Below, piece after piece: positions 1-64,000 of a DNA stretch of 64,000 bases. The position numbers and the translations under genes are program-made. The stretch covers positions 1 to 64,000 of IMG/VR virus record IMGVR_UViG_3300028388_005362, one strand, 5' to 3'. Position 1 is the stretch's first letter. Every line of letters begins with the position of its first letter. The notes beneath the pieces were generated by a model that searched no databases, was not told where the DNA came from, and worked only from the letters and a program-made list of their open reading frames with translations. The DNA comes from a virus.

Positions 1-2
1 GC

Positions 3-200
3 TCTTCTTTGGAAGAGACCACAGCGATCGTCGAGGCCCAAAGCGAATACACGGCATACGCTATGGAACACTCTGGTTTCGAGCCCATCATGTGGCCCTA
101 CCTGGGCAAATTCATGGTTTCTCCACTGCGCCTTCAAAAGATAAACGAAGCCAAAACCGATGGGATTATTCCGAGAAGAAAATCACAAGATACTCCTTGA
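3..200 (+). CDS. Partial hypothetical protein, 5' end outside window
   Basis: The frame is open from the first bases of the window and ends at a TGA at 198-200, so the true start may lie upstream; the first in-window start candidate is a TTG at 9. The visible part is about 65 residues, with an aromatic segment in the middle (MWPYLGKF) and a basic end. It overlaps the next gene by 41 bases in another frame, which is common in this tightly packed cluster. I recognise no family. Confidence 0.45.
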   Translation, partial: SSLEETTAIVEAQSEYTAYAMEHSGFEPIMWPYLGKFMVSPLRLQKINEAKTDGIIPRRKSQDTP

Positions 201-780
201 CCCGGAGGTAAAACTCATTCCAGAGTTCAAGGCAATCCAGGCGCGGGACAAGGACCGGGCCAAGCGGAATGCTTTCAAGGAGTTCGTATTCATCTATTTC
301 TACACCGATTTCAAGAGCCCTTATACTATATATGATAAGGACAAGAGATTCAAGCTCTCCCTGAAGGACGCAGGTCTTCCAGAGGACACCAAGCTGGAAG
401 GGCCTTTGAAGAAAGCAGTGGAGAAATACCGGGAGCTGCAAAAAACTCCCGCTATCCGTACTTTGGATACTTTACGCAATGCTCTTTTCACCTCCCTCAA
501 TGCAGTGGAGGCTCTCAATATGTACCTCAACGAAAGGGTTGCCCAGGTAACCCAGAGTCGTGACCCGATGGATGAGGACGAAGATGAGGATATGCTGGAT
601 GCAGACCCCACACCTGATGTGGCGGAGATGGTCAAAGCGGTCACTGAGCTGGTTAAGCTCTCCAAAGAGATTCCCAACGTAATTACCACTTTGGGTACTG
701 TCGAAGAACAAGTTAAGAAAGAACAATCCGAGTCTCGCCGAGTCAAAGGTGGGGGCGGAGTAAACCAATTCGAAGAATGA
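160..780 (+). CDS. Hypothetical protein upstream of the terminase cluster
   Basis: A 206-residue protein with an N-terminal region rich in charged residues (DPEVKLIPEFKAI, then RDKDRAKRNAF) and a strongly acidic stretch near residues 128-145 (DEDEDEDMLDAD). It ends in a Gly-rich, basic tail. The length and the stop overlapping the next start (777) support a real gene translated with the HAD gene. The opening resembles, from memory, a conserved protein beside the terminase of crAss-like phages, but I cannot assign a function. No membrane segment or catalytic motif is visible. Confidence 0.7.
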   Translation: MGLFREENHKILLDPEVKLIPEFKAIQARDKDRAKRNAFKEFVFIYFYTDFKSPYTIYDKDKRFKLSLKDAGLPEDTKLEGPLKKAVEKYRELQKTPAIRTLDTLRNALFTSLNAVEALNMYLNERVAQVTQSRDPMDEDEDEDMLDADPTPDVAEMVKAVTELVKLSKEIPNVITTLGTVEEQVKKEQSESRRVKGGGGVNQFEE

Positions 781-1157
781 TTATAGCAGTCGATTTTGAT
801 TTGACCTTGTCTCTTGGGGAATACCCCAACGTAGGCCCCCTGGCTCCGGGAGCAAAGGACGCCCTTGAGCAAATGAAAGCTGATGGGCACGAAGTCATCA
901 TCTGGACCTCCCGAAACGGGGTTCATGTACAGTCAGCCCGTAAGTTCTTAGAGGATAACGGGGTTCCTTTTGATTGTATCAATGAGAATTTGCCCAGGAT
1001 ACTGGAAGAGTACCATGGCAAGGATAACCGAAAGGTATACGCGGATGTGTATATCGATGATAAGAATATTCCCCCCATGCCAGTCAACAAATACGGTGAA
1101 CCGGACTGGTCAAAACTGATGGGACATTTACAAAACCACGAAATGTATTACGAATGA
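777..1157 (+). CDS. HAD-superfamily phosphatase
   Basis: A 126-residue minimal HAD hydrolase. Motif I is DFDLT at residues 6-10, with the nucleophile Asp6 and acid/base Asp8. Motif II is the Thr/Ser in WTSRNG (43-48). The C-terminal metal-binding acidic pair is in YIDDKN (92-97). There is no large cap domain. Small HAD proteins of this kind, like the BT0820 type, are frequent in Bacteroidetes and their phages; the substrate is unknown, and a nucleotide or small phosphate ester is only a guess. It overlaps its neighbours by 4 bases on both sides, so it is translationally coupled in the pre-terminase cluster. Confidence 0.8.
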   Translation: MIIAVDFDLTLSLGEYPNVGPLAPGAKDALEQMKADGHEVIIWTSRNGVHVQSARKFLEDNGVPFDCINENLPRILEEYHGKDNRKVYADVYIDDKNIPPMPVNKYGEPDWSKLMGHLQNHEMYYE

Positions 1158-1564
1158 AAGACATAGAAAGAGCGTATTATCAAGGACTGGACGTAGCAGC
1201 AGCCAATGACCTGCACAAAATCCTACAAAACTTCAATCTGTACGTCACTCCTAAGGATGAGGTGGGATTTCCCACAGATCCTGTACGGGGGCACATCTTC
1301 GACCGACTGATTCAGATTGATGACAAAGACAATATCAAACGCTGGAAATACGAGATGGTTCTGCTGATTTATGCAGGTAGTACCATGCTTCTGAGCCAGA
1401 CCTCCGGTGTTGTTCAGTACACCAAGAATCGTCCGGATGACTCCTTCATCGAGCAGATGGCAAGGAAACTCTATGACAAAGCCGCCAATGAGCTGTTCAA
1501 CGCAGGCTTGGTCAAGTTAGTAGAGGCGAATCGCCAGGTTTCCAGATACCTACAATACCGCTAA
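1154..1564 (+). CDS. Hypothetical protein, mainly helical
   Basis: A 136-residue protein starting at an ATG that overlaps the stop of the HAD gene (ATGA). It appears mostly helical, with alternating charged and aliphatic residues. No transmembrane segment or known motif is visible. Its position in a run of coupled small genes immediately before the terminase is compatible with a packaging or assembly accessory role, but that is inferred from context only. Confidence 0.65.
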   Translation: MKDIERAYYQGLDVAAANDLHKILQNFNLYVTPKDEVGFPTDPVRGHIFDRLIQIDDKDNIKRWKYEMVLLIYAGSTMLLSQTSGVVQYTKNRPDDSFIEQMARKLYDKAANELFNAGLVKLVEANRQVSRYLQYR

Positions 1565-1567
1565 ACG

Positions 1568-1816
1568 ATGGCTGAAAGAGAGATTTTACAACGAAGCGAG
1601 TTCATCACCCGGCTAATCTCCATCGCGGAGGTTGCCGAGGCTGATGGGCATCGCACAGAGGTGCAGATCAACAAACGGGCATCTTTAGAGGTGATGTTCG
1701 AGGAACTTAGCGATGAGCAGTGGGCTCTGGTTCGAAAAAATGTTTCTATCAATACCACAGAGGAAGGCGCAGACTTCATCATGTGGGCAGACGAAAAGAA
1801 GGGGTATACCCCATGA
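1568..1816 (+). CDS. Small hypothetical protein
   Basis: An 82-residue acidic protein starting 3 bases after the previous stop and ending in an ATGA overlap with the next gene. It contains no recognisable domain. The start/stop coupling on both sides is the main support that it is translated. Confidence 0.6.
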   Translation: MAEREILQRSEFITRLISIAEVAEADGHRTEVQINKRASLEVMFEELSDEQWALVRKNVSINTTEEGADFIMWADEKKGYTP

Positions 1817-2115
1817 GAGCCTACAAACTGGTACGTCAAATGAAGGACGGTTCCCTGTCCTCTCTGTTCATCAATAAGAAGGCAAGACTGCCTATTGGTC
1901 AATGGATGCAGGCAGAGGACCACAAGACTAAAGGGTACAAGCACCGTCCGGGCTGGCATTGTACTCCGTTTACAGAAGCTCCACACCTGAGCGAGAGAGG
2001 AAGGGTATGGGTAGAGGTGGAGATAGAGGATGTTGAGATTGAGAACCGCCCTGTAAGCCAGGGAGGTAAATGGTATTTAGCACAAAGAATGAAAATCAAT
2101 AAAATACTCTCATGA
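1813..2115 (+). CDS. Small conserved phage protein (RPGWH motif)
   Basis: A 100-residue protein. A longer open frame exists upstream, but the ATG at 1813 overlaps the preceding stop (ATGA), and the start MRAYKLVRQMKDGSL reads as a natural N-terminus. It carries a conserved-looking core: SLFINKKARLPIG, a Trp-Met-Gln-Ala-Glu segment, then TKGYKHRPGWHC and an APHLS element. This pattern is familiar from small proteins of Bacteroidetes and their phages, but I know no function for it. It overlaps the next gene by 4 bases. Confidence 0.7.
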   Translation: MRAYKLVRQMKDGSLSSLFINKKARLPIGQWMQAEDHKTKGYKHRPGWHCTPFTEAPHLSERGRVWVEVEIEDVEIENRPVSQGGKWYLAQRMKINKILS

Positions 2116-2372
2116 GCAAAGTTGCAAATATTCTCGAAGGCTGGGCCAAGTACGCCCAGGACAAAATGGGGAAACTCGATCCCGCTACAAAGAAATTAGC
2201 AGAAAGCCGAATGGCTATCTGTGATGAGTGCCCGATACGGGTAGGGGACATTTGTGCTCCCTGGAAATCTGTTGAACACACAGACGGGGACAGAGAGGTT
2301 CTCGGCTGTGGATGTATGTTAGCAGCTAAGACCCTGGTGGATGGGGAGACTTGCCCAGCAGGAAAATGGTAA
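2112..2372 (+). CDS. Small cysteine-rich, probable zinc-binding protein
   Basis: An 86-residue protein with six cysteines in the second half: CDECP near residue 38, one in the ICAPW segment, a CGC near 67-69, and CPAGKW at the C-terminus. The spacing suggests a metal-binding fold. Small proteins of this layout occur in crAss-like and other Bacteroidetes phages near the terminase. The role is unknown. It begins with an ATGA overlap and its stop overlaps the next start. Confidence 0.65.
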   Translation: MSKVANILEGWAKYAQDKMGKLDPATKKLAESRMAICDECPIRVGDICAPWKSVEHTDGDREVLGCGCMLAAKTLVDGETCPAGKW

Positions 2373-2605
2373 GCTATCACGAAAAACTACAAACAGCCCA
2401 CCAGCTCAAGGAACAATTATTCAACAGCGTTGAAGAGGTTGAGCGAGACTTACAGTATTTAGCAAGCGCAGGCTTTCAGACACAGAAGAAGACAGAACAA
2501 TTAGACACCATAGTACTCAAACTCTCTGCCGCATTAACTGTGCTGGACGATGAGTCGACCATTTGTGAACACACTGGAGTTCAGGAAGGAAGCCCTGAAC
2601 TTTAA
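2366..2605 (+). CDS. Small helical protein before the terminase
   Basis: A 79-residue helical protein. I place the start at the ATG at 2366, which overlaps the end of the cysteine-rich gene, rather than a TTG at 2351. The body is charged and heptad-like (coiled coil likely around residues 5-60). The last 56 bases overlap the terminase start. A small coiled-coil protein directly before the large terminase fits the place of a small terminase subunit, but I see no DNA-binding motif, so this remains a position-based suggestion. Confidence 0.55.
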   Translation: MVSYHEKLQTAHQLKEQLFNSVEEVERDLQYLASAGFQTQKKTEQLDTIVLKLSAALTVLDDESTICEHTGVQEGSPEL

Positions 2606-4184
2606 AAAATACGGATACTATATAGATGCCCCTCCAGGCACGCGTGACTACATGGACTACTGGACCGAGCAGTTGCGCAGATGTCGGGAGGGCTATTCTG
2701 TTGGTGGGGTTAAGATAACCGGACACCATTACGGATACATGAACTTTGCCCAGATCCTGCTGACCGATGATGAGGACCAGAAGGACATCAACGGCAGGAA
2801 AAAGAAGCGGGGCAAGAAGAAGACCCGGGATTTCCCACACTTCTGGGACGGGGATTACGAGTATTTCCATGTAGTGGAGATCGCCCGTCACGGTATGGAG
2901 AGGAAAGCCTACGAAGCCCTTGGGCTGGAAACCCAGGTACTTGACCTGGATGGGGGCTTGAATGTGATGGTGGGTAAGGCCCGACGAAAGGGGTTCTCCT
3001 ATAAGAACGGGTGGATTGCAGCCAATAACTACAACACCCTTCGCCACATGACCACATTGATCGGGGCCTACGAGAAGAAGTATCTCTACCCCGACGGTAC
3101 CATGTCGATGGCAACCAACTACCTAAACTTCCTCAATGAGAACACCGCCTGGGTAAAACGACGCCAGGCAGTAGACAAACAGGACCACAAGAGGGCTTCC
3201 TTTCTGGAGATGCAGAACGGTATCCCCATTGAGAAGGGCTACAAATCCCAAATCATTGCGGTTACCTTTAAAGATAACCCGGATGCAGCCAGGGGAAAGG
3301 ATGCTTCACTTATCCTTCTGGATGAGTGTGGTGCCTTTGACAACCTCAAGGACGCATACGCGGCTACCCTGCCGACCATCAAAGATGGTGGATACATCAC
3401 CGGACAGATCCTCATGTACGGAACCGGGGGTGACATGGAAGGGGGTACCATTGACTTTGAGAGTATGTTCTATAATCCCGAGCCATACGAGCTGATGCCT
3501 TTCGATAATATATTCGATGAGGGAGCTTACGGCACATCCTGTGGATTCTTCTTCCCGGATTACTGGAACAAGACCGGGTTCATGGATGAGATGGGTAACT
3601 CCAAGATCGCTGAGGCAAAAGAGCACGAGGAGGCAAAAAGAGCCTATAAAAAGAAAACAGCAAAAGACCCCTCACAGGTCGACAAGTATATCACCGAGCA
3701 TCCCTTCAATCCCAAGGAAGCCTTCATGCAGGTTTCATCCAATATGTTCCCTGTTGCCGCCCTCAACGAGTGGCGTAATCACCTGGTATCCTCCGGGCTG
3801 TTCACTCAGATGGGTGTTCCGGGAACCCTGGCAGAAACCCAGGATGGGGTGGTCTTCCGTCCGGATACCAACCTCAAACCCATCAACAAGTTTCCCCACG
3901 ACAAGGCGGACGATCTGACCGGGTGTGTGGTGCAATACCAGTCCCCATACCGTGAAGACGGAAAGGTTCCCCCGGGCATGTACATTGTGGTGCATGACCC
4001 CTATGCTACTGATGGTACGGGAGGTATATCCCTGGGAGCTGCCTATGTCATCAAGAGGGTCAACCCTTTTAGTAAGCCAGATGACATGATTGTGGCTTCG
4101 TATGTGGGTCGCCCTGCTTCGCAGGACGAGTATAACAGAAATTTATTCCTGTTGGCTGAGCTATATGTGCTAATGCCGGTGTAG
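2550..4184 (+). CDS. terL: Terminase large subunit, N-terminal part (frameshifted)
   Basis: This is the ATPase and start of the nuclease domain of the DNA-packaging motor. A Walker A-like loop lies at residues 142-151 (GKARRKGFSY), Walker B at 254-259 (ILLDE), and the first nuclease aspartate at about 483 (VVHDPYATDG). The frame then stops at a TAG at 4182-4184, shortly after the segment AELY. The remainder of the nuclease domain continues in another frame (see 4160-4510). Together they would give about 650 residues, close to crAss-like TerL. Reading the TAG as an amino acid does not restore similarity, so this is a one-base shift and not stop-codon recoding. Confidence 0.9.
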   Translation: MSRPFVNTLEFRKEALNFKKYGYYIDAPPGTRDYMDYWTEQLRRCREGYSVGGVKITGHHYGYMNFAQILLTDDEDQKDINGRKKKRGKKKTRDFPHFWDGDYEYFHVVEIARHGMERKAYEALGLETQVLDLDGGLNVMVGKARRKGFSYKNGWIAANNYNTLRHMTTLIGAYEKKYLYPDGTMSMATNYLNFLNENTAWVKRRQAVDKQDHKRASFLEMQNGIPIEKGYKSQIIAVTFKDNPDAARGKDASLILLDECGAFDNLKDAYAATLPTIKDGGYITGQILMYGTGGDMEGGTIDFESMFYNPEPYELMPFDNIFDEGAYGTSCGFFFPDYWNKTGFMDEMGNSKIAEAKEHEEAKRAYKKKTAKDPSQVDKYITEHPFNPKEAFMQVSSNMFPVAALNEWRNHLVSSGLFTQMGVPGTLAETQDGVVFRPDTNLKPINKFPHDKADDLTGCVVQYQSPYREDGKVPPGMYIVVHDPYATDGTGGISLGAAYVIKRVNPFSKPDDMIVASYVGRPASQDEYNRNLFLLAELYVLMPV

Positions 4185-4510
4185 CCATCCGGAAGCTGGG
4201 TAGAAAGTACGGTACGTCCATGGGTAGCAAACAGAGAAAGGGACAGGCCCAGATATACCTCAGGGATTGGCTGTTGACCCCACGTTCGCAGACAGAGGAC
4301 GGAAGCAAGATACTCAACCTGCATCACATCTACGACCTTGCTCTTTTGGAGGAGTTAATCAAGTATAATGATAAAGGAAACTTTGACCGGGTTTCAGCTC
4401 TGCTGGTGGGCATGTTCTACCTGGTACACATGTTCAACCGGGATGTCAAAAGTACCCAAGCCGTAGAAGAAGATGCCGAGGATTTCTGGGACAGAGAATG
4501 GTTCTCCTAA
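4160..4510 (+). pseudogene. terL: Terminase large subunit, C-terminal part in shifted frame
   Basis: The frame opens after a TGA at 4157-4159 and runs to 4510; the first ATG is at 4220. The translation gives the C-terminal half of the TerL nuclease: GVAIRKLGRKYGT, then YLRDWLLTP, and the conserved end with Asp in HIYDLALLEEL and GNFDRVSALL. Those features match the tail of crAss-like TerL. A single missing base near 4166-4170 would join it to the upstream frame as LYNANAGV. I see no canonical slippery heptamer there. It could be a sequencing or assembly error, a real mutation, or an undescribed frameshift. Confidence 0.8.
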
Positions 4511-4552
4511 AAAAGACCCTATAATAACACCTCATTTAAAGGATAATTTTAT

Positions 4553-4584
4553 TCTGTATAAACGTCATATAAGCCGTATTTTTG
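4553..4584 (+). promoter_or_regulatory. Putative Bacteroidetes-type promoter before portal gene
   Basis: The AT-rich 101-base gap between terminase and portal holds TATTTTTG (4577-4584), matching the Bacteroidetes -7 consensus TAnnTTTG. It is preceded after 20 bases by TCTG (4553-4556), a partial match to the -33 TTTG. A start site about 6-7 bases downstream would leave a leader of roughly 20 bases before the ATG at 4612. Confidence 0.5.
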
Positions 4585-4611
4585 TATTGAAGCATAACAT
4601 AATTATGCACA

Positions 4612-6909
4612 ATGAATATATCGGGATTTCCAGTACAACGTAAGGCAAAAGCGGATAAAACCACCCAATGGTGCAAAGATACTATCAACGCACTCATTAA
4701 CAACTCCGAGTTCGGAGGGAGGGAGAACCGTGACCTTGACAAACTGTACCGATACTATTCCGGAAACATCTCTGACGCAGACTACTCCTACGTTACCGAC
4801 CCTTACAAATTCCAAACCAAACGAAATTACCCAGCCAAGCTGCGTAACTACAACATCATCAAACCTGTTGTGGATCTGCTGCTGGGTGAGAAAGCCAAAC
4901 GTCCCCGCAACATTTCCATTATCTCAGTGAATCCCGACGCTGTGGGTATCATGAAGCAGGAGAAACAGGCTTTCGTTAAGACGCGTTTGCAGGACCACTT
5001 TGTCCACAGCATGCAGACCTCAGGTCTGGACGCCGGACTTCAGGTGAATCCGGTGGATAACCTGCAGGATGAAGCCAAGCAGTTCGAGCTTTCCTATACG
5101 GACAAACGTGCGGTCAAAGGGCAAAACATCTACTCTTATCTCAACTGGCAGCATCAGCTCAGCGACCTCTACCAGGAAGCGTTCAAGGACTGGCTGGTAG
5201 CAGGTAAGACCATTACCTACAAGGAACCCTTGCACGGAGATGTGGATTATACCGAGGTGGAGCCCAGTGAGTTTGACCATGACCGCAACCCATCGCTTCG
5301 CTTTATCGAGGACGGGGCCTGGGCGGTCAGACGTGTGAAGATGAGTGTGGCTCAGATCATCGATCGCTGGCATGATTTGCTGACAGAAGACCAGATTGAT
5401 ATGCTGGAGCATCCTTCTTCCTATGATGGGGAGGTAGGCTTCCGCTTTGATGTCAATAACAATGAACTTGAAATCTCCACCACCGATAATGACCAGTTCC
5501 ATTACGTATACCATACCGTATGGAAGACTCTCACCAAGATAGGCATACTTACCTATATGGATGAGATGGGACAGGTCCAGCAGATGGAAGTCTCTGAAGA
5601 CTACCAGCTCAGCGAAGAGGATGGGGACATCGATATTGAGTACATCTGGGTAAACGAGGTGTGGCATGGCTTCCGTATCGGAAGGGACATCTTCCTCAAA
5701 CTCAGGGATGATAAACCGGCTGAAGCATTCCCTATCCAGAGGGGCTCACTGAATAACCCTTCAGACTGCAAGCTCCCATACAATGGTCGGGCACAGCTGG
5801 TCTCTCCTGTGGAGTTGGGTATTCCTTACCAGGAACTCTACAACATCTTCCACTATCGTTTGGAGCTTTCCATTGCCAAGAACAAAGATAAGATTGCCCT
5901 TTTCGACATCAACCAGATTCCCAAGAAAAAGGGATGGGACGAGGAGCGGTTCATGTTCATGGCTGAAGCCGCCGGATTCGCTTTTATAGATCCTACGGCT
6001 GAGAACGCTCAGGGAGAAAAGACCGGCTTCAACAACTACCAGGTACTGGATATGTCCCTGGGACAATACATTCAGGCCCAGTTCCAACTGCTGAATTCAG
6101 TTCAGGACGAGTTTGAAAGCGCCTTAGGTATTTCACGCCAAAGAAAAGGAAATATCATGGCCTCTGATGGAAGAGGCACCACGGAAAGAGCTGTTTTCCA
6201 ATCCTCTGTCATGAGCGAAGAAATGTTCCGTCAGTTCGAGGAATTCGAACGTATGGAAGCTCAGGGATTGGTAGATACCGGAAAGATAGCTTACAAAGAC
6301 GGCAAGAAAGCCACCTACCTGGATGAGGAAGGTAATGTGAGTTATCTGGAGGTTGACCCCGAAGACGTTCGCAACATGGAATTAGGTGTGGCAGCGTCCA
6401 ACTCAGCTATGGATTACGAGAACATTCAGACCATGAAGCAGCTCTCACTGGAATTCGTCCAGGGAGGTATGCAGGCTTCTTCTATTGCTGAACTTCTGGA
6501 GAGCAAGTCCATGGCGAAGATCAAACAAAAACTGCTTGAAGCCGAACAGGCTCAGCGTGCTTGGGAAGAGAAGATGAAGCAAATGGACCAGCAGACGGCC
6601 CAGATGCAGCTCGACGCCCAGAAGGAAGACCGCGAAGACAAGCAGGGACACGAAGCAGGTGAAAATGCACTTGACCGTGAGAAGGACATACTAATCAAGC
6701 AGATGGATATATCTGCTAAGGACGGCTCAGACGATGGGGCAGATGAAAAACTTTCCCTGGACCGCCAGAAGTTTGAGGCCGACAGGTCGATGAAAGAGCG
6801 CGAGCAATCGCATAAGGAAAGGGTAGACAACAAAAAACTGGAGCAGGAGGATAAAAAGATCTCTATTGCCCGGCAAAAGAATGCACAATCTAACAGTAAA
6901 CAGTCATGA
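4612..6909 (+). CDS. Portal protein
   Basis: A 765-residue protein of the crAss-like portal family, forming the dodecameric ring at the capsid vertex through which DNA enters and leaves. Recognisable features are the N-terminal YYSGNISDADYSYVTDPY segment (about residues 43-60), the following LRNYNIIKPVVDLLLGEK helix, and a long charged, Gln-rich coiled-coil C-terminus from about residue 610 (repeated KQMDQQ, DREDK, DRQK patterns). It follows the terminase after a promoter-bearing gap and overlaps the next gene by 4 bases. Length and order (terL, portal, scaffold, capsid) agree with the family. Confidence 0.9.
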   Translation: MNISGFPVQRKAKADKTTQWCKDTINALINNSEFGGRENRDLDKLYRYYSGNISDADYSYVTDPYKFQTKRNYPAKLRNYNIIKPVVDLLLGEKAKRPRNISIISVNPDAVGIMKQEKQAFVKTRLQDHFVHSMQTSGLDAGLQVNPVDNLQDEAKQFELSYTDKRAVKGQNIYSYLNWQHQLSDLYQEAFKDWLVAGKTITYKEPLHGDVDYTEVEPSEFDHDRNPSLRFIEDGAWAVRRVKMSVAQIIDRWHDLLTEDQIDMLEHPSSYDGEVGFRFDVNNNELEISTTDNDQFHYVYHTVWKTLTKIGILTYMDEMGQVQQMEVSEDYQLSEEDGDIDIEYIWVNEVWHGFRIGRDIFLKLRDDKPAEAFPIQRGSLNNPSDCKLPYNGRAQLVSPVELGIPYQELYNIFHYRLELSIAKNKDKIALFDINQIPKKKGWDEERFMFMAEAAGFAFIDPTAENAQGEKTGFNNYQVLDMSLGQYIQAQFQLLNSVQDEFESALGISRQRKGNIMASDGRGTTERAVFQSSVMSEEMFRQFEEFERMEAQGLVDTGKIAYKDGKKATYLDEEGNVSYLEVDPEDVRNMELGVAASNSAMDYENIQTMKQLSLEFVQGGMQASSIAELLESKSMAKIKQKLLEAEQAQRAWEEKMKQMDQQTAQMQLDAQKEDREDKQGHEAGENALDREKDILIKQMDISAKDGSDDGADEKLSLDRQKFEADRSMKEREQSHKERVDNKKLEQEDKKISIARQKNAQSNSKQS

Positions 6910-7961
6910 AAATAGATTTGAGTAATGTATCCGCAATGGATATTCTGGACCAAACCGAAGAGACCGTAGAGGAAACCACTGAGGAGACTACTGAAGAAAC
7001 CACAGAGGAGACCACTGAAGAGACCACCGAAGAAACGACAGAAGAGACTACTGAGGAGACTACCGAGGAAACCGAGGAGGAAACAACCGAGGAGACTACC
7101 GAGGAAACGACCGAAGAAGAACCGTCGATCTTTGACACAATGAATACCCAGTTGGGCTTTGAAGTCGAGGGTGAGTTCGAAGACACACCTGAGGGTCTGG
7201 CAGCCTACACGGCACAGGCCGCTCAAACGCTTGCTCAAAGACAACTGGATGCACAATTGGAACAACACCCGGCAGCCGGTGAATTTCTGCGCTATCTGCA
7301 GAACGGTGGTGAGCCGGACAGATACTTCCAGGCTTCTTATCCCGATGTATCATACTCGGAGATAGAGGTAGGGGAGAACGATACTGGAACACAGCGCGAT
7401 CTGGTTCGCACCCTCTTGAAAGCTCAAGGGTACGGGGACCAGCAAATCAACGAAACCCTGACGGATTATGCCGAAGGTGGTTTGTTGTTCAAGCAGGCTA
7501 AGATAGCCAAGGATGTTCTTGCTGATGCTCAGTCGAAGCAGAAAGACAATTTGATAAAAGAACAGCAAAGGGTTGCCGACGAACAAAAGAAGCAAAACAT
7601 GGAAACCTGGAAACAGATTGGCTCGATTGTTCAGGCCGGTCAGGTATCTGGAATTTCCATCCCCGTAGCTGAGAAGAAAGGATTCCTGGAGTGGATGGCA
7701 AAGCCCATCGATGATAAGGGAACCACCAAGCGGGATCAGACCCGTCAGGAATTGAGTTTGGAAAACGAGTTGATGCTCGAATACCTCATATACAAAGGCT
7801 TAAAGGTAAAAGACCTGGTTGTAGCCGCAGGAAAAACAGACAAAGCACAGTCGCTTTCAGGAAGATACAAGAAAAAAGGAACCGGAGCTCGAATGAAGTC
7901 GAATTCAAACGAGAGAACATCCGGTGGTGTTGTGATTCCCTCCCTGGACAATTTCGTTTAA
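6906..7961 (+). CDS. Putative scaffolding protein with EETT repeat
   Basis: A 351-residue, very acidic protein between portal and capsid, the usual place of the scaffold or prohead core protein. Residues about 18-73 consist of an almost uninterrupted (E-E-T-T)n repeat, encoded by mixed GAA/GAG and ACT/ACC codons. The rest is helical: an AAGEFLRYLQNGG region, a coiled-coil segment around residues 195-240 (KQKDNLIKEQQR), and a basic Gly/Ser-rich C-terminus. No protease motif is visible. The scaffold role is inferred from position and composition. It starts with an ATGA overlap with the portal stop. Confidence 0.65.
   Translation: MKIDLSNVSAMDILDQTEETVEETTEETTEETTEETTEETTEETTEETTEETTEETEEETTEETTEETTEEEPSIFDTMNTQLGFEVEGEFEDTPEGLAAYTAQAAQTLAQRQLDAQLEQHPAAGEFLRYLQNGGEPDRYFQASYPDVSYSEIEVGENDTGTQRDLVRTLLKAQGYGDQQINETLTDYAEGGLLFKQAKIAKDVLADAQSKQKDNLIKEQQRVADEQKKQNMETWKQIGSIVQAGQVSGISIPVAEKKGFLEWMAKPIDDKGTTKRDQTRQELSLENELMLEYLIYKGLKVKDLVVAAGKTDKAQSLSGRYKKKGTGARMKSNSNERTSGGVVIPSLDNFV
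6957..7123 (+). repeat. EETT-coding tandem repeat in the scaffold-like gene
   Basis: About fourteen near-identical 12-base units, GAg/a-GAg/a-ACn-ACn, encode a Glu-Glu-Thr-Thr tract with one interruption (EETEEETT). Third positions vary, so the DNA repeat is imperfect while the protein repeat is almost perfect, which suggests selection on the peptide. Copy number may vary between related phages. Confidence 0.9.
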
Positions 7962-8094
7962 AGGGAGTCAGACAAGCAGATTTTAGCATCCCATCCATTA
8001 GGCTGATTCGGGATACAGTGAATAGCAGGCACGCCATAGTGCTCAGGTAAACCTTAGGTAGTAATCTTTTTAACTAACTAAATACAACTGTATC
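7962..8094 (+). other. Untranslated leader of the capsid gene
   Basis: A 133-base gap before the capsid ATG with no credible gene. It contains two weak inverted repeats: ATCCC/GGGAT (7987-8013) and GCAC/GTGC (about 8028-8041). I see no clear TAnnTTTG box; TAATCTTTTT near 8062 is only a partial match. It may be a structured leader or hold a promoter for the phage's own transcription. Confidence 0.35.
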
Positions 8095-9525
8095 ATGGCA
8101 GCTGATAACATTTCAAAACTTCGTCTTTACGAAGATGTCTGGAACGCAGAAGGCATGACCGACGAGAATGCGTTGGCGAATGCGATGCTGACCCAGCCTG
8201 ATGTACTCAGTCCTGTGCTTACCCACCTGCAAGGCCGTGAAGACAAGCGTTTTCCGCTGTCTTTCCTGACTGAAGGTTTAGGGAACATTAAGTACATCAA
8301 TGACACCGAGCACGACTATCCAGTAATGGGTAGGATCAACAAGGCCGTAGTAGCTACCAAATTGGTAGGTACCGGAATCGGTCACACTTATTTCAAAATC
8401 ACTTTCGCTGAGAAGTGGTTTGTACGCCAGTATTTGATTGAAGGTCCTAAAGGTACCGTGCAAGCGCGTATCATGAAAGACCCTGAGCAAACTGCTGATG
8501 GTTGGGAATATACTCTGCAACTTACTTCTCCTGATTCAACTGCGGCTGTTACTGCAGCTCAGGTGGTAGGTAAGAAGTTCGTTCAGCTTTATGCTCCTGT
8601 ATCCATGAGTGGATCTCGTGGTAACGAAAGCAACTGGGTTGCTCCTTCTAAGATGAGGAATCAGATCTCAATGATTCGTAAGTCTTACGGATACGAAGGT
8701 AACATGCCTAACAAGGTGGTTAACGTTGAATTCAATGTCAACGGTAAGAAGACCAAATTGTGGTATGACTTCGAGGAGTACCAGCACATGCTTCGCTGGA
8801 GAGAAGAAGTAGAGAGCAATCTCTGGTATTCTGAGTACAACCGTGACGCCAATGGTGTTATTCACCTGAAGGACGAGAACGGTAAGCCTATCCCATTGGG
8901 TTCTGGTGTTCTGGAGCAGATTCCTAATCTGGACTCTTACACCAAGCTGACCGCCAAGAAGCTCAAGAACGTCGTTCGTGACGCTGTATTCGGTGCTTCT
9001 GACGCCCAGGTGATGAATATCATTCTGTACACAGGTACAGGTGGTATGGAAGAATTTGATGAAGCAATGAAGTCAGAGGTTGCCTCTGGTGCTTACATCA
9101 AGAATACTGACCCTGCCAGCTTCATCACTGGTTCAGGTCGTAACCTGGTACTGGGCGGTTTCTTCACCACTTACCAGCACATTGATGGTCACACCATCAC
9201 TGTTCGTCACCTTCCTCTGCTTGACCACGGTCCCCGTGCCTTGGCAAGTGATCCTCACCCTGTTACAGGGCTTCCAATGGAATCGTATCGCATGATCTTC
9301 CTGGATCAATCAACTTATGATGGCGAAGCCAACATCAAGATGGTTACCCAGAAGGGCCGCGAGCTTGTTCGTTGGGCTGTAGCCGGTGGTACTGTACCTC
9401 CAGGATTCGCTGGAAACGCACTGCGTGCCAACGATATTGACGGAGCGTCCGTACACTTCATGAAAGCTGGTGGTATCGCCATCCGCAGAGCAACCAATTG
9501 CTTACACCTTGAGTGTGTAGCATAG
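8095..9525 (+). CDS. Major capsid protein (crAss-like, HK97 fold)
   Basis: A 476-residue protein that I recognise as the crAss-like major capsid protein by its central blocks: SMIRKSYGYEGNMPNKVV, LWYDFEEYQHMLRWREE, IPLGSGVLEQIPN and VVRDAVFGASDAQ followed by YTGTGGMEEFDEAM. The family adopts the HK97 fold and forms the icosahedral shell. Codon use leans to GGT, GCT, GTT and CGT, as in the other presumed abundant structural genes. It is preceded by an untranslated leader and followed by a strong hairpin terminator, both fitting high expression. Confidence 0.92.
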   Translation: MAADNISKLRLYEDVWNAEGMTDENALANAMLTQPDVLSPVLTHLQGREDKRFPLSFLTEGLGNIKYINDTEHDYPVMGRINKAVVATKLVGTGIGHTYFKITFAEKWFVRQYLIEGPKGTVQARIMKDPEQTADGWEYTLQLTSPDSTAAVTAAQVVGKKFVQLYAPVSMSGSRGNESNWVAPSKMRNQISMIRKSYGYEGNMPNKVVNVEFNVNGKKTKLWYDFEEYQHMLRWREEVESNLWYSEYNRDANGVIHLKDENGKPIPLGSGVLEQIPNLDSYTKLTAKKLKNVVRDAVFGASDAQVMNIILYTGTGGMEEFDEAMKSEVASGAYIKNTDPASFITGSGRNLVLGGFFTTYQHIDGHTITVRHLPLLDHGPRALASDPHPVTGLPMESYRMIFLDQSTYDGEANIKMVTQKGRELVRWAVAGGTVPPGFAGNALRANDIDGASVHFMKAGGIAIRRATNCLHLECVA

Positions 9526-9533
9526 TCATAACG

Positions 9534-9571
9534 GAGAACCCCTCATTTTCAGGGGGGTTCTCTCTTTTTTT
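9534..9571 (+). terminator. Intrinsic terminator after capsid gene
   Basis: A 9-bp perfect stem, GAGAACCCC (9534-9542) with GGGGTTCTC (9554-9562), followed by TCTTTTTTT (9563-9571). This is a textbook factor-independent terminator just after the capsid stop. Confidence 0.9.
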
Positions 9572-9591
9572 CAACAGTAACATAGATTATC

Positions 9592-10401
9592 ATGTCCTCA
9601 AGAATCATCGAAATTTATCGCAGACCTAACAACACGCGTCTACCAGAAGAGGTATACGCAGGAAGTAATCGTAAAATCGGTTCCTTTTTTGGCCCCAACG
9701 GCTCATTGGTAACCGGACTTACGCCTGAGGAAGAAGAAGCAATTCTTCCTGTTTTGACCGGAGTTCCTTACGACCACCCAACTTTCTTGCAAGCCAAACA
9801 GACTTACTACAATGAGATTTCAATCAAGGTGAGTTTGGAAGGTGTAAAGCTGGAAGTGGGCGTGGACAAGCACGGTCGCCCCATAGACCCAAAAGGCTAT
9901 GTGGATTTCAAATATGCCGAGCAACACCCTTGGGTAGCTCCCAATGAAAAAGAGCTGTCCAATCCTGACTACAAGTTCTTCATCAAAGACTCTCAAGCAG
10001 AACTTGCCAAGGAAACCAAGCAGATTCAGTCACGCAAGCAGGCATACAAAGAGTTCATCAAGATCTCAGATGACACCAAGAAGGTTGACCTTATCATTAC
10101 TCTTTTGGGAGAAACTCCTTCCAAGATGGGTGCTGAATCCAAGGAGATCTTCCTGGAAAACTTTGTCAATACCAACCCGACAGAATTCTACAACGTTGCA
10201 ACTGACAAGCGATTAGAGATGAAGGCGTTCGTGCTGGATTGTATCTCCGCTGAAGTATTGCAGCGCGTGGGAACTGTTATTCTGGACGGGGACGAGCAAC
10301 TCGGAGACACTGTCGAAGAAGCCGCTCTTCGCCTGGAAGACAAAGCCAACTCTGACATTCTTACACGTCTGAAAGCCAGACTGCAACAATACAACAAGTA
10401 A
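9592..10401 (+). CDS. Capsid-associated structural protein (hypothetical)
   Basis: A 269-residue protein directly downstream of the capsid gene with its own terminator-like hairpin after it. The N-terminal 85 residues look beta-rich (IIEIYRRPNNTRLPEEVY, IGSFFGPNGS), and the rest is helical with a charged heptad pattern near residues 140-160. Its position between capsid and lysis cassette and its capsid-like codon use suggest an auxiliary capsid or head protein. I do not recognise a family with a known fold. Confidence 0.65.
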   Translation: MSSRIIEIYRRPNNTRLPEEVYAGSNRKIGSFFGPNGSLVTGLTPEEEEAILPVLTGVPYDHPTFLQAKQTYYNEISIKVSLEGVKLEVGVDKHGRPIDPKGYVDFKYAEQHPWVAPNEKELSNPDYKFFIKDSQAELAKETKQIQSRKQAYKEFIKISDDTKKVDLIITLLGETPSKMGAESKEIFLENFVNTNPTEFYNVATDKRLEMKAFVLDCISAEVLQRVGTVILDGDEQLGDTVEEAALRLEDKANSDILTRLKARLQQYNK

Positions 10402-10433
10402 GTAAGTGCCCCCTCACCAGGGGGCTTACTTTA
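10398..10433 (+). terminator. Hairpin terminator after the capsid-companion gene
   Basis: A stem built from AAGTAAG-TGCCCCCT and AGGGGGC-TTACTT (one bulge), with a 4-base CACC loop, then a short TTT run. It begins over the stop codon region. The T tract is short, so it may be only partly effective and let lysis genes be transcribed by read-through. Confidence 0.7.
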
Positions 10434-10451
10434 ACACCAAGCAAACACACC

Positions 10452-10772
10452 ATGGAAGAGACATTGAAACTTTATCTGGACGCTAAGTTCGACCATATTT
10501 CAGCAGAGAATCAAGCCATACAAAAAAGGCTGGATACGCTCAACGGTAACGTAGCTCGACATGAGCTTGCTATCGGGGAGTTAAGGGTCAAACAGGCAGC
10601 TATTCACGAAGACTGCCCGGCAACCAAAAAAGTAGAGGATGTCAGAGATAAGGTAGAACGCCTGGACTTCATCCGCAGAAACTGGAAGGTATTCCTGTTC
10701 GGTGGGGTGGGCTTTCTACTGCTCACATACGGAGGACTCTTCCTGGCACTTGCTAAATTCTTCAAAGCATGA
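10452..10772 (+). CDS. Coiled-coil membrane protein, holin/haemolysin XhlA-like
   Basis: A 106-residue protein with a charged helical N-terminal two thirds (coiled coil about residues 3-45, then RVKQ and KVEDVRDKVERLDF) and one C-terminal membrane segment, about residues 80-101 (FLFGGVGFLLLTYGGLFLALA). This layout resembles XhlA-type proteins that accompany holins. It is coupled by an ATGA overlap to a second membrane protein and lies directly before the endolysin, so a holin or holin-regulator role is likely. Assignment is by topology and context, not by sequence family. Confidence 0.65.
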   Translation: MEETLKLYLDAKFDHISAENQAIQKRLDTLNGNVARHELAIGELRVKQAAIHEDCPATKKVEDVRDKVERLDFIRRNWKVFLFGGVGFLLLTYGGLFLALAKFFKA

Positions 10773-11026
10773 TCAACGTTCTGACCACCATATTCGGCTT
10801 TATCATCATTACTGCCTCGGTGGTTAGTGTATTCATGTTGCCCAAGGTCAACTGGGGAGATTCCATGTGGGCCGTTCTGGGCGGGGTCATGCTCATATAC
10901 GTCAAAAACAATGCGGCAACGCAGTTAATCACGAAGATATTCGAGAAATATGACCCGAATAAGCAAACACATATCGTACAACGAGGCGATTCGCAGTCGT
11001 ACAGCGAAGAAGAAGGGGTGGGGTAA
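10769..11026 (+). CDS. Putative holin with two membrane segments
   Basis: An 85-residue protein with two hydrophobic segments, about residues 3-24 (VLTTIFGFIIITASVVSVF) and 31-46 (SMWAVLGGVMLIYV), joined by a short turn with Pro-Lys. It has a charged C-terminal tail. Small size, a two-helix layout and position just upstream of the endolysin fit a holin that opens the inner membrane to release or activate the endolysin. Its last 77 bases overlap the endolysin gene. Confidence 0.65.
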   Translation: MINVLTTIFGFIIITASVVSVFMLPKVNWGDSMWAVLGGVMLIYVKNNAATQLITKIFEKYDPNKQTHIVQRGDSQSYSEEEGVG

Positions 11027-11438
11027 CCATCCCGGAGCCAGGGAGCTGGAAAACATGCGGGTTTGGGCCGAATATATTTTCGAGCCTATCAGGGCATACT
11101 TCGGTGTGCCTATTGGCATTTCATCCTTCTTCAGGTCATCCCGGCTCAATAAAGCCATAGGCGGAAGCAAGACTTCCCAACATGTCAAGGGTCAGGCCGG
11201 GGACATCGATGCAGACATGTTCCCTAACCCCAAGGTGACCAACGCCAAGATATTTGAGTTCATCCGCAAGCATCTCGAATTCGACCAGCTTATCTGGGAG
11301 TACGGGAATAGCAATGAGCCCGCCTGGGTGCATGTGTCCTATGTTAAAAACGGAAGGAATAGAGGAATGGTTCTGCGTGCCATTCGAGTTAGAAATCGCT
11401 TCGGCAAAAAAGTAACACGATATGTACCATTCGGATGA
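10950..11438 (+). CDS. M15-family peptidase endolysin
   Basis: A 162-residue peptidase of the D-Ala-D-Ala carboxypeptidase-like M15A family, which cuts peptidoglycan stem peptides or cross-bridges. The zinc site is visible as His78 and Asp85 in SQHVKGQAGDID and His128 in AWVHVSY, with the upstream FRSSRLNKAIGGSKTS signature. There is no signal peptide, so release depends on the holin. The start at 10950 keeps the family's N-terminal block (HISYNEAIRSRTAKKKG) although it overlaps the holin by 77 bases. It overlaps the spanin-like gene by 17 bases. Confidence 0.88.
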   Translation: MTRISKHISYNEAIRSRTAKKKGWGNHPGARELENMRVWAEYIFEPIRAYFGVPIGISSFFRSSRLNKAIGGSKTSQHVKGQAGDIDADMFPNPKVTNAKIFEFIRKHLEFDQLIWEYGNSNEPAWVHVSYVKNGRNRGMVLRAIRVRNRFGKKVTRYVPFG

Positions 11439-11955
11439 TAATAACAATTGGTATCTATATTGGTTGCTGTACTTTGCTCTTGTGGTCGCCTTGATGGCAT
11501 CTTCCTGCAAAAGCAAACAGGTTATCGTGGCTCCTGAGACCACAACTACCATTACTGAGACCATCACTCAACGGGATACTGTTGTGCCCGTACAGCTGGA
11601 AAAAAGCAGCATAAGCGAGAGAATATCCCCGCAGATAATCAGCGGAAAGATAGACTTCAAAACCCGTACTCTGGTCGGGAAATACTCAACGGCTACCATA
11701 TCTGCTTTGGAGGGAGATATACTGGTTGAGCTTGAGAGTCTGGATTCTACCATTGATGTGACCATTAACAATGCGATCACCGAGCGTATGCGTACTGTGG
11801 AGACCGATTCAACCCTTGTGGTTGAAGTCAACCGGTTGACCTGGTGGCAAGAGACCACCTCTAAGGTGGGTAACTGGACACTTATTATAATAGGTGCATT
11901 CCTTGTGTTGGTGGTGCTGAAAATCTTACTGAAAATCAACATTCCATTCTTATGA
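11422..11955 (+). CDS. Putative unimolecular spanin (lipoprotein with C-terminal membrane anchor)
   Basis: A 177-residue protein with an N-terminal hydrophobic signal (about residues 10-25) ending in MASSCKSK. Cys29 could be lipidated, although the residues before it are not a perfect lipobox. A beta-rich, Thr/Ser-rich periplasmic region follows, then a C-terminal membrane helix at about residues 152-172 (LIIIGAFLVLVVLKILL). A lipoprotein anchored in the outer membrane with a C-terminal inner-membrane helix is the layout of unimolecular spanins such as T1 gp11, which fuse the two membranes in the last step of lysis. Position immediately after the endolysin supports this. Confidence 0.65.
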   Translation: MYHSDDNNNWYLYWLLYFALVVALMASSCKSKQVIVAPETTTTITETITQRDTVVPVQLEKSSISERISPQIISGKIDFKTRTLVGKYSTATISALEGDILVELESLDSTIDVTINNAITERMRTVETDSTLVVEVNRLTWWQETTSKVGNWTLIIIGAFLVLVVLKILLKINIPFL

Positions 11956-12674
11956 GCCCCAAGGAATTTCATATAGCCATCAATACCGGGTTGCAACAAT
12001 TCAACACCGATGTGTATGAGGTCTACAAGCCCCAGGAGTTAGACCTTGTCATCAACAAAATGATTGAGCGGTTTGTCAAACAACGCTTCTATTTCGGGTC
12101 CAACCCCAAAGGAAAGGGCTTTGAACAGAACCAGAAAAGGTACTCTGACCTACATACCTTGGTCAAGACCAAAGCGGTTGCTGTTCCTGAAGGTGCAGAC
12201 AAGAACGAGTATGCCAAGTACGACGAGACTGCATTTGACTTGCCAGAGGATTACTTGTTCTACGTTGGAGGAATCGTAGAGGCGAAGATAGATCCTTTTG
12301 GGGAAGAGCCCACTGAGTCTTCTCCCGTATCCCAGATACCTGTCATGCTGGTGGAGCATGAAAAACTGGACTATTTGATGCGGAATCCTTTCACGATTAA
12401 GGACCATAATGCGTCCATGGGAACCATCGAGGAGTCGCAAATGAGAATTTTTATCCACAAAAGGTCCCTATTAAAACGACTGGTGGTCACCTACGTTTGC
12501 AAACCAAATAAACTTGACGTACTTTTGTATGAGACAGACAATCAGCAGGGGTTGTGCGACCTTCCCGAGCACACCCATTCAGAAATAGTAGATCTTACCA
12601 TAGAGCACATTTTAGAGATTTTACAGTCAAACAGGTTACAACAGAAAGGATTGGATGTCCTGAAACAGGAATAA
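11952..12674 (+). CDS. Tail ring protein, crAss-like
   Basis: A 240-residue protein opening with SPKEFHIAINTGLQQFNTD and a helix rich in IERFVKQRF, then a region with FEQNQKRYSDLHTLV and FDLPEDYLFYVG. This layout matches, from memory, the crAss-like structural protein family beginning 'TPKE...' that stacks below the portal as one of the tail ring proteins. It starts with an ATGA overlap to the spanin gene, so head-tail connector and lysis genes are translated together. Confidence 0.65.
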   Translation: MSPKEFHIAINTGLQQFNTDVYEVYKPQELDLVINKMIERFVKQRFYFGSNPKGKGFEQNQKRYSDLHTLVKTKAVAVPEGADKNEYAKYDETAFDLPEDYLFYVGGIVEAKIDPFGEEPTESSPVSQIPVMLVEHEKLDYLMRNPFTIKDHNASMGTIEESQMRIFIHKRSLLKRLVVTYVCKPNKLDVLLYETDNQQGLCDLPEHTHSEIVDLTIEHILEILQSNRLQQKGLDVLKQE

Positions 12675-12693
12675 ACCTTAAAACCTTTTTGAT

Positions 12694-13569
12694 ATGTCTA
12701 AACAACTGTTTATCCCCACTGGCTTGGAAGTTGCAGGTACTGCTATTTCAGCCATGACTGCTGGCAGGGCAGGTTTCTATGATGGAGACGCTGACAACCT
12801 GGTAGATGACCTGGATCTTGTATCCAGAAAGGCTCCTCTTCAAATCGTATGGAAAAAATCCGACGGTTCTATTGAGAGTTCAAATATTTTCACCATTGAG
12901 GACATTGTATCCGTTTCCAAAGCGGGCTATGATGCCGGTACTGCTCAGGTAGTTACCATCACTCCAGCTCTTCCTGCCACTCAGGCAAAAGGAGACATCT
13001 ACACCCTTAAAGTGATCATCACCACTCCAGGTACTGCAGTCATGCAGAAGAAGACCTATGAGGTGATTAACACAACTGGTGTTGATTTCACTGCTACCAC
13101 TTTGGGTAACGCTTTCCGTTCACTCATCAATGCTGACAGCGAGATTCCTGTGACTGCCACTGGCACGACCACTCTGATTCTGACTGCTGACATCGACGAG
13201 AACTTCCGCGTGGCTACTGATGACAACATGGCTGCTGCCGGTGTTGTTTACACAACCAACATGGACCTGAGCTTCGGTACCCCCGCGAAGATCAAAGACC
13301 TGGAAGCTGAATGCGAATCTTACGGACAAGGAATCACCAACAAAGTTGGTTTCCCAGTGAAACGTCCTGATTCTGAAGTAGGTTCTGGAAACTACGATGT
13401 GTACATCGTTGCATTGGAGCTTAAAGGCAAGAATGTTGATTCTGCCAATCCTTCCAAGTATGAAGACCTGACTCTCTACATTGCCGAACCTACAGGGGCT
13501 GGCGTAGTTGGAGCAGAGCTTGAGAAACTCTTCCTTGGAATAATTGACATCGCTGACGACGGCGTATAG
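12694..13569 (+). CDS. Abundant structural protein, function unknown
   Basis: A 291-residue beta-rich protein with many Thr, Val, Gly and Ala, no membrane segment and few lysines clustered. Capsid-like codon choice (GGT, GCT, ACT) and a dedicated strong terminator immediately downstream argue for very high expression, as for a major virion component. The sequence pattern (VSRKAPLQIVWKK, TLKVIITTPGT, YDVYIVALELKG) would suit a tube, decoration or fibre-base protein. I do not recognise the family, and a tube protein would be unexpected in a short-tailed crAss-like phage. Confidence 0.7.
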   Translation: MSKQLFIPTGLEVAGTAISAMTAGRAGFYDGDADNLVDDLDLVSRKAPLQIVWKKSDGSIESSNIFTIEDIVSVSKAGYDAGTAQVVTITPALPATQAKGDIYTLKVIITTPGTAVMQKKTYEVINTTGVDFTATTLGNAFRSLINADSEIPVTATGTTTLILTADIDENFRVATDDNMAAAGVVYTTNMDLSFGTPAKIKDLEAECESYGQGITNKVGFPVKRPDSEVGSGNYDVYIVALELKGKNVDSANPSKYEDLTLYIAEPTGAGVVGAELEKLFLGIIDIADDGV

Positions 13570-13581
13570 CCAACTGATTAA

Positions 13582-13617
13582 AAGGGGGTGCTCACTTAGT
13601 ACCCCCTTCTTTCTTTT
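13582..13617 (+). terminator. Intrinsic terminator
   Basis: An 8-bp perfect stem, AAGGGGGT (13582-13589) with ACCCCCTT (13601-13608), an 11-base loop, and a pyrimidine/T-rich tail CTTTCTTTT. It ends the transcript of the preceding structural gene. Confidence 0.85.
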
Positions 13618-13648
13618 CCCCAAAAAACACTACTAAAAATAATCTGAA

Positions 13649-16600
13649 ATGGCCTGGTCAGTAGCCCTTAATTCCCCCGCAAACAATGCTGTTGATGTAG
13701 ATCTGCAGCCAACCTTTACCTGGACAAAGTCACAAAGTCAAGCCGGTGGGGGTGCACCTATATTTATAAACGTATATGAACAGCCAGGCTCTCCGGGTAT
13801 TCCTGCCACTGAAACGGTTGGGGGTGTATTCTGGACCTCTGTTCCCGCAGGTACTGGTGGAAACGCTATCACCAACGTCAAAGACGGGGATGGAAATGCC
13901 ACTACCGTCGATGTTGAAATGCGAACGGGCTGGGATTATGGAGGTATCAATTCAGCCAATGTCACTACCCCTTCCACAGGGCCTTTTGCTTCTGATTCTA
14001 TTGCCAAGAGTTTCGGACAGGATTATGGCGGTGGAGCTTTCATTGATTTAGCCGGACTGGAGCCTAATGGTTCCTATACCATATATGTACTGGCGGCAGG
14101 TGCTGCCGGAAGCGGAAATATCTTTGACATTCATAATGAAGTGGAGGCCGCTACTGCGGGTATCCAGAACTATGATGCTCATGGGGTTACAGTTCCTGAG
14201 ACATACCAAGAACTGCCAAACTTCACTACCACTGCGGATGGTGCAGGTGACCTTGCCATAGAATTCAACGGACAGTTCTGGGCGATGGTTAACGCTATTG
14301 TTATAGAACCTGCTTCTACGCCTGACCCTGAGCCATCCTCAGTATTGAGAGTTTCTTTGAGCTCTAACCTTTCTGCACCGGCTGTTGAGAAGACCCTTGC
14401 CACAGCAGAGACCTACACTCTTCTTGCAGGAGAGGCGCTCGCTGAGAATGATGGATACTTCTGGGGTGTATCTCTGGATGGAGGATCTACATTCGACACC
14501 ATACGTTCCTTTACTACCTTGTCAAACAACCCATTGACTGCTCCGGTATTGACTGGTCCTGCCGATGGAGCCACAGAGGTTCTTAGAACTCCTACATTTT
14601 CCTGGGTTCCTACAGACGCAGCGACCTTGTTCGACCTGGAAGTGTCTCTCAACTCTGACTTCTCTGGGACTTTAGGTGTTGACCGATGGCTCATTGAAAA
14701 CCACAATACCAATTCGTATACTTGGGTAACAGAGTTTGCCAAAGAAGAAACTGTTTACTGGAGAGTCCGCTCAACTGACAATATAGAATACAATTCTCCA
14801 TGGTCTACTTCTCGCAGCTTTACTACTCGTTACGGCGTTCCTGATGCCCCTGTTTTGAGCTCACCCGGTGACGGGGCAAGCGGTGTATCGCTGTCTAACA
14901 CGTTCAGCTGGACTAATGGGGGTGGAGCCACAGAATACGATATTTATATTGACACAGATAGCAACTTTTCTTCTCCTGCAGTAGCCACCGCGTTGGGAAC
15001 TACCTCGTACACTGCCCAAGTTGGAGACATGGATAATTCCAGGGTATACTTCTGGAAGGTTGTTGCCCGTAATGCCTACGGAACGGCTGAAAGTGCTGTC
15101 CGTGGATTCACTTCGGCTGCCCCAAATGTACCTAACCCTCCGGGATTACAATCCCCAAAAAATGGTGCGGTTGACCAATATGTACGTCCGGAGTTTGATT
15201 GGATTGCTTCTCCGGGGGCTACCAAATACAATATTGAAATAGCGGACAATCCTTCGTTTACGAACGCTATAACTTACAATGACCACATCTCAACAAGTAT
15301 CACCATAAACGAATACCTGGAAACAGGAACGTTATATTATTGGAGAGTTGCTGCGGGTAATGCTAACGGCTATGGATCATTCTCCTCAGCCAATACTTTC
15401 ACAACTCAGGCGGTACAACAGACCAATACTCCGGTTTTGGTTTCTCCTGCAAACAATGCAACGGATCAGCCTCTGCAACCCACCTTTGACTGGGATTGGA
15501 CTGCTCCTCAGGCTGGCGGTGGAACCAATTACGGACCTTTACCTGAAGCAAGCACTCGGAACATCTCCAGTATTGTGATCGACTTCTCTTCTGCACCTTC
15601 GTATGTCAATGTGGGACTTGCCCCACTGAAGTACAACAAGACCGGTGTAGTGACAGCGGCTATCGATGACAGTGAAAGGGACGCCTACACCTCAGCTTTC
15701 CAGACAGCGCAAAGCACATTCTTTACCGATGGTTGTGGAAATGATATTCCATTCTCCTTTGCTTTGGCGCATTACATTATAGGATACCAAAACAAAGACG
15801 TTCACTCCCATCCGGATTACTCCTTTAAGTATACCTGGGCGGAGATGGCTGAGATGGCTGTCAAGGGAACAATTCCTGCTAACCACGGTCTATCCGATGC
15901 AGGAGATAATCTGGCATTGGCTGATGCTTATACCAAATGGAAACTTTCCCGCTCACAGCACTTTCCTTCAGGTTTGGTCCGTGGATTCGACCAGAAGTGG
16001 TATGTAGGAACCAATGGAGCGGATGTATCTGCCCAGGCTCTTGCTAACGGGGCTTACGGATGTGATGCTGCCAACTACGGCTCTCAGGGAAGAACATTTG
16101 CAACTGGTGGGGAGAATCTATACAACTCCATCACCCCAGAGACTTTCTTTGCCAAAACCTATCGTCGTTTTGAAGTTCAGTACGATGATGCAGTCAATGC
16201 GATCAATGCTGCGGGAGCCACTACCCGTCCATGGTTGAACTATGGGTTCCATGGGGGAGCGGCCTTATCTTCTCTCATCAACACTGTGGCTTCTGCTCAC
16301 GGTAAGAGTGGAAGTGATAAAGTCTGGTTCTGTTCACAGCAGGAACTTATCGAGTATATGTTCATTCGCGAGTACCTCAGAGTTCCTCATACCGTTAACG
16401 GAAATCAGGTGACTATCACAGTTGACCAGTCTTCTGTACCCGGTGACCTGATGTTCTACGCCGCTACTCTTTTGGTGGATACAGATGCCAACATTTCCAA
16501 CATCACTATAAACGGCGGTATCAACACCGGAATTAAAAAGAACTCGTACAAAATTACCGGGCAGGACGCTATGATTAACCTGGAGTGGAACGGAAACGAT

Positions 16601-19600
16601 TACACTGCTCGTGAGACCATGGCTTCTGATAAGGTGACTATCGCTGAGGGAAATAATACACAGGAGAACCGCGAGATTGCACAGGCGTATGTCAACCTGG
16701 TACCTTCAGGCTCTGCACGTACCACACTGGATGGTAGAATGGCTGCCTTAGGCTCAACGACCTACGTTGCCAGTGAAGACCCTGGTAATATCGATGAGGC
16801 TGCTGGAGTGGTATGGGACCCTGAGAATCTGACCATGAAGTTTGAGCTTCGGGTTTATCCTGATGGGGGAGACATCAACAGCCCAACTGTTGAAGTCACT
16901 GATATTGTAGGAACAGCACACAACCTAACATCTAACTTGGCTGACCGAACCGATTATGACTGGTCTGTTCGAGCCAAGAACGAGGTGTTTGAGTCTGCCT
17001 GGGCAAACGCACGCAACTTTACCACGGTATTTGGTCCACCAGATGCTCCGACACTTGTAGATCCTACTGACGGAGCTGGAGGTGTATCCACCAACCCCTT
17101 ACTTCAGTGGGCTGCTTCTGGCGAAGTGGACGGTTTTGTTCTTCAGTTGACATCCAATTTCGTCGGTCAGACTCCTCAATGGACCGGTCTGGTTGTAGAT
17201 GAAAATGAAACTACTCTGTTAGGCAATGCACGGGATTACCAGGTAACCGGATTGAGCTTCAATACTCAGTACGCCTGGAGGATTATGGCAAAGAACTCTT
17301 ACGGGGATTCTGCCTATGCCGTAGGTACCTTCACCACCGGTAGTGTCCCTGCCCCGGATGCACCAACACCTTTGTCTCCAGCCAACGGTTCGGCAGACAT
17401 CGCAGTCAATGCGGCTTTGAACTGGAACTCTGCTCTAAGAGCATCCTATTACAGGGTAAGAATAATCGACCACAATACCGGACAAACAGTAGTGGAGACC
17501 ACTCAACTGCCCGGTACTACATATTCACTGGGAAGTACAACAGGTATCAATTACGATACGACCTATCGCTGGCAGGTGCTGGCAGGTAATGATACAGGGG
17601 AATCCCCATGGTCTTCTACCTGGTACTTCACCACATCGTCCCGTCCGCTTCCGGGACAGACAGTTCTGATTTCTCCTTCCAACAACGCTTCTGCACAAGA
17701 AGTTCAGCCCACTTTCACATGGGCATCTGACGCCAACGCAGAGGATTATACCTTGGAGGTTTCCACAGACAATCTGGACTTCGACGCCAATATAGTCTAC
17801 ACTGTAGATACTGCAGGAACTTCTCATCAGGTATCAACCCAGTTGAACTACCTGACTACATATTATTGGAGGGTCAAAGCCCGTAACTCATCAGGATATG
17901 GGCCTGCCTCTACCATTCGTACCTTTACTGTAAAGGCTATTCCAGTTCCTGGACAGCCTACCCTACTGACACCTGCTCAGTTCTCAACTGACCTTTCAGC
18001 TCTTCCGAACTTCACTTGGGTAGACGAGCCGTTGAGCGATTCTTACATCCTTCAGGTCAAGAAGATCACTGAGAGTTGGGCAACAGCCAAGAGCTTTACC
18101 CCAGGTGCAGCTACCTATACCATTCAGCAAGCCGACGCTCTGGACTTCTCTGAGGAGTACCAATGGAGAGTAGCCGGTGTGAATGCTTCAGGTACGGGAA
18201 CCTATTCCACCATACGTAACTTCACTGTACAGTCCATTCCTGCTCCTGGAACGCCTACACAGCAGGCTCCGTCTGGAAATGGCATTGCCGTCCGTCCTTC
18301 ATTCACCTGGGATACTGTTCAATATGCAGACCAGTACGAGCTTGAGTTGTGGGAAGAAGGTAAAACCAAAGCAACACTCATCCCTGACTGTAACGCTGGA
18401 TGTACAGAGTATGCTTTGCTGTACGACTTGAAGTACGATACGAACTACTACTGGAGAATGCGTGCGGGCAACTCTACCGGTTGGAGTCCTTGGGGGCCTG
18501 ACCAACTCTTCCGCGTGGGTACTCCTCCTGTATTGAGTGCGCCTGTACACGAAACTCCGGTTGATGGATCTACGAATATGCCGAATCAGCCTTCTGTTTC
18601 CTGGGCCCACGCAGAAAGCGTAGACGAATTTGAGGTGGAATTTGCCACAGATGCAGGGTTCACCAATGTATTTGAGTCCGCTACCCTTAATGAGAGTCAG
18701 CGTATCTACCAGATTCAGACTGTTCTTTCTTACTCTACCACCTATTATTGGAGAGTACGTGCCGCCAAATTCTACAACTCAGGAGACTACCGCCATTTGA
18801 GTGCATACTCTAATGGATGGAGCTTCACTGTTGAAGATCCACCGGTGCCTGGCACACCTACCATCAGCTATCCTACCGGAATCGATAGCCCTCGCCAGCC
18901 ATTGGTACAGTGGAATGACACGGTGGATACGGACACATGGGATATTGACATTGCCGATGATGCAGGTTTCTCCAACATCATCTATACAGCTACTGGTCTG
19001 ACTGCCTCCCAGTATCAGATACCAGCCAAACTGGCTTACAATACGACCTACTATATAAGAGTTCGCTCTGTTAACTCATTCGGAACAAGCGTATGGGCAG
19101 AGGAGAGCTTCACAACTATTGAGCTTCTGGCTCCCGGTACCCCAACAATCAACACGCCATCAAACGGTGATGTGGGTGTATCCAGGGATGTGACTGTGAG
19201 CTGGACACTGGCTTCGTCTTCTGATGAATACGAACTCCAGATCTCCACGGACAACGCTTTTACAGCCCCTGTTGTATATGACAATCTGGGTTCTCTGGAT
19301 TATACCTTCAGCAATCTTACCTATCTGGACACCTATTATGTAAGGGTTCGTGGTAAGAACGAAGCCTACCAGGGAAGTTGGTCTGCTGTGGTCGGGTTCA
19401 CTGTGGAAGAGCCACCAACCCCGGGAAAACCAAACTTGTTAGCTCCTGCAGATAACGACGAGAATGTTTCCCGCTCGGTTACTTTCCAATGGAGTCAGGT
19501 GGTCAATACCGATACCTTCCTGGTGGAGATAGCCACAGACGGTTCGATGAGTAACATCGTATACACCCGAAACGTGGGAAGCGATGTACAGCAACTGGCT

Positions 19601-21076
19601 TTGGGAGAAGACCTGGATTACTTGGGTTCTTACTTCTGGAGGGTTACTGCATCGAATGCCTGGAGAGCCACTCAGTCAGATGTTTCTGCCTTTGTAGTAG
19701 AAGACGCTGCAGAGCCTACGATTCCTGTATTGGGTTCTCCAACTCCTGACCAGAACGATGTGAGTACTACGCCTACATTCCAGTGGTCCAATACCTTCAA
19801 CACAGAGAACTACCACTTGCAGGTATCTCAGGACATCACCTTTGCAAATCAGAGTTTGCTGGTGATAGATGAAGCTCTACTGACCCAGAGCGAGTTTACA
19901 GTCAGCGAGGCGCTGGTTTATCTGACCAAGTACTACTGGAGGGTCAAGGCTACCAACGCTTATAAAGAGAGTGCATGGACAACTGCCCAGCCGTTCATTA
20001 CAACCGATGGTCCTACACCTACTCAGGTGATACAGACCTATCCGGAGGATGGTCAGGTCAATGTGCCTAAGAATACTTCCCTGGTATGGAGACCTTCCAG
20101 CAAGGCTACCTATTACGATCTGGAGATCTCTCCGAATGTGGACTTTATTGGAGCTCGCCAGGTTCAGCTGAACTCTGGTACTCAATACGATGTCTCCGAG
20201 ATAGTTGTCAACAATGACAAGTATTTCTGGAGGGTTCGCGGAGTTAATGTAGCTGACCAAACCTACGTAGGTGACTGGTCTACCATCCGCTCCTTCAGGA
20301 TTGAAAGCGAACAGGCAGAACAGGACCCAAGTGGTGCCCGTCCTGCTTCCAGTATTCAGTTCGACCTGGTGGGATGCAACAGCTTTATCTTCGAACATCA
20401 CTACCGTCTGACGGTATATCCGATAACTCAGAAAGCCCTGACCATCACATTCCCTGACGGAAACGTGCTGCGTTATGCCGAGAAAGCAGAAACCTTCCCA
20501 GAGCTTAACAGCGGTACGGGACTACTGGGTGAGCTGTCTCAGCGCATTTTGGGAGACCTCGATGAATTGGGATACAACACAGGTGCTCCGACCAACATCA
20601 TCATGATGGATTCAGATACCATCAAAAACGATGTGGCGCTCTTCCCTGATATGTTCACCGATGCCAACGGTTTTCCGGCTGCTTACAACTACTCCAGTCT
20701 TCCTGACGGTGTCTACCAGATAGACTTCACCTACCAGGTGGCTGCAGTTGTATCGGAAAGTGAAGCCGCTGCTGAAGTCAAATCAGTGGATGGTAAATCT
20801 ACCCAGTTCACCTTCCGCAAGGAGGTGATGAATACTTGCCTGAGTGATGCCTGCATCAACTCCAAGATTGAGAAGATGTACGAGATACGCTGCAAGGACC
20901 CCATGCGCTGCAATGAGCGTGAGGCGATCCGCAGTCTTATCATGGATGCCACACTTTTAAAAGAAGGCGCAGCAATCGACTTCTCTGAAGGCAGGTTCGC
21001 AAATGCAAATGATAAACTCACCGCGCTGAAGCATTTGTGCTCCACCGGTGAGCTGATCTATAAAAAAGGATGCTAA
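13649..21076 (+). CDS. Giant tail fibre/spike: fibronectin-like repeats with deacetylase-like domain
   Basis: A 2475-residue tail protein with about sixteen fibronectin-III-like modules, each beginning with a P-x-L-x-x-P-x-(D/N)-(N/G)-A pattern followed by F-x-W and later Y-x-W-R-V. Module 1 is interrupted (about residues 31-230) by a carbohydrate-binding-like beta domain. Module 5 is interrupted (about residues 620-1050) by a domain like polysaccharide deacetylases (NodB/CE4): VTAAIDD with Asp673-Asp674, His719 and His721, NHG at 745-747, later LNYGFHGGA and VWFCSQQELIEYM. From about residue 2230 a non-repetitive C-terminus has paired cysteines and a helical end, likely the virion attachment part. 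Probable role: host surface-sugar recognition and modification. Confidence 0.82.
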   Translation: MAWSVALNSPANNAVDVDLQPTFTWTKSQSQAGGGAPIFINVYEQPGSPGIPATETVGGVFWTSVPAGTGGNAITNVKDGDGNATTVDVEMRTGWDYGGINSANVTTPSTGPFASDSIAKSFGQDYGGGAFIDLAGLEPNGSYTIYVLAAGAAGSGNIFDIHNEVEAATAGIQNYDAHGVTVPETYQELPNFTTTADGAGDLAIEFNGQFWAMVNAIVIEPASTPDPEPSSVLRVSLSSNLSAPAVEKTLATAETYTLLAGEALAENDGYFWGVSLDGGSTFDTIRSFTTLSNNPLTAPVLTGPADGATEVLRTPTFSWVPTDAATLFDLEVSLNSDFSGTLGVDRWLIENHNTNSYTWVTEFAKEETVYWRVRSTDNIEYNSPWSTSRSFTTRYGVPDAPVLSSPGDGASGVSLSNTFSWTNGGGATEYDIYIDTDSNFSSPAVATALGTTSYTAQVGDMDNSRVYFWKVVARNAYGTAESAVRGFTSAAPNVPNPPGLQSPKNGAVDQYVRPEFDWIASPGATKYNIEIADNPSFTNAITYNDHISTSITINEYLETGTLYYWRVAAGNANGYGSFSSANTFTTQAVQQTNTPVLVSPANNATDQPLQPTFDWDWTAPQAGGGTNYGPLPEASTRNISSIVIDFSSAPSYVNVGLAPLKYNKTGVVTAAIDDSERDAYTSAFQTAQSTFFTDGCGNDIPFSFALAHYIIGYQNKDVHSHPDYSFKYTWAEMAEMAVKGTIPANHGLSDAGDNLALADAYTKWKLSRSQHFPSGLVRGFDQKWYVGTNGADVSAQALANGAYGCDAANYGSQGRTFATGGENLYNSITPETFFAKTYRRFEVQYDDAVNAINAAGATTRPWLNYGFHGGAALSSLINTVASAHGKSGSDKVWFCSQQELIEYMFIREYLRVPHTVNGNQVTITVDQSSVPGDLMFYAATLLVDTDANISNITINGGINTGIKKNSYKITGQDAMINLEWNGNDYTARETMASDKVTIAEGNNTQENREIAQAYVNLVPSGSARTTLDGRMAALGSTTYVASEDPGNIDEAAGVVWDPENLTMKFELRVYPDGGDINSPTVEVTDIVGTAHNLTSNLADRTDYDWSVRAKNEVFESAWANARNFTTVFGPPDAPTLVDPTDGAGGVSTNPLLQWAASGEVDGFVLQLTSNFVGQTPQWTGLVVDENETTLLGNARDYQVTGLSFNTQYAWRIMAKNSYGDSAYAVGTFTTGSVPAPDAPTPLSPANGSADIAVNAALNWNSALRASYYRVRIIDHNTGQTVVETTQLPGTTYSLGSTTGINYDTTYRWQVLAGNDTGESPWSSTWYFTTSSRPLPGQTVLISPSNNASAQEVQPTFTWASDANAEDYTLEVSTDNLDFDANIVYTVDTAGTSHQVSTQLNYLTTYYWRVKARNSSGYGPASTIRTFTVKAIPVPGQPTLLTPAQFSTDLSALPNFTWVDEPLSDSYILQVKKITESWATAKSFTPGAATYTIQQADALDFSEEYQWRVAGVNASGTGTYSTIRNFTVQSIPAPGTPTQQAPSGNGIAVRPSFTWDTVQYADQYELELWEEGKTKATLIPDCNAGCTEYALLYDLKYDTNYYWRMRAGNSTGWSPWGPDQLFRVGTPPVLSAPVHETPVDGSTNMPNQPSVSWAHAESVDEFEVEFATDAGFTNVFESATLNESQRIYQIQTVLSYSTTYYWRVRAAKFYNSGDYRHLSAYSNGWSFTVEDPPVPGTPTISYPTGIDSPRQPLVQWNDTVDTDTWDIDIADDAGFSNIIYTATGLTASQYQIPAKLAYNTTYYIRVRSVNSFGTSVWAEESFTTIELLAPGTPTINTPSNGDVGVSRDVTVSWTLASSSDEYELQISTDNAFTAPVVYDNLGSLDYTFSNLTYLDTYYVRVRGKNEAYQGSWSAVVGFTVEEPPTPGKPNLLAPADNDENVSRSVTFQWSQVVNTDTFLVEIATDGSMSNIVYTRNVGSDVQQLALGEDLDYLGSYFWRVTASNAWRATQSDVSAFVVEDAAEPTIPVLGSPTPDQNDVSTTPTFQWSNTFNTENYHLQVSQDITFANQSLLVIDEALLTQSEFTVSEALVYLTKYYWRVKATNAYKESAWTTAQPFITTDGPTPTQVIQTYPEDGQVNVPKNTSLVWRPSSKATYYDLEISPNVDFIGARQVQLNSGTQYDVSEIVVNNDKYFWRVRGVNVADQTYVGDWSTIRSFRIESEQAEQDPSGARPASSIQFDLVGCNSFIFEHHYRLTVYPITQKALTITFPDGNVLRYAEKAETFPELNSGTGLLGELSQRILGDLDELGYNTGAPTNIIMMDSDTIKNDVALFPDMFTDANGFPAAYNYSSLPDGVYQIDFTYQVAAVVSESEAAAEVKSVDGKSTQFTFRKEVMNTCLSDACINSKIEKMYEIRCKDPMRCNEREAIRSLIMDATLLKEGAAIDFSEGRFANANDKLTALKHLCSTGELIYKKGC

Positions 21077-21934
21077 ATGAAAGAATCACTCGACCCACGG
21101 GACTATACCAACAAACAGGATTTCTTCAAGGTACTGGACGATGAGTTCCAGTCTTTGACCCTGGAGTTGGCGCAAGCCATGCGCTATTCATTGTGCACCC
21201 AGGAAATCTCCCGACAGCTCACTGAGATGAAGCTGTTGGCAATGGAGCAGGGCTATGAACTTCAGCAAGGAGTCAAGGGTCCTCAGACCTACAAGATAAC
21301 CGTGGTGGAATACGACGGTGCAGGGGGGTATTTCTTCCTTAACGGATTTTACCGCAAGCCTGGCAACAAGGTTTTATTTACCATCGTACCTCCAACAGGT
21401 GCACGGGTCAAGAGTGTGAAGATTGGAGAGGAGACCATATTGGGGGTGAGCATGTTTGAATTCTACATGCCTTCCCAAGATGTCACCGTGGAAATTCGCT
21501 ACGAGTCTTTGGATTTGTTCGATGTCAACTACACGGTAGAATGGAGCGATCTTTCTTGTACTGTACAGCTTTACACCTACCAGTTGGGCTGGAGTGATAG
21601 GGTATGTGTAGGACAAGGAGCATTCTTTACTGTCCAGTGGAACGACCAGGTATGTCTGGTGACCGGAAGCGAATACTTCACTCAGTGGAGTGACATCGTT
21701 TGTGTTGTTTCTGCTTCTGCATTCCAGACTCAATGGAGTGACCCTGCATGTGTAGTGACTCCTACAAATGACTACAACATTCGATTCACTGATCCTGAAT
21801 GCGTCGTAGAGGAAAGCAACTATCGTGTGGACTGGACATCACGTGTATGTGAGGCGCAATCAGCAGATTATTCGGTTCGTTGGGAAGACCCTGAGTGCGC
21901 AGTCACAGATACTCAAACCGGGAATATTAACTAA
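21077..21934 (+). CDS. Tail-associated protein with eight W-S-D-x-x-C repeats
   Basis: A 285-residue protein in three parts. Residues 1-70 are helical. Residues about 75-150 form a beta domain whose end, FYMPSQDVTVEIRYE, resembles InlB-B-type or 'bacterial repeat' domains (F-x-MP-x-x-DVTV). Residues about 152-280 are eight short repeats of 17-19 residues with the core (Q/R/D)W-(S/N/T/E)-D-x-x-C-x-V, giving eight regularly spaced cysteines. It starts one base after the giant fibre's stop and is probably co-expressed with it, perhaps as a fibre tip or adaptor. I do not know this repeat as a named family. Confidence 0.7.
   Translation: MKESLDPRDYTNKQDFFKVLDDEFQSLTLELAQAMRYSLCTQEISRQLTEMKLLAMEQGYELQQGVKGPQTYKITVVEYDGAGGYFFLNGFYRKPGNKVLFTIVPPTGARVKSVKIGEETILGVSMFEFYMPSQDVTVEIRYESLDLFDVNYTVEWSDLSCTVQLYTYQLGWSDRVCVGQGAFFTVQWNDQVCLVTGSEYFTQWSDIVCVVSASAFQTQWSDPACVVTPTNDYNIRFTDPECVVEESNYRVDWTSRVCEAQSADYSVRWEDPECAVTDTQTGNIN
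21530..21901 (+). repeat. Eight tandem Trp/Cys peptide repeats
   Basis: Units start at EWSDLSCTV and run through GWSDRVCVG, QWNDQVCLV, QWSDIVCVV, QWSDPACVV, RFTDPECVV, DWTSRVCEA and RWEDPECAV, spaced 51-57 bases apart. The units diverge enough at DNA level that recent slippage is unlikely, while Trp, Asp and Cys are kept. Confidence 0.85.
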
Positions 21935-21948
21935 TAAACAATAATAAA

Positions 21949-22284
21949 ATGGCTTACGTACAGAATGGTAAGTTTCGCTGTAAAACCGCAACGGTGAATT
22001 ACCTCGATGGCAACGGTCAGAATCTGGCTGGCTATCCCAAGACCTACAACTTCTTGGCTTCTTTCACATTCAACTCAGTGACCTACCCGGTCATAACGGA
22101 GAATCAATTGAAGACAATGAGTGACTCTGACTACCAAACCCGTCTGGCTGCCTTTAACGGTTATCTGGAATTCCAGAACACCGGCTTAAATGCGGCTGGT
22201 TCCGTGGAAACTGGTTTTGAACCTCATGGAGTTTCTCCTTCTTGCCCTGTTGGACAGATCATTGAAATCGCAGACCCGGTGTAA
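21949..22284 (+). CDS. Small tail-associated protein
   Basis: A 111-residue protein starting after a short AT-rich gap. Aromatic and Asn/Gly-rich, beta-type composition (TATVNYLDGNGQNLAGYPKTYNF), with two cysteines and no membrane segment. Its stop overlaps the next start (TAATG). The position between the repeat protein and the ring proteins suggests a small tail or fibre-associated component; I recognise no family. Confidence 0.65.
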   Translation: MAYVQNGKFRCKTATVNYLDGNGQNLAGYPKTYNFLASFTFNSVTYPVITENQLKTMSDSDYQTRLAAFNGYLEFQNTGLNAAGSVETGFEPHGVSPSCPVGQIIEIADPV

Positions 22285-22499
22285 TGAAACTGGTCAATAG
22301 CTGGAAGGCTAAGAACAAACAGAGCGACAAGTTCAGCCTCAAGTTGAGGCTGGGCTTGCTCACTGTGATCGACATCTACGGGGATTTTTCCCGCAGGACT
22401 TTCGGCCTGATGGTATTCAACTTTGGAATCAAAACCACCCCCAATGGCAACACAAAATCAAATCGTATACGACATTGCCGAGACCATAGGAGCTGCTGA
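22284..22499 (+). CDS. Small basic protein
   Basis: A 71-residue basic protein whose ATG overlaps the previous stop. The core SLKLRLGLLTVIDIYGDFSRRTFGLMVFNFGIK is amphipathic and looks like folded protein rather than random translation, but the last 18 residues fall within the overlap with the next gene. No function assigned. Confidence 0.5.
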   Translation: MKLVNSWKAKNKQSDKFSLKLRLGLLTVIDIYGDFSRRTFGLMVFNFGIKTTPNGNTKSNRIRHCRDHRSC

Positions 22500-23073
22500 A
22501 GATCCTATCATGCTCGCAAGGCTTGCCTTAAAGGTTCAGTCCTATCGCTCTTTATTGCTTAGAAGAGATGCCGAAAGAACTGGACTTGTGCCCCGTGCCG
22601 CTCTTCAGACCCTTAAATGTGTCGAGATGGAGCGGGTATCTGCATCCGGACTTCCTGGAATGAAAACCGACAAGGTCACCCGCAGCAAGAAAAGACTTCC
22701 CCAGACAGTCAACCTGAAAGGCTCTGATGGAATCCAGGCTGTTAAGACCATTGACGGACGAAGAACTTATGGCAGAATTCAGCCGGCTCAGGTAGCCTAT
22801 GTTGAGTTCTCACGTTACGCTTCCAAGCGTCCCAGTTTCTACTTCAAGGATGGGTATTTGTATATCCACGAGGACTTCCCACAGATGGTAGATCTGGAAG
22901 CCGCCTTTGAAGACCCTACCGAACTTGCCCGATGGAAAGACTGTTCCGGCAAGGCCCAGTACGACCCTGAGCAAGATTATCCTGTACCCGCAGATATGGT
23001 ACAGCGCATCACTCAGAGCATCCTCTCAGAAATAACCCCTTCAGAAGATAAACAAGTAGAAATAAATGACTGA
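22444..23073 (+). CDS. Tail ring/tubular protein, crAss-like
   Basis: A 209-residue protein; I prefer the ATG at 22444 (MATQNQIVYDIAE) over the one at 22423, because related crAss-like ring proteins begin this way. The block SYRSLLLRRDAERTG followed by LQTLKCVEMERVSAS matches the crAss-like family compared in the literature with P22 gp4/T7 gp11-type tail tubular proteins. It would form one of the rings between portal and muzzle. It overlaps the next gene by 8 bases. Confidence 0.7.
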   Translation: MATQNQIVYDIAETIGAAEDPIMLARLALKVQSYRSLLLRRDAERTGLVPRAALQTLKCVEMERVSASGLPGMKTDKVTRSKKRLPQTVNLKGSDGIQAVKTIDGRRTYGRIQPAQVAYVEFSRYASKRPSFYFKDGYLYIHEDFPQMVDLEAAFEDPTELARWKDCSGKAQYDPEQDYPVPADMVQRITQSILSEITPSEDKQVEIND

Positions 23074-23509
23074 TAAGCAGACTCATACCACAGAAGATAT
23101 GTACCGGTTCTTTAAGAAAAAGTATCCGGATTCAGATGTAACCTTTCTTCAGTTCCGATATACTATCGGACAGTTCAACAAGAAGTTGGTCGATGCCTTA
23201 CTGGAAGGTAAGACCATCAACCTGGGTAAAAACCTGGGCAGATTGCGCATCCGCAGGATTGAAAGAAATTTTGAGACTCCTCGGATAAACCATTTTGAAA
23301 CCCAGAAGCTCAAGGCTCAAGGCATCGACAAGACCGTATACTTCACCGACCCATACTACTTTAGGTTTGGATGGGAGAAGAAATATGCCAAGGTCAAGAA
23401 CAAGAGCGTCTACAAATTTAAACCCACCGGCGGACCCAGCGGCAACCGAAAGAAGCTGTCCCGCCTATTAAGAGAAGACGAATTTGCTCAACTAAACTTC
23501 AAACCATGA
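23066..23509 (+). CDS. HU/IHF-like DNA-binding protein (candidate)
   Basis: A 147-residue basic protein. Residues about 30-65 contain the pattern VDALLEGKTINLGKNLGRLRIRRIER, which parallels the HU/IHF stretch 'l.eG..V.l.g.G.f.v..r' between the helical base and the DNA-binding arms. IHF-like proteins are conserved in the structural module of crAss-like phages. An N-terminal helix (YRFFKKKYPDSD) precedes it, and the C-terminus is rich in Lys/Arg. It could compact DNA or act as an architectural transcription factor. The fold assignment is by pattern only. Confidence 0.6.
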   Translation: MTDKQTHTTEDMYRFFKKKYPDSDVTFLQFRYTIGQFNKKLVDALLEGKTINLGKNLGRLRIRRIERNFETPRINHFETQKLKAQGIDKTVYFTDPYYFRFGWEKKYAKVKNKSVYKFKPTGGPSGNRKKLSRLLREDEFAQLNFKP

Positions 23510-24555
23510 ACCTGAAGAAAACCATTGACAAGTACATTGAGGAGTATTCCAACGCATCACACATCGAAGTTGCACGGATGATCCTGGAAGACGACGACAG
23601 CATCTCTAAATCCGTCCGTCATTTACGCAGGCTGGTCTCTCAGCGAAGAGCTGAGCTGGAACCAGACAAACCTGTGATGCAACAAGCCCTCGAAGAAGTG
23701 GCGGATGAGTCCGATACTCCTGCCTGGAGACGTATGGCAGATTGGGCTATCGAGGGACAATCCATCAAAGAGGACCTCAATGTAAATGCGTCCTCACACT
23801 ACACCATTGACTTTTCTCACCTGACCAAACCTATCGTGGTCATCTCTTTGAGTGACACACACTTTGGCGGTTGGGGAATGGACTACGAGCGTCTGAAGAT
23901 AATCACAGACGAACTGCTTAACAATGACAATCTGTATGCTACTCTGGACGGAGACATCATCAACCTGGCTATCAAGCGCAGGGGGATGAGCGAGCTGAAA
24001 GAGGACGTACTGCCCCCGTCCATGCAGGAGGATTTCCTTCTGAGCTGGTTGGATGAAGTACAGCACAAGATTCTTTGGTTCGGTTGGGGTAACCATGACG
24101 CCATGCGATATGAAAATGCTCTGGGCTACGACCCGCTGAGCAAGCAGATCGCACGCGACAGAATGATTCCTTACAACAAAGGCATTGCACATGTTGACCT
24201 GAAGGTGGGACAGGAAACTTACAAGATAGCTGTCTCGCACTTCTTCTTAGGCCGCTCATATCTCAACCCTCTGCACTCTCAGCAGCGTTACATGCGCTTC
24301 CAGGGACTGGACAGGGAGATCTGTATTGCCGGTCATACACATACGCCCGCTCTGGCATCATACTTTGATGGTCCCATGAAGCGATTGGCGATAAACAACG
24401 GTACGTTGTACACCAATTCCAGCTACGCCAAACGATTTTTCTCATTATACACCATGCCTATGTACCCGGCTATTGAGTTGTATCCCAATGAGCACCGGTT
24501 CAACGGATACCTTTCACTGGGTGACTGGTTAAATTCATCCCGACATGCAGCCTAA
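23506..24555 (+). CDS. HTH-fused calcineurin-like metallophosphoesterase
   Basis: A 349-residue protein. Residues about 1-50 look like a small HTH/helical DNA-binding module (IEVARMILEDDDSISKSVRHLRRLV). From residue 110 all metallophosphoesterase motifs are present: D-x-H at 117-119 (SDTHFGG), GD at 149-150, GNHD at 195-198 and GHTHTP at 276-281, so the di-metal site looks intact. Substrates of the family include nucleic-acid ends, cyclic nucleotides and phosphoproteins; which applies here is unknown. It overlaps both neighbours (4 and 11 bases) inside a virion-assembly cluster, an unexpected place for such an enzyme. Confidence 0.85.
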   Translation: MNLKKTIDKYIEEYSNASHIEVARMILEDDDSISKSVRHLRRLVSQRRAELEPDKPVMQQALEEVADESDTPAWRRMADWAIEGQSIKEDLNVNASSHYTIDFSHLTKPIVVISLSDTHFGGWGMDYERLKIITDELLNNDNLYATLDGDIINLAIKRRGMSELKEDVLPPSMQEDFLLSWLDEVQHKILWFGWGNHDAMRYENALGYDPLSKQIARDRMIPYNKGIAHVDLKVGQETYKIAVSHFFLGRSYLNPLHSQQRYMRFQGLDREICIAGHTHTPALASYFDGPMKRLAINNGTLYTNSSYAKRFFSLYTMPMYPAIELYPNEHRFNGYLSLGDWLNSSRHAA

Positions 24556-25276
24556 CATTTCCTCAAAAGCGGTATTGGATAAGGTCTACCGTGACCTTAA
24601 ACCCAAGGACACTACCTGGGAAGTTGACGCCCTGGAGTGGATTGGAGAAGCCATTGAATATATCGGACATCATAGCGGTTTTGTCCCCAAAAGGAAGGTC
24701 CTGAACGTTGATTCGTTCAGGGCCGCCTTGCCTTGTGATTACTATGCGGTAAGACCCAGGGGAGTACGCAAAGACGGTGTTCCTCTGGTATACGGGCCGA
24801 ACGGACATACCTATGAGCCGGATGATATGGCAACCTATATTTCCGCCAAGCAGGTAGTTCTTCCCTCGGATAATTTCACCGTTACCCGTTATGGAAGCGC
24901 ATTGGTCAAGGGTCAATCCACAAGTGATTACTATCAACTCCAGGGGCTCAGCTATCTGGTCACCTCCTTTGAACAGGGAGAGGTGGAGCTGTTGTACTAC
25001 GGCTTCCCCATGGATGAAGACGGATACCCGACCATACCCAATACCATCTACTATAAGGAGGCATTGTTCTGGTATATCCTCGCCAAGATGATCATGGGAG
25101 GTTTCATCCATCCAATGTTCTCCTATGATTACTGCGATGCCAAGTGGAAGCATTATTGCACGGCAGCCGCCAACGACCTCTCGTATCCAACGCCGGATAA
25201 GTTCCAGGCGTTCACCAACGGGTGGGTCCGTATGATACCCAACTATCCTCAAAGGACTTCAAACGATATTGAGTAA
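24545..25276 (+). CDS. Tail ring protein, crAss-like
   Basis: A 243-residue protein. The early block KVYRDLKPKDTTWEVDALEWIGEAIEYIG is characteristic of the second ring-protein type of crAss-like phages, which begins with a short helix and an 'EWIGEA' motif, followed by a beta-rich body (LPCDYYAVRPRGVRKDG, VELLYYGFPMDEDGYPTIP). It directly precedes the muzzle gene, as expected for a tail connector ring, and shares one base with it (TAATG). Confidence 0.7.
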   Translation: MQPNISSKAVLDKVYRDLKPKDTTWEVDALEWIGEAIEYIGHHSGFVPKRKVLNVDSFRAALPCDYYAVRPRGVRKDGVPLVYGPNGHTYEPDDMATYISAKQVVLPSDNFTVTRYGSALVKGQSTSDYYQLQGLSYLVTSFEQGEVELLYYGFPMDEDGYPTIPNTIYYKEALFWYILAKMIMGGFIHPMFSYDYCDAKWKHYCTAAANDLSYPTPDKFQAFTNGWVRMIPNYPQRTSNDIE

Positions 25277-28200
25277 TGTATAAAGGAATCGTAAACGATG
25301 TACATCCAACCGCTCAGCCGGAAGCAACGTATCGCTGGGCGGTCAACAAGATGGTTACCAACCGCTTCGATGCGTTAAGCGACGCATATCCTGTGGTTAA
25401 GCAGCAGCTTTTCTCCCGTCCGGAGGTAGGAGATTTTCAGGTCATAGGCAAGATCCCTTTAACCGAAGGTGATCACGCCCTTATGCTGTCGGTACGGGGC
25501 AGGGGGTACCCGGACTTCTCTGAGTTGGGAATCCTCAGTCAGGCGGGTGTGTACACTCCTGTCATCAAGGATAAGCTGTTGGATTACCTACCCACGGATT
25601 ACATCAAAGGTTCCTGTATTACCAATTTCGATGGCTCCCGTTCGGTGGTGTATACCAACGGAAGGGGCCCTGTTCGTTTGATAAATGTTGACCGTCCGGG
25701 GGTTGAGCTGGATACCAATCTGGCTTTGAAATATCCTCAGGAAATTGTACTGCTGAATTTCTTTCCTGCAGCCAATGTCCCTTATATGGATAAGGTACGC
25801 ATCAACGATGCAGGGGGTATGATAGCTTCCGGGGTGTATTCCATAGCTATCCAGTATGAGATAGAGGACGGAGGATTCACCAATTTCATTTATACCTACA
25901 ACCCCATCCCCATCACGGATTCCAAGGAAGCTGAAGGATTCAATGAATATGGGGGGTGTGATGCAGGTACGATAACTTCCAAGAGCATCACCATGCAGCT
26001 TTCCAATCTGGATACCCGATACGATCGCTTCCGGGTTGCTGTGGTGAAGACCATAGGTGGAGTGACTTCTGCGGAAATCATTTCCACACTCGATGTACCC
26101 GAAAGCGGAGTAAGGGAATTCACTTACACGGGCGGAGAGGTTGCTGAGCCCATACCCACAGAAGATGTACTGGTTGGCTTTGCTTCTTACGACAGGGTGG
26201 ATGCGTTGACCTTCGATGGATACAAGCTATGGTTGGCAGGGCTGCACCGTGACGAGATTCAAAGTGCCCAAGAGTCAGCCAATAATATTTCAGTTAAGTG
26301 GGCCTATGAGGATACCGTATCCCTCAACGGGGTAAGGGGTAGCTTCAAGGATGGAGCCACTGTATTTTTACGTAAATCATTTTTACCAGATGAAGTTTAT
26401 GCTTTCTATATTGCATGGAAACTTTTGGACGGATCTTACTCTTCCGCTTACCATATTCCTGGTCGCCCAGTTGACGTGGTTAGTGTTGGCGGTAATAGCT
26501 ATGCCGAGAACGAGAAGATTGCAACTATCAAAGCGGCAGTGGGCTCGCCTGCTGGGGACCACCTCGATGAAGACATCCTCATTGACCCCAACATTAAGTA
26601 CTTCCATACGCGGGACACGTCTAAGAACGACGGGACTCTTGGATACTGGGAGAACGAAGAGCAGTACCCGGACTGGTTTCCAGGACTCGGAGGACAGAAC
26701 GTTCGCCACCACAAAATGCCGTCTCTAAAGACACTGGACACCAAAGGATTCATTGAGACTTCTGCCGGTGGCAGCACCGCAGGGGGTTCTGCTTCTTTCT
26801 CTGCAGATCTTACCCTGGATGACCCTCCGGCTATCGATACTACCATCACCAACAATATTCCAGTTGAGCTGGCTTCTGTGGGGGGAGACTACATCGAATT
26901 CACCGAGGATGTCAAAGCCACTCTCAAATGGGATGTGGACGTGACCACCGAAGGATTCGGTTATGCCCGTGCCAAGGTTCAGTACGTGATTCGTGAAACA
27001 GCGACCAATCAACTTATCCGGGTATTGGGAACCAATGAGCAGGAAGTAGACCAGCTTATTGAAGACTTTCCGGAGTGGCAGCCGCATGTATCAGCCACAG
27101 CCCTTATCAAGGGAGAAGAGGTGGTGGATATTCAGGCGGGATGGAAGATAGGGTTTGAGTTCGAAGGTGAGGGTGACTACATCAACGTATTCTTCAGGCC
27201 CACAGACGTGACTGTCTCTCAGGCTGGAGGAGAACTTGAGGTTGCTGGTACACGCTTTACCAAATCCCTGGGAATTCAGTTGGAAGGAATCACTGTTCCT
27301 GCAGCCTTGGAAGGTAAGGTACAGGGCTTTGAGATATTCTATGCCAAGCGGACATTGGGTAACTCCACGGTGGTAAGCCAGAGTGCACTGTTTGGAACCA
27401 TCGGAGACAACCCTGCAACACCCACAGGTACCAACTTCTACAACTTCCGTTTCCATGGGCCGGATCTTCTGGCGAATGAAGCCTACCCTGGAGTAGCGAT
27501 CACTCACCTAAAGAGGGACTTCACTATCGGGGGCAACCAGTTCTCTGAAGCGTCGACCTACACAGCCAACGGAAACGACAATCTTCACCAGGTACGGGAA
27601 CACTCGTATACCCCACACGATGAATTCAAGCGGGAAGCAGCTTTACTGTTGGAGACCACCAACCCAATCGATATGGATTCTCTGCAGTTGGCTACCCTGC
27701 ACTCCTTTAAAAAGAACGCGTATTCCTTGTTCACCGAACAGGAGTTGGTATCCACCGGTCGTGTATTCCCCTACACCACAGAGTCCACTCCACGCGTGTA
27801 CGGAGGAGACCAGCACATCAGTGTATATGGAGTCCGTTTGACTCCTGGAACTTCTGCCAAGGTATATTCCTTTGTTGTCTTCTCTGCGGTCAATGCAGGT
27901 CTACGACAGGAAGGAGAGGGTTATGGGGAGAAGTACTTTCCCAAGAGTACCATTCCTGATGATTTTGGTACAGTGCCCGAAGGTATCACAGCGGATGACA
28001 TCTCCAACTACGTGGAGATAAACCCTGATTACACCAAAGTAAACGAATACAACCGGGCCTATCCTTTCAACGGCGGGCTCAAGCGTATCAATGATTTCCC
28101 CCAGCGTATCGCTGGAAGCCCAGTTCTGAAGAGTGAGGGAGAGGCTGGACTTCTCAGGGCAATCCTTCCGGGAGATTACTACGACATCTCCAAGTACAGG

Positions 28201-29583
28201 GGCGCGATAACTAACATCGAGCACTACCAGGGGGAGCTTCTGATACACACCGAGGAATCCCTGTTCAAGACCGTGGGACGCATGTCGATGCAGTCTTCCG
28301 AGCAGGAGATCGTTCTGGGTGCAGGAGACATCTTCAAGGTACCGCCTACCGAATTGCTTCCTTCTGTCAACGGAGCAATGGGACTGCAGTACATCAATGC
28401 AGCCACCATGACCAAGTACGGGTATCTGTTCGTCAATGCCGACCTGGGTAAAGCCTACCTGGTCAACGACAAGGTTGAGGAGATTACCAACACAGGAATC
28501 AAGCAATGGGCACAGGAGAACTTCCGGCTTAAAATAAACGATTCTCTGAGGCTTTCTGCTCTGGATGGTCTTTCGGGTAACGCACCCTACTCAGAGGCTC
28601 AGATTGGCTTCGCAGTGGGCTCAGATGAGGAGAATGACCGCTTGCTTATCACCAAGAAGGATTACTCAACTTCTGCCGAGATATTGCAAGAAGACCCTGT
28701 TGTTCTCACCAGCGTTATGGTCACTGGAACCCTGACAAAGATTGGACCTACCCAGTTCACCTTTGCCTCCGATGAATTGCCCGATCTAAGCGGACAGTTC
28801 AACATCCGCATGAGCTTGAATGGATATACTATTGGCATATCTTCCATAACTGTTGACGGCAGTACGGTAACCATGACAACGGTATCTACATGGCCCCCAT
28901 TCAGCTGGACGGATGGGCAGCATACCGTAACAGTATACTACGACCAGACAGGCGATGATAGTAAGCTGTATTATCACAACGGACACCTGCGTACCTACCA
29001 AGGATATGTGGCAACCCCACAGAATACCGACCTGCTCAAAGACCAGACGGTGACGATGAGTTACAGCATTTCACGCGGCAAGTTCATTTCAGCCCACACA
29101 CGCCACTCGGATCACTTCCTGGACACTCCGTCCGGAATGCTGGAGATAAGCGATAAGGACCTATTTAAGTTTGCCCAGAGTGGAGAACCCCAAGAATCCT
29201 GGGTAGACATCGTGGACAGATACCCGTCCATAGCAAGGGTAGGTTCCATCAGCTGGAGAAGCCAGGATACAAATGATTCTTATGGGTTCACCCATGTGAT
29301 GGTTCATAATGAAGCACAGTGTTCAGGCATCATCGACTTGAGTGAGTTCGAACTTCGACGCAAAGACTTCTGGAGATTCAACCGCTTTTTGGATATTGCC
29401 TTGTCAAGCAACTTCTTAGATGAACATGGAGAGTTGATCGAGGACCAAATCGACCATAACAAAAATTGGTATGACCAAAAAAGGTTCATAGACAGCTACA
29501 CCTTGGTTCGCCTTATAAATAGGAATGCAGGAGAAAATGTCGTACATTTGTACACAGTAGCTACCAGAGCCACAGTTCTATAA
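25276..29583 (+). CDS. Tail muzzle/stabilisation protein (crAss-like, P22 gp10-like)
   Basis: A 1435-residue protein. Its N-terminus, MYKGIVNDVHPTAQPEATYRWAVNKMVTNRFD, is the typical opening of the crAss-like 'stabilisation' or muzzle protein, which closes the distal end of the short tail and has been compared with P22 gp10. The body is beta-rich with propeller-like stretches, and residues about 500-700 contain Gly/Thr-rich insertions. It follows the ring protein without a gap and precedes the cargo genes, the same order as in characterised crAss-like phages. Confidence 0.75.
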   Translation: MYKGIVNDVHPTAQPEATYRWAVNKMVTNRFDALSDAYPVVKQQLFSRPEVGDFQVIGKIPLTEGDHALMLSVRGRGYPDFSELGILSQAGVYTPVIKDKLLDYLPTDYIKGSCITNFDGSRSVVYTNGRGPVRLINVDRPGVELDTNLALKYPQEIVLLNFFPAANVPYMDKVRINDAGGMIASGVYSIAIQYEIEDGGFTNFIYTYNPIPITDSKEAEGFNEYGGCDAGTITSKSITMQLSNLDTRYDRFRVAVVKTIGGVTSAEIISTLDVPESGVREFTYTGGEVAEPIPTEDVLVGFASYDRVDALTFDGYKLWLAGLHRDEIQSAQESANNISVKWAYEDTVSLNGVRGSFKDGATVFLRKSFLPDEVYAFYIAWKLLDGSYSSAYHIPGRPVDVVSVGGNSYAENEKIATIKAAVGSPAGDHLDEDILIDPNIKYFHTRDTSKNDGTLGYWENEEQYPDWFPGLGGQNVRHHKMPSLKTLDTKGFIETSAGGSTAGGSASFSADLTLDDPPAIDTTITNNIPVELASVGGDYIEFTEDVKATLKWDVDVTTEGFGYARAKVQYVIRETATNQLIRVLGTNEQEVDQLIEDFPEWQPHVSATALIKGEEVVDIQAGWKIGFEFEGEGDYINVFFRPTDVTVSQAGGELEVAGTRFTKSLGIQLEGITVPAALEGKVQGFEIFYAKRTLGNSTVVSQSALFGTIGDNPATPTGTNFYNFRFHGPDLLANEAYPGVAITHLKRDFTIGGNQFSEASTYTANGNDNLHQVREHSYTPHDEFKREAALLLETTNPIDMDSLQLATLHSFKKNAYSLFTEQELVSTGRVFPYTTESTPRVYGGDQHISVYGVRLTPGTSAKVYSFVVFSAVNAGLRQEGEGYGEKYFPKSTIPDDFGTVPEGITADDISNYVEINPDYTKVNEYNRAYPFNGGLKRINDFPQRIAGSPVLKSEGEAGLLRAILPGDYYDISKYRGAITNIEHYQGELLIHTEESLFKTVGRMSMQSSEQEIVLGAGDIFKVPPTELLPSVNGAMGLQYINAATMTKYGYLFVNADLGKAYLVNDKVEEITNTGIKQWAQENFRLKINDSLRLSALDGLSGNAPYSEAQIGFAVGSDEENDRLLITKKDYSTSAEILQEDPVVLTSVMVTGTLTKIGPTQFTFASDELPDLSGQFNIRMSLNGYTIGISSITVDGSTVTMTTVSTWPPFSWTDGQHTVTVYYDQTGDDSKLYYHNGHLRTYQGYVATPQNTDLLKDQTVTMSYSISRGKFISAHTRHSDHFLDTPSGMLEISDKDLFKFAQSGEPQESWVDIVDRYPSIARVGSISWRSQDTNDSYGFTHVMVHNEAQCSGIIDLSEFELRRKDFWRFNRFLDIALSSNFLDEHGELIEDQIDHNKNWYDQKRFIDSYTLVRLINRNAGENVVHLYTVATRATVL

Positions 29584-29646
29584 GGGTCCATTCCGGGCGA
29601 AGATTACAGCAGAAATTTCAGTAACACTCGTAAATCGTTGTAGTCC

Positions 29647-30183
29647 ATGGACCTCGCACCCGTCTCCAATTTACTTAAAACTGGCGCCTCTGCAACTGCC
29701 ATGGTTCCCGGTTGGGGTATGGCTGCTTCTGCAGGCATGGGCGCTCTATCCTTTGGCTTGGACCTTATCCAGGCAAACCAGGAAAAGAAAAAAGCGGAAG
29801 AGGCTGCTCGTCAGGCTGAGCTGGAACGCCAGCGCAAAGAGCAATCCCTCCGAGCCCAGAACTATCGGCAGGTGATGACCACCTTTCCTTCGCAGGGAGT
29901 TGCCACACCTTCTCTCTATGCCAAGGGCGGCAGTTTGATCCCTCCTGCTTACATCGCAGAAGGCGAAGAGGTGGTAGAGCATTCACCCATGGACGTATTG
30001 ATGACCGATGCTAACGGAGAAACCAACCGTCTGTCCAGCAACATGACCAAGCTGGAAGGCGACAAGCACAGTGCTCCCTCAGGCGGAATAGGAGTGAACC
30101 AATCCGGAGGAGGCTTTGTGTTCTCCGACCAGATAGTGGTTCCCCAGGATTTGGTTCAACGCTTCAAAAATGCCCGACTCTAA
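29647..30183 (+). CDS. Virion internal/cargo protein candidate
   Basis: A 178-residue protein. Residues about 15-40 are hydrophobic with Ala/Gly (ATAMVPGWGMAASAGMGALSFGL) and could enter a membrane. A charged helix (EKKKAEEAARQAELERQRKEQ) follows, then a segment with LYAKGGSLIPPAYIAEGEEVVEHSP, like crAss-like proteins whose tail reads 'EGEVV...'. Membrane-active small proteins among ejected cargo fit the position just after the muzzle. Function inferred from layout. Confidence 0.6.
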   Translation: MDLAPVSNLLKTGASATAMVPGWGMAASAGMGALSFGLDLIQANQEKKKAEEAARQAELERQRKEQSLRAQNYRQVMTTFPSQGVATPSLYAKGGSLIPPAYIAEGEEVVEHSPMDVLMTDANGETNRLSSNMTKLEGDKHSAPSGGIGVNQSGGGFVFSDQIVVPQDLVQRFKNARL

Positions 30184-31091
30184 TGAAAGAAAAGACATTT
30201 GCACAGCTGGCTGAAGAGCTGGCAAAGAAACGTGAAAAATATGAGGTTTTGGCAGACTCGCCAAGCCCCTTCGAACGTAATACTGCTGAGCGGATGCTCA
30301 AGCGCACAGACCGGGTCAGCAACATGCTCAAGGATGAGCAGGTACGACTGGCTCCTGCTCCAGAGACTGAGGAAGTTCCTGTTATGGCACCTGGAGGCTT
30401 TCTTGCACCTGCGGGCGCACGTCAGGCGGCAAGTACTGCTGCAGCTAATGCAGGTGGTGGTAGTTTCCTGAGTGGGCTGATGAGTGGTATTCAAAATAAC
30501 CTTCCCTTACTTTCAGATCTGGGTGGTAGCCTGCTTGATGCTGGCATACGCCAGGTGGGGACAAACAGTATGCAGGCTCCGCCCAGTCCTTCTTTGATTC
30601 CACGAACAACCATCGACACTTCGGTGGACTACTCCCCCCAACTTCGTGCGGTACGGGATGCCCGTACCCTGCAGATGAGAAGTGCTGACCGTAACCTGAG
30701 GGATTCACAGGCCGCTGAAGCCTTCAAGAATAAAGCCTTCTCGGATTCACTCAAGGAGTCTTCTGATATTCAGGGCAAGTCCAACTTCGAGCGAGCTATC
30801 CTGAAGAGGACACAGGCCCAGGTTGACCAACGTACCAACGAGCAGAATGCCGGCATAGTCAATAACTTCAAGATGATGGACAATGCTTTCCAGAACAATC
30901 GCACTGCATCGACAGTGAATAACTGGAGCGGAGCGTTGACCAATTTCCGTATGTCTCAGCGTGACCGTATGGCAAACGCAATGGATATGCTCAAGGCAGA
31001 GATCTATTCCCGCCAGTTTGGAGACTCCGGAATATGGCAACGAAACATTCAGGACATCATTGACCAATTTGCTAACAACAATTCACGATGA
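30183..31091 (+). CDS. Virion internal/cargo protein candidate
   Basis: A 302-residue protein starting at the base where the preceding gene ends. It has a coiled-coil N-terminus (FAQLAEELAKKREKYEVLA), an Ala/Gly-rich middle (APAGARQAASTAAANAGG) and a Gln/Asn-rich helical C-terminal half. The composition resembles ejected internal proteins of short-tailed phages. It overlaps the next gene by 4 bases. Confidence 0.6.
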   Translation: MKEKTFAQLAEELAKKREKYEVLADSPSPFERNTAERMLKRTDRVSNMLKDEQVRLAPAPETEEVPVMAPGGFLAPAGARQAASTAAANAGGGSFLSGLMSGIQNNLPLLSDLGGSLLDAGIRQVGTNSMQAPPSPSLIPRTTIDTSVDYSPQLRAVRDARTLQMRSADRNLRDSQAAEAFKNKAFSDSLKESSDIQGKSNFERAILKRTQAQVDQRTNEQNAGIVNNFKMMDNAFQNNRTASTVNNWSGALTNFRMSQRDRMANAMDMLKAEIYSRQFGDSGIWQRNIQDIIDQFANNNSR

Positions 31092-33184
31092 ACAATCCTT
31101 TTGCTCAAATAGCCCCGGCCCCATATATCTCTAAACGCAATGAGCTTCCATTGGATGCCATCCTGAGTACAGCGGGTGCCCTGCAGAAAAGATATTACGA
31201 GAACAAAGCCCAGATGGATAAGCTGGACATCATGGCGAACAGTTTGCAAATACTGGATAATGACCAGCACATCAAAGACGAACTCTTAGGAGAGGTCGAC
31301 AATACTATCAATGCTATCGCTGCGGATGAGGGAGCTTATGAAAATGCACACCACATCATCGGGCAGTTGGGCAAAAAGGTCAGCGGAGACCCCAGAGTTC
31401 AGGCGGCTATGTTCAATTTCCAGAAGAAGCAGCAGTGGGATGACTGGGCCGCTCAGCAGAGAGCTCAGGGAAAATTCGTACATGACTTTGGAGCAGGGGA
31501 TTTCCGTACAGTGGGGGAAGACGGGAAAATCAATTACTGGAATAACCAGCAAGAGGTTCTTTTAGATTACGGCGACAAGATGACCGATATTTGGAAGAAT
31601 ATCGTCAAGGGAGAAGCCGGAGTCGGAGATATTGACCCCGAACAACTCGACCCTAACAATCCTTTCATTCGCGTAGCTCGCTGGCAGGGAGTCAGTCCTT
31701 CTCAAATCGATCGCAAAAAAGCCTATGCTCTTCAGCAGTACATGGAATCTGACGAAGGACGCCAACACGTTCGTTACCTGCAGAGCACGGGAGAGGAAAA
31801 CCCCATGGATGCTATTGCCACACAGATGGAAATGGCGGGAGATGCACAGACCTATTATCAGGATCAGTCCAGCTACCTGGGCAATCCTGAGTACGTCAGC
31901 AGCTACAAGCACAAGATGGATATGCTTAACTATATGGCTAAAACCAAGGGCAAGGGAGAAGGCATTGAGTCCTTCACTCAGGGAATGGCTATGAGCATAG
32001 CTGAGCAACTTCATGACCCTGACCATCTGAATGAGCGTATTAAAGGGGCAACCAACGATAACGAACGCAATCTGTATACCCATCAAATGCAGGAGGCTCT
32101 GGACCACACCTTTAATGTTAACCCGACCTTACAAGCGGAGCATTCCAAAATCAAAGCGGACCACGTGGCAGAGATTGGAAAGAACTCCTCGGCTATATTC
32201 GACCAGTTCGACCGCTATCTCAATATGCAAGCCGGAGCAAGTGTACTGGATGGTGGAAAGATAAAAGATTTCTTGCACTTGAATCCCGTGCCTGTCAAGC
32301 CTACAACAGGAGAGGAGAAGGTTATGAGAGGAAGGTATGCTGTTGAGCGTCAATCACAGTCCGGAGAATACAATCAACCCCCGGAAACTGCAACCATCAT
32401 GGGTCAAGAGTATACACTGGAAGAGAGAAACCAGCTCTTCCAAGCCTATAAGGATTTGAGAAACTTCAAAGAAGATACATTTGAGGACCAATTCAAAAGG
32501 TCTTCTTCTGAGCTTCAGCGCAACTCCCAGGTAATGATTCCTATGGAGAGTTCGGATATGACCGACTTCAAAGCCAACGTCCGTTCACTTGACCCTATGG
32601 CTTTCAGCATTCAACAAGTGTCTGATGGCAGCGATGAGTCTCTGTCTCCTGAAGATATACGAAGTTTTGAAACTTTCGAGGGAGTGGGCATCACCCCAGG
32701 TAACGGAGATTACAGCGGAAGAATCATCGTTAAGGACGAGTATGGAACCCAGTACGCCCTTACACCTAAGAGCAATAATGCGGACAGCATGCTGATGAAC
32801 TGGCTGGCTAAAATGGATGACGGCAAAAACGGTGCTTACTACAACCAGAAATATGTCGGTGAAACCATTCCACAGGAAGGAAAAGAATACAAGGGTATTC
32901 GTCTGAAGCCTGCTGGAAATGGTAAGTACTCAGCCGACATGTCCATCGAGGAATTCATTGGTAAACTCAAAGAGGTCAACCCCAATGTTGCAGACAGGCT
33001 GTACGTGGATATGCTGATGGAAAGAGGAATATCCTACGCCCAGTTAGAGCTGTATCTGCAGGAACAGGAAGGTGGGGAGCAACAGCTTACCGACCAGACC
33101 CGTCAAAAGATTGAAGACGCCCTCAACTCGGATGCCATTGGCGCCAAGGGGATCATGATTCATAACATCATCAACAATTTCTAA
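31088..33184 (+). CDS. Large virion internal/cargo protein candidate
   Basis: A 698-residue, mostly helical, acidic protein with no membrane segment or catalytic motif that I recognise. The N-terminal segment IAPAPYISKRNELPLDAILSTAGALQKRYYENK and the long run of charged helices match the style of crAss-like cargo proteins located between muzzle and polymerase genes. It starts in an ATGA overlap and ends one base before the giant gene. Confidence 0.65.
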   Translation: MNNPFAQIAPAPYISKRNELPLDAILSTAGALQKRYYENKAQMDKLDIMANSLQILDNDQHIKDELLGEVDNTINAIAADEGAYENAHHIIGQLGKKVSGDPRVQAAMFNFQKKQQWDDWAAQQRAQGKFVHDFGAGDFRTVGEDGKINYWNNQQEVLLDYGDKMTDIWKNIVKGEAGVGDIDPEQLDPNNPFIRVARWQGVSPSQIDRKKAYALQQYMESDEGRQHVRYLQSTGEENPMDAIATQMEMAGDAQTYYQDQSSYLGNPEYVSSYKHKMDMLNYMAKTKGKGEGIESFTQGMAMSIAEQLHDPDHLNERIKGATNDNERNLYTHQMQEALDHTFNVNPTLQAEHSKIKADHVAEIGKNSSAIFDQFDRYLNMQAGASVLDGGKIKDFLHLNPVPVKPTTGEEKVMRGRYAVERQSQSGEYNQPPETATIMGQEYTLEERNQLFQAYKDLRNFKEDTFEDQFKRSSSELQRNSQVMIPMESSDMTDFKANVRSLDPMAFSIQQVSDGSDESLSPEDIRSFETFEGVGITPGNGDYSGRIIVKDEYGTQYALTPKSNNADSMLMNWLAKMDDGKNGAYYNQKYVGETIPQEGKEYKGIRLKPAGNGKYSADMSIEEFIGKLKEVNPNVADRLYVDMLMERGISYAQLELYLQEQEGGEQQLTDQTRQKIEDALNSDAIGAKGIMIHNIINNF

Positions 33185-33185
33185 C

Positions 33186-36100
33186 ATGCCTATCGACAAG
33201 GATCTTCTCAAAAGGGGGTTGGCAAAGCAAAAGCAAGGCCCTCAAGTGATCGGCCCATACCAGGGACCCATTGATAATATGGAATACGGGTCAGGTTTGT
33301 CGGACGCCCTCAAGTACAGACCCAACATCTACAAAGGCGATGACCTCAATAAGATAAAAGCGGACGGTCAAAGCGAATGGAAGAAGGGATTCAACGCTGT
33401 GGTTGGTGGACTGGCTTCCGGATTACTCACTGCGGTAGAAGATACCGGTTATATCCTGGACTTTGAGAACAACCTGAAGAACCTTGCGGACTTGGAGAAC
33501 GTGGAGAGCAACTGGCTCAGCGACCTTGCCAAAGAAGGAAAGCATGCCATAGATGAGGCAATGCCCATCTATACCGAAGACCCCAACAAGATTTGGGATT
33601 GGAACGACAGTGGTCAATACTGGAAAGCATTGAAAGGCATTCTTGACTCGGCTGTGGGCTTCGCCATTCCCGGTGCAGGTGCAACAAAAGTGGTTGGTGC
33701 GGCTCAGCGTCTGGCACGTCTGGGCAGGTACATGAACTTTCTGAAGACCTCTAAGATGGGTCAGCAATTGACCAATTCTCTGGCAGCTGGTTACATCACC
33801 AACTACGGTGAAGGTAAGATGATGGCATTGGAGCAGTACGAGGACTCGTTGGAAAAGTACAAGCATGACCTCTGGGAGCGTACCTTCAAAGAAATTCAAT
33901 CTAAGAACCTGGGAGAAGACCCTGGTGTTCTTACTCAACGTGCTCAGGATCTCTACAACCAAAGGTTGGCAGAGAGCATGCCTGACTTCGAACGTATTGC
34001 CGGCGAAGAGGCGGACAAATTCATGTTCAAGAACAAGGCATTCATGCTCACCGATGCCATGGGCCTACACGGACTTTACCGTGGACAGGGACTCACCCGT
34101 AACATTATCAAAGACCCTTCTTTCAAAGGCGGGTTGAAGGCTATGGGTAAAGCTGACCTGGATAATCCTATCATCCAGGGACTCAAGGAGAGTGCCGAGG
34201 AAATCGGGCAGAACGTTCTGCAGATGGAAGGCAAGTTCCAAACTGCTCAGCGTATGGGACAAGAAACCGAAAGCAACGAGGACCTTTGGAAACGTGCCCT
34301 GGAGTTTGCCACTTCCGACCAGGCTATACTGGAAGGAGCTATGGGATTCTTTGGTGGTGGTCCTCAACGTGTATTGACCAAAGCCGCATCCGGACAGTAC
34401 TCTGCTAAACACCGCAAGCAACAGCGGGAAGCCTATGAGGACCAGCAGTTCATGATGGACCCTGAGGCTAAGACCCGTACCGTTACACGTAAGCGCCCGG
34501 TCTTTGATAACGAGACCGGAGAAGAAACCTTTGAAGAATATGAAGTAACCGAATACAACAATCAATGGTTCATCGAGAACCGCCTGAGCGAGTTCGATCA
34601 GACCCGTAAGCTGATTGATAAAGCCATGGAAAGAGGGGAGAAGGGATTGGCAGAGACCCTGAAGAACCAGATGTTCTTGAAGATGGCATCTGAGAACTTC
34701 GGCAGGGGAACCACCGCCAACCTGGAGCGTGCCCTCAAGGATGTTATTGAATCCAACCTCTCGGAAGAAGAAGTAGCTGAAAAGGGATGGGACCCCGACT
34801 ACAAAGAGCAGGCCCGTGAACAGCTCAAGCTACTCAAGAAGATGGAGAACCGGTGGAATCGTTACACCAAGTACGAGAACCGTGAAGACGTCTTCTACAA
34901 CCGCATGTCCTATGATACTCTTCATGAACAGTTCTGGAACGCTTATAATAAGAGGAAAGAGGCGGAAGCCCTCACCGACCAGATTCTGGAGATGAAAGGA
35001 CTGCAAAGAGAAAACTTGACCGAGGAGCAATACCAGGAGTATATGCAAATGGAGTCCGTGCAGGATGAAATCTACTACGAGGAGTTGCGCTCTGCTATCC
35101 ACAAACAGAGGGAAAAGCTGGATTCAGATTATCGCAAGATAACTTCTGATGAGTACCAGTCCTCTCTTCGTAAGATGGACCGGCAATTCAAACGTATTGT
35201 CAAAGAACAGGCTGCTAAAGCCCGTGCAGAAGCCAAGCGCCAGAAGGATAAGGCAAAAGCAGAGAGCCGTTCTGAGAAACAATCTAAAACTCAACCTAAA
35301 AATAACAACGCCGATGAATCAACTGTATCTTCTGAAGAACAGGGTGGAAACACTGGAGGAGAAAGTCAGACGTCTGGAACAGACAGTGGAACTACTCAAC
35401 CAAAAACTCGATCCCCCAAAACCCAGCCTTCCAACCCAGGTACCGACGGTTCCAGTGCAACCTCCGATACCCAGCAAACTGAGGCTGAACCCGTTTCAGA
35501 CGAAGAGTACGCAGATTTTGTTGACAACGGCAATGTAAGCGATCATCGCTTGCACATGATTGCCTCCAAGATACAGTCAGGCAAACAGAACGAATTATCC
35601 GAGAGAGAAAAAGCGATACACGCTGCCAAAACGCAGGAGGTGGAAGAGATGCTCCGTCTGCGAAAACAGCATGAAGAAGAACGAAAAAGAAAAGAGAAGG
35701 GCACTGCCAACGAGCAGACCCGTGCCAAGCAACAGCAGCAGGAGAACACCGATGAGATATTCACCGAGCGGGATACCGATTCTACCACAGAGCAGAACAC
35801 CAAGGCTGAGGAGTTGCTCAATGAGACCAACCCGGACGGTATTGAGGTACACGATAAGGTAGCTCTTCTGTCTCGTAACTATATCAGAAAAGGTCAATCC
35901 ACTTTCATCGACCTGGATAACAATGTCATCCGCTCCATGGATGGAATGCACGACATTCTCTTCAGCGATTTGGTAGGAGAAGGAACCAAGATCCGACTGG
36001 TGGTTGTAGATGACCCGGATGTGGAAATCTCTTCCGAGCTGACCTATCAGGTCTCCACTCAGGGAAAGACCACCTGGGGAGCCATCCGTGATAACGAACA

Positions 36101-39100
36101 GGACAAGACCAACAGAATTCCCATCCAGATACAACTGGAGGACGGGACCGCTATTGGCTGGTTGCATGAGATGAACTATGCCAACGAGTTCGCTACTGAC
36201 GACTCTTCGGCGCGTTTATATGCCGTTCGTAAAGCTGTCCTGGAGAAAGGCCCCATTGAAACTACCGTAACGAGCAATAACGGTGGTAAATTTTTTAGAT
36301 ACGCTAACAACGAACAGCGCCCTGTTGGAGAAGCCATGCCGAATGCAACTATGGCGGTTGTCAAGAACGGAGAGCTTATTTCCAATGGCGAGGTTGTTCA
36401 GGTGGACAATCCTGAGAGCCTGGCAAACGGTATGACCTACACCGTAATAGAGAGTGCGGGCAAGCGTTATGCCTTACAGGTCAACCCAACCAAGTTCACT
36501 GATACCGAATCCGGTCGTGCCCTCAAGCGGACCATTCTGAAAGTCATTGAGATCTTTACCGATGGAGACAGCCGTACAGCTGAGCAAGAAGAGATTGTCA
36601 ACCAGATAATGGAGAATACCCGTAACTGGCCCGGAGGTGCAGTCAACATCACCACCGCCAAAGGTATGGACAGGTATCTGAGTGCCATCATGCTCAACAG
36701 CAATATCCACGGAGCTTCTATGCTATGGGCTGGTAGAAACGAAAAGGATAAGTCCAGGGGCTATCTTAACAACAATAAAATCAAACCCGGCGCTGTCATC
36801 TTCACCATTAAGAATGGCGCCATCTCAGGCTCCCGCGATAAGGGGGTAGAACATGTTTCCCTGTCGAAGAACTCCCCGGAGAGTTTCCGTAAGGGAAAAG
36901 GAATCGAGGTATTTGAATCCCTTCTGGACAAAGCCTATGTCAAGATAGACAAGAACCTGGTGGGCTCCGATAAGAACATCGTTCTGATTGGGGAAGACGG
37001 ACAGGCTACCGTTGAGAAATACCAGGACATCGCAGGAAAGATTACCCAGACCAACCTAAAAGGGGTTCAGGTCAACACATCACAGGGCGAACGAACCACC
37101 TATCGATTCCAACCACGGATCACGTTCGATATTTCTTTTGCTCCTCTGCCATTACCTGAGCAAAACGCCCAGAGCCAGCCCGCCAATGAATCCGGGCCGA
37201 ATGCTATGGAAGTATTCAACAAGGTCAAAGGATTATTCATCAGCGACCCCAATGAGATGCTGGACAAGTGGAACAGCATTGCTCCCATGGAACAGTGGTT
37301 GACAGAAGCTGTTGTAGAGTGGTTCACCCAGAACAAGAATGCCTACAACAAAGCCATGGAGGATTATGCCAAGTACAGCGGACAGAAAGCCTCTGATGCT
37401 TACAAGCGCTTGATGGTCCTGCAGAAATCTTTTGAGGCGGCTATCAAAAGGGCATCCCTTAAAGCTATCTCTATGCCAGATACTTCCTCGGTGGTCAAAC
37501 CGCCTTTGGAAAAGCCTGTGCAACCGCAGGAGACTCAACAGGAAATGAGCGAGGAAGAGCTGGCAAGTCATTTGGGGTTAAGTGATGGTCAGATAGGAGA
37601 CATCAATATTTTGGTGGACGCAGACGAGGAGCCTAATTTCGAGGGTCCCGTACTCACAGAAGCCAAGGTGGCTGAGCTTATCAAGGCTACTCAAAACATG
37701 ATTATCGAAGGTCTGGGGCTTAAATTCCAGACCGAACTGGTAGAGACCATGGCGTCAGACATCTTCCGTCAACTCATCGAGAGTGAAGAGGGAAGAATGG
37801 AGTTTGCCGAGACCATGGAAACCTATAAGGATCTGGCAGCCAAAGCCGTTGCCGCTGCACAAAAAGACATTGATACACTGTCCGCAGGTATCAACAGCGG
37901 GACTCTGTCTGAAAAGAATACTCTGACCGCTAAGAAGGTACTTGCCCAACGACAGAAGGTGCAGGATGTATGGAATAATGTACTGAGCAACTGGGACAGA
38001 CTTTCCCAGTTCACCTTCGAGCGTGTGATGCAATTCAGCGACACGGCTATCGACGGAGACCCGGAGAACTTGCGTTGGGATGACAACTCAGCATTCACCG
38101 TGGACACTAAAGAGAGTGTAGCTCCTATGCTCAAACGATTTTTGGCTTTGATTCCTGAGCGAGATGCGGACGGGAATACCGTTAAGACTGTTTTGGGAAC
38201 GACCAAGTACTTGGCTTTCGATAAGGTCTACAACATCCTTCAGCGGACCACACCTAATCGCCGTCCGGACTTCAATGAATTGATGGAAGCCATCGATGAG
38301 AACACCAAAGCCTATCCTTTCTTAGCTGAGGTGAAAGCCGAGTTGATGAAGGCTGACCAGCAGATGAAGAACCTGTTTGTGGGAGCTATGAGCAACCACT
38401 ATGTGAACATGCAACTGGTCGAGTGGTCCAGAGGAGAAAACGGAGAGTTCACTCTTCGCGCTCTGAGTGCTAACTCCAATGCTATTGCATTGACCATCTT
38501 CGACATCTGGAGAGAAAATCTCAAAAGACACGATGATGTTTTTCAGGTGGAAGGTGAAGAGGAAGAGTACTTCATCGGGCCTGAATTGATTAAACGTCTG
38601 ACCGATGCAGCTAATACATGGGGACATGTAACCCCGGATAAAGGAGGCCTCAAGTACTGGTTTGAGCAGTTGGGTATCACTCTAAGTGAGAAGACTGTCG
38701 AGGACATTCTCTCTGGAGCCTTTCAATACGGCAACACAAAGAGTTTCCAGGACCACGTCAACAATCCGGGAGGACTTATCCACACCTTGGTTAAAAACCT
38801 GAGTACCCGTGGAAAAACCAGCCTGAGCGATAACGATCCTTTGAATAACACCGTTGTCAAGCGGTTGTCCCGTCACGATGCCCAGTACAGCCAAAATGCA
38901 CTGAGTAACTCCCTGCAGACTGGAGGAAAGACCGTATATGCTTACGGACAAAACAAGTATGCCATTGTTCGTCACAACGAGCTGAAGCGTTTGAACACTT
39001 CGACCAAGGACGGCAAGAAGGTAAAGACCAATACACTTCTAACCCGCCTGGCGAAATACGGGTTCAGTGGTAATTCCCTGTGGTTGTATAAAATGGCTAA

Positions 39101-42100
39101 GACCAAGAATGGTGAGTTGCAATATGCCGATAACGGAGAGATAATTGTGGATGAGAACGGCGCATTTCTGACCAACCTTCGTCCATGGACCACATCTCTG
39201 GAACCTTTGCGCAAGAAAGGAAGCTCTTCACGTGAAGGCCGTGAGCTGTACAACATCTCTGCCGCTGAGCACGAACTCTTCAAGATGGGTATGCTGATGA
39301 CCGACGTGAGTGATGAGAGCGGAAACAACAAACGTATCATTAACGTCACATATCCGACCAATTCGGATAAGACCACACAGATCGGATTCCAGATAGAAGC
39401 TGCTGATCTGCAGTTGGATCGTGAGGGTAACCTGGACTCCGACTCCCTTGAGTTGTTATACGAGGCGTTGGTTGCCCCGGAAATACAGCGGGTTCGTCAG
39501 GCAAGACAGGGCGGAATCGATGCAAACAACAAGGCGTACTCCAGCGGAGCCAGGTGGTTCATGCTGATGCCTGAGATAAACAATATTGAAGGAATCTTCT
39601 ACGAGGACGGGCGTTTGAACGAGGACATAGAGGGGGAGATGAAGCAGAAGATCATAGAGGTACTCCAAAGCTATGTCAAGCAGTTAGCGGAAAAGAAAGT
39701 ATCCGACTGGAACGACATGGGTATAATCACCAAAAGCTCTGAGCTGGATAAGCGTTACCGCGATCACCTCAGTGCCGTAGATGAGAATAAGCAGCTTCAG
39801 GGAGCAGCCACCGATATGGTAGCCCAATACCTGGTAGCCAATGCCGAAATATTCAAGATGTTCATCGGTGACCCGGCCCAGTTCTATAAGACCTCTGTTT
39901 ACAAAGATGTCAAAAAGAGACTGGTAGCTGAAGGCGTGGTTACACAACAGCAGGCCGCTGATATGAGCAACCGGGAAGTGGAAGAGCACTTCACCTCCGA
40001 TGACATCATTCAGATCGCTGAAGATACTTTCCTCAATGTAGGTAAGCGGTTGGCGGGTGATATTGCTCCGGGACAGGAGCTGGCAGGAACCGACCGTCAG
40101 TACCACCCCATCAAGACAACCAAGCGCAGGTTTGGCAAGAGCAAGACCCGTAAGTTCTCCCGTGCCAACGATACGGGAAAACAATACAAGACTGTGGTAC
40201 TCCAAGACTTTAAAGGAACGTCCACAGCCATGAAGCAACTCAAAGAGCTGTTCAAGGATGACCCCAAGGTAGCCGCCCAGTACGGCGGATTCGAGTCCAC
40301 TGATGCACAGGAGTATACTACATGGGAAGAGCACCTTAACATGATGCTCTGGACAGGTAAGTTATCCGAGGAAGAGTATACCAATTTCTACGATAAACTC
40401 TCCCAGGGAGAAGACCTGGGCAAGAAGGACCTCAAGAAGGTACTCCAGCCCATGAAGCCGGTATATGTCTACAATACCGAAGACAAATCCGGAACATACG
40501 ACCGCCGTGTGTATGTCAAAAGCTCCTCCTTCCCATTGATTCCTCAGCTGGTACGGGGATTGGAATTGGAGAAGCTGGCTAAAGCCATGCAGACACAAGG
40601 CATTCAACGCGCTGCATTTGCTACGGCGGTCAAGGTGGGTGCCCCTGCTAAGCTCGCCCAGGTGTTCAATACCGACGGTACGATAAAAGATGATTTGGAT
40701 TTTACTGATTCCCAGTTGACTCTGGAGCGTGCTGGACTTCGTATCCAGCAGCAGATTCCTTACGATGGTTCCAAAGCCTCCATCAACCGTGTATCTCAGG
40801 CGATGAAGAACTTCATGGTGAACATGATGGATGTGGAAGGATTCAAGGTCAAGTGGCATAACGACGGCAAGCCCATTAACGGTCGCGAACTTCACTCTTT
40901 GTTCCTGGAGAACTACGAGAAGCTGTTCGAGATGAGCAAGGAAGAGCTGTTGGAAGAACTGCAGGATAGCGATGGTAGTTTCTCCCAGGATAAGATCATC
41001 AAACTGTTGCGAAGAGAAGCTATTGAGCGTGACTACCCTATGAGTGAGGTAGAGATGACCGAGTACGAAGACTTCCTTCGCATGATGCCTTATCTGCCCT
41101 CTGCCGATAGATTTGAGGCCCTTTTGAACTCCATTATAACCAATCGCATTGTCAAGCAGAAAATGCCTGGTAAATCGTATGTATTGGGTGCTCAGGAAGG
41201 CTTTAAGACTTTGGATGAGTTGGACAATGATACCCGTGCCGGTATAACATTCACTCCCGCTTTTGATGGGGAGTTGAAGAGCAACCAGGTATTGATTCCA
41301 TGGAAATTCAAGACCCCCGACGGTAAACTGATCAACATGCGTCAGTTCGTGGGCAAGGACGGCAAGATTGACATGGACAGGCTCAGTCCTGAGGTACTGA
41401 AAATATTTGGTATGCGTATTCCAAACCAGGGACCTATGTCACAACGGTCACTGGAAATCGCCGGGTTCCTGCCCAAGGCTTCCGGAGACCTTATCATTGC
41501 TCCTCGTGACCTTGTGGTACAAATGGGTAGTGACTTTGATGTGGATAAGCTCTACACTTACATGTACAACGTAGAGGTGGTTGGAAGCAAGGAACATCCC
41601 CAGCTACTCAAGTTCGTATACAGTGAAGGTAAGCACAACAAGCACAAAAAGTACAAATTTCATAAGAAAATAGATACTGACACAGAGCGTGAGATGACCG
41701 AGGTTGAAACCATCCGGGAGCTTACCCGAATGGAACACCAGAACAAGGTCATCGACATCATGCACGCTGTTCATGAGAACCCTGACCGCTCCGTACAAAA
41801 GCAGATCCACACCCCGTTAGGATTCTGGCATTTGCCTGAGGTAGCCCAGAAGGTTACAAAGGCCCGCCGTGCCCGTATGCAAGGAGGAGATTTGTTCACC
41901 GGACTCTCTGATGCCTACCAGCGTCAGAAGTACATCAACGCTACTGCAGGTAAGTCTGGAACAGGAGTATTCGCTAAGGATTCTGCCTTCAATGCCACCA
42001 TCCAGGGGGTGGAAAAGCCCATGAATCTGAGAGGTAAAGGCAAGAGACCATACACGGTCACTTTCGGAAACCGTAACAGCGGAAAACAGGGACTCAATAG

Positions 42101-45100
42101 CCCCATGGCACTGGATGGCAAGACTTACAAGAGTGATGTCATCTCCGGATACCTGTCTGCGGCTGTGGATAACGAGAAGGAACAGCTGCTGGATAAGCTC
42201 AACATCAACAATGCCACCTTCGGAGTGGTTACCCTGTTGAACCAGATGGGATTCACCGATGAGGTGCTGTACTTCATCACCCAGGACATTATCTTCGACT
42301 ACGCTGAAAACCTGGCGAAGGTCAGAAGTTCCCTCAACGAAGAGGAGAAAGGTAATCCTGAGGCACGGGCCATGAAGATGACCCTCGACCAATATGAGAA
42401 GAAAGCACAGCAGGCTGGAAAGAGTTGGTCCATTGACGACAATGAAGTATGGAACCGCTACAAAGCTCCGTATGTCAAGGACATGGAGAAGATGATTGTG
42501 GAGGGGGAAAATTCCCAGGATTATTTCGTTCGTCAGTTGGCGATACTGGAAAAATTCAAGGAGTTGCAGAAGGCTGCTAAGAGTCTGGGTGCTGTACAAG
42601 CAGCTGTAAACCCGGATTCCAAAGGTATGCCTAAAGATATGGTCGGGTTGAGTTTGAAACAAACTGCAGCCGCTGAGCTGGGCAAAAAGCTCATTAACGG
42701 AGAGGACCTTATCCACCCTGTTGGAAAAGCCAAGACCGTTAACGCCATCGTACACAGGAATGCCACAAACCTGGCAGTCCAGCTTTGGCTCAGCGGAAAC
42801 AACGGGGTGAGCTTCCCATACGCCTCTCCATCCACTTTGGAGTCACTGCTTGAAGGCTATCAACTCATTACCCAGAAAGAGCTGTTCAGCGATACGGAGA
42901 AATCCAATGTTGCCCGCGAGATGTGGAATGATATGAAGAGTTATCTGTTCACCGCCCAAACACTGGGATTGAGCAGAAAGGATGTGAAGTCCTTGCGCCA
43001 TACCCTCACCCACGACGAACGTAAAAAAGAGAAAGGGGATAACAATACGGTTAGCTGGGAGCACACCAAAATGTCTTTGGCTTCCATCGTCAAAGCTCTT
43101 CAGGATTCCGGGCAGCTGGGCAACAATGCCTTCTTCAACAAACTCATTCCTCACCCGGGATACAAAGGAAACCCTGCGCGGGTAGACCTTAACGCTGCTG
43201 TCAGTGAAGACTTTGACCCCATCAATACTTATCGCGGGTTCATCGATTTGTTGATTCATGACAAACCTTTGGGCACATTCAACGGGGTTGAGTACACCAC
43301 ACGTAAGCTGGCGAGTGATCTGATTGCTTATGCGTATGTTACGGGAGGAGTACAAAAGGCCCACCAATTCATACGTTACGTTCCACCGGCATACCTGAAG
43401 ACCATCGGGTTCTTTGACGGGTTGTTTGCCATTGAGGATGCCAAACCGGATGTCCAGATATTTCTGGACCAGTGGGCTCAGCACAATGCCAAGCGGGTTC
43501 CCCAGGTCAAGTTCTCCGAAGCACAAAAAAGTGCTGATGGCAAGGATTGGATCTCTTTGACCAGCTTTGCCCCGGATAACAAAGTGGATACCTTCTGGTA
43601 CCAGGAAACGGTGAAGGGGAAAGAACTTAGCTTCCCTGTTCCTTTTGTTGCTGTTAAGAATAGTAAAGGCACCTTGGCACTGTTCAAACTCAAGGACGGT
43701 GTATACGAGAGGATTGACACACTGGGCAACAAGTTCGGGTACAAGGAATATGACTTCCAGAGTGCTGTCGGAGAATCCCAGATTCCAAAGAATCGGGGGT
43801 ATCGCAAAGACAGTGCGGATGTCAACAACCCTTCCCATGAGGATGGAAAAGTTCAGAACACCGACAAGGCAACAAAGGGTGGGCGATTGATGGACACCGG
43901 TGGAAGAACCACCCACAGGAAGAATTTGGGCAGGATAAAGAAAGCAACTACTAACAAGTACCTGCAGACCCTTGCAGATGCTTTGAGCAAGCGCCCAGAC
44001 CTGACTCCAGAGAATATGAGGGTCACCAAAAGCAAGAATCCATTGATTGCCGGACGCTCGTTTGTGGACGAAAGAGGCGCCAGTATTTTGGAAATGAACC
44101 CACATGTTCCGAAATTTGAAGATGTGAATGAATTTGCCAAGACATACCTGCATGAGACCATGCACCTGTTGACCCGCTCGCAGTTGATCCGTTATGAAAA
44201 TTATCTCAAGGACACGGAAGGTACCCGGGAATCCCGCATGCGTAAATGGGGGCTGACCCCTAAGAGCATTGCCGCGATGGCAGAATTGCGTCGGGTACAC
44301 CTGATGGCAAGAGAGGAGCTGATGAAGGACCCCAAAGCCAAGGAGCTGATGGATAAGTTAGCCCTTCGTGAGCAGTATAAGGAGCAATATAAGAATGAGG
44401 AAATCACCCAGGAGCAGTTACTGGAAAAAGTGGATGCTCTACAACTGAGTACATACGACACACAACAGTACTATGGTATATATAATCTAAAGGAATTCGT
44501 TGCAGAAGCATTGACCAATGAGAAGTTCCAGAGGAGATTGAACGATATTACAGATAACCAAGGCACCACCTGGCTCGACCGCATCCTCGACAAGCTCAAG
44601 GATCTGTTTGCCTCTTTAGGCTTTGAGGTCAAGAAAGGCTCTGTGCTGGAAACAGCCGTAGTGAATACCTTCTCTCTGATTGAGGGCATGCCTGCTACTG
44701 AGGAAGCCGCTCAGCTCAAGGACATCAAAGAGGAGAAGAAATCGGTCGATAGTCCGCTTGCCGGAATGGCTGGACTGGGGACAAACTCTTCGGAGTACCC
44801 CGCTGTGAATGCCAATCCCGTACTGGAAATCAACCGCAAGCTGATGGGGGAGAACCTGGTGGGACAAGACGGTCGCATCACCGGTGGTACCAAGGATTTG
44901 AACCGTGCAGCCGAGATAGTCAAGGGACACAACCAAGCCTCCCTGGAGCGTATTGGAGTACCTTTGGCGAAACTTAACTGGGCTGACCGCAAGGTAGAGT
45001 TCGACCAAGCGGCTGTCGATAAGTATCGAAAGTATATGAATGCCACAGAATTCTTAGGAGAGTTCGAGGCAGAGAAAGTAAATGAATACAAAGAGAAATA

Positions 45101-45113
45101 CAATATTTGTTAA
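33186..45113 (+). CDS. Giant virion protein with crAss-like RNA polymerase and zincin motif
   Basis: A 3975-residue virion protein. Residues 2783-2787 read DFDVD within VVQMGSDFDVDKLY, preceded by a conserved-looking stretch (MRIPNQGPMSQRSLEIAGFLP). This D-x-D-x-D is the catalytic loop of the double-psi-barrel RNA polymerase of crAss-like phages, exemplified by phi14:2 gp66, which is packaged and ejected to transcribe early genes. Near the C-terminus, HETMH at 3656-3660 (YLHETMHLLT) is a zinc-metallopeptidase HExxH signature. Residues about 660-870 form a low-complexity, charged Gln/Thr/Ser linker. The polymerase in a single chain of nearly 4000 residues is longer than the phi14:2 protein. 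Other domains are not identified. Confidence 0.8.
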   Translation: MPIDKDLLKRGLAKQKQGPQVIGPYQGPIDNMEYGSGLSDALKYRPNIYKGDDLNKIKADGQSEWKKGFNAVVGGLASGLLTAVEDTGYILDFENNLKNLADLENVESNWLSDLAKEGKHAIDEAMPIYTEDPNKIWDWNDSGQYWKALKGILDSAVGFAIPGAGATKVVGAAQRLARLGRYMNFLKTSKMGQQLTNSLAAGYITNYGEGKMMALEQYEDSLEKYKHDLWERTFKEIQSKNLGEDPGVLTQRAQDLYNQRLAESMPDFERIAGEEADKFMFKNKAFMLTDAMGLHGLYRGQGLTRNIIKDPSFKGGLKAMGKADLDNPIIQGLKESAEEIGQNVLQMEGKFQTAQRMGQETESNEDLWKRALEFATSDQAILEGAMGFFGGGPQRVLTKAASGQYSAKHRKQQREAYEDQQFMMDPEAKTRTVTRKRPVFDNETGEETFEEYEVTEYNNQWFIENRLSEFDQTRKLIDKAMERGEKGLAETLKNQMFLKMASENFGRGTTANLERALKDVIESNLSEEEVAEKGWDPDYKEQAREQLKLLKKMENRWNRYTKYENREDVFYNRMSYDTLHEQFWNAYNKRKEAEALTDQILEMKGLQRENLTEEQYQEYMQMESVQDEIYYEELRSAIHKQREKLDSDYRKITSDEYQSSLRKMDRQFKRIVKEQAAKARAEAKRQKDKAKAESRSEKQSKTQPKNNNADESTVSSEEQGGNTGGESQTSGTDSGTTQPKTRSPKTQPSNPGTDGSSATSDTQQTEAEPVSDEEYADFVDNGNVSDHRLHMIASKIQSGKQNELSEREKAIHAAKTQEVEEMLRLRKQHEEERKRKEKGTANEQTRAKQQQQENTDEIFTERDTDSTTEQNTKAEELLNETNPDGIEVHDKVALLSRNYIRKGQSTFIDLDNNVIRSMDGMHDILFSDLVGEGTKIRLVVVDDPDVEISSELTYQVSTQGKTTWGAIRDNEQDKTNRIPIQIQLEDGTAIGWLHEMNYANEFATDDSSARLYAVRKAVLEKGPIETTVTSNNGGKFFRYANNEQRPVGEAMPNATMAVVKNGELISNGEVVQVDNPESLANGMTYTVIESAGKRYALQVNPTKFTDTESGRALKRTILKVIEIFTDGDSRTAEQEEIVNQIMENTRNWPGGAVNITTAKGMDRYLSAIMLNSNIHGASMLWAGRNEKDKSRGYLNNNKIKPGAVIFTIKNGAISGSRDKGVEHVSLSKNSPESFRKGKGIEVFESLLDKAYVKIDKNLVGSDKNIVLIGEDGQATVEKYQDIAGKITQTNLKGVQVNTSQGERTTYRFQPRITFDISFAPLPLPEQNAQSQPANESGPNAMEVFNKVKGLFISDPNEMLDKWNSIAPMEQWLTEAVVEWFTQNKNAYNKAMEDYAKYSGQKASDAYKRLMVLQKSFEAAIKRASLKAISMPDTSSVVKPPLEKPVQPQETQQEMSEEELASHLGLSDGQIGDINILVDADEEPNFEGPVLTEAKVAELIKATQNMIIEGLGLKFQTELVETMASDIFRQLIESEEGRMEFAETMETYKDLAAKAVAAAQKDIDTLSAGINSGTLSEKNTLTAKKVLAQRQKVQDVWNNVLSNWDRLSQFTFERVMQFSDTAIDGDPENLRWDDNSAFTVDTKESVAPMLKRFLALIPERDADGNTVKTVLGTTKYLAFDKVYNILQRTTPNRRPDFNELMEAIDENTKAYPFLAEVKAELMKADQQMKNLFVGAMSNHYVNMQLVEWSRGENGEFTLRALSANSNAIALTIFDIWRENLKRHDDVFQVEGEEEEYFIGPELIKRLTDAANTWGHVTPDKGGLKYWFEQLGITLSEKTVEDILSGAFQYGNTKSFQDHVNNPGGLIHTLVKNLSTRGKTSLSDNDPLNNTVVKRLSRHDAQYSQNALSNSLQTGGKTVYAYGQNKYAIVRHNELKRLNTSTKDGKKVKTNTLLTRLAKYGFSGNSLWLYKMAKTKNGELQYADNGEIIVDENGAFLTNLRPWTTSLEPLRKKGSSSREGRELYNISAAEHELFKMGMLMTDVSDESGNNKRIINVTYPTNSDKTTQIGFQIEAADLQLDREGNLDSDSLELLYEALVAPEIQRVRQARQGGIDANNKAYSSGARWFMLMPEINNIEGIFYEDGRLNEDIEGEMKQKIIEVLQSYVKQLAEKKVSDWNDMGIITKSSELDKRYRDHLSAVDENKQLQGAATDMVAQYLVANAEIFKMFIGDPAQFYKTSVYKDVKKRLVAEGVVTQQQAADMSNREVEEHFTSDDIIQIAEDTFLNVGKRLAGDIAPGQELAGTDRQYHPIKTTKRRFGKSKTRKFSRANDTGKQYKTVVLQDFKGTSTAMKQLKELFKDDPKVAAQYGGFESTDAQEYTTWEEHLNMMLWTGKLSEEEYTNFYDKLSQGEDLGKKDLKKVLQPMKPVYVYNTEDKSGTYDRRVYVKSSSFPLIPQLVRGLELEKLAKAMQTQGIQRAAFATAVKVGAPAKLAQVFNTDGTIKDDLDFTDSQLTLERAGLRIQQQIPYDGSKASINRVSQAMKNFMVNMMDVEGFKVKWHNDGKPINGRELHSLFLENYEKLFEMSKEELLEELQDSDGSFSQDKIIKLLRREAIERDYPMSEVEMTEYEDFLRMMPYLPSADRFEALLNSIITNRIVKQKMPGKSYVLGAQEGFKTLDELDNDTRAGITFTPAFDGELKSNQVLIPWKFKTPDGKLINMRQFVGKDGKIDMDRLSPEVLKIFGMRIPNQGPMSQRSLEIAGFLPKASGDLIIAPRDLVVQMGSDFDVDKLYTYMYNVEVVGSKEHPQLLKFVYSEGKHNKHKKYKFHKKIDTDTEREMTEVETIRELTRMEHQNKVIDIMHAVHENPDRSVQKQIHTPLGFWHLPEVAQKVTKARRARMQGGDLFTGLSDAYQRQKYINATAGKSGTGVFAKDSAFNATIQGVEKPMNLRGKGKRPYTVTFGNRNSGKQGLNSPMALDGKTYKSDVISGYLSAAVDNEKEQLLDKLNINNATFGVVTLLNQMGFTDEVLYFITQDIIFDYAENLAKVRSSLNEEEKGNPEARAMKMTLDQYEKKAQQAGKSWSIDDNEVWNRYKAPYVKDMEKMIVEGENSQDYFVRQLAILEKFKELQKAAKSLGAVQAAVNPDSKGMPKDMVGLSLKQTAAAELGKKLINGEDLIHPVGKAKTVNAIVHRNATNLAVQLWLSGNNGVSFPYASPSTLESLLEGYQLITQKELFSDTEKSNVAREMWNDMKSYLFTAQTLGLSRKDVKSLRHTLTHDERKKEKGDNNTVSWEHTKMSLASIVKALQDSGQLGNNAFFNKLIPHPGYKGNPARVDLNAAVSEDFDPINTYRGFIDLLIHDKPLGTFNGVEYTTRKLASDLIAYAYVTGGVQKAHQFIRYVPPAYLKTIGFFDGLFAIEDAKPDVQIFLDQWAQHNAKRVPQVKFSEAQKSADGKDWISLTSFAPDNKVDTFWYQETVKGKELSFPVPFVAVKNSKGTLALFKLKDGVYERIDTLGNKFGYKEYDFQSAVGESQIPKNRGYRKDSADVNNPSHEDGKVQNTDKATKGGRLMDTGGRTTHRKNLGRIKKATTNKYLQTLADALSKRPDLTPENMRVTKSKNPLIAGRSFVDERGASILEMNPHVPKFEDVNEFAKTYLHETMHLLTRSQLIRYENYLKDTEGTRESRMRKWGLTPKSIAAMAELRRVHLMAREELMKDPKAKELMDKLALREQYKEQYKNEEITQEQLLEKVDALQLSTYDTQQYYGIYNLKEFVAEALTNEKFQRRLNDITDNQGTTWLDRILDKLKDLFASLGFEVKKGSVLETAVVNTFSLIEGMPATEEAAQLKDIKEEKKSVDSPLAGMAGLGTNSSEYPAVNANPVLEINRKLMGENLVGQDGRITGGTKDLNRAAEIVKGHNQASLERIGVPLAKLNWADRKVEFDQAAVDKYRKYMNATEFLGEFEAEKVNEYKEKYNIC

Positions 45114-45115
45114 TC

Positions 45116-48100
45116 ATGGGAAAAGCCAATTGTCAGATATTCCCGACGGCGCCTAACGGTAAGGATTCCAACCTGTTCAAGGATGTGTTGGAGTCCACCG
45201 GTAGTCGTGAAGCAGCCACTTACGCATACGGATACGCCAGGAGCGAAGAGTTCCGATACAAAATGGGTGACTGGTTGTATAAGAATCCACATAACCCCTA
45301 TAAAGGAACGCTGGACCAGAACGGTGAACCCATCATGGCGGATCTCACTGAGGTGCTTATCACCAAAGACTTCGAGATGCCTCAAACACAGGATGACCGG
45401 TTCAAGCCTTTACACAAGGTACGGGAACTGGAGAAAAGGGACCTATACAAACAACTCGGGGAATTCAAGCGTAAGCTCAAGGAAACAGAAAAAGATGTTG
45501 ACAGGGTCAAGTACCGTCAGCTTATCCAGCGTACTGAGCAGCGAATCGATGCTTTGGATATGGAAATGGAAGACATGTTGAAGAAGTCCTCCCTGGAAGA
45601 GATTGAACAGTATGCCCGTCAGGACCTTGATCGTGCATGGGACATCTTACAGAAGGATGAAATCACTCCGGGGGAAATGTACCTGGTGGGACACATCATC
45701 TCTTTGTGGCAGAAAGCCGGAGACTTCTCCGAGGATGACCACCTGTTCTTCGACCAGGCAGAGTTAGAAGCCCGCCGGGAAGGACTCAAGGAGATAACCG
45801 ATAAGTTCCTGGAATGGAAGGATGAGGCGGACCACATGTACACCAACTACTTGCTTCCCCTCCAGCGAAACATGGTAGAGTCTTCTGTCAAGGAAACCTT
45901 TGGAGAGAACGCTTCCAGCGGTCTGGATAACTCCAGAAAGGATAAATCGTGGGCGGTGCTAAATTTTTTGGACATCACTGAAACAAGCGATACGCTGCTG
46001 CAAGCCATGGGTGCATGGGTGAAGACAGCTCAATTCAAAGCCCATCAGGAAAGCGAAGCAGTAATGGCTGAGATTGACCAGTTGATTAAAGAGAGCGGTG
46101 TGAAGGATTTCGATCTGTTCATGCAGACCTTCTCCAACGAAGACTCAAGACTCACCGGTAACCTGGTATTCCGCTGGACACAGGCATACTTTGACGAATC
46201 CAAACGGCAGAAAGCCCGCTTGCATAAGGCACGTAACCAGGCAATGCTAATCGAAGACCCTAAGGAAAGGGGCCGTAAGATTGCCAAGATACACCAGAAC
46301 TACTTCCGTCAGATGGCAAAGCGTTCGATAACCTTTGACCTCAGGAAGCTGTTCCCGGATGCGGATATGTACAACGAGACCTCTTTTACCGAAGAAGAGC
46401 GCAGAAATCACGAAGCTGAACTCCGTCTGCACCTGGGAGATAAAGGCTACGAGCGATTCATTGAAGACGCTGAGGAGCTCTTGGAAGACTACAAGAAGGA
46501 CAGAGAAGCCTATATGCTGGAGTTGGAAGCTGAATTCCAGGATGAAATGTCTGCAGGAGACACCTCGAACTTCGATGTGCACCTGCGCGTATGGGAGATG
46601 TCAAACTCACCTTACTGGCATGCGCAGTTCCAGGAAGAGGGATACCCATCCAAAGGAATACAGGGCATGTACGCCAAGCCTACCTCTCGGTATGTCAAGA
46701 CGGTTCCCCGCCGATTCGATACTGACGGCAATGACACCGGCTATTATGATAAGAAGTATGAGCAGATAGAGGCAGACGAGAAGAAACTTAAGCTCTACGA
46801 CTATATCTTTGACACCCTCAAGCAATCCCGGGAATACTTACCCAACCACAAGATCTCTTTCATGCAGGTCAACACCTTGCCCATGATTGAGAAGACCGTG
46901 TTGGAGACCTTTGCCAGGGATGGCATGCTCTCAGGAGCAGCAGGTATGTGGGAGTCCTTAAAGAAAGCCACACGTTCAGATGCTTTATCGGATACTGAAT
47001 ACAACGATATTGACCCTTTGACCGGAGAAGCGGGCATGACCCATCAGTTAGCCTTCGTATCCAATCCTACCAAAAGGGTAGAAGAGTATGTCGAGCGCAA
47101 GGAGATTGAATGGACGGGGAAGAACGGCAAGCCTGAATCGGATGCCGAGTTAAACGAATTGCTTCTGCTCAAAGAAGAGTGGCGTAGAGAAGCCACCGAC
47201 AAGCTGGCGAACCAGAAGTCCCATGATTTGGGTATGGTCACCAAGGCATTTGCCGCTATGGCGCTCTCATTTAAGCACAAGGCGCTTATCGAACCCCAGA
47301 TGACCCTAAGCTACAAGTTGATGAATAACTCCCTTGAGCAGGTCACAAACGATGCCGGATCACAAATGGTTGACAAGGACGGGAACCCGATGAAGAAGAA
47401 GGGCCTGGAGAACATGCGTAAGATGTTGAAGGATTTCATGGAGACGTCCTATTATGGGTATCCCGTGCGCATCAAGCAAGGGCAGACCAAGAAAAGGGTG
47501 CTTACTCCTCAGGAAAAGAAAGTCCGTAAGGAGATTGAGTCTTCCATGGAACAGCTCAAAGCAATGCACGAAAAGGGAGACCTTACCGATGCGGAATACA
47601 ACGGCAAGCAACAAAAACTGCAGGACCAACTCGATAAGCTGGGCGGAGTATTTACCGCAAGTCAGTTCGGAGATATGATGCTCAAGTACGTCCAGATACT
47701 TGGACTGGGATGGAACGTGAAGGCCGCCATTGCGAATTTGGGCTTTGGTTTCATCTCCAATATCATTGAGGCTGCCGATGGTCGCTCGTTCACTATCGGG
47801 GAGTATTTCAAGGCAATGTCCCTGGTCAAAAGTTCTGTATTGAAGAACATGTCCTTCAACCAGATTGAGACCAAGAACGCCAAGAAGATTCGCAATATGA
47901 TGGATAAACTTGACGTACTCAAGGACAGCCGATACGAGCTGTACAAGGCTACTGTCGGGGGCAACAAGCTCAAAGAGAAACTCAACTGGCTTGACCCGTA
48001 TAACCCCAATGCCCGAACCGAGTACATCAACCAGGCTTCCATTATGGTTGCCATGTTGATGCACGACGGACTCTGGGATAAGTACGATGAGAATGGTAAT

Positions 48101-48913
48101 CTCAAAGAAGGCGAGGAAGTCGACGAGAAGGCATTCATTGACACCAAACTCCGCATCGACAAACTCAACAAGATCTCCCACGGTAATTACGACCCTGACC
48201 TGACATTGTCGGTCAAGCGTAAGTTTTTGGGAAGAGCTTTCTCTCAGTTCCGTACCTGGGCCTTTATGGGATTTGCCAACCGTTTTCAGGCAGGCTTTTA
48301 TGATAACCAGTTGGGATATGAGAGAAAGGGAAGATACCGCTCTTATAGCGCACTTGCCCAACAAATAGGCAAGGTGATGAAACAGGAGAGCGGGTATAGG
48401 GCAGCAGCCTTTGGTGCCAAAGAACTGTTGCGTGCAGCTACCTTCGGGGTATATAACCCGGAAAGCGGTATGGTAGAAGGACTCAGCGAGGTGGATCAAG
48501 CCAATCTTCGAAAGAACCTGATGGAGCTTTATCTCTATCTGGCGTTGGCAATCCTGGTGAGGGCATTCTCAGCCATGGCAGACACAGACGATGACAAAGA
48601 GGCGACATGGAAGTATAGTACTTTCTTCACCATCAATATCCTTGCCCGTCTGCAGACTGATATATTGTTCTACACGAATCCGTCGGAATTTGAACGATTG
48701 CAGAGAAACGCTCTGGCTGTATTCTCTTTGGTGGTAGACAGTCAGAAGGCTCTGGATTCCACATATAATTGGATGGTCGGGGGCGACGACATTCTCCAAA
48801 GGGGGCCTAATAAAGGGGAATCAAGGATGCTTCGTGACTGGTCTAAATTGATTCCCATGTGGAATCAGAAGTATCGCATGGAGGCAGCGTACTCGATGAT
48901 ATTCGACCGTTAA
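45116..48913 (+). CDS. Large internal virion (cargo) protein
   Basis: A 1265-residue protein; I use the ATG at 45116, two bases after the giant gene's stop, instead of the upstream TTG at 45107. It is mainly helical, with strong coiled-coil stretches (about residues 100-170 and 420-490). It ends with a recognisable crAss-like block: FSQFRTWAFMGFANRFQAGFYD, then LYLYLALAILVRAF, one hydrophobic segment. It is probably ejected or packaged together with the polymerase protein. The final stop overlaps the convergent regulator gene. Confidence 0.7.
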   Translation: MGKANCQIFPTAPNGKDSNLFKDVLESTGSREAATYAYGYARSEEFRYKMGDWLYKNPHNPYKGTLDQNGEPIMADLTEVLITKDFEMPQTQDDRFKPLHKVRELEKRDLYKQLGEFKRKLKETEKDVDRVKYRQLIQRTEQRIDALDMEMEDMLKKSSLEEIEQYARQDLDRAWDILQKDEITPGEMYLVGHIISLWQKAGDFSEDDHLFFDQAELEARREGLKEITDKFLEWKDEADHMYTNYLLPLQRNMVESSVKETFGENASSGLDNSRKDKSWAVLNFLDITETSDTLLQAMGAWVKTAQFKAHQESEAVMAEIDQLIKESGVKDFDLFMQTFSNEDSRLTGNLVFRWTQAYFDESKRQKARLHKARNQAMLIEDPKERGRKIAKIHQNYFRQMAKRSITFDLRKLFPDADMYNETSFTEEERRNHEAELRLHLGDKGYERFIEDAEELLEDYKKDREAYMLELEAEFQDEMSAGDTSNFDVHLRVWEMSNSPYWHAQFQEEGYPSKGIQGMYAKPTSRYVKTVPRRFDTDGNDTGYYDKKYEQIEADEKKLKLYDYIFDTLKQSREYLPNHKISFMQVNTLPMIEKTVLETFARDGMLSGAAGMWESLKKATRSDALSDTEYNDIDPLTGEAGMTHQLAFVSNPTKRVEEYVERKEIEWTGKNGKPESDAELNELLLLKEEWRREATDKLANQKSHDLGMVTKAFAAMALSFKHKALIEPQMTLSYKLMNNSLEQVTNDAGSQMVDKDGNPMKKKGLENMRKMLKDFMETSYYGYPVRIKQGQTKKRVLTPQEKKVRKEIESSMEQLKAMHEKGDLTDAEYNGKQQKLQDQLDKLGGVFTASQFGDMMLKYVQILGLGWNVKAAIANLGFGFISNIIEAADGRSFTIGEYFKAMSLVKSSVLKNMSFNQIETKNAKKIRNMMDKLDVLKDSRYELYKATVGGNKLKEKLNWLDPYNPNARTEYINQASIMVAMLMHDGLWDKYDENGNLKEGEEVDEKAFIDTKLRIDKLNKISHGNYDPDLTLSVKRKFLGRAFSQFRTWAFMGFANRFQAGFYDNQLGYERKGRYRSYSALAQQIGKVMKQESGYRAAAFGAKELLRAATFGVYNPESGMVEGLSEVDQANLRKNLMELYLYLALAILVRAFSAMADTDDDKEATWKYSTFFTINILARLQTDILFYTNPSEFERLQRNALAVFSLVVDSQKALDSTYNWMVGGDDILQRGPNKGESRMLRDWSKLIPMWNQKYRMEAAYSMIFDR

Positions 48914-49401
48914 AGGTCTTTGACCATACTCATACTTACCTGGGTCTGCCATTCACGGGAGACCCTTTTTGCTACCCTTCTTTTGATGTCAATAACAGTG
49001 AGGTCCTTGACCAGACCTTTAAGGACGTTGTTGGCTTGTTCAATACTTGAGAACATCCAGTGCATCCACAAAGTTACCATGCCCGTCATTTCGTGGGGCT
49101 CGCTCTGGGATATATGCACACAGAGGTTTTCATCCTCTGCACGGGCAGTCAGGGCCTGGATGGTAGCTTCAGAGGCCATTATTTCCACCATTTCCCTGTG
49201 TTCTGTTCTGAAAAAGTCGGTATTCACCTTGATGGTGTACCCGGAGATGACTCCGTTGGTGATCAGGTTCTGCACCCTTACCAATGTAGGAGGAGGGCTA
49301 AGTCCTATCTTCACCGCCAAGTTCCGATTTGTGATACTGGCATCCTGTTCCAGGATTTTAAGTATCTCGACGTCTTTCTCGTCGATGACTTTCTTTTTCA
49401 T
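48910..49401 (-). CDS. Lrp/AsnC-type transcription regulator
   Basis: A 163-residue protein with the typical opening of Lrp/AsnC regulators: DEKDVEILKILEQDASITNRNLAVKIGLSPPPTLVRVQNLITNGVISGY, i.e. an N-terminal winged-helix with the GLSP recognition turn and the 'GVI.GY' end. An alpha-beta effector-like domain follows (about residues 60-150). Lrp proteins bind DNA as dimers or octamers, often with an amino acid ligand. It is the last minus-strand gene and its stop codon TAA (48912-48910) overlaps the convergent late gene's stop. A hairpin separates it from the upstream glycosylase gene. Confidence 0.85.
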   Translation of the reverse strand: MKKKVIDEKDVEILKILEQDASITNRNLAVKIGLSPPPTLVRVQNLITNGVISGYTIKVNTDFFRTEHREMVEIMASEATIQALTARAEDENLCVHISQSEPHEMTGMVTLWMHWMFSSIEQANNVLKGLVKDLTVIDIKRRVAKRVSREWQTQVSMSMVKDL

Positions 49402-49446
49402 AGCTAAAGTTAATAACTGATAATTGTTGTTTGTTGGTTAAAGTAA

Positions 49447-49474
49447 CGAAATAAAATAATTTATAACAAGCAAA
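49447..49474 (-). promoter_or_regulatory. Weak candidate promoter of the Lrp-like gene
   Basis: On the minus strand, TTTG (49474-49471) is followed after 17 bases by TATTTCG (49453-49447), an imperfect match to the Bacteroidetes -33/-7 pair with short spacing. The leader to the ATG would be about 40 bases. Its -33 part lies inside the hairpin at 49470-49498. Confidence 0.25.
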
Positions 49475-49498
49475 AGAGGACATTAAATCCCCTTTTGC
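49470..49498 (-). terminator. Hairpin after the uracil-DNA glycosylase gene
   Basis: A stem of 10 paired bases with one A/C mismatch: GCAAAAGAGGA (49470-49480) and TCCCCTTTTGC (49488-49498), with a 7-base loop. On the minus strand it follows the glycosylase stop and is trailed by an AT-rich tract rich in T, so it can act as terminator; no uninterrupted U run is present. Confidence 0.5.
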
Positions 49499-49514
49499 AA
49501 AATTAAGTAAAAAC

Positions 49515-50498
49515 TTACCACTTTACGGTCTTTTTCCCGTGGTCCATTAGATAAACATTCGCCTGGGAAAAATGTTTGCACCCGAAAAACCCTCTGTTTG
49601 CGCTGAGAGGAGAAGGGTGTGCGGCTTCAAGGATCAGGTGTCGCTTCGCATCGATTAGGCCCTTGAGATTTCTGGCAGGGTTGCCCCACAACATGAATAC
49701 GACATTCTCCAAATTGTCGTTTATAAGGGAAATAGTTTTGTGGGTGAAGTTCTGCCAGCCTATCCTGCTATGAGAAGCGGGCTCTCCTTTTCGCACGGTT
49801 AAAATGGTATTGAGTAAGAATACACCTTGATAGGCCCATCGCTCCAGTGAGGGAAAACTCCTCAGGTAGAGTCCTCGGCTGACGTCCTTTTCTATCTCTT
49901 TGTAGATGTTCTTCAGAGAAGGAGGTACAACGGAGGGGTCCTTGCTTGAAAAAGCAAGACCGTGTGCCATTCCAGGGGTGTGGTAAGGGTCTTGTCCGAG
50001 TATCACAACTTTTATGTTGTCAAACCCGGTCAATCGATAAGCGTTGAATACGTCGGATGAATCCGGGAAGATGGTATGGGAAGCTCTTTCTTGCTTGAGC
50101 AACTTCATCATTTCCTTCATATAAGGCTGAAGGAACTGCTTACCTATCTTCGGTGCCCACTGATGCCCCACCAGGTCCACTATCTTCTCGTGAAGAGCAG
50201 ATTTAGGACGGCGGGTCCAATGGGAAAGTCCGACTATCCACCAACCGGAGTCATCGGGAGGGGTTCCAGGATACCGGTTCCCGTCCTCGATGACATGTTC
50301 GGCGTTGATGAGATAATCCACATACGGGGTTCTGTAACAGATCACCTTCCCTGCCGAAGACAATCCTTGTCTTACTAAGAATGCCTGTTGTGAAGGCATC
50401 CAATGCTCGTCAGTGACTTCGACAAGGGAGGTGTCGTTATCGACGGTTGCCAGAAGCTCCTCGCTTCCCCTTCCGTCGTCCGGTTCCAGAATTATCAT
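49515..50498 (-). CDS. ung: Uracil-DNA glycosylase with N-terminal extension
   Basis: A 327-residue protein when started at the ATG at 50498, one base after the upstream stop (longer in-frame starts at 50540 and 50588 overlap the upstream gene). The family 1 motifs are complete: GQDPYH at 168-173 with the catalytic Asp, LLNTILTVRKGEPASH in the middle, and HPSPLS at about 294-299. Family members are usually about 220-230 residues; here about 110 extra N-terminal residues of unknown fold (with DDSGWWIVGLSHWTRRP) precede the catalytic domain. It removes uracil from DNA. The extension could be a separate DNA- or protein-binding module. Confidence 0.9.
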   Translation of the reverse strand: MIILEPDDGRGSEELLATVDNDTSLVEVTDEHWMPSQQAFLVRQGLSSAGKVICYRTPYVDYLINAEHVIEDGNRYPGTPPDDSGWWIVGLSHWTRRPKSALHEKIVDLVGHQWAPKIGKQFLQPYMKEMMKLLKQERASHTIFPDSSDVFNAYRLTGFDNIKVVILGQDPYHTPGMAHGLAFSSKDPSVVPPSLKNIYKEIEKDVSRGLYLRSFPSLERWAYQGVFLLNTILTVRKGEPASHSRIGWQNFTHKTISLINDNLENVVFMLWGNPARNLKGLIDAKRHLILEAAHPSPLSANRGFFGCKHFSQANVYLMDHGKKTVKW

Positions 50499-50499
50499 A

Positions 50500-50916
50500 T
50501 CATCGCGTAATTTTGCCGTAAATGTTGATGGTTGGTACATGTTTAAGGGTTTCAACAGGGTCAGCTCCAAGCAGTTCGCATATTTCATACCAGCTCTGAC
50601 GGAAGTCTTTGTTGGTATGGATAAGATCCACGGCTTTACTGTTGGCGAACAAGGCTGTGGTCCGATCCTTGTTCAACAGCGGCCCTGCTGTTTCTGCAGT
50701 GTATTTGTATATACCGGTCAAGGCTAACCAAAAGAGTTTACGCCCGTCCGCATAGTAACGTGTCTGGGTCTTGCTGACCAGGTTTTCACGGGTCAACCCG
50801 GTTACTTTCAAAACGGCTTTGTAAACATCTTTCTCAGGGTCCGCAATAAGCCCCAGAATTACTTCCGGGGCGCTGCGGTTGTCTATGGCTTGCTGTATAG
50901 CTTCAATCTTTGTCAT
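50500..50916 (-). CDS. DnaA domain IV-like (TrpR-type HTH) protein candidate
   Basis: A 138-residue protein. Residues about 55-105 contain ADGRKLFWLALTGIYKYT and AGPLLNKDRTTALFANSKAVDLI, which resemble the C-terminal DNA-binding domain of DnaA, whose signature is 'GRDHTTV.HA...I'. The N-terminal 50 residues are helical (MTKIEAIQQAIDNRS...). No ATPase domain is present, so it would be a stand-alone DNA-binding module. The similarity is by eye and distant. Its stop is one base from the glycosylase start. Confidence 0.5.
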   Translation of the reverse strand: MTKIEAIQQAIDNRSAPEVILGLIADPEKDVYKAVLKVTGLTRENLVSKTQTRYYADGRKLFWLALTGIYKYTAETAGPLLNKDRTTALFANSKAVDLIHTNKDFRQSWYEICELLGADPVETLKHVPTINIYGKITR

Positions 50917-51112
50917 AACCTTTGAATCTTACCTGTCGACTTTGGCACCGGGGACAGGAGATGGCTCCTGTTTTTGGGTCCTCTACGGTACGGGTTTTGT
51001 CGTACATAATTAAACTGCTTGACTGTGGGGGTCGGGGGTGATCAAATACGTGACTGCAATGCAGACACTTTAATTTGACCAGATGGTCGTGTATCTGTTT
51101 CTCCGGGCTCAT
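50903..51112 (-). CDS. Small CxxC zinc-finger-like protein
   Basis: A 69-residue protein from the ATG at 51112 (an in-frame upstream ATG at 51151 would add 13 residues). It has two CxxC pairs, CLHC and CPRC, about 30 residues apart, which suggests a zinc ribbon. It overlaps the upstream zinc-ribbon gene by 71 bases in another frame and the downstream gene by 14 bases. Confidence 0.55.
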   Translation of the reverse strand: MSPEKQIHDHLVKLKCLHCSHVFDHPRPPQSSSLIMYDKTRTVEDPKTGAISCPRCQSRQVRFKGYDKD

Positions 51113-51212
51113 ATCCACAATGTGCGCAGAATCCCTTGGCTGCAGGGACAATCAAATTATCCTTGCCGCACTTGGGGCATTCTGGTAATGGGTCTTTAAT
51201 CTTCTTGTTCAT
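51042..51212 (-). CDS. Tiny zinc-ribbon protein
   Basis: A 56-residue open frame that starts at an ATG (51212) overlapping the end of the exonuclease gene and stops at a TGA at 51044-51042. It reads MNKKIKDPLPECPKCGKDN, then FCAHCGYEPGETD: a clear two-CxxC zinc ribbon of treble-clef style. It is too short for ordinary gene-length cut-offs, but the CPKCG/CAHCG pair is unlikely by chance. Function unknown; such ribbons often sit in nucleic-acid-binding proteins. Confidence 0.6.
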   Translation of the reverse strand: MNKKIKDPLPECPKCGKDNLIVPAAKGFCAHCGYEPGETDTRPSGQIKVSALQSRI

Positions 51213-52245
51213 CGGCTGCTACCTCCATAGGTTCTAATACAAACTCCCCACCATTCTCCAGCTCTTCGCGGGAGAATATCCAATTCTGATCCTTAGAGTG
51301 GGAGAGAATACGACGGATGAGGTCCATGTATTCTTCTCTACCCATTTCCAAGTACTTCCTGTGTACTTTGAACCTACGTACCAGGTTGTAGCCCGTGGTC
51401 TCAACAACGACCATATAATGGTCTGCGGGTTTGAAACCTTTAAAGCCAGCTTCTTCCAGGCGGTACATCACTGCACGCTCGTAGAATGCCATCTGGCGGT
51501 AGTATCGATAATATTCGAATGAATTTTGAAAACGTTGGACGCTCTTTGACGTGGTTTTAAGGTCTCTGATGGAGAAGGTCTTGTTCTCCATGTCGAGTAG
51601 AAGTCCGTCGAGCTTACTTTTACACTCAACAATTTGTCCGTCCACATCCAGTTTCCAGAATATCTCTTTCTCCAGAAACAGTTGTTGCTTGGATGTTTGT
51701 GGTTCAGCAAACATCTCTTTAACAGAAGGACGTTGAGTGAGGTTCAGTTTGATTCTGGTGATATTGGACATGGTCTTTGCATCCACGATGTCCTTGCCTT
51801 CGTTGACAAGCATGAAGTTCCAATATGCTTGCCCACTCTTTTGTATATCCTTGATGATACGATCGTCCTTGTAGTTCCCCTTGCCGTATTTTAATTCGTT
51901 GGCTGCTTTGAGAACAAAGACCTTGTTATCTTCAATGGATGTATTTCCCCCGGCTTCTCCAAAGCTGAGGGATTCTGTGCTTCCTGCCTCTTTTCTGTAC
52001 TGTAAGGCTTTGTCGATGATGTTCTTGACCGTGTCACTGGGCACTTTGTCCAGCATGACCGGTTCAATATTCTCCAATATCAACTTATGGACCAAATCGC
52101 CCAAGGTGAGTGCCTTGGTATCGTCTCCTTTAAAGGTGCCCATGACATAGTCGTGGTACTTTTCAGGAGAGCCGCCTTCATCCGGGTTGATGTAGGAGAG
52201 TGAGCTATTGTTGATAGCTTTTGACTCCTCATAGGTAGTGTTCAT
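51196..52245 (-). CDS. PD-(D/E)XK exonuclease (RecE/DUF3799-like)
   Basis: A 349-residue nuclease of the PD-(D/E)XK superfamily. Visible elements are LGDLVHKLIL (about residues 47-56, the helix with the conserved His) and the core SKLDGLL...FSIRDLKTTSKS (about residues 209-235), in which KLDG supplies the Asp and DLKT the D-x-K part. This arrangement matches phage exonucleases of the RecE/AddB-like type used in recombination with a single-strand annealing ATPase. It is preceded by its own promoter in the 152-base gap behind rIIB. Confidence 0.75.
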   Translation of the reverse strand: MNTTYEESKAINNSSLSYINPDEGGSPEKYHDYVMGTFKGDDTKALTLGDLVHKLILENIEPVMLDKVPSDTVKNIIDKALQYRKEAGSTESLSFGEAGGNTSIEDNKVFVLKAANELKYGKGNYKDDRIIKDIQKSGQAYWNFMLVNEGKDIVDAKTMSNITRIKLNLTQRPSVKEMFAEPQTSKQQLFLEKEIFWKLDVDGQIVECKSKLDGLLLDMENKTFSIRDLKTTSKSVQRFQNSFEYYRYYRQMAFYERAVMYRLEEAGFKGFKPADHYMVVVETTGYNLVRRFKVHRKYLEMGREEYMDLIRRILSHSKDQNWIFSREELENGGEFVLEPMEVAADEQED

Positions 52246-52284
52246 AACTTTATTTTCTTTCTTGATTGCTTGATTAAAGAATCA

Positions 52285-52314
52285 CAAATTTAAACAGAAT
52301 TATATTCTGTGAAA
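52285..52314 (-). promoter_or_regulatory. Putative Bacteroidetes-type promoter of the exonuclease operon
   Basis: Minus strand: TAAATTTG (52292-52285) matches the -7 box TAnnTTTG. TTTC (52314-52311), 18 bases upstream, is a near match to -33 TTTG. The leader to the ATG at 52245 would be about 33 bases. Confidence 0.55.
52294..52310. repeat. Perfect 7-bp dyad with 3-base loop inside the promoter spacer
   Basis: ACAGAAT-TAT-ATTCTGT is an exact inverted repeat located between the -33 and -7 elements of the promoter. This is a natural operator position, and also resembles the short-stem, three-base-loop hairpins used as single-stranded promoters by the virion RNA polymerase of phage N4. Confidence 0.7.
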
Positions 52315-52381
52315 GGGTAGGAAGGAGAATACTCATAAATGAGTATTTTTCACAAAATTTGTGTTAATCTCCTTCCTATCC
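52315..52381. repeat. Three-way inverted-repeat structure after rIIB
   Basis: An outer stem of 14 pairs (52315-52328 with 52368-52381; 11 perfect pairs in TAGGAAGGAGA/TCTCCTTCCTA plus GG/CC and one G-T) encloses two further hairpins: AATACTCAT/ATGAGTATT (52328-52336, 52339-52347) and CACAAA/TTTGTG (52351-52356, 52358-52363). It could fold as a cloverleaf in RNA or a cruciform in DNA. There is no T run, so it is not a standard terminator. Confidence 0.75.
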
Positions 52382-52397
52382 TTGGACAAGCAAAATA

Positions 52398-53807
52398 TTA
52401 TGCTTTTATTTCGAAGTCGGGTCCCGTTTCATTGGGATTGTCCATTGACAGATCCACCAAGCGGCCTTTGAGCAGCTCAATGACCTCATCCAGTTCGACG
52501 TCTTCAATATCACGAGAAGCCATCTCATGACGCTTGACGCGCAACTCCTGCAAACGCTCACTTACTTTGGAGCGTTCGTAGTCCAGAAAGTCCACTTCGA
52601 AATACTTAGTATCTACCTCACGAATTTTCCCGTCCTCGTCCAGTTCACACACCGCATAAGGGTAGTATCTGCTGGTACGCATCTTCTCAAAATTGTAGTC
52701 GTAAGGAACTGCGGCAACGTCAGCCGGATTGACCAGGCATGCCAGGACAAAACGGTCTTCCTGATGCCCCCCAAACATTTTCACATACCCGGGTGCACCT
52801 ACGTGCAGACCGGAAGAACATGTGTTGTTCGGGTTGGTATCGCAATCTTCCATTGGCATTTCCACTGGGGTCCCCAGCTTGATGGTCATGCGGCGGCTGT
52901 GAATGTCGGTGAAGACATCTTCGCCATCGGTGGAGACCTTGAACTTTTGGATGAGTTCTTCGTACAGCTGTTCGAGGTTGCCCAGGTGATGCCACAACTC
53001 TGTTTCGTTCACCAGAGCTTCGACCTCAGGATTGGTCAGACGCTGGTATCCCAAACTCTCAGCCAAGGCTAAGCCGGCCTCAAATGTATAATCCGGGTTG
53101 TTGTACTTGAAGCGTTCGTATGCCTGGTTACGGTCGAAGTCGTCCTGCAGATACTCCACAACATGGTCCCACTCACGCTCATCTCTCCAGAACTCCACAT
53201 TTCTTTCCACGATCTCTGCCCACTCCTTGGGAGTGTATAGCATGAATCCATCATCTTCGTCTTCTCCCTGTCGGAACACCTCGTAATCCTGAGGCTTGCG
53301 TCCGTTGGAGATATGATAGAGGAATTTGCCGGAAATAAAAGCTGCATAGTTCTTGAAGGATTGTCCTTTCCACAGAACAGATTTGTAGGCGATAAAGTAG
53401 CCGTGGTCTGTGATTGGGAACTGGAAGCGGTCTGCAAATGAGAACAAATCATCCTTGACGTGCTCATTCTCATTAGTCATTAGCAGACGCCAGAAGTTGA
53501 TCAGTGGGTCAACTCCCAGCTCATCCTCTTCTCTTTCCTTGATGCGGTCGACCATCAGCTGAGGTAAGGCACGACGGATACCATCGAGGAAGTACTTACC
53601 CTTGCGGTTCTTTTTGAGTACACCTTCGGTGGTCATGAAATCATCTGAGAAAAATTCAGCAAGCATGCTGGGCCAGTCGATCAGTTTTTTGGCGTCCTCA
53701 ACCATTTGCCTGGCGTGTTCCTCTTCTTCGAAGGGAACCTGATACTGTTTTCCATTAACATACGCAGTTACAGTACTACCACTGCGCATTACAATAGGTT
53801 TTGCCAT
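52398..53807 (-). CDS. rIIB: rIIB-like protein
   Basis: A 469-residue homologue of T4 rIIB. The best match is the C-terminal half: NNTCSSGLHVGAPGYVKMF followed by LACLVNPADVAAVPYDYNFEKMRTSRYYPYAVCEL, the typical rIIB core. The N-terminal half contains VIAYKSV-type segments (HGYFIAYKSVLWKGQSF). It overlaps rIIA by 32 bases, conserving the T4 rIIA-rIIB order. In T4 the pair affects lysis timing and protects against the lambda Rex exclusion system; the molecular function is still unclear. It is also found in other crAss-like phages. Confidence 0.85.
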   Translation of the reverse strand: MAKPIVMRSGSTVTAYVNGKQYQVPFEEEEHARQMVEDAKKLIDWPSMLAEFFSDDFMTTEGVLKKNRKGKYFLDGIRRALPQLMVDRIKEREEDELGVDPLINFWRLLMTNENEHVKDDLFSFADRFQFPITDHGYFIAYKSVLWKGQSFKNYAAFISGKFLYHISNGRKPQDYEVFRQGEDEDDGFMLYTPKEWAEIVERNVEFWRDEREWDHVVEYLQDDFDRNQAYERFKYNNPDYTFEAGLALAESLGYQRLTNPEVEALVNETELWHHLGNLEQLYEELIQKFKVSTDGEDVFTDIHSRRMTIKLGTPVEMPMEDCDTNPNNTCSSGLHVGAPGYVKMFGGHQEDRFVLACLVNPADVAAVPYDYNFEKMRTSRYYPYAVCELDEDGKIREVDTKYFEVDFLDYERSKVSERLQELRVKRHEMASRDIEDVELDEVIELLKGRLVDLSMDNPNETGPDFEIKA

Positions 53808-56172
53808 ATAGCGATTTGAAATTTAAAAGGGATTTTAGATATGAGTTGAAATATTTTTCGGGATTTGAGTCATCCACCATCAGCCTGGTGATGAGTGAGC
53901 GGGAAGTCTCCCTAACTCCTGTAATCCAGAGATTGTCTTGCAGGAACCGGTATATCAACCGATGCACAGAGAACATGTCGTAGTTGACTCCGTCCACAGT
54001 ATGAATAATATCAGCATGCAGACTGGCGTAAGGCCCCCAATTACGGAAAGGTATATACGGAAGATCCTTCTTTACCCGGTGCTCTTTATAAAAGGACCTG
54101 TATACTCCATAGAGTTTTTCCAGACGGCTGTCTTTGACAAGGTGCCTGATAGCCTCATACTGCTTGTTGAAGTCAGGAAAAGCAACAATGAAATAACTGC
54201 GGGCAATATCCTTGGCAAATACCTTCATTGCCTGGTTCGGGGACAAGAATCTTGGGTTGTCCCTGAAATACTTCAGATTAGCCTGACTCACCCGGGCAAA
54301 AGCCACCCTTTTAGAGAATCTATTGTACCCTGTAAAGCTCATGCCTTCAAACTTTTTAAGCGATTTAAGCGAAAGCGCCAGGTTCTCTAAACGATTGGTA
54401 TCATCCATGGTACCTACAACAAAGAGTAATTTTTCGGAAGCCTCAAAGATGTCAGCTACTTTGTGGTTGTCCGTATACCAATAGAAATCATAACAGGTAC
54501 TTGGTTGAAGCAATCGGAAAGTGATTTTTTCGTTTCCTCTTTTTCTTTCCCGCTCTTCCTTGAGGTCTGATTCGTACTGCTTGATCCACTCGTCAGGAAC
54601 TTGGTGCTCTTCATAGCTGTCCACATTGTGTAGCAAGTAATTGCTTATGTACTCTCGGTAGAATATCACGGCTTTGTCCTGGGTTTCCTGGGGAATTTTC
54701 ATGGCTTCGCCAGCAGCTATTTTAGCGAACACATTTTGGTTGTAGTTCCTTGGGCGGATCAAGTAGATATTGTTTCCGTACTTCTCATTCAGGTACAATG
54801 CTTTACGCTTTGACACTTTTTCTTCTTGGACGCGCAGGCACACAGTATCCTTGTCCCAATAGCGGTTTTTATATTGAGAGGAAAAACCCCACAAATAAGC
54901 ACCTACCTGGAATTCGTGTTTGGGCTCCCGCCCATCAGCTTCGTCTTTTTTGTAACTTTCGCTCTCTGATGCCACCTTTAGCACTTTCCCACGGGCCAGT
55001 TTTCTTTTGACCTCGTACTCAAAGAATGGGTTTAAAGGAATATCAAATTTCATTTGATTCTCCTTTTCAAAGGCTTCAAAGGGAGTGAAGACTACATGGT
55101 TCTTTATTTTGAAAGGTACCCAAAGGTTGACATCCTCTGTAAGAGGGATGTAGTCTAAAGACCTTCCTTGTAGATACTCTTTCAAATCGTCGAACCGCAG
55201 TTTATTTCTGGTTATCTCAAAGAGTTCCAGCAGCATATCGACAATTTTATTGACTATCTTCTCGGCAACATCGTCCTTGTACTCAAGAGATTCTCGGGAC
55301 ATGGTCACCGGCAGCTGCCCTACCTCAAAGCGAAGGGCAACAGGAGTATAAAGTACTTTGTCAACATTGGTTATCTTGGCAAATCGCTCAGAGATCCTCT
55401 TGGTGAGAAGTTCTTTGATATGGGATTCGCTGATGGGATACCGGACACGCCCCAGGGCAATCTCCAATTTTTCTGGGGTATTGCTTGGGTTGTAAAGGAA
55501 TGTTTTTCCTTTGATTATCTGGAAGTCATTGTCGGCTGTTATGAATCCTTGGTAATACAGCTCTTCGAAGTAGCGAAGCTGGTTTTTGATGGCTATCTTG
55601 AACAGATCTTCGTCCTTAACGGACTTCAACGATATGCTCACCTGGGTTCCATTGCCTTTTTCGGTTTCATAGGAGTCCATCAGTTTGATGGAAGGGGCTT
55701 TCTCGCCCCGGTGTACCGTGTAGATGTACTCTGTACCGGCAAATCGGGTGCGCACATTGAATGCGTCCACGTATGCCAGAGGTGACTTGGCGCCAATACC
55801 AAAACCACCGATCTGTCCGTTGGTCTCTCTTTTGGTGGAAGAAAAGTACTTGGCGTAAATCTTGGCGACCCTTTCACGAGACATACCCACACCGAAGTCT
55901 TCCACTACAAAACGAGCCGGAAGGTCAGAGGATGGGTCCGAGGGAAATAACGAGACGAGTACGGGCTTATCGACCTTGGCTTCTATATGTGAGTCGACGC
56001 CATTAGAGACGATTTCCCGCACGATTGACCCTATCTTATCCGAATAGGTGGAATCGGAGAAAACCTTGAAGAAAATGCCCAAAGATTCGCTGTCAAGGGC
56101 AAATTCCTGCTCTGCTATATTCTCACCACCGATAACTTCGGTAGTGGTATCTTGAACTTGATCAATTATCAT
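53776..56172 (-). CDS. rIIA: rIIA-like GHKL ATPase
   Basis: A 798-residue homologue of T4 rIIA. The N-terminal ATPase motifs of the GHKL (Hsp90/gyrase B) fold are clear: REIVSNGVD at 52-60 (Glu53, Asn57, Asp60), EDFGVGM at 91-97, GGFGIGAKS at 122-130 and GNGTQVSI around 170. The remaining 600 residues are without recognised motifs. It is membrane-associated in T4 and acts with rIIB. It lies 10 bases from the resolvase gene and reads into rIIB. Confidence 0.88.
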   Translation of the reverse strand: MIIDQVQDTTTEVIGGENIAEQEFALDSESLGIFFKVFSDSTYSDKIGSIVREIVSNGVDSHIEAKVDKPVLVSLFPSDPSSDLPARFVVEDFGVGMSRERVAKIYAKYFSSTKRETNGQIGGFGIGAKSPLAYVDAFNVRTRFAGTEYIYTVHRGEKAPSIKLMDSYETEKGNGTQVSISLKSVKDEDLFKIAIKNQLRYFEELYYQGFITADNDFQIIKGKTFLYNPSNTPEKLEIALGRVRYPISESHIKELLTKRISERFAKITNVDKVLYTPVALRFEVGQLPVTMSRESLEYKDDVAEKIVNKIVDMLLELFEITRNKLRFDDLKEYLQGRSLDYIPLTEDVNLWVPFKIKNHVVFTPFEAFEKENQMKFDIPLNPFFEYEVKRKLARGKVLKVASESESYKKDEADGREPKHEFQVGAYLWGFSSQYKNRYWDKDTVCLRVQEEKVSKRKALYLNEKYGNNIYLIRPRNYNQNVFAKIAAGEAMKIPQETQDKAVIFYREYISNYLLHNVDSYEEHQVPDEWIKQYESDLKEERERKRGNEKITFRLLQPSTCYDFYWYTDNHKVADIFEASEKLLFVVGTMDDTNRLENLALSLKSLKKFEGMSFTGYNRFSKRVAFARVSQANLKYFRDNPRFLSPNQAMKVFAKDIARSYFIVAFPDFNKQYEAIRHLVKDSRLEKLYGVYRSFYKEHRVKKDLPYIPFRNWGPYASLHADIIHTVDGVNYDMFSVHRLIYRFLQDNLWITGVRETSRSLITRLMVDDSNPEKYFNSYLKSLLNFKSLYGKTYCNAQW

Positions 56173-56182
56173 GAGATGGATT

Positions 56183-56830
56183 TTAAAATTCGATCTTCTC
56201 GACTGCTGGTTCTTCGCCTATCGGGGTGTGCTGATAAGGACTCAGTCGGATGATCAGACGTCTTTGAACGTCTTCTGGGATGAAACAATATTCCCCGCCA
56301 CCGGCCTTTCGGACCAAGTCGCAGGTGTCATTAGGTATAACGCCAACGTCTACCAGGGAATCCAAGATAACCTTGTTGTATATCCAGGAGTTGTTGTCCA
56401 CATCAAAGAGTTGTTTGGGTTCAGGCAAGTAAAAGCTCAGCTCCATCTGGATAGGAAACCAGTGTTGAGGGATTTTCTTGATTGGAGCATCTTTGAGCGC
56501 CTTGCGTATTTCCTCACGGAAATACTCTTTGATGGCATTGACCATTTGGTAGCGTTGTATAGGCACATTGCCGCCGCTGTAGAAATCCTGACCGTTTATT
56601 TTCTTGAGTCTGGGGGTTCCTACGGTCTTGGGATTGGCAATGACCTTTTCTCCCGTGAGCTTGCTGATTAGAATACCTTCCTTGTTGAATCCGTATAGCT
56701 TACGATTCTGATACTTCTTGGGAAGGTTTTTCTTTTCAACCCATTCACGGGTGTAGTATCGGGCACGTCTGCTTTTTGCCAGCTGGACGTGTGTGATATA
56801 ATTGGGGATTTGAATGATTAATTCTGACAT
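56183..56830 (-). CDS. RusA-like Holliday junction resolvase
   Basis: A 215-residue protein. Residues about 140-175 contain FDVDNNSWIYNKVILDSLVD followed by GVIPNDTCDLV, the RusA-type 'D.DN..K...D.L....i..DD' pattern with several acidic residues that could bind metal. The N-terminal region is basic, including SRRARYYTREWVEKKN. RusA enzymes cut four-way junctions produced by recombination and would fit here between the primase and rII genes, near nuclease and annealing ATPase genes. Confidence 0.6.
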   Translation of the reverse strand: MSELIIQIPNYITHVQLAKSRRARYYTREWVEKKNLPKKYQNRKLYGFNKEGILISKLTGEKVIANPKTVGTPRLKKINGQDFYSGGNVPIQRYQMVNAIKEYFREEIRKALKDAPIKKIPQHWFPIQMELSFYLPEPKQLFDVDNNSWIYNKVILDSLVDVGVIPNDTCDLVRKAGGGEYCFIPEDVQRRLIIRLSPYQHTPIGEEPAVEKIEF

Positions 56831-57838
56831 TTAAACGTTGTGTTTCTTACGGGCTTGCTCGATTATCTTTTGTGCTCTTTCAATCGAGTGATTGGTAACG
56901 AACTCAGCCGGATCTTTAGCTTGAAAGTTAGCTGAGCCGAAGCGCCCGTTGGTAAGAAATATGGGGTGTATGCCGTATAGACGTTTTATCTGGTTTGCCA
57001 TACATACCCCGGCATAATCGAAATCATACAGGGAGTAAATATGGGTGAACCTTCCGTTGAGTTCCTCGATGAGTTCCTTGGGAGGCAATACGCTCTCAGC
57101 TTGCATCGCACAACTATACAGTCCAAGTCTTCTTATTACGATGACATCCTTCATACTCTTGGTCAAAATCAACAAGTCAGCCGAATCAGGTAGCTGGTTG
57201 TAACCTTGCACGCGAGTGGTGTTGGATATAAATCGCGTCTTTTGCCCGTCCCGCGAACGGTAGGGGAAGTAGACCTTGAACTCTCCCTGGGCAAAGCGGT
57301 AAGCATAAGCCGGGTCGGAAGGGGAGAAGTTGTAGATGATATTGTCGCCGAGCCACAGGGTTTGCACCAGGTGGGTATCGAAATACTGCAGATTGTGGTA
57401 AGTAATACCCATGCCGCCCCAGAAGTCTTTGTCTACCTTATGGGGCTCACGGGTTGAAATGGTAAGTTTTGTTTCCTCCTTGATTGCCTGTTCTATTTTG
57501 TCTATATCTTTTGGTTTGAGGCTTTTGAAATCAGGTGCGGAAATCAAATCGAAATCTCCAGCCACTTTTCTGAGTGCTTGGTCGTAGTTGAGACCGAAGA
57601 CGTGCTGAACGATGTCGAACACGTCTCCAAAAAAGTGACCGGAGAAATCTTTGAAATACAATCTGCCGTTACGAGCGTATTTGAACCCACAGGTAGGATG
57701 GTTGTCCCTTCTCAGCGGTGAGCGTACTTTTTGGGAGAATTGTACCGGGATACCCAGGTAGTGCTCCATCATTTGCTCTTGACTGATATGTCGAAGGATA
57801 AACTCCCGGTCTACCGGGTTGGTAAGCTCGTAGAGCAT
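56831..57838 (-). CDS. DNA primase, Toprim type
   Basis: A 335-residue primase-like protein. The N-terminal block SPLRRDNHPTCGFKYARNGRLYFKDFSGHFFGDVFDIVQ (residues about 39-80) matches DnaG-type primases but lacks the usual four-residue zinc finger (only one Cys). The Toprim domain follows: LILTKSMKDVIVIRRLG, where Lys replaces the usual catalytic Glu, then YSLYDFDYAG with the DxD pair. Related crAss-like primases show the same K-S form, so I consider it active-like. It makes primers for replication with the nearby DnaB helicase. Confidence 0.75.
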   Translation of the reverse strand: MLYELTNPVDREFILRHISQEQMMEHYLGIPVQFSQKVRSPLRRDNHPTCGFKYARNGRLYFKDFSGHFFGDVFDIVQHVFGLNYDQALRKVAGDFDLISAPDFKSLKPKDIDKIEQAIKEETKLTISTREPHKVDKDFWGGMGITYHNLQYFDTHLVQTLWLGDNIIYNFSPSDPAYAYRFAQGEFKVYFPYRSRDGQKTRFISNTTRVQGYNQLPDSADLLILTKSMKDVIVIRRLGLYSCAMQAESVLPPKELIEELNGRFTHIYSLYDFDYAGVCMANQIKRLYGIHPIFLTNGRFGSANFQAKDPAEFVTNHSIERAQKIIEQARKKHNV

Positions 57839-57841
57839 GGT

Positions 57842-58531
57842 TTAGAAGCTCAGTTCTTCGGTAGTACTGGCGTCCATGGTTGCACTATCAGCAGCTTCTT
57901 CAGCCGTCTCGTTCTTCGGAGCCTCAGCGGCATCGAAGTTCATGGGAGTGCTGGCTGCAGGAGAACCATCACCATCAGGCTTTGGCTTCTTGACCACGCG
58001 GTCATATTTAGGATCAAGTACTAAACGTGTAGGAACACCCTCTTTCATCAATTCAACAAACGGGCTGATAGCACGCTTGGGGAAGGTGGTGTAGTCCTTA
58101 TTGTTGAGGATGAGCTTGATGCGAAGAGGAATACCTTGGTAATGATTTCCAGCCAGGGCAATGTATTGCTCTGCCAACACTTTGAAGTTGGGAGCTTTCA
58201 ATACCAACTGCTCAGCTGGGATGAAAGGCTCCAAAATATGCTTCAGACGTTCTCCCATGGCATTCATCTCACTCTTGATGAACTCTTTTGGATCTTTCTG
58301 GAATACAGTCTTGGCGAGCTTTTCCCACTGCTTGAAATCCGGTGAAAACTCCTTGTGTACAAAAGTAGAACCTGCAGGGTCAGTAAAGGTGATGGCGATA
58401 ACCATCTTGTCTGAGCCTTGTTTCATGGGTTCGTACTTGATTGAGGTAATTTGCACATTCTCGTTGATACCAGCGTTCATGAATTTACCAGCGCCGGTGG
58501 ACTCGTCAAAACCGAAATGATTTTCTGACAT
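57842..58531 (-). CDS. Single-stranded DNA-binding protein candidate
   Basis: A 229-residue protein. The N-terminal half is beta-rich (VQITSIKYEPM, KMVIAITFTDPAG), followed by helices; from about residue 180 it becomes a Pro/Ala/Glu/Asp-rich tail ending TEELSF. An acidic, disordered tail with a terminal aromatic residue is typical of SSB proteins, which recruit other replication proteins through it. It has its own promoter and sits between primase and Sak4-like ATPase. The OB fold is inferred, not recognised directly. Confidence 0.6.
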   Translation of the reverse strand: MSENHFGFDESTGAGKFMNAGINENVQITSIKYEPMKQGSDKMVIAITFTDPAGSTFVHKEFSPDFKQWEKLAKTVFQKDPKEFIKSEMNAMGERLKHILEPFIPAEQLVLKAPNFKVLAEQYIALAGNHYQGIPLRIKLILNNKDYTTFPKRAISPFVELMKEGVPTRLVLDPKYDRVVKKPKPDGDGSPAASTPMNFDAAEAPKNETAEEAADSATMDASTTEELSF

Positions 58532-58559
58532 AATAACTTATTTAAGTAGGGATTAGAAA

Positions 58560-58590
58560 CAAATTTACGAATTATTACTCTTTATACAGT
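58560..58590 (-). promoter_or_regulatory. Putative Bacteroidetes-type promoter of the SSB-primase-rII operon
   Basis: Minus strand: TAAATTTG (58567-58560), identical to the box before the exonuclease, with ACTG (58590-58587) 19 bases upstream as a partial -33. A small dyad TATAC-A-GTATA (58583-58593) overlaps the -33 region. The leader would be about 22 bases. Confidence 0.55.
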
Positions 58591-58616
58591 ATATAATTAT
58601 GCTTAAAGCACAAAAA

Positions 58617-59288
58617 TTAATCTATATAGATCTTCTTCCAGTCAAAGGGAATGACCTTGCCTGCCAGGTGAGCACTACGGGAGCCGCATTCTACTCCACC
58701 CTGACTGTTAAAGCTGACCATTAGCTTGTCTTCTTCGCTTCGATGAACGAATCCGATAGCGTCCATATCAGCCATGACAATGTTCTTGAGCTTGCCGGTT
58801 AAATCCAGCGAGCTTTCTGAAAACTCGACACTGTCGCTTCCTAAAACGGTCTTCTTCAGGTGTCCCACAATAATGACTCGGCTTCCCAGGGTCTTGAACA
58901 GGTCGACCACTTGCATCACCTGTGTGCGGACAATCCCGTACCCAGCACCGTATTCGATCTCACCGATGTGGGCAACTCCTTTTTCAGCCGCTACTTTGGC
59001 TTCAATCCAGTCGGCGATCTTATCGATGGGGTCAAGGGCGATATAATCGTATTTGTGTTCGCTCTCCTTGATAGCACGGCCTACACTCATCAGCTCGGCA
59101 AGGGAATTGGCGCTTACTTTCAAAGCATCCAGCTTGCGGGTACCCTTCTCCAGGTCAATGATCAGACAGTTGGGAAGTTTAGCAAGCATTGAGGTTTTAC
59201 CGACCTTGGGCGGTCCAAAAATCAGTAAAGGGTCGGGAGACAAACTCTCGGCTTTTACCTTTTTGGTAGGTAATTGAATTGTTGACAT
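58617..59288 (-). CDS. Sak4/AAA_24-type RecA-like ATPase
   Basis: A 223-residue ATPase; the ATG at 59288 lies next to the upstream stop and gives the start MSTIQLPTKK (a further in-frame ATG at 59309 would overlap the helicase). Walker A is GPPKVGKT at residues 25-32; Walker B is YDYIALDPID around residues 75-86. The rest (IIVGHLKKT and a late LTGKLKNIVMADMD) fits the AAA_24/Sak4 family, which anneals single-stranded DNA in phage recombination. It pairs naturally with the PD-(D/E)XK exonuclease and SSB of the same arm. Confidence 0.8.
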   Translation of the reverse strand: MSTIQLPTKKVKAESLSPDPLLIFGPPKVGKTSMLAKLPNCLIIDLEKGTRKLDALKVSANSLAELMSVGRAIKESEHKYDYIALDPIDKIADWIEAKVAAEKGVAHIGEIEYGAGYGIVRTQVMQVVDLFKTLGSRVIIVGHLKKTVLGSDSVEFSESSLDLTGKLKNIVMADMDAIGFVHRSEEDKLMVSFNSQGGVECGSRSAHLAGKVIPFDWKKIYID

Positions 59289-59289
59289 A

Positions 59290-60273
59290 TTATTCAGCTG
59301 TAAAGTCAATAAAATCGGGTTCTACATACTCGATGATGCGACCGTTGGCAAAGTCCTCGGTCAGAGGCAGCCACTTGTTGGGCTCTCCGAATCGGTTCTT
59401 CACACTGTGCAGTGCAATGAGCCTGTCGGTATCCAGTGCACTCTCAGGGTCGCTTCCATACTGGGAGATGTGCAGCATCTCCGGGCGATGGATGACAATG
59501 ACGTGGTCCATGGCATGAAATACCTGCTTGGAACCAAAGATGTCTCCCATCTTGGGGAATTGTTTACCGAATTCTCTGCGCTTGGGATCTTCGATGGTAT
59601 CCTTGAGCTGGCCCACCAAAAAATTGATGTTGTTCAGCTTCTGACGCACACGTATGTACATCTTAGCCAGGTTAGCCATCATTTCCACCTCTGATTCTGA
59701 GCCTGCGCGTTCGGTCAGCAGTCCGTGGTCAAGGGAGGTAATCAACATGTGGTCAGGAAATTTCTCCTGTATGTCGTATATGGTCTCCTCGACCTGGTTA
59801 ACAGTTCCGGTGGTGTTTATCCACAGGGTGTCATCCCTGTCGGAGAAAGCCTCCAACATCTTCTTGATATACTCAAGCTGGTTGGGAGTTATCTTCTCGC
59901 CCACACCCAGTAGTTGAGAATATTTCAGCCCAGTTGCAGCAATGATGTCCCGGAGTCCTTCTTCGGTCATATCCATTTCAAAGGTGAAATGCACATTGAT
60001 TCTCTTTTTGGGGAACTTTCCGTTAAGGGCATCGTTGGCAAAATCCTGGTGCAGCATACGCAAGAAAAAACTCTTACCACTACCTGAGAGTCCACTCAAC
60101 AGCACATTTCGACTCTGATGAAACCCACCCACCAACGTACCGTTGAGCTTGGGGTATCTTGTCTGCAGGTAATTGGGGTGCGGACTCATTCCTTTCAGCA
60201 CTCTCTCCAGGGTAGCCTTGGCTACATCGGAATTGCGGTGAAAAGGAAGGTTGTAGTTAAAGTCGTCCATCAT
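59290..60273 (-). CDS. DnaB-like replicative helicase
   Basis: A 327-residue protein from the ATG at 60273 (an earlier start at 60333 would add a segment overlapping the upstream gene). It corresponds to the RecA-like motor of DnaB: Walker A GLSGSGKS at 61-68, the FTFEMDM region (the 'SlEM' position) at about 93, and HGLLTER near 180-190. The N-terminal DnaB dimerisation domain is shortened or absent. It unwinds DNA at the fork together with the primase encoded downstream. Confidence 0.75.
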   Translation of the reverse strand: MMDDFNYNLPFHRNSDVAKATLERVLKGMSPHPNYLQTRYPKLNGTLVGGFHQSRNVLLSGLSGSGKSFFLRMLHQDFANDALNGKFPKKRINVHFTFEMDMTEEGLRDIIAATGLKYSQLLGVGEKITPNQLEYIKKMLEAFSDRDDTLWINTTGTVNQVEETIYDIQEKFPDHMLITSLDHGLLTERAGSESEVEMMANLAKMYIRVRQKLNNINFLVGQLKDTIEDPKRREFGKQFPKMGDIFGSKQVFHAMDHVIVIHRPEMLHISQYGSDPESALDTDRLIALHSVKNRFGEPNKWLPLTEDFANGRIIEYVEPDFIDFTAE

Positions 60274-60817
60274 CTTTCTTTCGGGTATTGGATATACGGT
60301 CAGCTTCTTCCAGCAAAGGCTTCCAGACCTCACCCTTCAACCACCGGTCGATACGTGATTTGACCTCATCGAGGTTTTTGCCATGTTGGAGTGCCCGCAT
60401 GATGTCCCTGTGACGGGACAGACTGCCGTGTACTTCGTTATTATAATATTCGATGAATTCTTCCTTGTCCAGTTGCTTGAGGTATACCCTCTGTCCGTTA
60501 ATCCAGGTGGACGGCGGGTACGCATCCCAGAACTCGTAACCGGGTGAGGGGTCAGAGTCCAGACGGAGTTCCTTGCGTATCTTATCAGACACACTGTAAT
60601 AACTCACGTCGGTCTCCTTAGGGTCCTTGGGCGGTATGACCAGCCCTCGGTCAATCAACTCACCAATCTCGCTGTGCAGGAATTTTCGGTTCTTTTCCTG
60701 ATAGATCGTCAGCGGTGCCCAGTTCTCCTCAGCGATCAGACGCATGAAGAAATACTGGTTGGGAGAGATTTTGTGCTTAACCAAGAAATCGGTGTATTCC
60801 TTGACGTTCTGAATCAT
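60257..60817 (-). CDS. Hypothetical protein beside the replicative helicase
   Basis: A 186-residue protein from the ATG at 60817 (an ATG at 60874 would extend it into the upstream gene). Helical, with an HTH-like N-terminal region (YTDFLVKHKISPNQYFFMRLI and EIGELIDRGLVI), so a winged-helix fold is possible. It immediately precedes and overlaps the DnaB-like gene, a position often held by helicase loaders or initiators. That role is inferred from position only. Confidence 0.6.
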   Translation of the reverse strand: MIQNVKEYTDFLVKHKISPNQYFFMRLIAEENWAPLTIYQEKNRKFLHSEIGELIDRGLVIPPKDPKETDVSYYSVSDKIRKELRLDSDPSPGYEFWDAYPPSTWINGQRVYLKQLDKEEFIEYYNNEVHGSLSRHRDIMRALQHGKNLDEVKSRIDRWLKGEVWKPLLEEADRISNTRKKDDGRL

Positions 60818-61013
60818 AGTATCTATGTTTCTGTATTTCGTACATCTCATCGTAGTATATGCCTTCGACGGCATCTACTATCTCCTTTAGGGAATACAAG
60901 TTCCCATACGCCAGGTAGAGTTCCCTTTGAATGTCTTTGGAATCATCCGAAAGTGAAATAGGGTTGCTCTTCCTGTGGGTCAAGGCTGAGATTTGCGTTC
61001 TGATTAAACTCAT
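60777..61013 (-). CDS. Small hypothetical protein
   Basis: A 78-residue protein rich in Tyr and charged residues (DIQRELYLAYGNLYSLKEIVDAVEGIYYDE). It overlaps the downstream gene by 41 bases and the broken helicase fragment by 71 bases. No motif recognised; retained because the frame is coherent and helical. Confidence 0.45.
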   Translation of the reverse strand: MSLIRTQISALTHRKSNPISLSDDSKDIQRELYLAYGNLYSLKEIVDAVEGIYYDEMYEIQKHRYYDSERQGIHRFLG

Positions 61014-61401
61014 CTATTTCCTCCAATCGATTAATCCAGAAGACTCCAGGAACGCCCGCCATTCTTTTTCGGGTCCAGTCTTCGTCCTTAGAATCTCGGA
61101 TGTACAGGTTAACAATAAGTGCAGATTTGCCTTCCTTAAAGCGGATGGCTCTTCCGATACGCTGGATTCCCTGGCGTTTGGTCGAGTTACCGCTACAAAT
61201 CACCGCAAGCTCAATTCCTTCCACGTTGAAGCCTTCATCGAGGGCTTTGGCGGAAGAGATCACACGAACCTTGGTTCTTTTGTCCTTGAATCGCTCCAGG
61301 TTTGCCAGGCGTTGTTTCTTGGGAATCTTACTGTGGAATCCCACAGCCCTTTCTGGGATGTTCGTTGAGAATCTTCTTGCGCTGTTGCATGGTACGGGCA
61401 A
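60943..61401 (-). pseudogene. SF2 helicase, C-terminal part in shifted frame
   Basis: This frame carries the second motor domain of the SF2 helicase: HSKIPKKQRLANLERFKD, then VRVISSAKALDEGFNVEGIELAV (motif V area) and RQGIQRIGRAIRF (motif VI, Q-x-x-GR-x-x-R). It has only a TTG start (61401), and residues before about 61373 do not look like real protein. Compared with intact UvsW/RadD-like helicases, the stretch between the two parts, including motif IV, is missing. A deletion of roughly 100-150 bases with a frame change explains this best. Confidence 0.75.
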
Positions 61402-62098
61402 AGTTGATCGCAGCCACTTGTATCTCCTGAGGCGTCATGTCCCACTCATCGGCGACGGTCTGGCGAAGCAGAGGGTCACTCAGAGCAGCCATAGCCCGGC
61501 GGAAGTCATGGTTGAAGAAACGGAAATTATAGATGAATCTTCGATTGAGGCCCTTGTAGGCTTCTCTTTCGTCCTCTTCCATATCCAAGGGAATGTTGTA
61601 GATCCTAAAATCTGACACATACCCCTCTTCCCGTGCCTCCTTCATGCCCAGAGTGTAGATAACAGGAGCACGATCGGTAATCAAATCGTGTTTGCCATCC
61701 TCTCTTTCCAGTGTGGCTGTTAGCCCCAGGATGAAGTGATATTTTACAGCACTAAAGACCCGACGAAACTGCTCGGCTGCATAGCGGTGGACTTCGTCCA
61801 AAATAAGCAGGTGAATGTCATATTGGTTGCGAATCACCGTATTGATGACCACAACCGTGACATTCTTGAGCTTGTGCGTCTTTATTTCCGCCTCCCACTG
61901 ACTCTTTAGTACCAGTGTTGGTACCACTATCATGGTGGTGCGGTCGGGGTGACGCTCGTTCATGTCTTTAATGATGAGAATTCCAATGAAGGATTTTCCG
62001 AAGCCGGTCACAGCAGAGACAGTCCCTTTTGCGCCGGCCTGTATCCAATCGGCGATGATTGCCTTTTGCTTCTTCAGCTTCTTCTGATTGATTTTCAT
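61328..62098 (-). CDS. SF2 helicase, N-terminal part (interrupted gene)
   Basis: A 256-residue product with the first helicase domain: motif I TGFGKSF at 31-37, motif II DEVH at 101-104, motif III TAT at 127-129. It runs normally to RKKILNEHP and then ends with a short out-of-frame tail, GCGIPQ. The second motor domain follows in another frame (60943-61401). Without it the helicase would be inactive on its own. Starts at 62098, overlapping the upstream gene by 4 bases. Confidence 0.8.
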   Translation of the reverse strand: MKINQKKLKKQKAIIADWIQAGAKGTVSAVTGFGKSFIGILIIKDMNERHPDRTTMIVVPTLVLKSQWEAEIKTHKLKNVTVVVINTVIRNQYDIHLLILDEVHRYAAEQFRRVFSAVKYHFILGLTATLEREDGKHDLITDRAPVIYTLGMKEAREEGYVSDFRIYNIPLDMEEDEREAYKGLNRRFIYNFRFFNHDFRRAMAALSDPLLRQTVADEWDMTPQEIQVAAINFARTMQQRKKILNEHPRKGCGIPQ

Positions 62099-62673
62099 TT
62101 TAAGAAGGGTTCTATTACTTCGTTGAACCGCTTGTAGTGCGGAGAGTCTTCTACTTCAGATGTCAGAATGCGGTCGTAGGCATCCATCAGGTTGTCATAC
62201 TCCTTACCTTTGTATGTAAAGGGACCTTCTTCGTCCGAATCGTACTCTCCTTTGGCTTCAAGCTGTTCTAAGAAGTTTTCTAACTCACTTATCTGGTCTT
62301 CGATACCAACGGTCACCAAAGTGTCCTCAAAGATGTACCGGGCGTCATATATGCCCATACCCAACTCCTCTTGTTCGGCGTAAACACCTGAGAGCTGGTA
62401 GGTATCGTAGATGAGCCGGAGCAATTCATCGTCCAGTGCCCAGTCCACAGAGAAGTTGACCTGCAGGTAGGTCTTGGTGTGAGACTCTTCGTACACATAG
62501 ACTTCGTAGATGCCCCTGTATTCCAGATCTTCCTGTTTGGTGCGCTCCAGGTGGAAATACCTATCCTGGCTGTCCTGCTGTTTGCGCTCTATGTCAGCGA
62601 AGTCTTTGTAAGCAGCGGCTATTTTTCCAGGTCCCCCGTACATCTGAAGGAAAACCGCGCAATGATTAGCCAT
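62095..62673 (-). CDS. Hypothetical acidic protein
   Basis: A 192-residue, acidic, mostly helical protein with many Tyr and Glu (YEVYVYEESHTKTYLQVNFSV then LENFLEQLEAKGEYDSDEEG). No motif recognised. It is coupled to the helicase by an ATGA-type overlap and overlaps the DUF932-like gene by 8 bases, so it belongs to the early operon. Confidence 0.65.
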   Translation of the reverse strand: MANHCAVFLQMYGGPGKIAAAYKDFADIERKQQDSQDRYFHLERTKQEDLEYRGIYEVYVYEESHTKTYLQVNFSVDWALDDELLRLIYDTYQLSGVYAEQEELGMGIYDARYIFEDTLVTVGIEDQISELENFLEQLEAKGEYDSDEEGPFTYKGKEYDNLMDAYDRILTSEVEDSPHYKRFNEVIEPFLK

Positions 62674-63463
62674 CGGTCACCTCAGCTTCCTCTACCGGCT
62701 CGATTTGGCGAATCACACCTCCTACATTGGTCCATCCCATCTCCGAGAGGATCTGGTTGTGTACCTTCAGGTGTCCGCCACTGTATTCTCCCGGTGGGTT
62801 GTACTTGAGCAGTTCAGTGAATTGGTTATACACATTCCACACGTTAAAGGTGCGGGGCTCCTTGGGGTCTAATGCCCAGTTCTTGTCTGTATGAAGATTT
62901 CTGCGAAGCATTTCCAGCTGAAGTGTATTCAGCAGGCGCTCCTCCATATAGAACTTACCAGCCAGTTTGTGGACCAGTTCCATATCCACGCGGGTCTCCA
63001 TCATCTTCTGACGGGACTCTTCCAGGTTATTCAGGTACTTATCAGCACCAGCGAATATCTTGTCGAGCAGTTTGGTCAGCTGATCGATGACTTTACCGGT
63101 GTGCATGTGAGAGCCTCCGGCGAACTGACGCTCGGTCACCATTCCGTTGGAGCAGGCAAGCACCAAACCCATCAAACCGATGGAGAGCTTACGGGTTTTG
63201 TCGTAGGAATTGGTGAAGTTGACAGACAGGTTGAGTGGTCCGGGCTTTTCTTCGCGTCCGATCATGGTCACACCGGTTACCACTTTGAGTTGGTTGGTTC
63301 CCATATATCCGGAACCATAAACACGGAATCCTTCATCCTGGGCTCTCTGCCTGATTTGTTGGATGATGGTTTTGTTGGGTACGGGAACATAGGTCTCCGT
63401 AGCCTGTGGGAGTGGGACTTCAATAACGTCCGACTCCCTGACGTTGTACTTCTTTAGTGCCAT
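62666..63463 (-). CDS. DUF932-like phage protein
   Basis: A 265-residue protein. The segment NSYDKTRKLSIGLMGLVLACSNGMV (residues about 89-113) matches the DUF932 family of phage and plasmid proteins ('N.hdg..al....g..RvvCsNtl'). The C-terminal half is helical, with NVWNVYNQFTELLKY near the end of the family. Function unknown; DUF932 genes usually travel with replication or recombination genes. It overlaps its upstream neighbour by 44 bases. Confidence 0.7.
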   Translation of the reverse strand: MALKKYNVRESDVIEVPLPQATETYVPVPNKTIIQQIRQRAQDEGFRVYGSGYMGTNQLKVVTGVTMIGREEKPGPLNLSVNFTNSYDKTRKLSIGLMGLVLACSNGMVTERQFAGGSHMHTGKVIDQLTKLLDKIFAGADKYLNNLEESRQKMMETRVDMELVHKLAGKFYMEERLLNTLQLEMLRRNLHTDKNWALDPKEPRTFNVWNVYNQFTELLKYNPPGEYSGGHLKVHNQILSEMGWTNVGGVIRQIEPVEEAEVTDG

Positions 63464-63782
63464 CGTTTAACGATTTGCGGGATTGTTCAATAAAATATTG
63501 CGTAGCGTATACTGCGTGGATGTTGGTGCCTCCAACGTTCCAGTTACGCATCATGTGTTTGGGGACTCGGCTATTCCAGTCGTATATGGTGAATACGACA
63601 GAATTTCCGTTTTCGTCCAGACATTTGCCTTGCCAGTGCCAGCGAAATTTGTAATCGATTTCTTCTGCGGGTTCGCCGAAAATAGCAATGAGTTCATCGT
63701 AGGTGACATCGTATAGATGCCCTTTGAAAGAAGTAGGGGTAATGAATACATCACGCCCGGCTTCTAAGTCTGTGAAAATCAT
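63420..63782 (-). CDS. Hypothetical protein
   Basis: A 120-residue protein, aromatic and acidic (YDELIAIFGEPAEEIDYKFRWHWQGKCLDENG then YDWNSRVPKHMM), with a basic C-terminus that falls within the overlap with the DUF932-like gene. No motif assigned. The start overlaps the upstream gene's stop by 4 bases. Confidence 0.6.
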   Translation of the reverse strand: MIFTDLEAGRDVFITPTSFKGHLYDVTYDELIAIFGEPAEEIDYKFRWHWQGKCLDENGNSVVFTIYDWNSRVPKHMMRNWNVGGTNIHAVYATQYFIEQSRKSLNDGTKEVQRQGVGRY

Positions 63783-63985
63783 TTGAGTGATTCTAAAGGA
63801 TACGAGACTGATTCCTTCAGGTCGTCTTCTTTGTAGTCATCTATGACTAAAACAATAACACAGTCCTGAACCAGTCCGTTCTTGTAGTAGGTTACACTCA
63901 GATTCTCTTCTGAGGTACCATCACTGTCCATATTATCCCATAACTTAAAGACTACTCCCGGATATTCAAGGGATTGCTTCAGCAT
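63779..63985 (-). CDS. Small hypothetical protein near window edge
   Basis: A 68-residue acidic protein (VVFKLWDNMDSDGTSEENLSVTYYKNG). An ATG at 63985 is available; since only 15 bases remain to the window edge, an upstream start cannot be excluded. It is coupled to the next gene by a 4-base overlap. Function unknown. Confidence 0.5.
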   Translation of the reverse strand: MLKQSLEYPGVVFKLWDNMDSDGTSEENLSVTYYKNGLVQDCVIVLVIDDYKEDDLKESVSYPLESLK

Positions 63986-64000
63986 GAACTTTTCCCAATA

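Follow-up and report, generated by a model that had tools for sequence, protein, structure and literature searches.

The 64,000-nucleotide stretch of DNA analyzed here (the window), which is part of a 93,879-base IMG/VR virus record, raises the question of whether a deacetylase-like domain is nested inside a fibronectin (fn3) module of a phage tail protein, and whether the loop that receives it is a docking point for exchangeable domains on the fibre. The gene concerned lies at 13649..21076 on the + strand, the strand of all parts of this gene and its neighbours given below. It forms a single unbroken frame of 2475 codons with matches to fn3, Polysacc_deac_3 and tail families, and its product is annotated here as a putative fibre/hub fusion protein. 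The major capsid protein, portal and muzzle of the window matched Crassvirales or related phage families (the muzzle by Pfam), with the capsid protein matching at least 80 IMG/VR loci at 71-78% identity; the window is a Crassvirales genome, i.e., that of an uncultured crAss-like phage. Elsewhere in this genome, RIIA-like and RIIB-like genes adjoin each other (52398-56172, - strand), and very large ORFs of 3975 and 1268 aa lie where crAss phages have their virion RNA polymerase (33186-48913). The phage also encodes a tyrosine integrase (Phage_int_SAM_5, Phage_integrase) at 10577-11899 of L175 (90577-91899 of the record), and may therefore be temperate.

Two interrupted fibronectin modules

In agreement with the initial annotation of a 2475-aa ORF with fn3 modules, the intact frame encodes 16 such modules, 14 of them whole and two (modules 1 and 5) split; membership of the fn3 family was shown by a Pfam fn3 match (1.5e-30) as well as by the repeated module itself. 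We built a module profile from the protein's own 14 intact modules, each of which scores 81-107 bits. With this profile, intact modules were located at 14531..15418 (modules 2-4, 90-100 bits each) and 17036..20314 (modules 6-16). Module 1 was recovered in two parts, a first half comprising strands A-B (13649..13738; residues 6-30, profile 6-30) and a second half at 14339..14530 (residues 233-291, profile 36-97), with E-values in a small search of 4e-8 and 6e-5, respectively. Module 5 was similarly divided between 15419..15508 (residues 593-617, profile 3-27) and 16829..17035 (residues about 1062-1126, profile 31-95), the E-values, again from a small search, being 2e-8 and 1.5e-12. Searched with the same profile, inserts 1 and 5 were found to contain no fn3 module of their own (E 0.4 or worse).

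In profile numbering, both breaks lie between 27-30 and 31-36, past strand B but ahead of strand C. These positions are equivalent in modules 1 and 5, and the breaks are therefore in the same loop, the B-C loop. Comparison of the profile positions thus confirmed that modules 1 and 5 are interrupted in one and the same B-C loop. The fn3 halves flanking insert 5 were modelled by AlphaFold2 with low confidence (pLDDT about 30-50), and a closed split module therefore rests on sequence only. The pentapeptide QAGGG is found at both insertions, at residues 31-35 and 621-625, in each case six residues past a conserved Trp (W25 and W615). Module 5 split around a NodB/CE4-like domain, module 1 split at the equivalent place by a different domain, and an identical QAGGG at both insertions had all been proposed in the initial annotation; the profile halves, the fold of insert 5 described below and the common offset from the Trp bear out these proposals, with the residue ranges correct to within a few residues and the two insertion points in the same loop rather than in different ones.

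The QAGGG codons, CAAGCCGGTGGGGGT in one module vs CAGGCTGGCGGTGGA in the other, differ in the third base of all five, each time synonymously, so the sharing does not stem from a recent duplication at the DNA level. In their first halves, modules 1 and 5 were the most alike of 120 module pairs (14/20 residues, mean 6.1), with the unsplit module 8 nearly as close to them (13/20). A strand-B-like stretch was also detected at the right of insert 5 (16784-16828, residues about 1046-1060; profile 15-30, about 8 bits), and may perhaps be a partial duplication made at insertion.

The further proposal, that this loop is a docking point for exchangeable domains, drew mixed evidence. Two different inserts do occupy one loop; however, no B-C loop insert was present in ten further viral-contig proteins with several fn3 modules, a small sample, and no additional fibre bearing a domain in this loop was found. 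Within the protein itself, just two of the 16 modules bear inserts. A single-protein scan of viral contigs with the fn3 rod gave no relatives, nor was a relative with the same fibre found. It is close to an even prospect, falling slightly short, that QAGGG and the common loop reflect a coincidence, or the trace of one old module duplication, and that there is no docking rule. With six fn3 loops equally likely, two inserts, the total available, would share one loop by chance in about 1 case in 6; modules 1, 5 and 8 are near relatives, of which module 8 is unsplit; and the other split fn3 module that was found is cut at a different loop. The latter is an fn3-like module of another contig (L191, ORF from 8205, + strand, residues 299-580) interrupted by a 185-aa domain at profile 49/54. 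What speaks against coincidence or duplication is that the loop, the Trp offset and five residues are common to both modules despite all the codons differing, while the inserts are unrelated. Two inserts in one loop of one protein are suggestive and make no rule.

The nested domains

Insert 5 (15509..16828), which starts with QAGGG, was modelled by AlphaFold2 with a pLDDT of about 90 or more across most of residues 639-1033. Foldseek matched it best to BoPDA (4dwe; E 2e-22, 479 aligned columns), followed by chitin deacetylases, ArnD (8t0j) and PplD (6dq3), with 5znt, 3s6o and 2vyo also among the matches. The prediction yielded the NodB fold (a deformed beta/alpha barrel) that had been claimed for this domain. 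Strands at residues 639-657 and 914-980 surround the CE4 barrel and are followed by helices at 988-1033. As modelled, insert 5 is a whole BoPDA-type unit, in which a beta-sandwich CBM encloses the CE4 barrel and a helical bundle follows. The initial annotation was therefore right about the fold, but had overlooked the complete unit, which is a nested architecture in its own right.

The Pfam PF15421 (Polysacc_deac_3) score of insert 5 was 23.3 bits, below the curated cut-off of 28.5, which was passed by five of its relatives (L092, L095, L160, L171 and L172). The family was first reached through a stand-alone protein that is encoded by a 636-kb phage (L082) and aligned with insert 5, and came to comprise 82 homologous loci, 68 from genomes (Bacteroidota, with one labelled Chlorobiota) and 14 from viral contigs, many of which align along residues about 633-1045. 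A single-protein scan of viral contigs with insert 5 found no relatives. Many of the relatives encoded on chromosomes are large, and the ones that were scanned bear a C-terminal sorting domain and are therefore probably secreted. The three viral relatives checked (L160, L162 and L172) all adjoin tail or virion genes. A quick tree of the family requires the virus label to change six times, and well-supported branches force five of these changes; in this tree, the row of the window's insert 5 is a long branch of unsure placement. A structure alignment that included the fn3 modules as extra rows was dropped, as it aligned the module Trp to a CE4-domain Trp in near-invariant columns.

Several observations were made on the viral relatives in passing. 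Two viral records (L171 and L172) encode strong PF15421 proteins, that of L172 having tape-measure, virion and tail-fibre genes as neighbours. The phage protein at 7434-9353 of L161/L162 combines an N-terminal beta-type domain, which may resemble insert 1, with a BoPDA-type unit and lies beside a tail-fibre gene.

The catalytic set of insert 5, on which the initial annotation was silent, is noncanonical. MT1 has both Asp residues, Asp673-Asp674 (15665..15670), kept in 82/86 and 77/86 relatives, respectively. MT2 reads HGLSD instead of H(S/T)xxH: His746 (15884..15886) is retained, as in 71/86 relatives, and the second His is replaced by Asp750. Loss of this second His was considered as a feature unique to the window phage, which was rejected, since it is absent in 52/86 relatives too (position 750 being His in only 34/86). 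The MT5 catalytic residue, His868 (16250..16252), is kept in 77/86 relatives, and Arg839 is kept too. Asp674 and His746 stand at the aligned motif positions of the BoPDA-type His-Asp dyad, which the sequence is thus predicted to retain. The MT3 Pro, present in 84/84 aligned relatives, is Thr788 in insert 5, and the activity of insert 5 is therefore uncertain.

According to its published account, BoPDA has a CE4 domain set into a CBM, a bundle of helices and a His-Asp metal dyad that lacks the second MT2 His, an architecture regarded as distinct to Bacteroides (PMC11713874). It is possible, although we lean against it, that the CE4-like unit no longer cuts and is a pseudo-enzyme retained as a carbohydrate-binding module on the fibre. 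The change of the otherwise invariant MT3 Pro, the missing second MT2 His and the long branch of insert 5 would all be expected of such a protein, and BoPDA, with the same dyad, was inactive in vitro, showing no activity on chitin, xylan or pNPA (PMC11713874). On the other hand, Asp673, Asp674, His746, Arg839 and His868 are retained, the second MT2 His is missing in more than half of the relatives as well, and CtAxeA is active without it (cited in PMC11713874).

Insert 1 (13739..14338), about 200 aa in length, likewise starts with QAGGG. It had no significant match in Pfam, phage records, PDB sequences or viral contigs, nor in 295 genomes of one class, the latter in a search run without a positive control. 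Its alignment with the N-terminal domain of the L161 protein was in register and not significant (E 0.34). We infer that insert 1 is probably a second binding domain.

The C-terminal domain and its place in the tail region

Homologues of gp33, gp34, gp40, gp42 and gp43 occur in the window in crAss001 order. Between gp35 and gp40, crAss001 carries AUX gp36, a homing endonuclease, THA (tail hub protein A) gp38 and THB gp39; between its gp34 and gp40 homologues, the window carries a 291-aa gene at 12694, the 2475-aa gene, a gene at 21077 and a 111-aa ORF. By synteny, the first of these (12694..13569) takes the auxiliary-capsid (gp36) position. It shows 40-49% identity to ORFs of the closest relatives, is only borderline in profile comparison with gp36, and found no relatives in a single-protein scan of viral contigs. 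The gene at 21077..21934 takes the THB position: its N-terminal 75 aa match a 93-aa ORF after THA (E 2e-6, L054), which follows the THA-place ORF in each of the closest relatives (L054, L020 and L021). Towards its C-terminus this gene product carries some seven repeats in a row, each of 20-25 aa and built around a W-x-D-x-x-C-like core. Next in the same three relatives comes a fibre gene of 1016-1177 aa, S74-type in L020, to which no match was found in the rest of the window genome.

The gap that separates the AUX-position gene from the fibre gene contains a putative intrinsic terminator at 13582..13608, with a hairpin of -18.5 kcal/mol (z -3.6). A hairpin lies in the same gap in 8 of 9 other loci read, crAss001 included, L067 having a short gap only. 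This AUX/THA gap hairpin (L012, L016, L014, L004, L020, L054 and crAss001) seems to be conserved across Crassvirales with its sequence changed.

The C-terminal domain of the 2475-aa protein (20342..21073) is tail-hub-A-like by family profile, tblastn, same-place ORFs and fold. Its profile match had an E-value of 8e-81, from a family partly built from the window's own row, and tblastn matched it to relatives down to 1e-16. By this profile family, the C-terminal ~245 aa correspond to an ORF of 179-246 aa that stands by itself in the same place in 39 loci (33 contigs), and no other long version of the ORF was seen among them. Given this homology to a separate, presumed hub ORF, the enzyme-bearing fibre would amount to ~2230 aa added in front of a hub protein. 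The initial designation as a tail protein stands, given the tail-family matches, but it had missed the tail-hub-like C-terminus, which all relatives encode as a short gene of its own.

The model of this domain (pLDDT 74.8) comprises a beta domain plus a helical C-terminus. Its BFVD fold matches included viral proteins at E-values of 4e-6 (an unnamed protein) and 6e-5 (Cellulophaga phage phi17:2 structural protein). Two weaker matches were to proteins as long as known or presumed THA proteins: phi14:2 S0A0T4 (E 0.018, prob 0.99) has 186 aa, the length of g087, a THA-slot protein that is virion-proven by MS/MS, and a 206-aa cr111_1 protein (E 0.07) equals the cr111_1 gp38 homologue in length. 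Of 350,542 PDB chains, Foldseek ranked the crAss001 chain 7qoj_H (188 residues) 41st, with an E-value of 0.72, and this chain had the top query TM-score among the 50 matches listed; within 7qoj the name tail hub protein A belongs to chain G, and chain H was assumed from its length to be the same protein. Comparison of the C-terminal family with gp38 by hhalign was not significant (P 0.07-0.38), and the family profile gave chance matches only against the PDB. In position, the domain comes after AUX and before THB and R2. We consider it likely that the C-terminal domain is THA, i.e., crAss001 gp38-like; synteny and fold point there, while sequence profiles alone do not.

That it is instead another Crassvirales virion protein of similar size, with the fibre attached elsewhere, e.g., to the capsid, appears distinctly unlikely. 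The lack of significance of the gp38 profile match would agree with this, as would the adjoining AUX assignment, which is likewise mainly positional; however, the domain occupies the same slot after a conserved terminator, is followed by a THB-like gene and then R2, and has fold matches to proteins of THA-gene length in crAss-like phages.

The reality of the fusion was also considered. A search for an internal start from which a short hub protein could be made by itself found no ATG at the fibre/hub junction; further on, at 20828, there is an ATG whose Shine-Dalgarno-like stretch lies just 2-3 bases ahead of it. A second genome with the fibre/hub fusion was not found, though the frame runs without a break over 7.4 kb. 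That a secreted fn3 protein of a host was wrongly joined to the hub gene of a phage during assembly might be suspected from the lack of a second copy of the junction and from the frequency of BoPDA-type units in Bacteroidota genomes, but is extremely improbable given the unbroken 2475-codon frame, the even G+C along it, the start of the gene directly after the conserved terminator and the lack of a likely start codon at the junction.

A proposed fibre and its known counterparts

Our favoured reading, which we hold to be reasonably likely, is that the 2475-aa protein is a receptor-binding fibre on a Crassvirales tail-hub protein, with two B-C-loop domains placed sideways on an fn3 rod. The C-terminal ~245 aa, as a THA domain, would anchor the protein in the collar around the tail barrel, and the N-terminal ~2230 aa would form the rod of 16 fn3 modules. 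The sideways position of the working domains on this rod would follow from the splicing of each into the B-C loop of its module (1 or 5). Each of the 12 hubs of crAss001 contains two copies of THA and a single THB, and is the docking site of one trimeric fibre (PMC10172136). Assembly as in crAss001 would place up to 24 covalent fn3 rods on the collar, each presumably with its CE4/CBM unit and second domain held sideways on the B-C loops. Insert 5 would most likely bind, and may deacetylate, a surface polysaccharide of what is presumably a Bacteroidota host: the CBM would hold, and the CE4 domain perhaps trim, the acetylated polysaccharide while the muzzle reaches the membrane. A broader proposal, that the B-C loop is a standing insertion site for host-derived enzymes or lectins in Crassvirales fibres, and that a rod present in 24 copies through covalent tail hub A replaces the docked trimeric fibre, is unlikely.

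If the favoured reading is true, the protein exemplifies a modular scheme by which a phage fibre bears polysaccharide enzymes on its side, an unusual mounting, as well as a Crassvirales tail whose fibre and hub form a single polypeptide, the hub then setting the fibre copy number. The relatives of insert 5 widen the BoPDA architecture beyond Bacteroides to many Bacteroidota and several phage lineages, with at least five forced host-virus label changes in the quick tree of these units.

Several components have precedents. Structural phage deacetylases (PMC8471582, PMC9569702), hub-adjacent polysaccharide enzymes (phi14:2) and crAss Ig-like arrays (PMC6949934) are already known; in the portion of the literature covered, neither a CE4 unit within an fn3 module nor a THA-fused fibre was found to have been reported. 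The tailspike deacetylase of phage Aristophanes and Possum gp66 are structural proteins reported to deacetylate host polysaccharide (PMC8471582, PMC9569702). Possum gp66 differs in being an SGNH-type hydrolase, and neither protein is described, in the accessible sections of those reports, as nested in fn3 or fused to a hub. The BACON-repeat gp64 of p-crAssphage is similarly a long Ig-like array in the tail gene region, but it is a BACON array with no enzyme noted in the accessible part of its description (PMC6949934); a BACON array likewise fused to the hub was considered for p-crAssphage and rejected, since gp64 is a separate gene several genes from the hub position.

Closer in arrangement is Cellulophaga phage phi14:2, a marine crAss-like phage in which a virion-proven pectate lyase (g086) is encoded beside the THA-position g087; there, however, two genes are involved, the enzyme is a lyase and not a deacetylase, and no fn3 splitting is annotated. 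THA gp38 of phi-crAss001 (PDB 7qoj, 7qol and 8ckb) resembles the C-terminus in slot, size, neighbours and its beta domain with helical C-terminus. It differs in being a separate 215-aa protein, the trimeric fibre gp22 docking separately (PMC10172136), whereas in the window about 2230 aa of fibre precede the domain. Finally, BoPDA of Bacteroides ovatus (BACOVA_03992; PDB 4dwe, 9d44, 9d4i, 9d5t and 9d60; PF15421) shares with insert 5 the CE4 domain in a beta-sandwich CBM, the C-terminal helical bundle, the His-Asp metal dyad without the second MT2 His and the MT5 His. BoPDA is bacterial and encoded in a capsule locus, whereas the whole unit in the window sits inside an fn3 module belonging to a phage fibre and no longer has the MT3 Pro.
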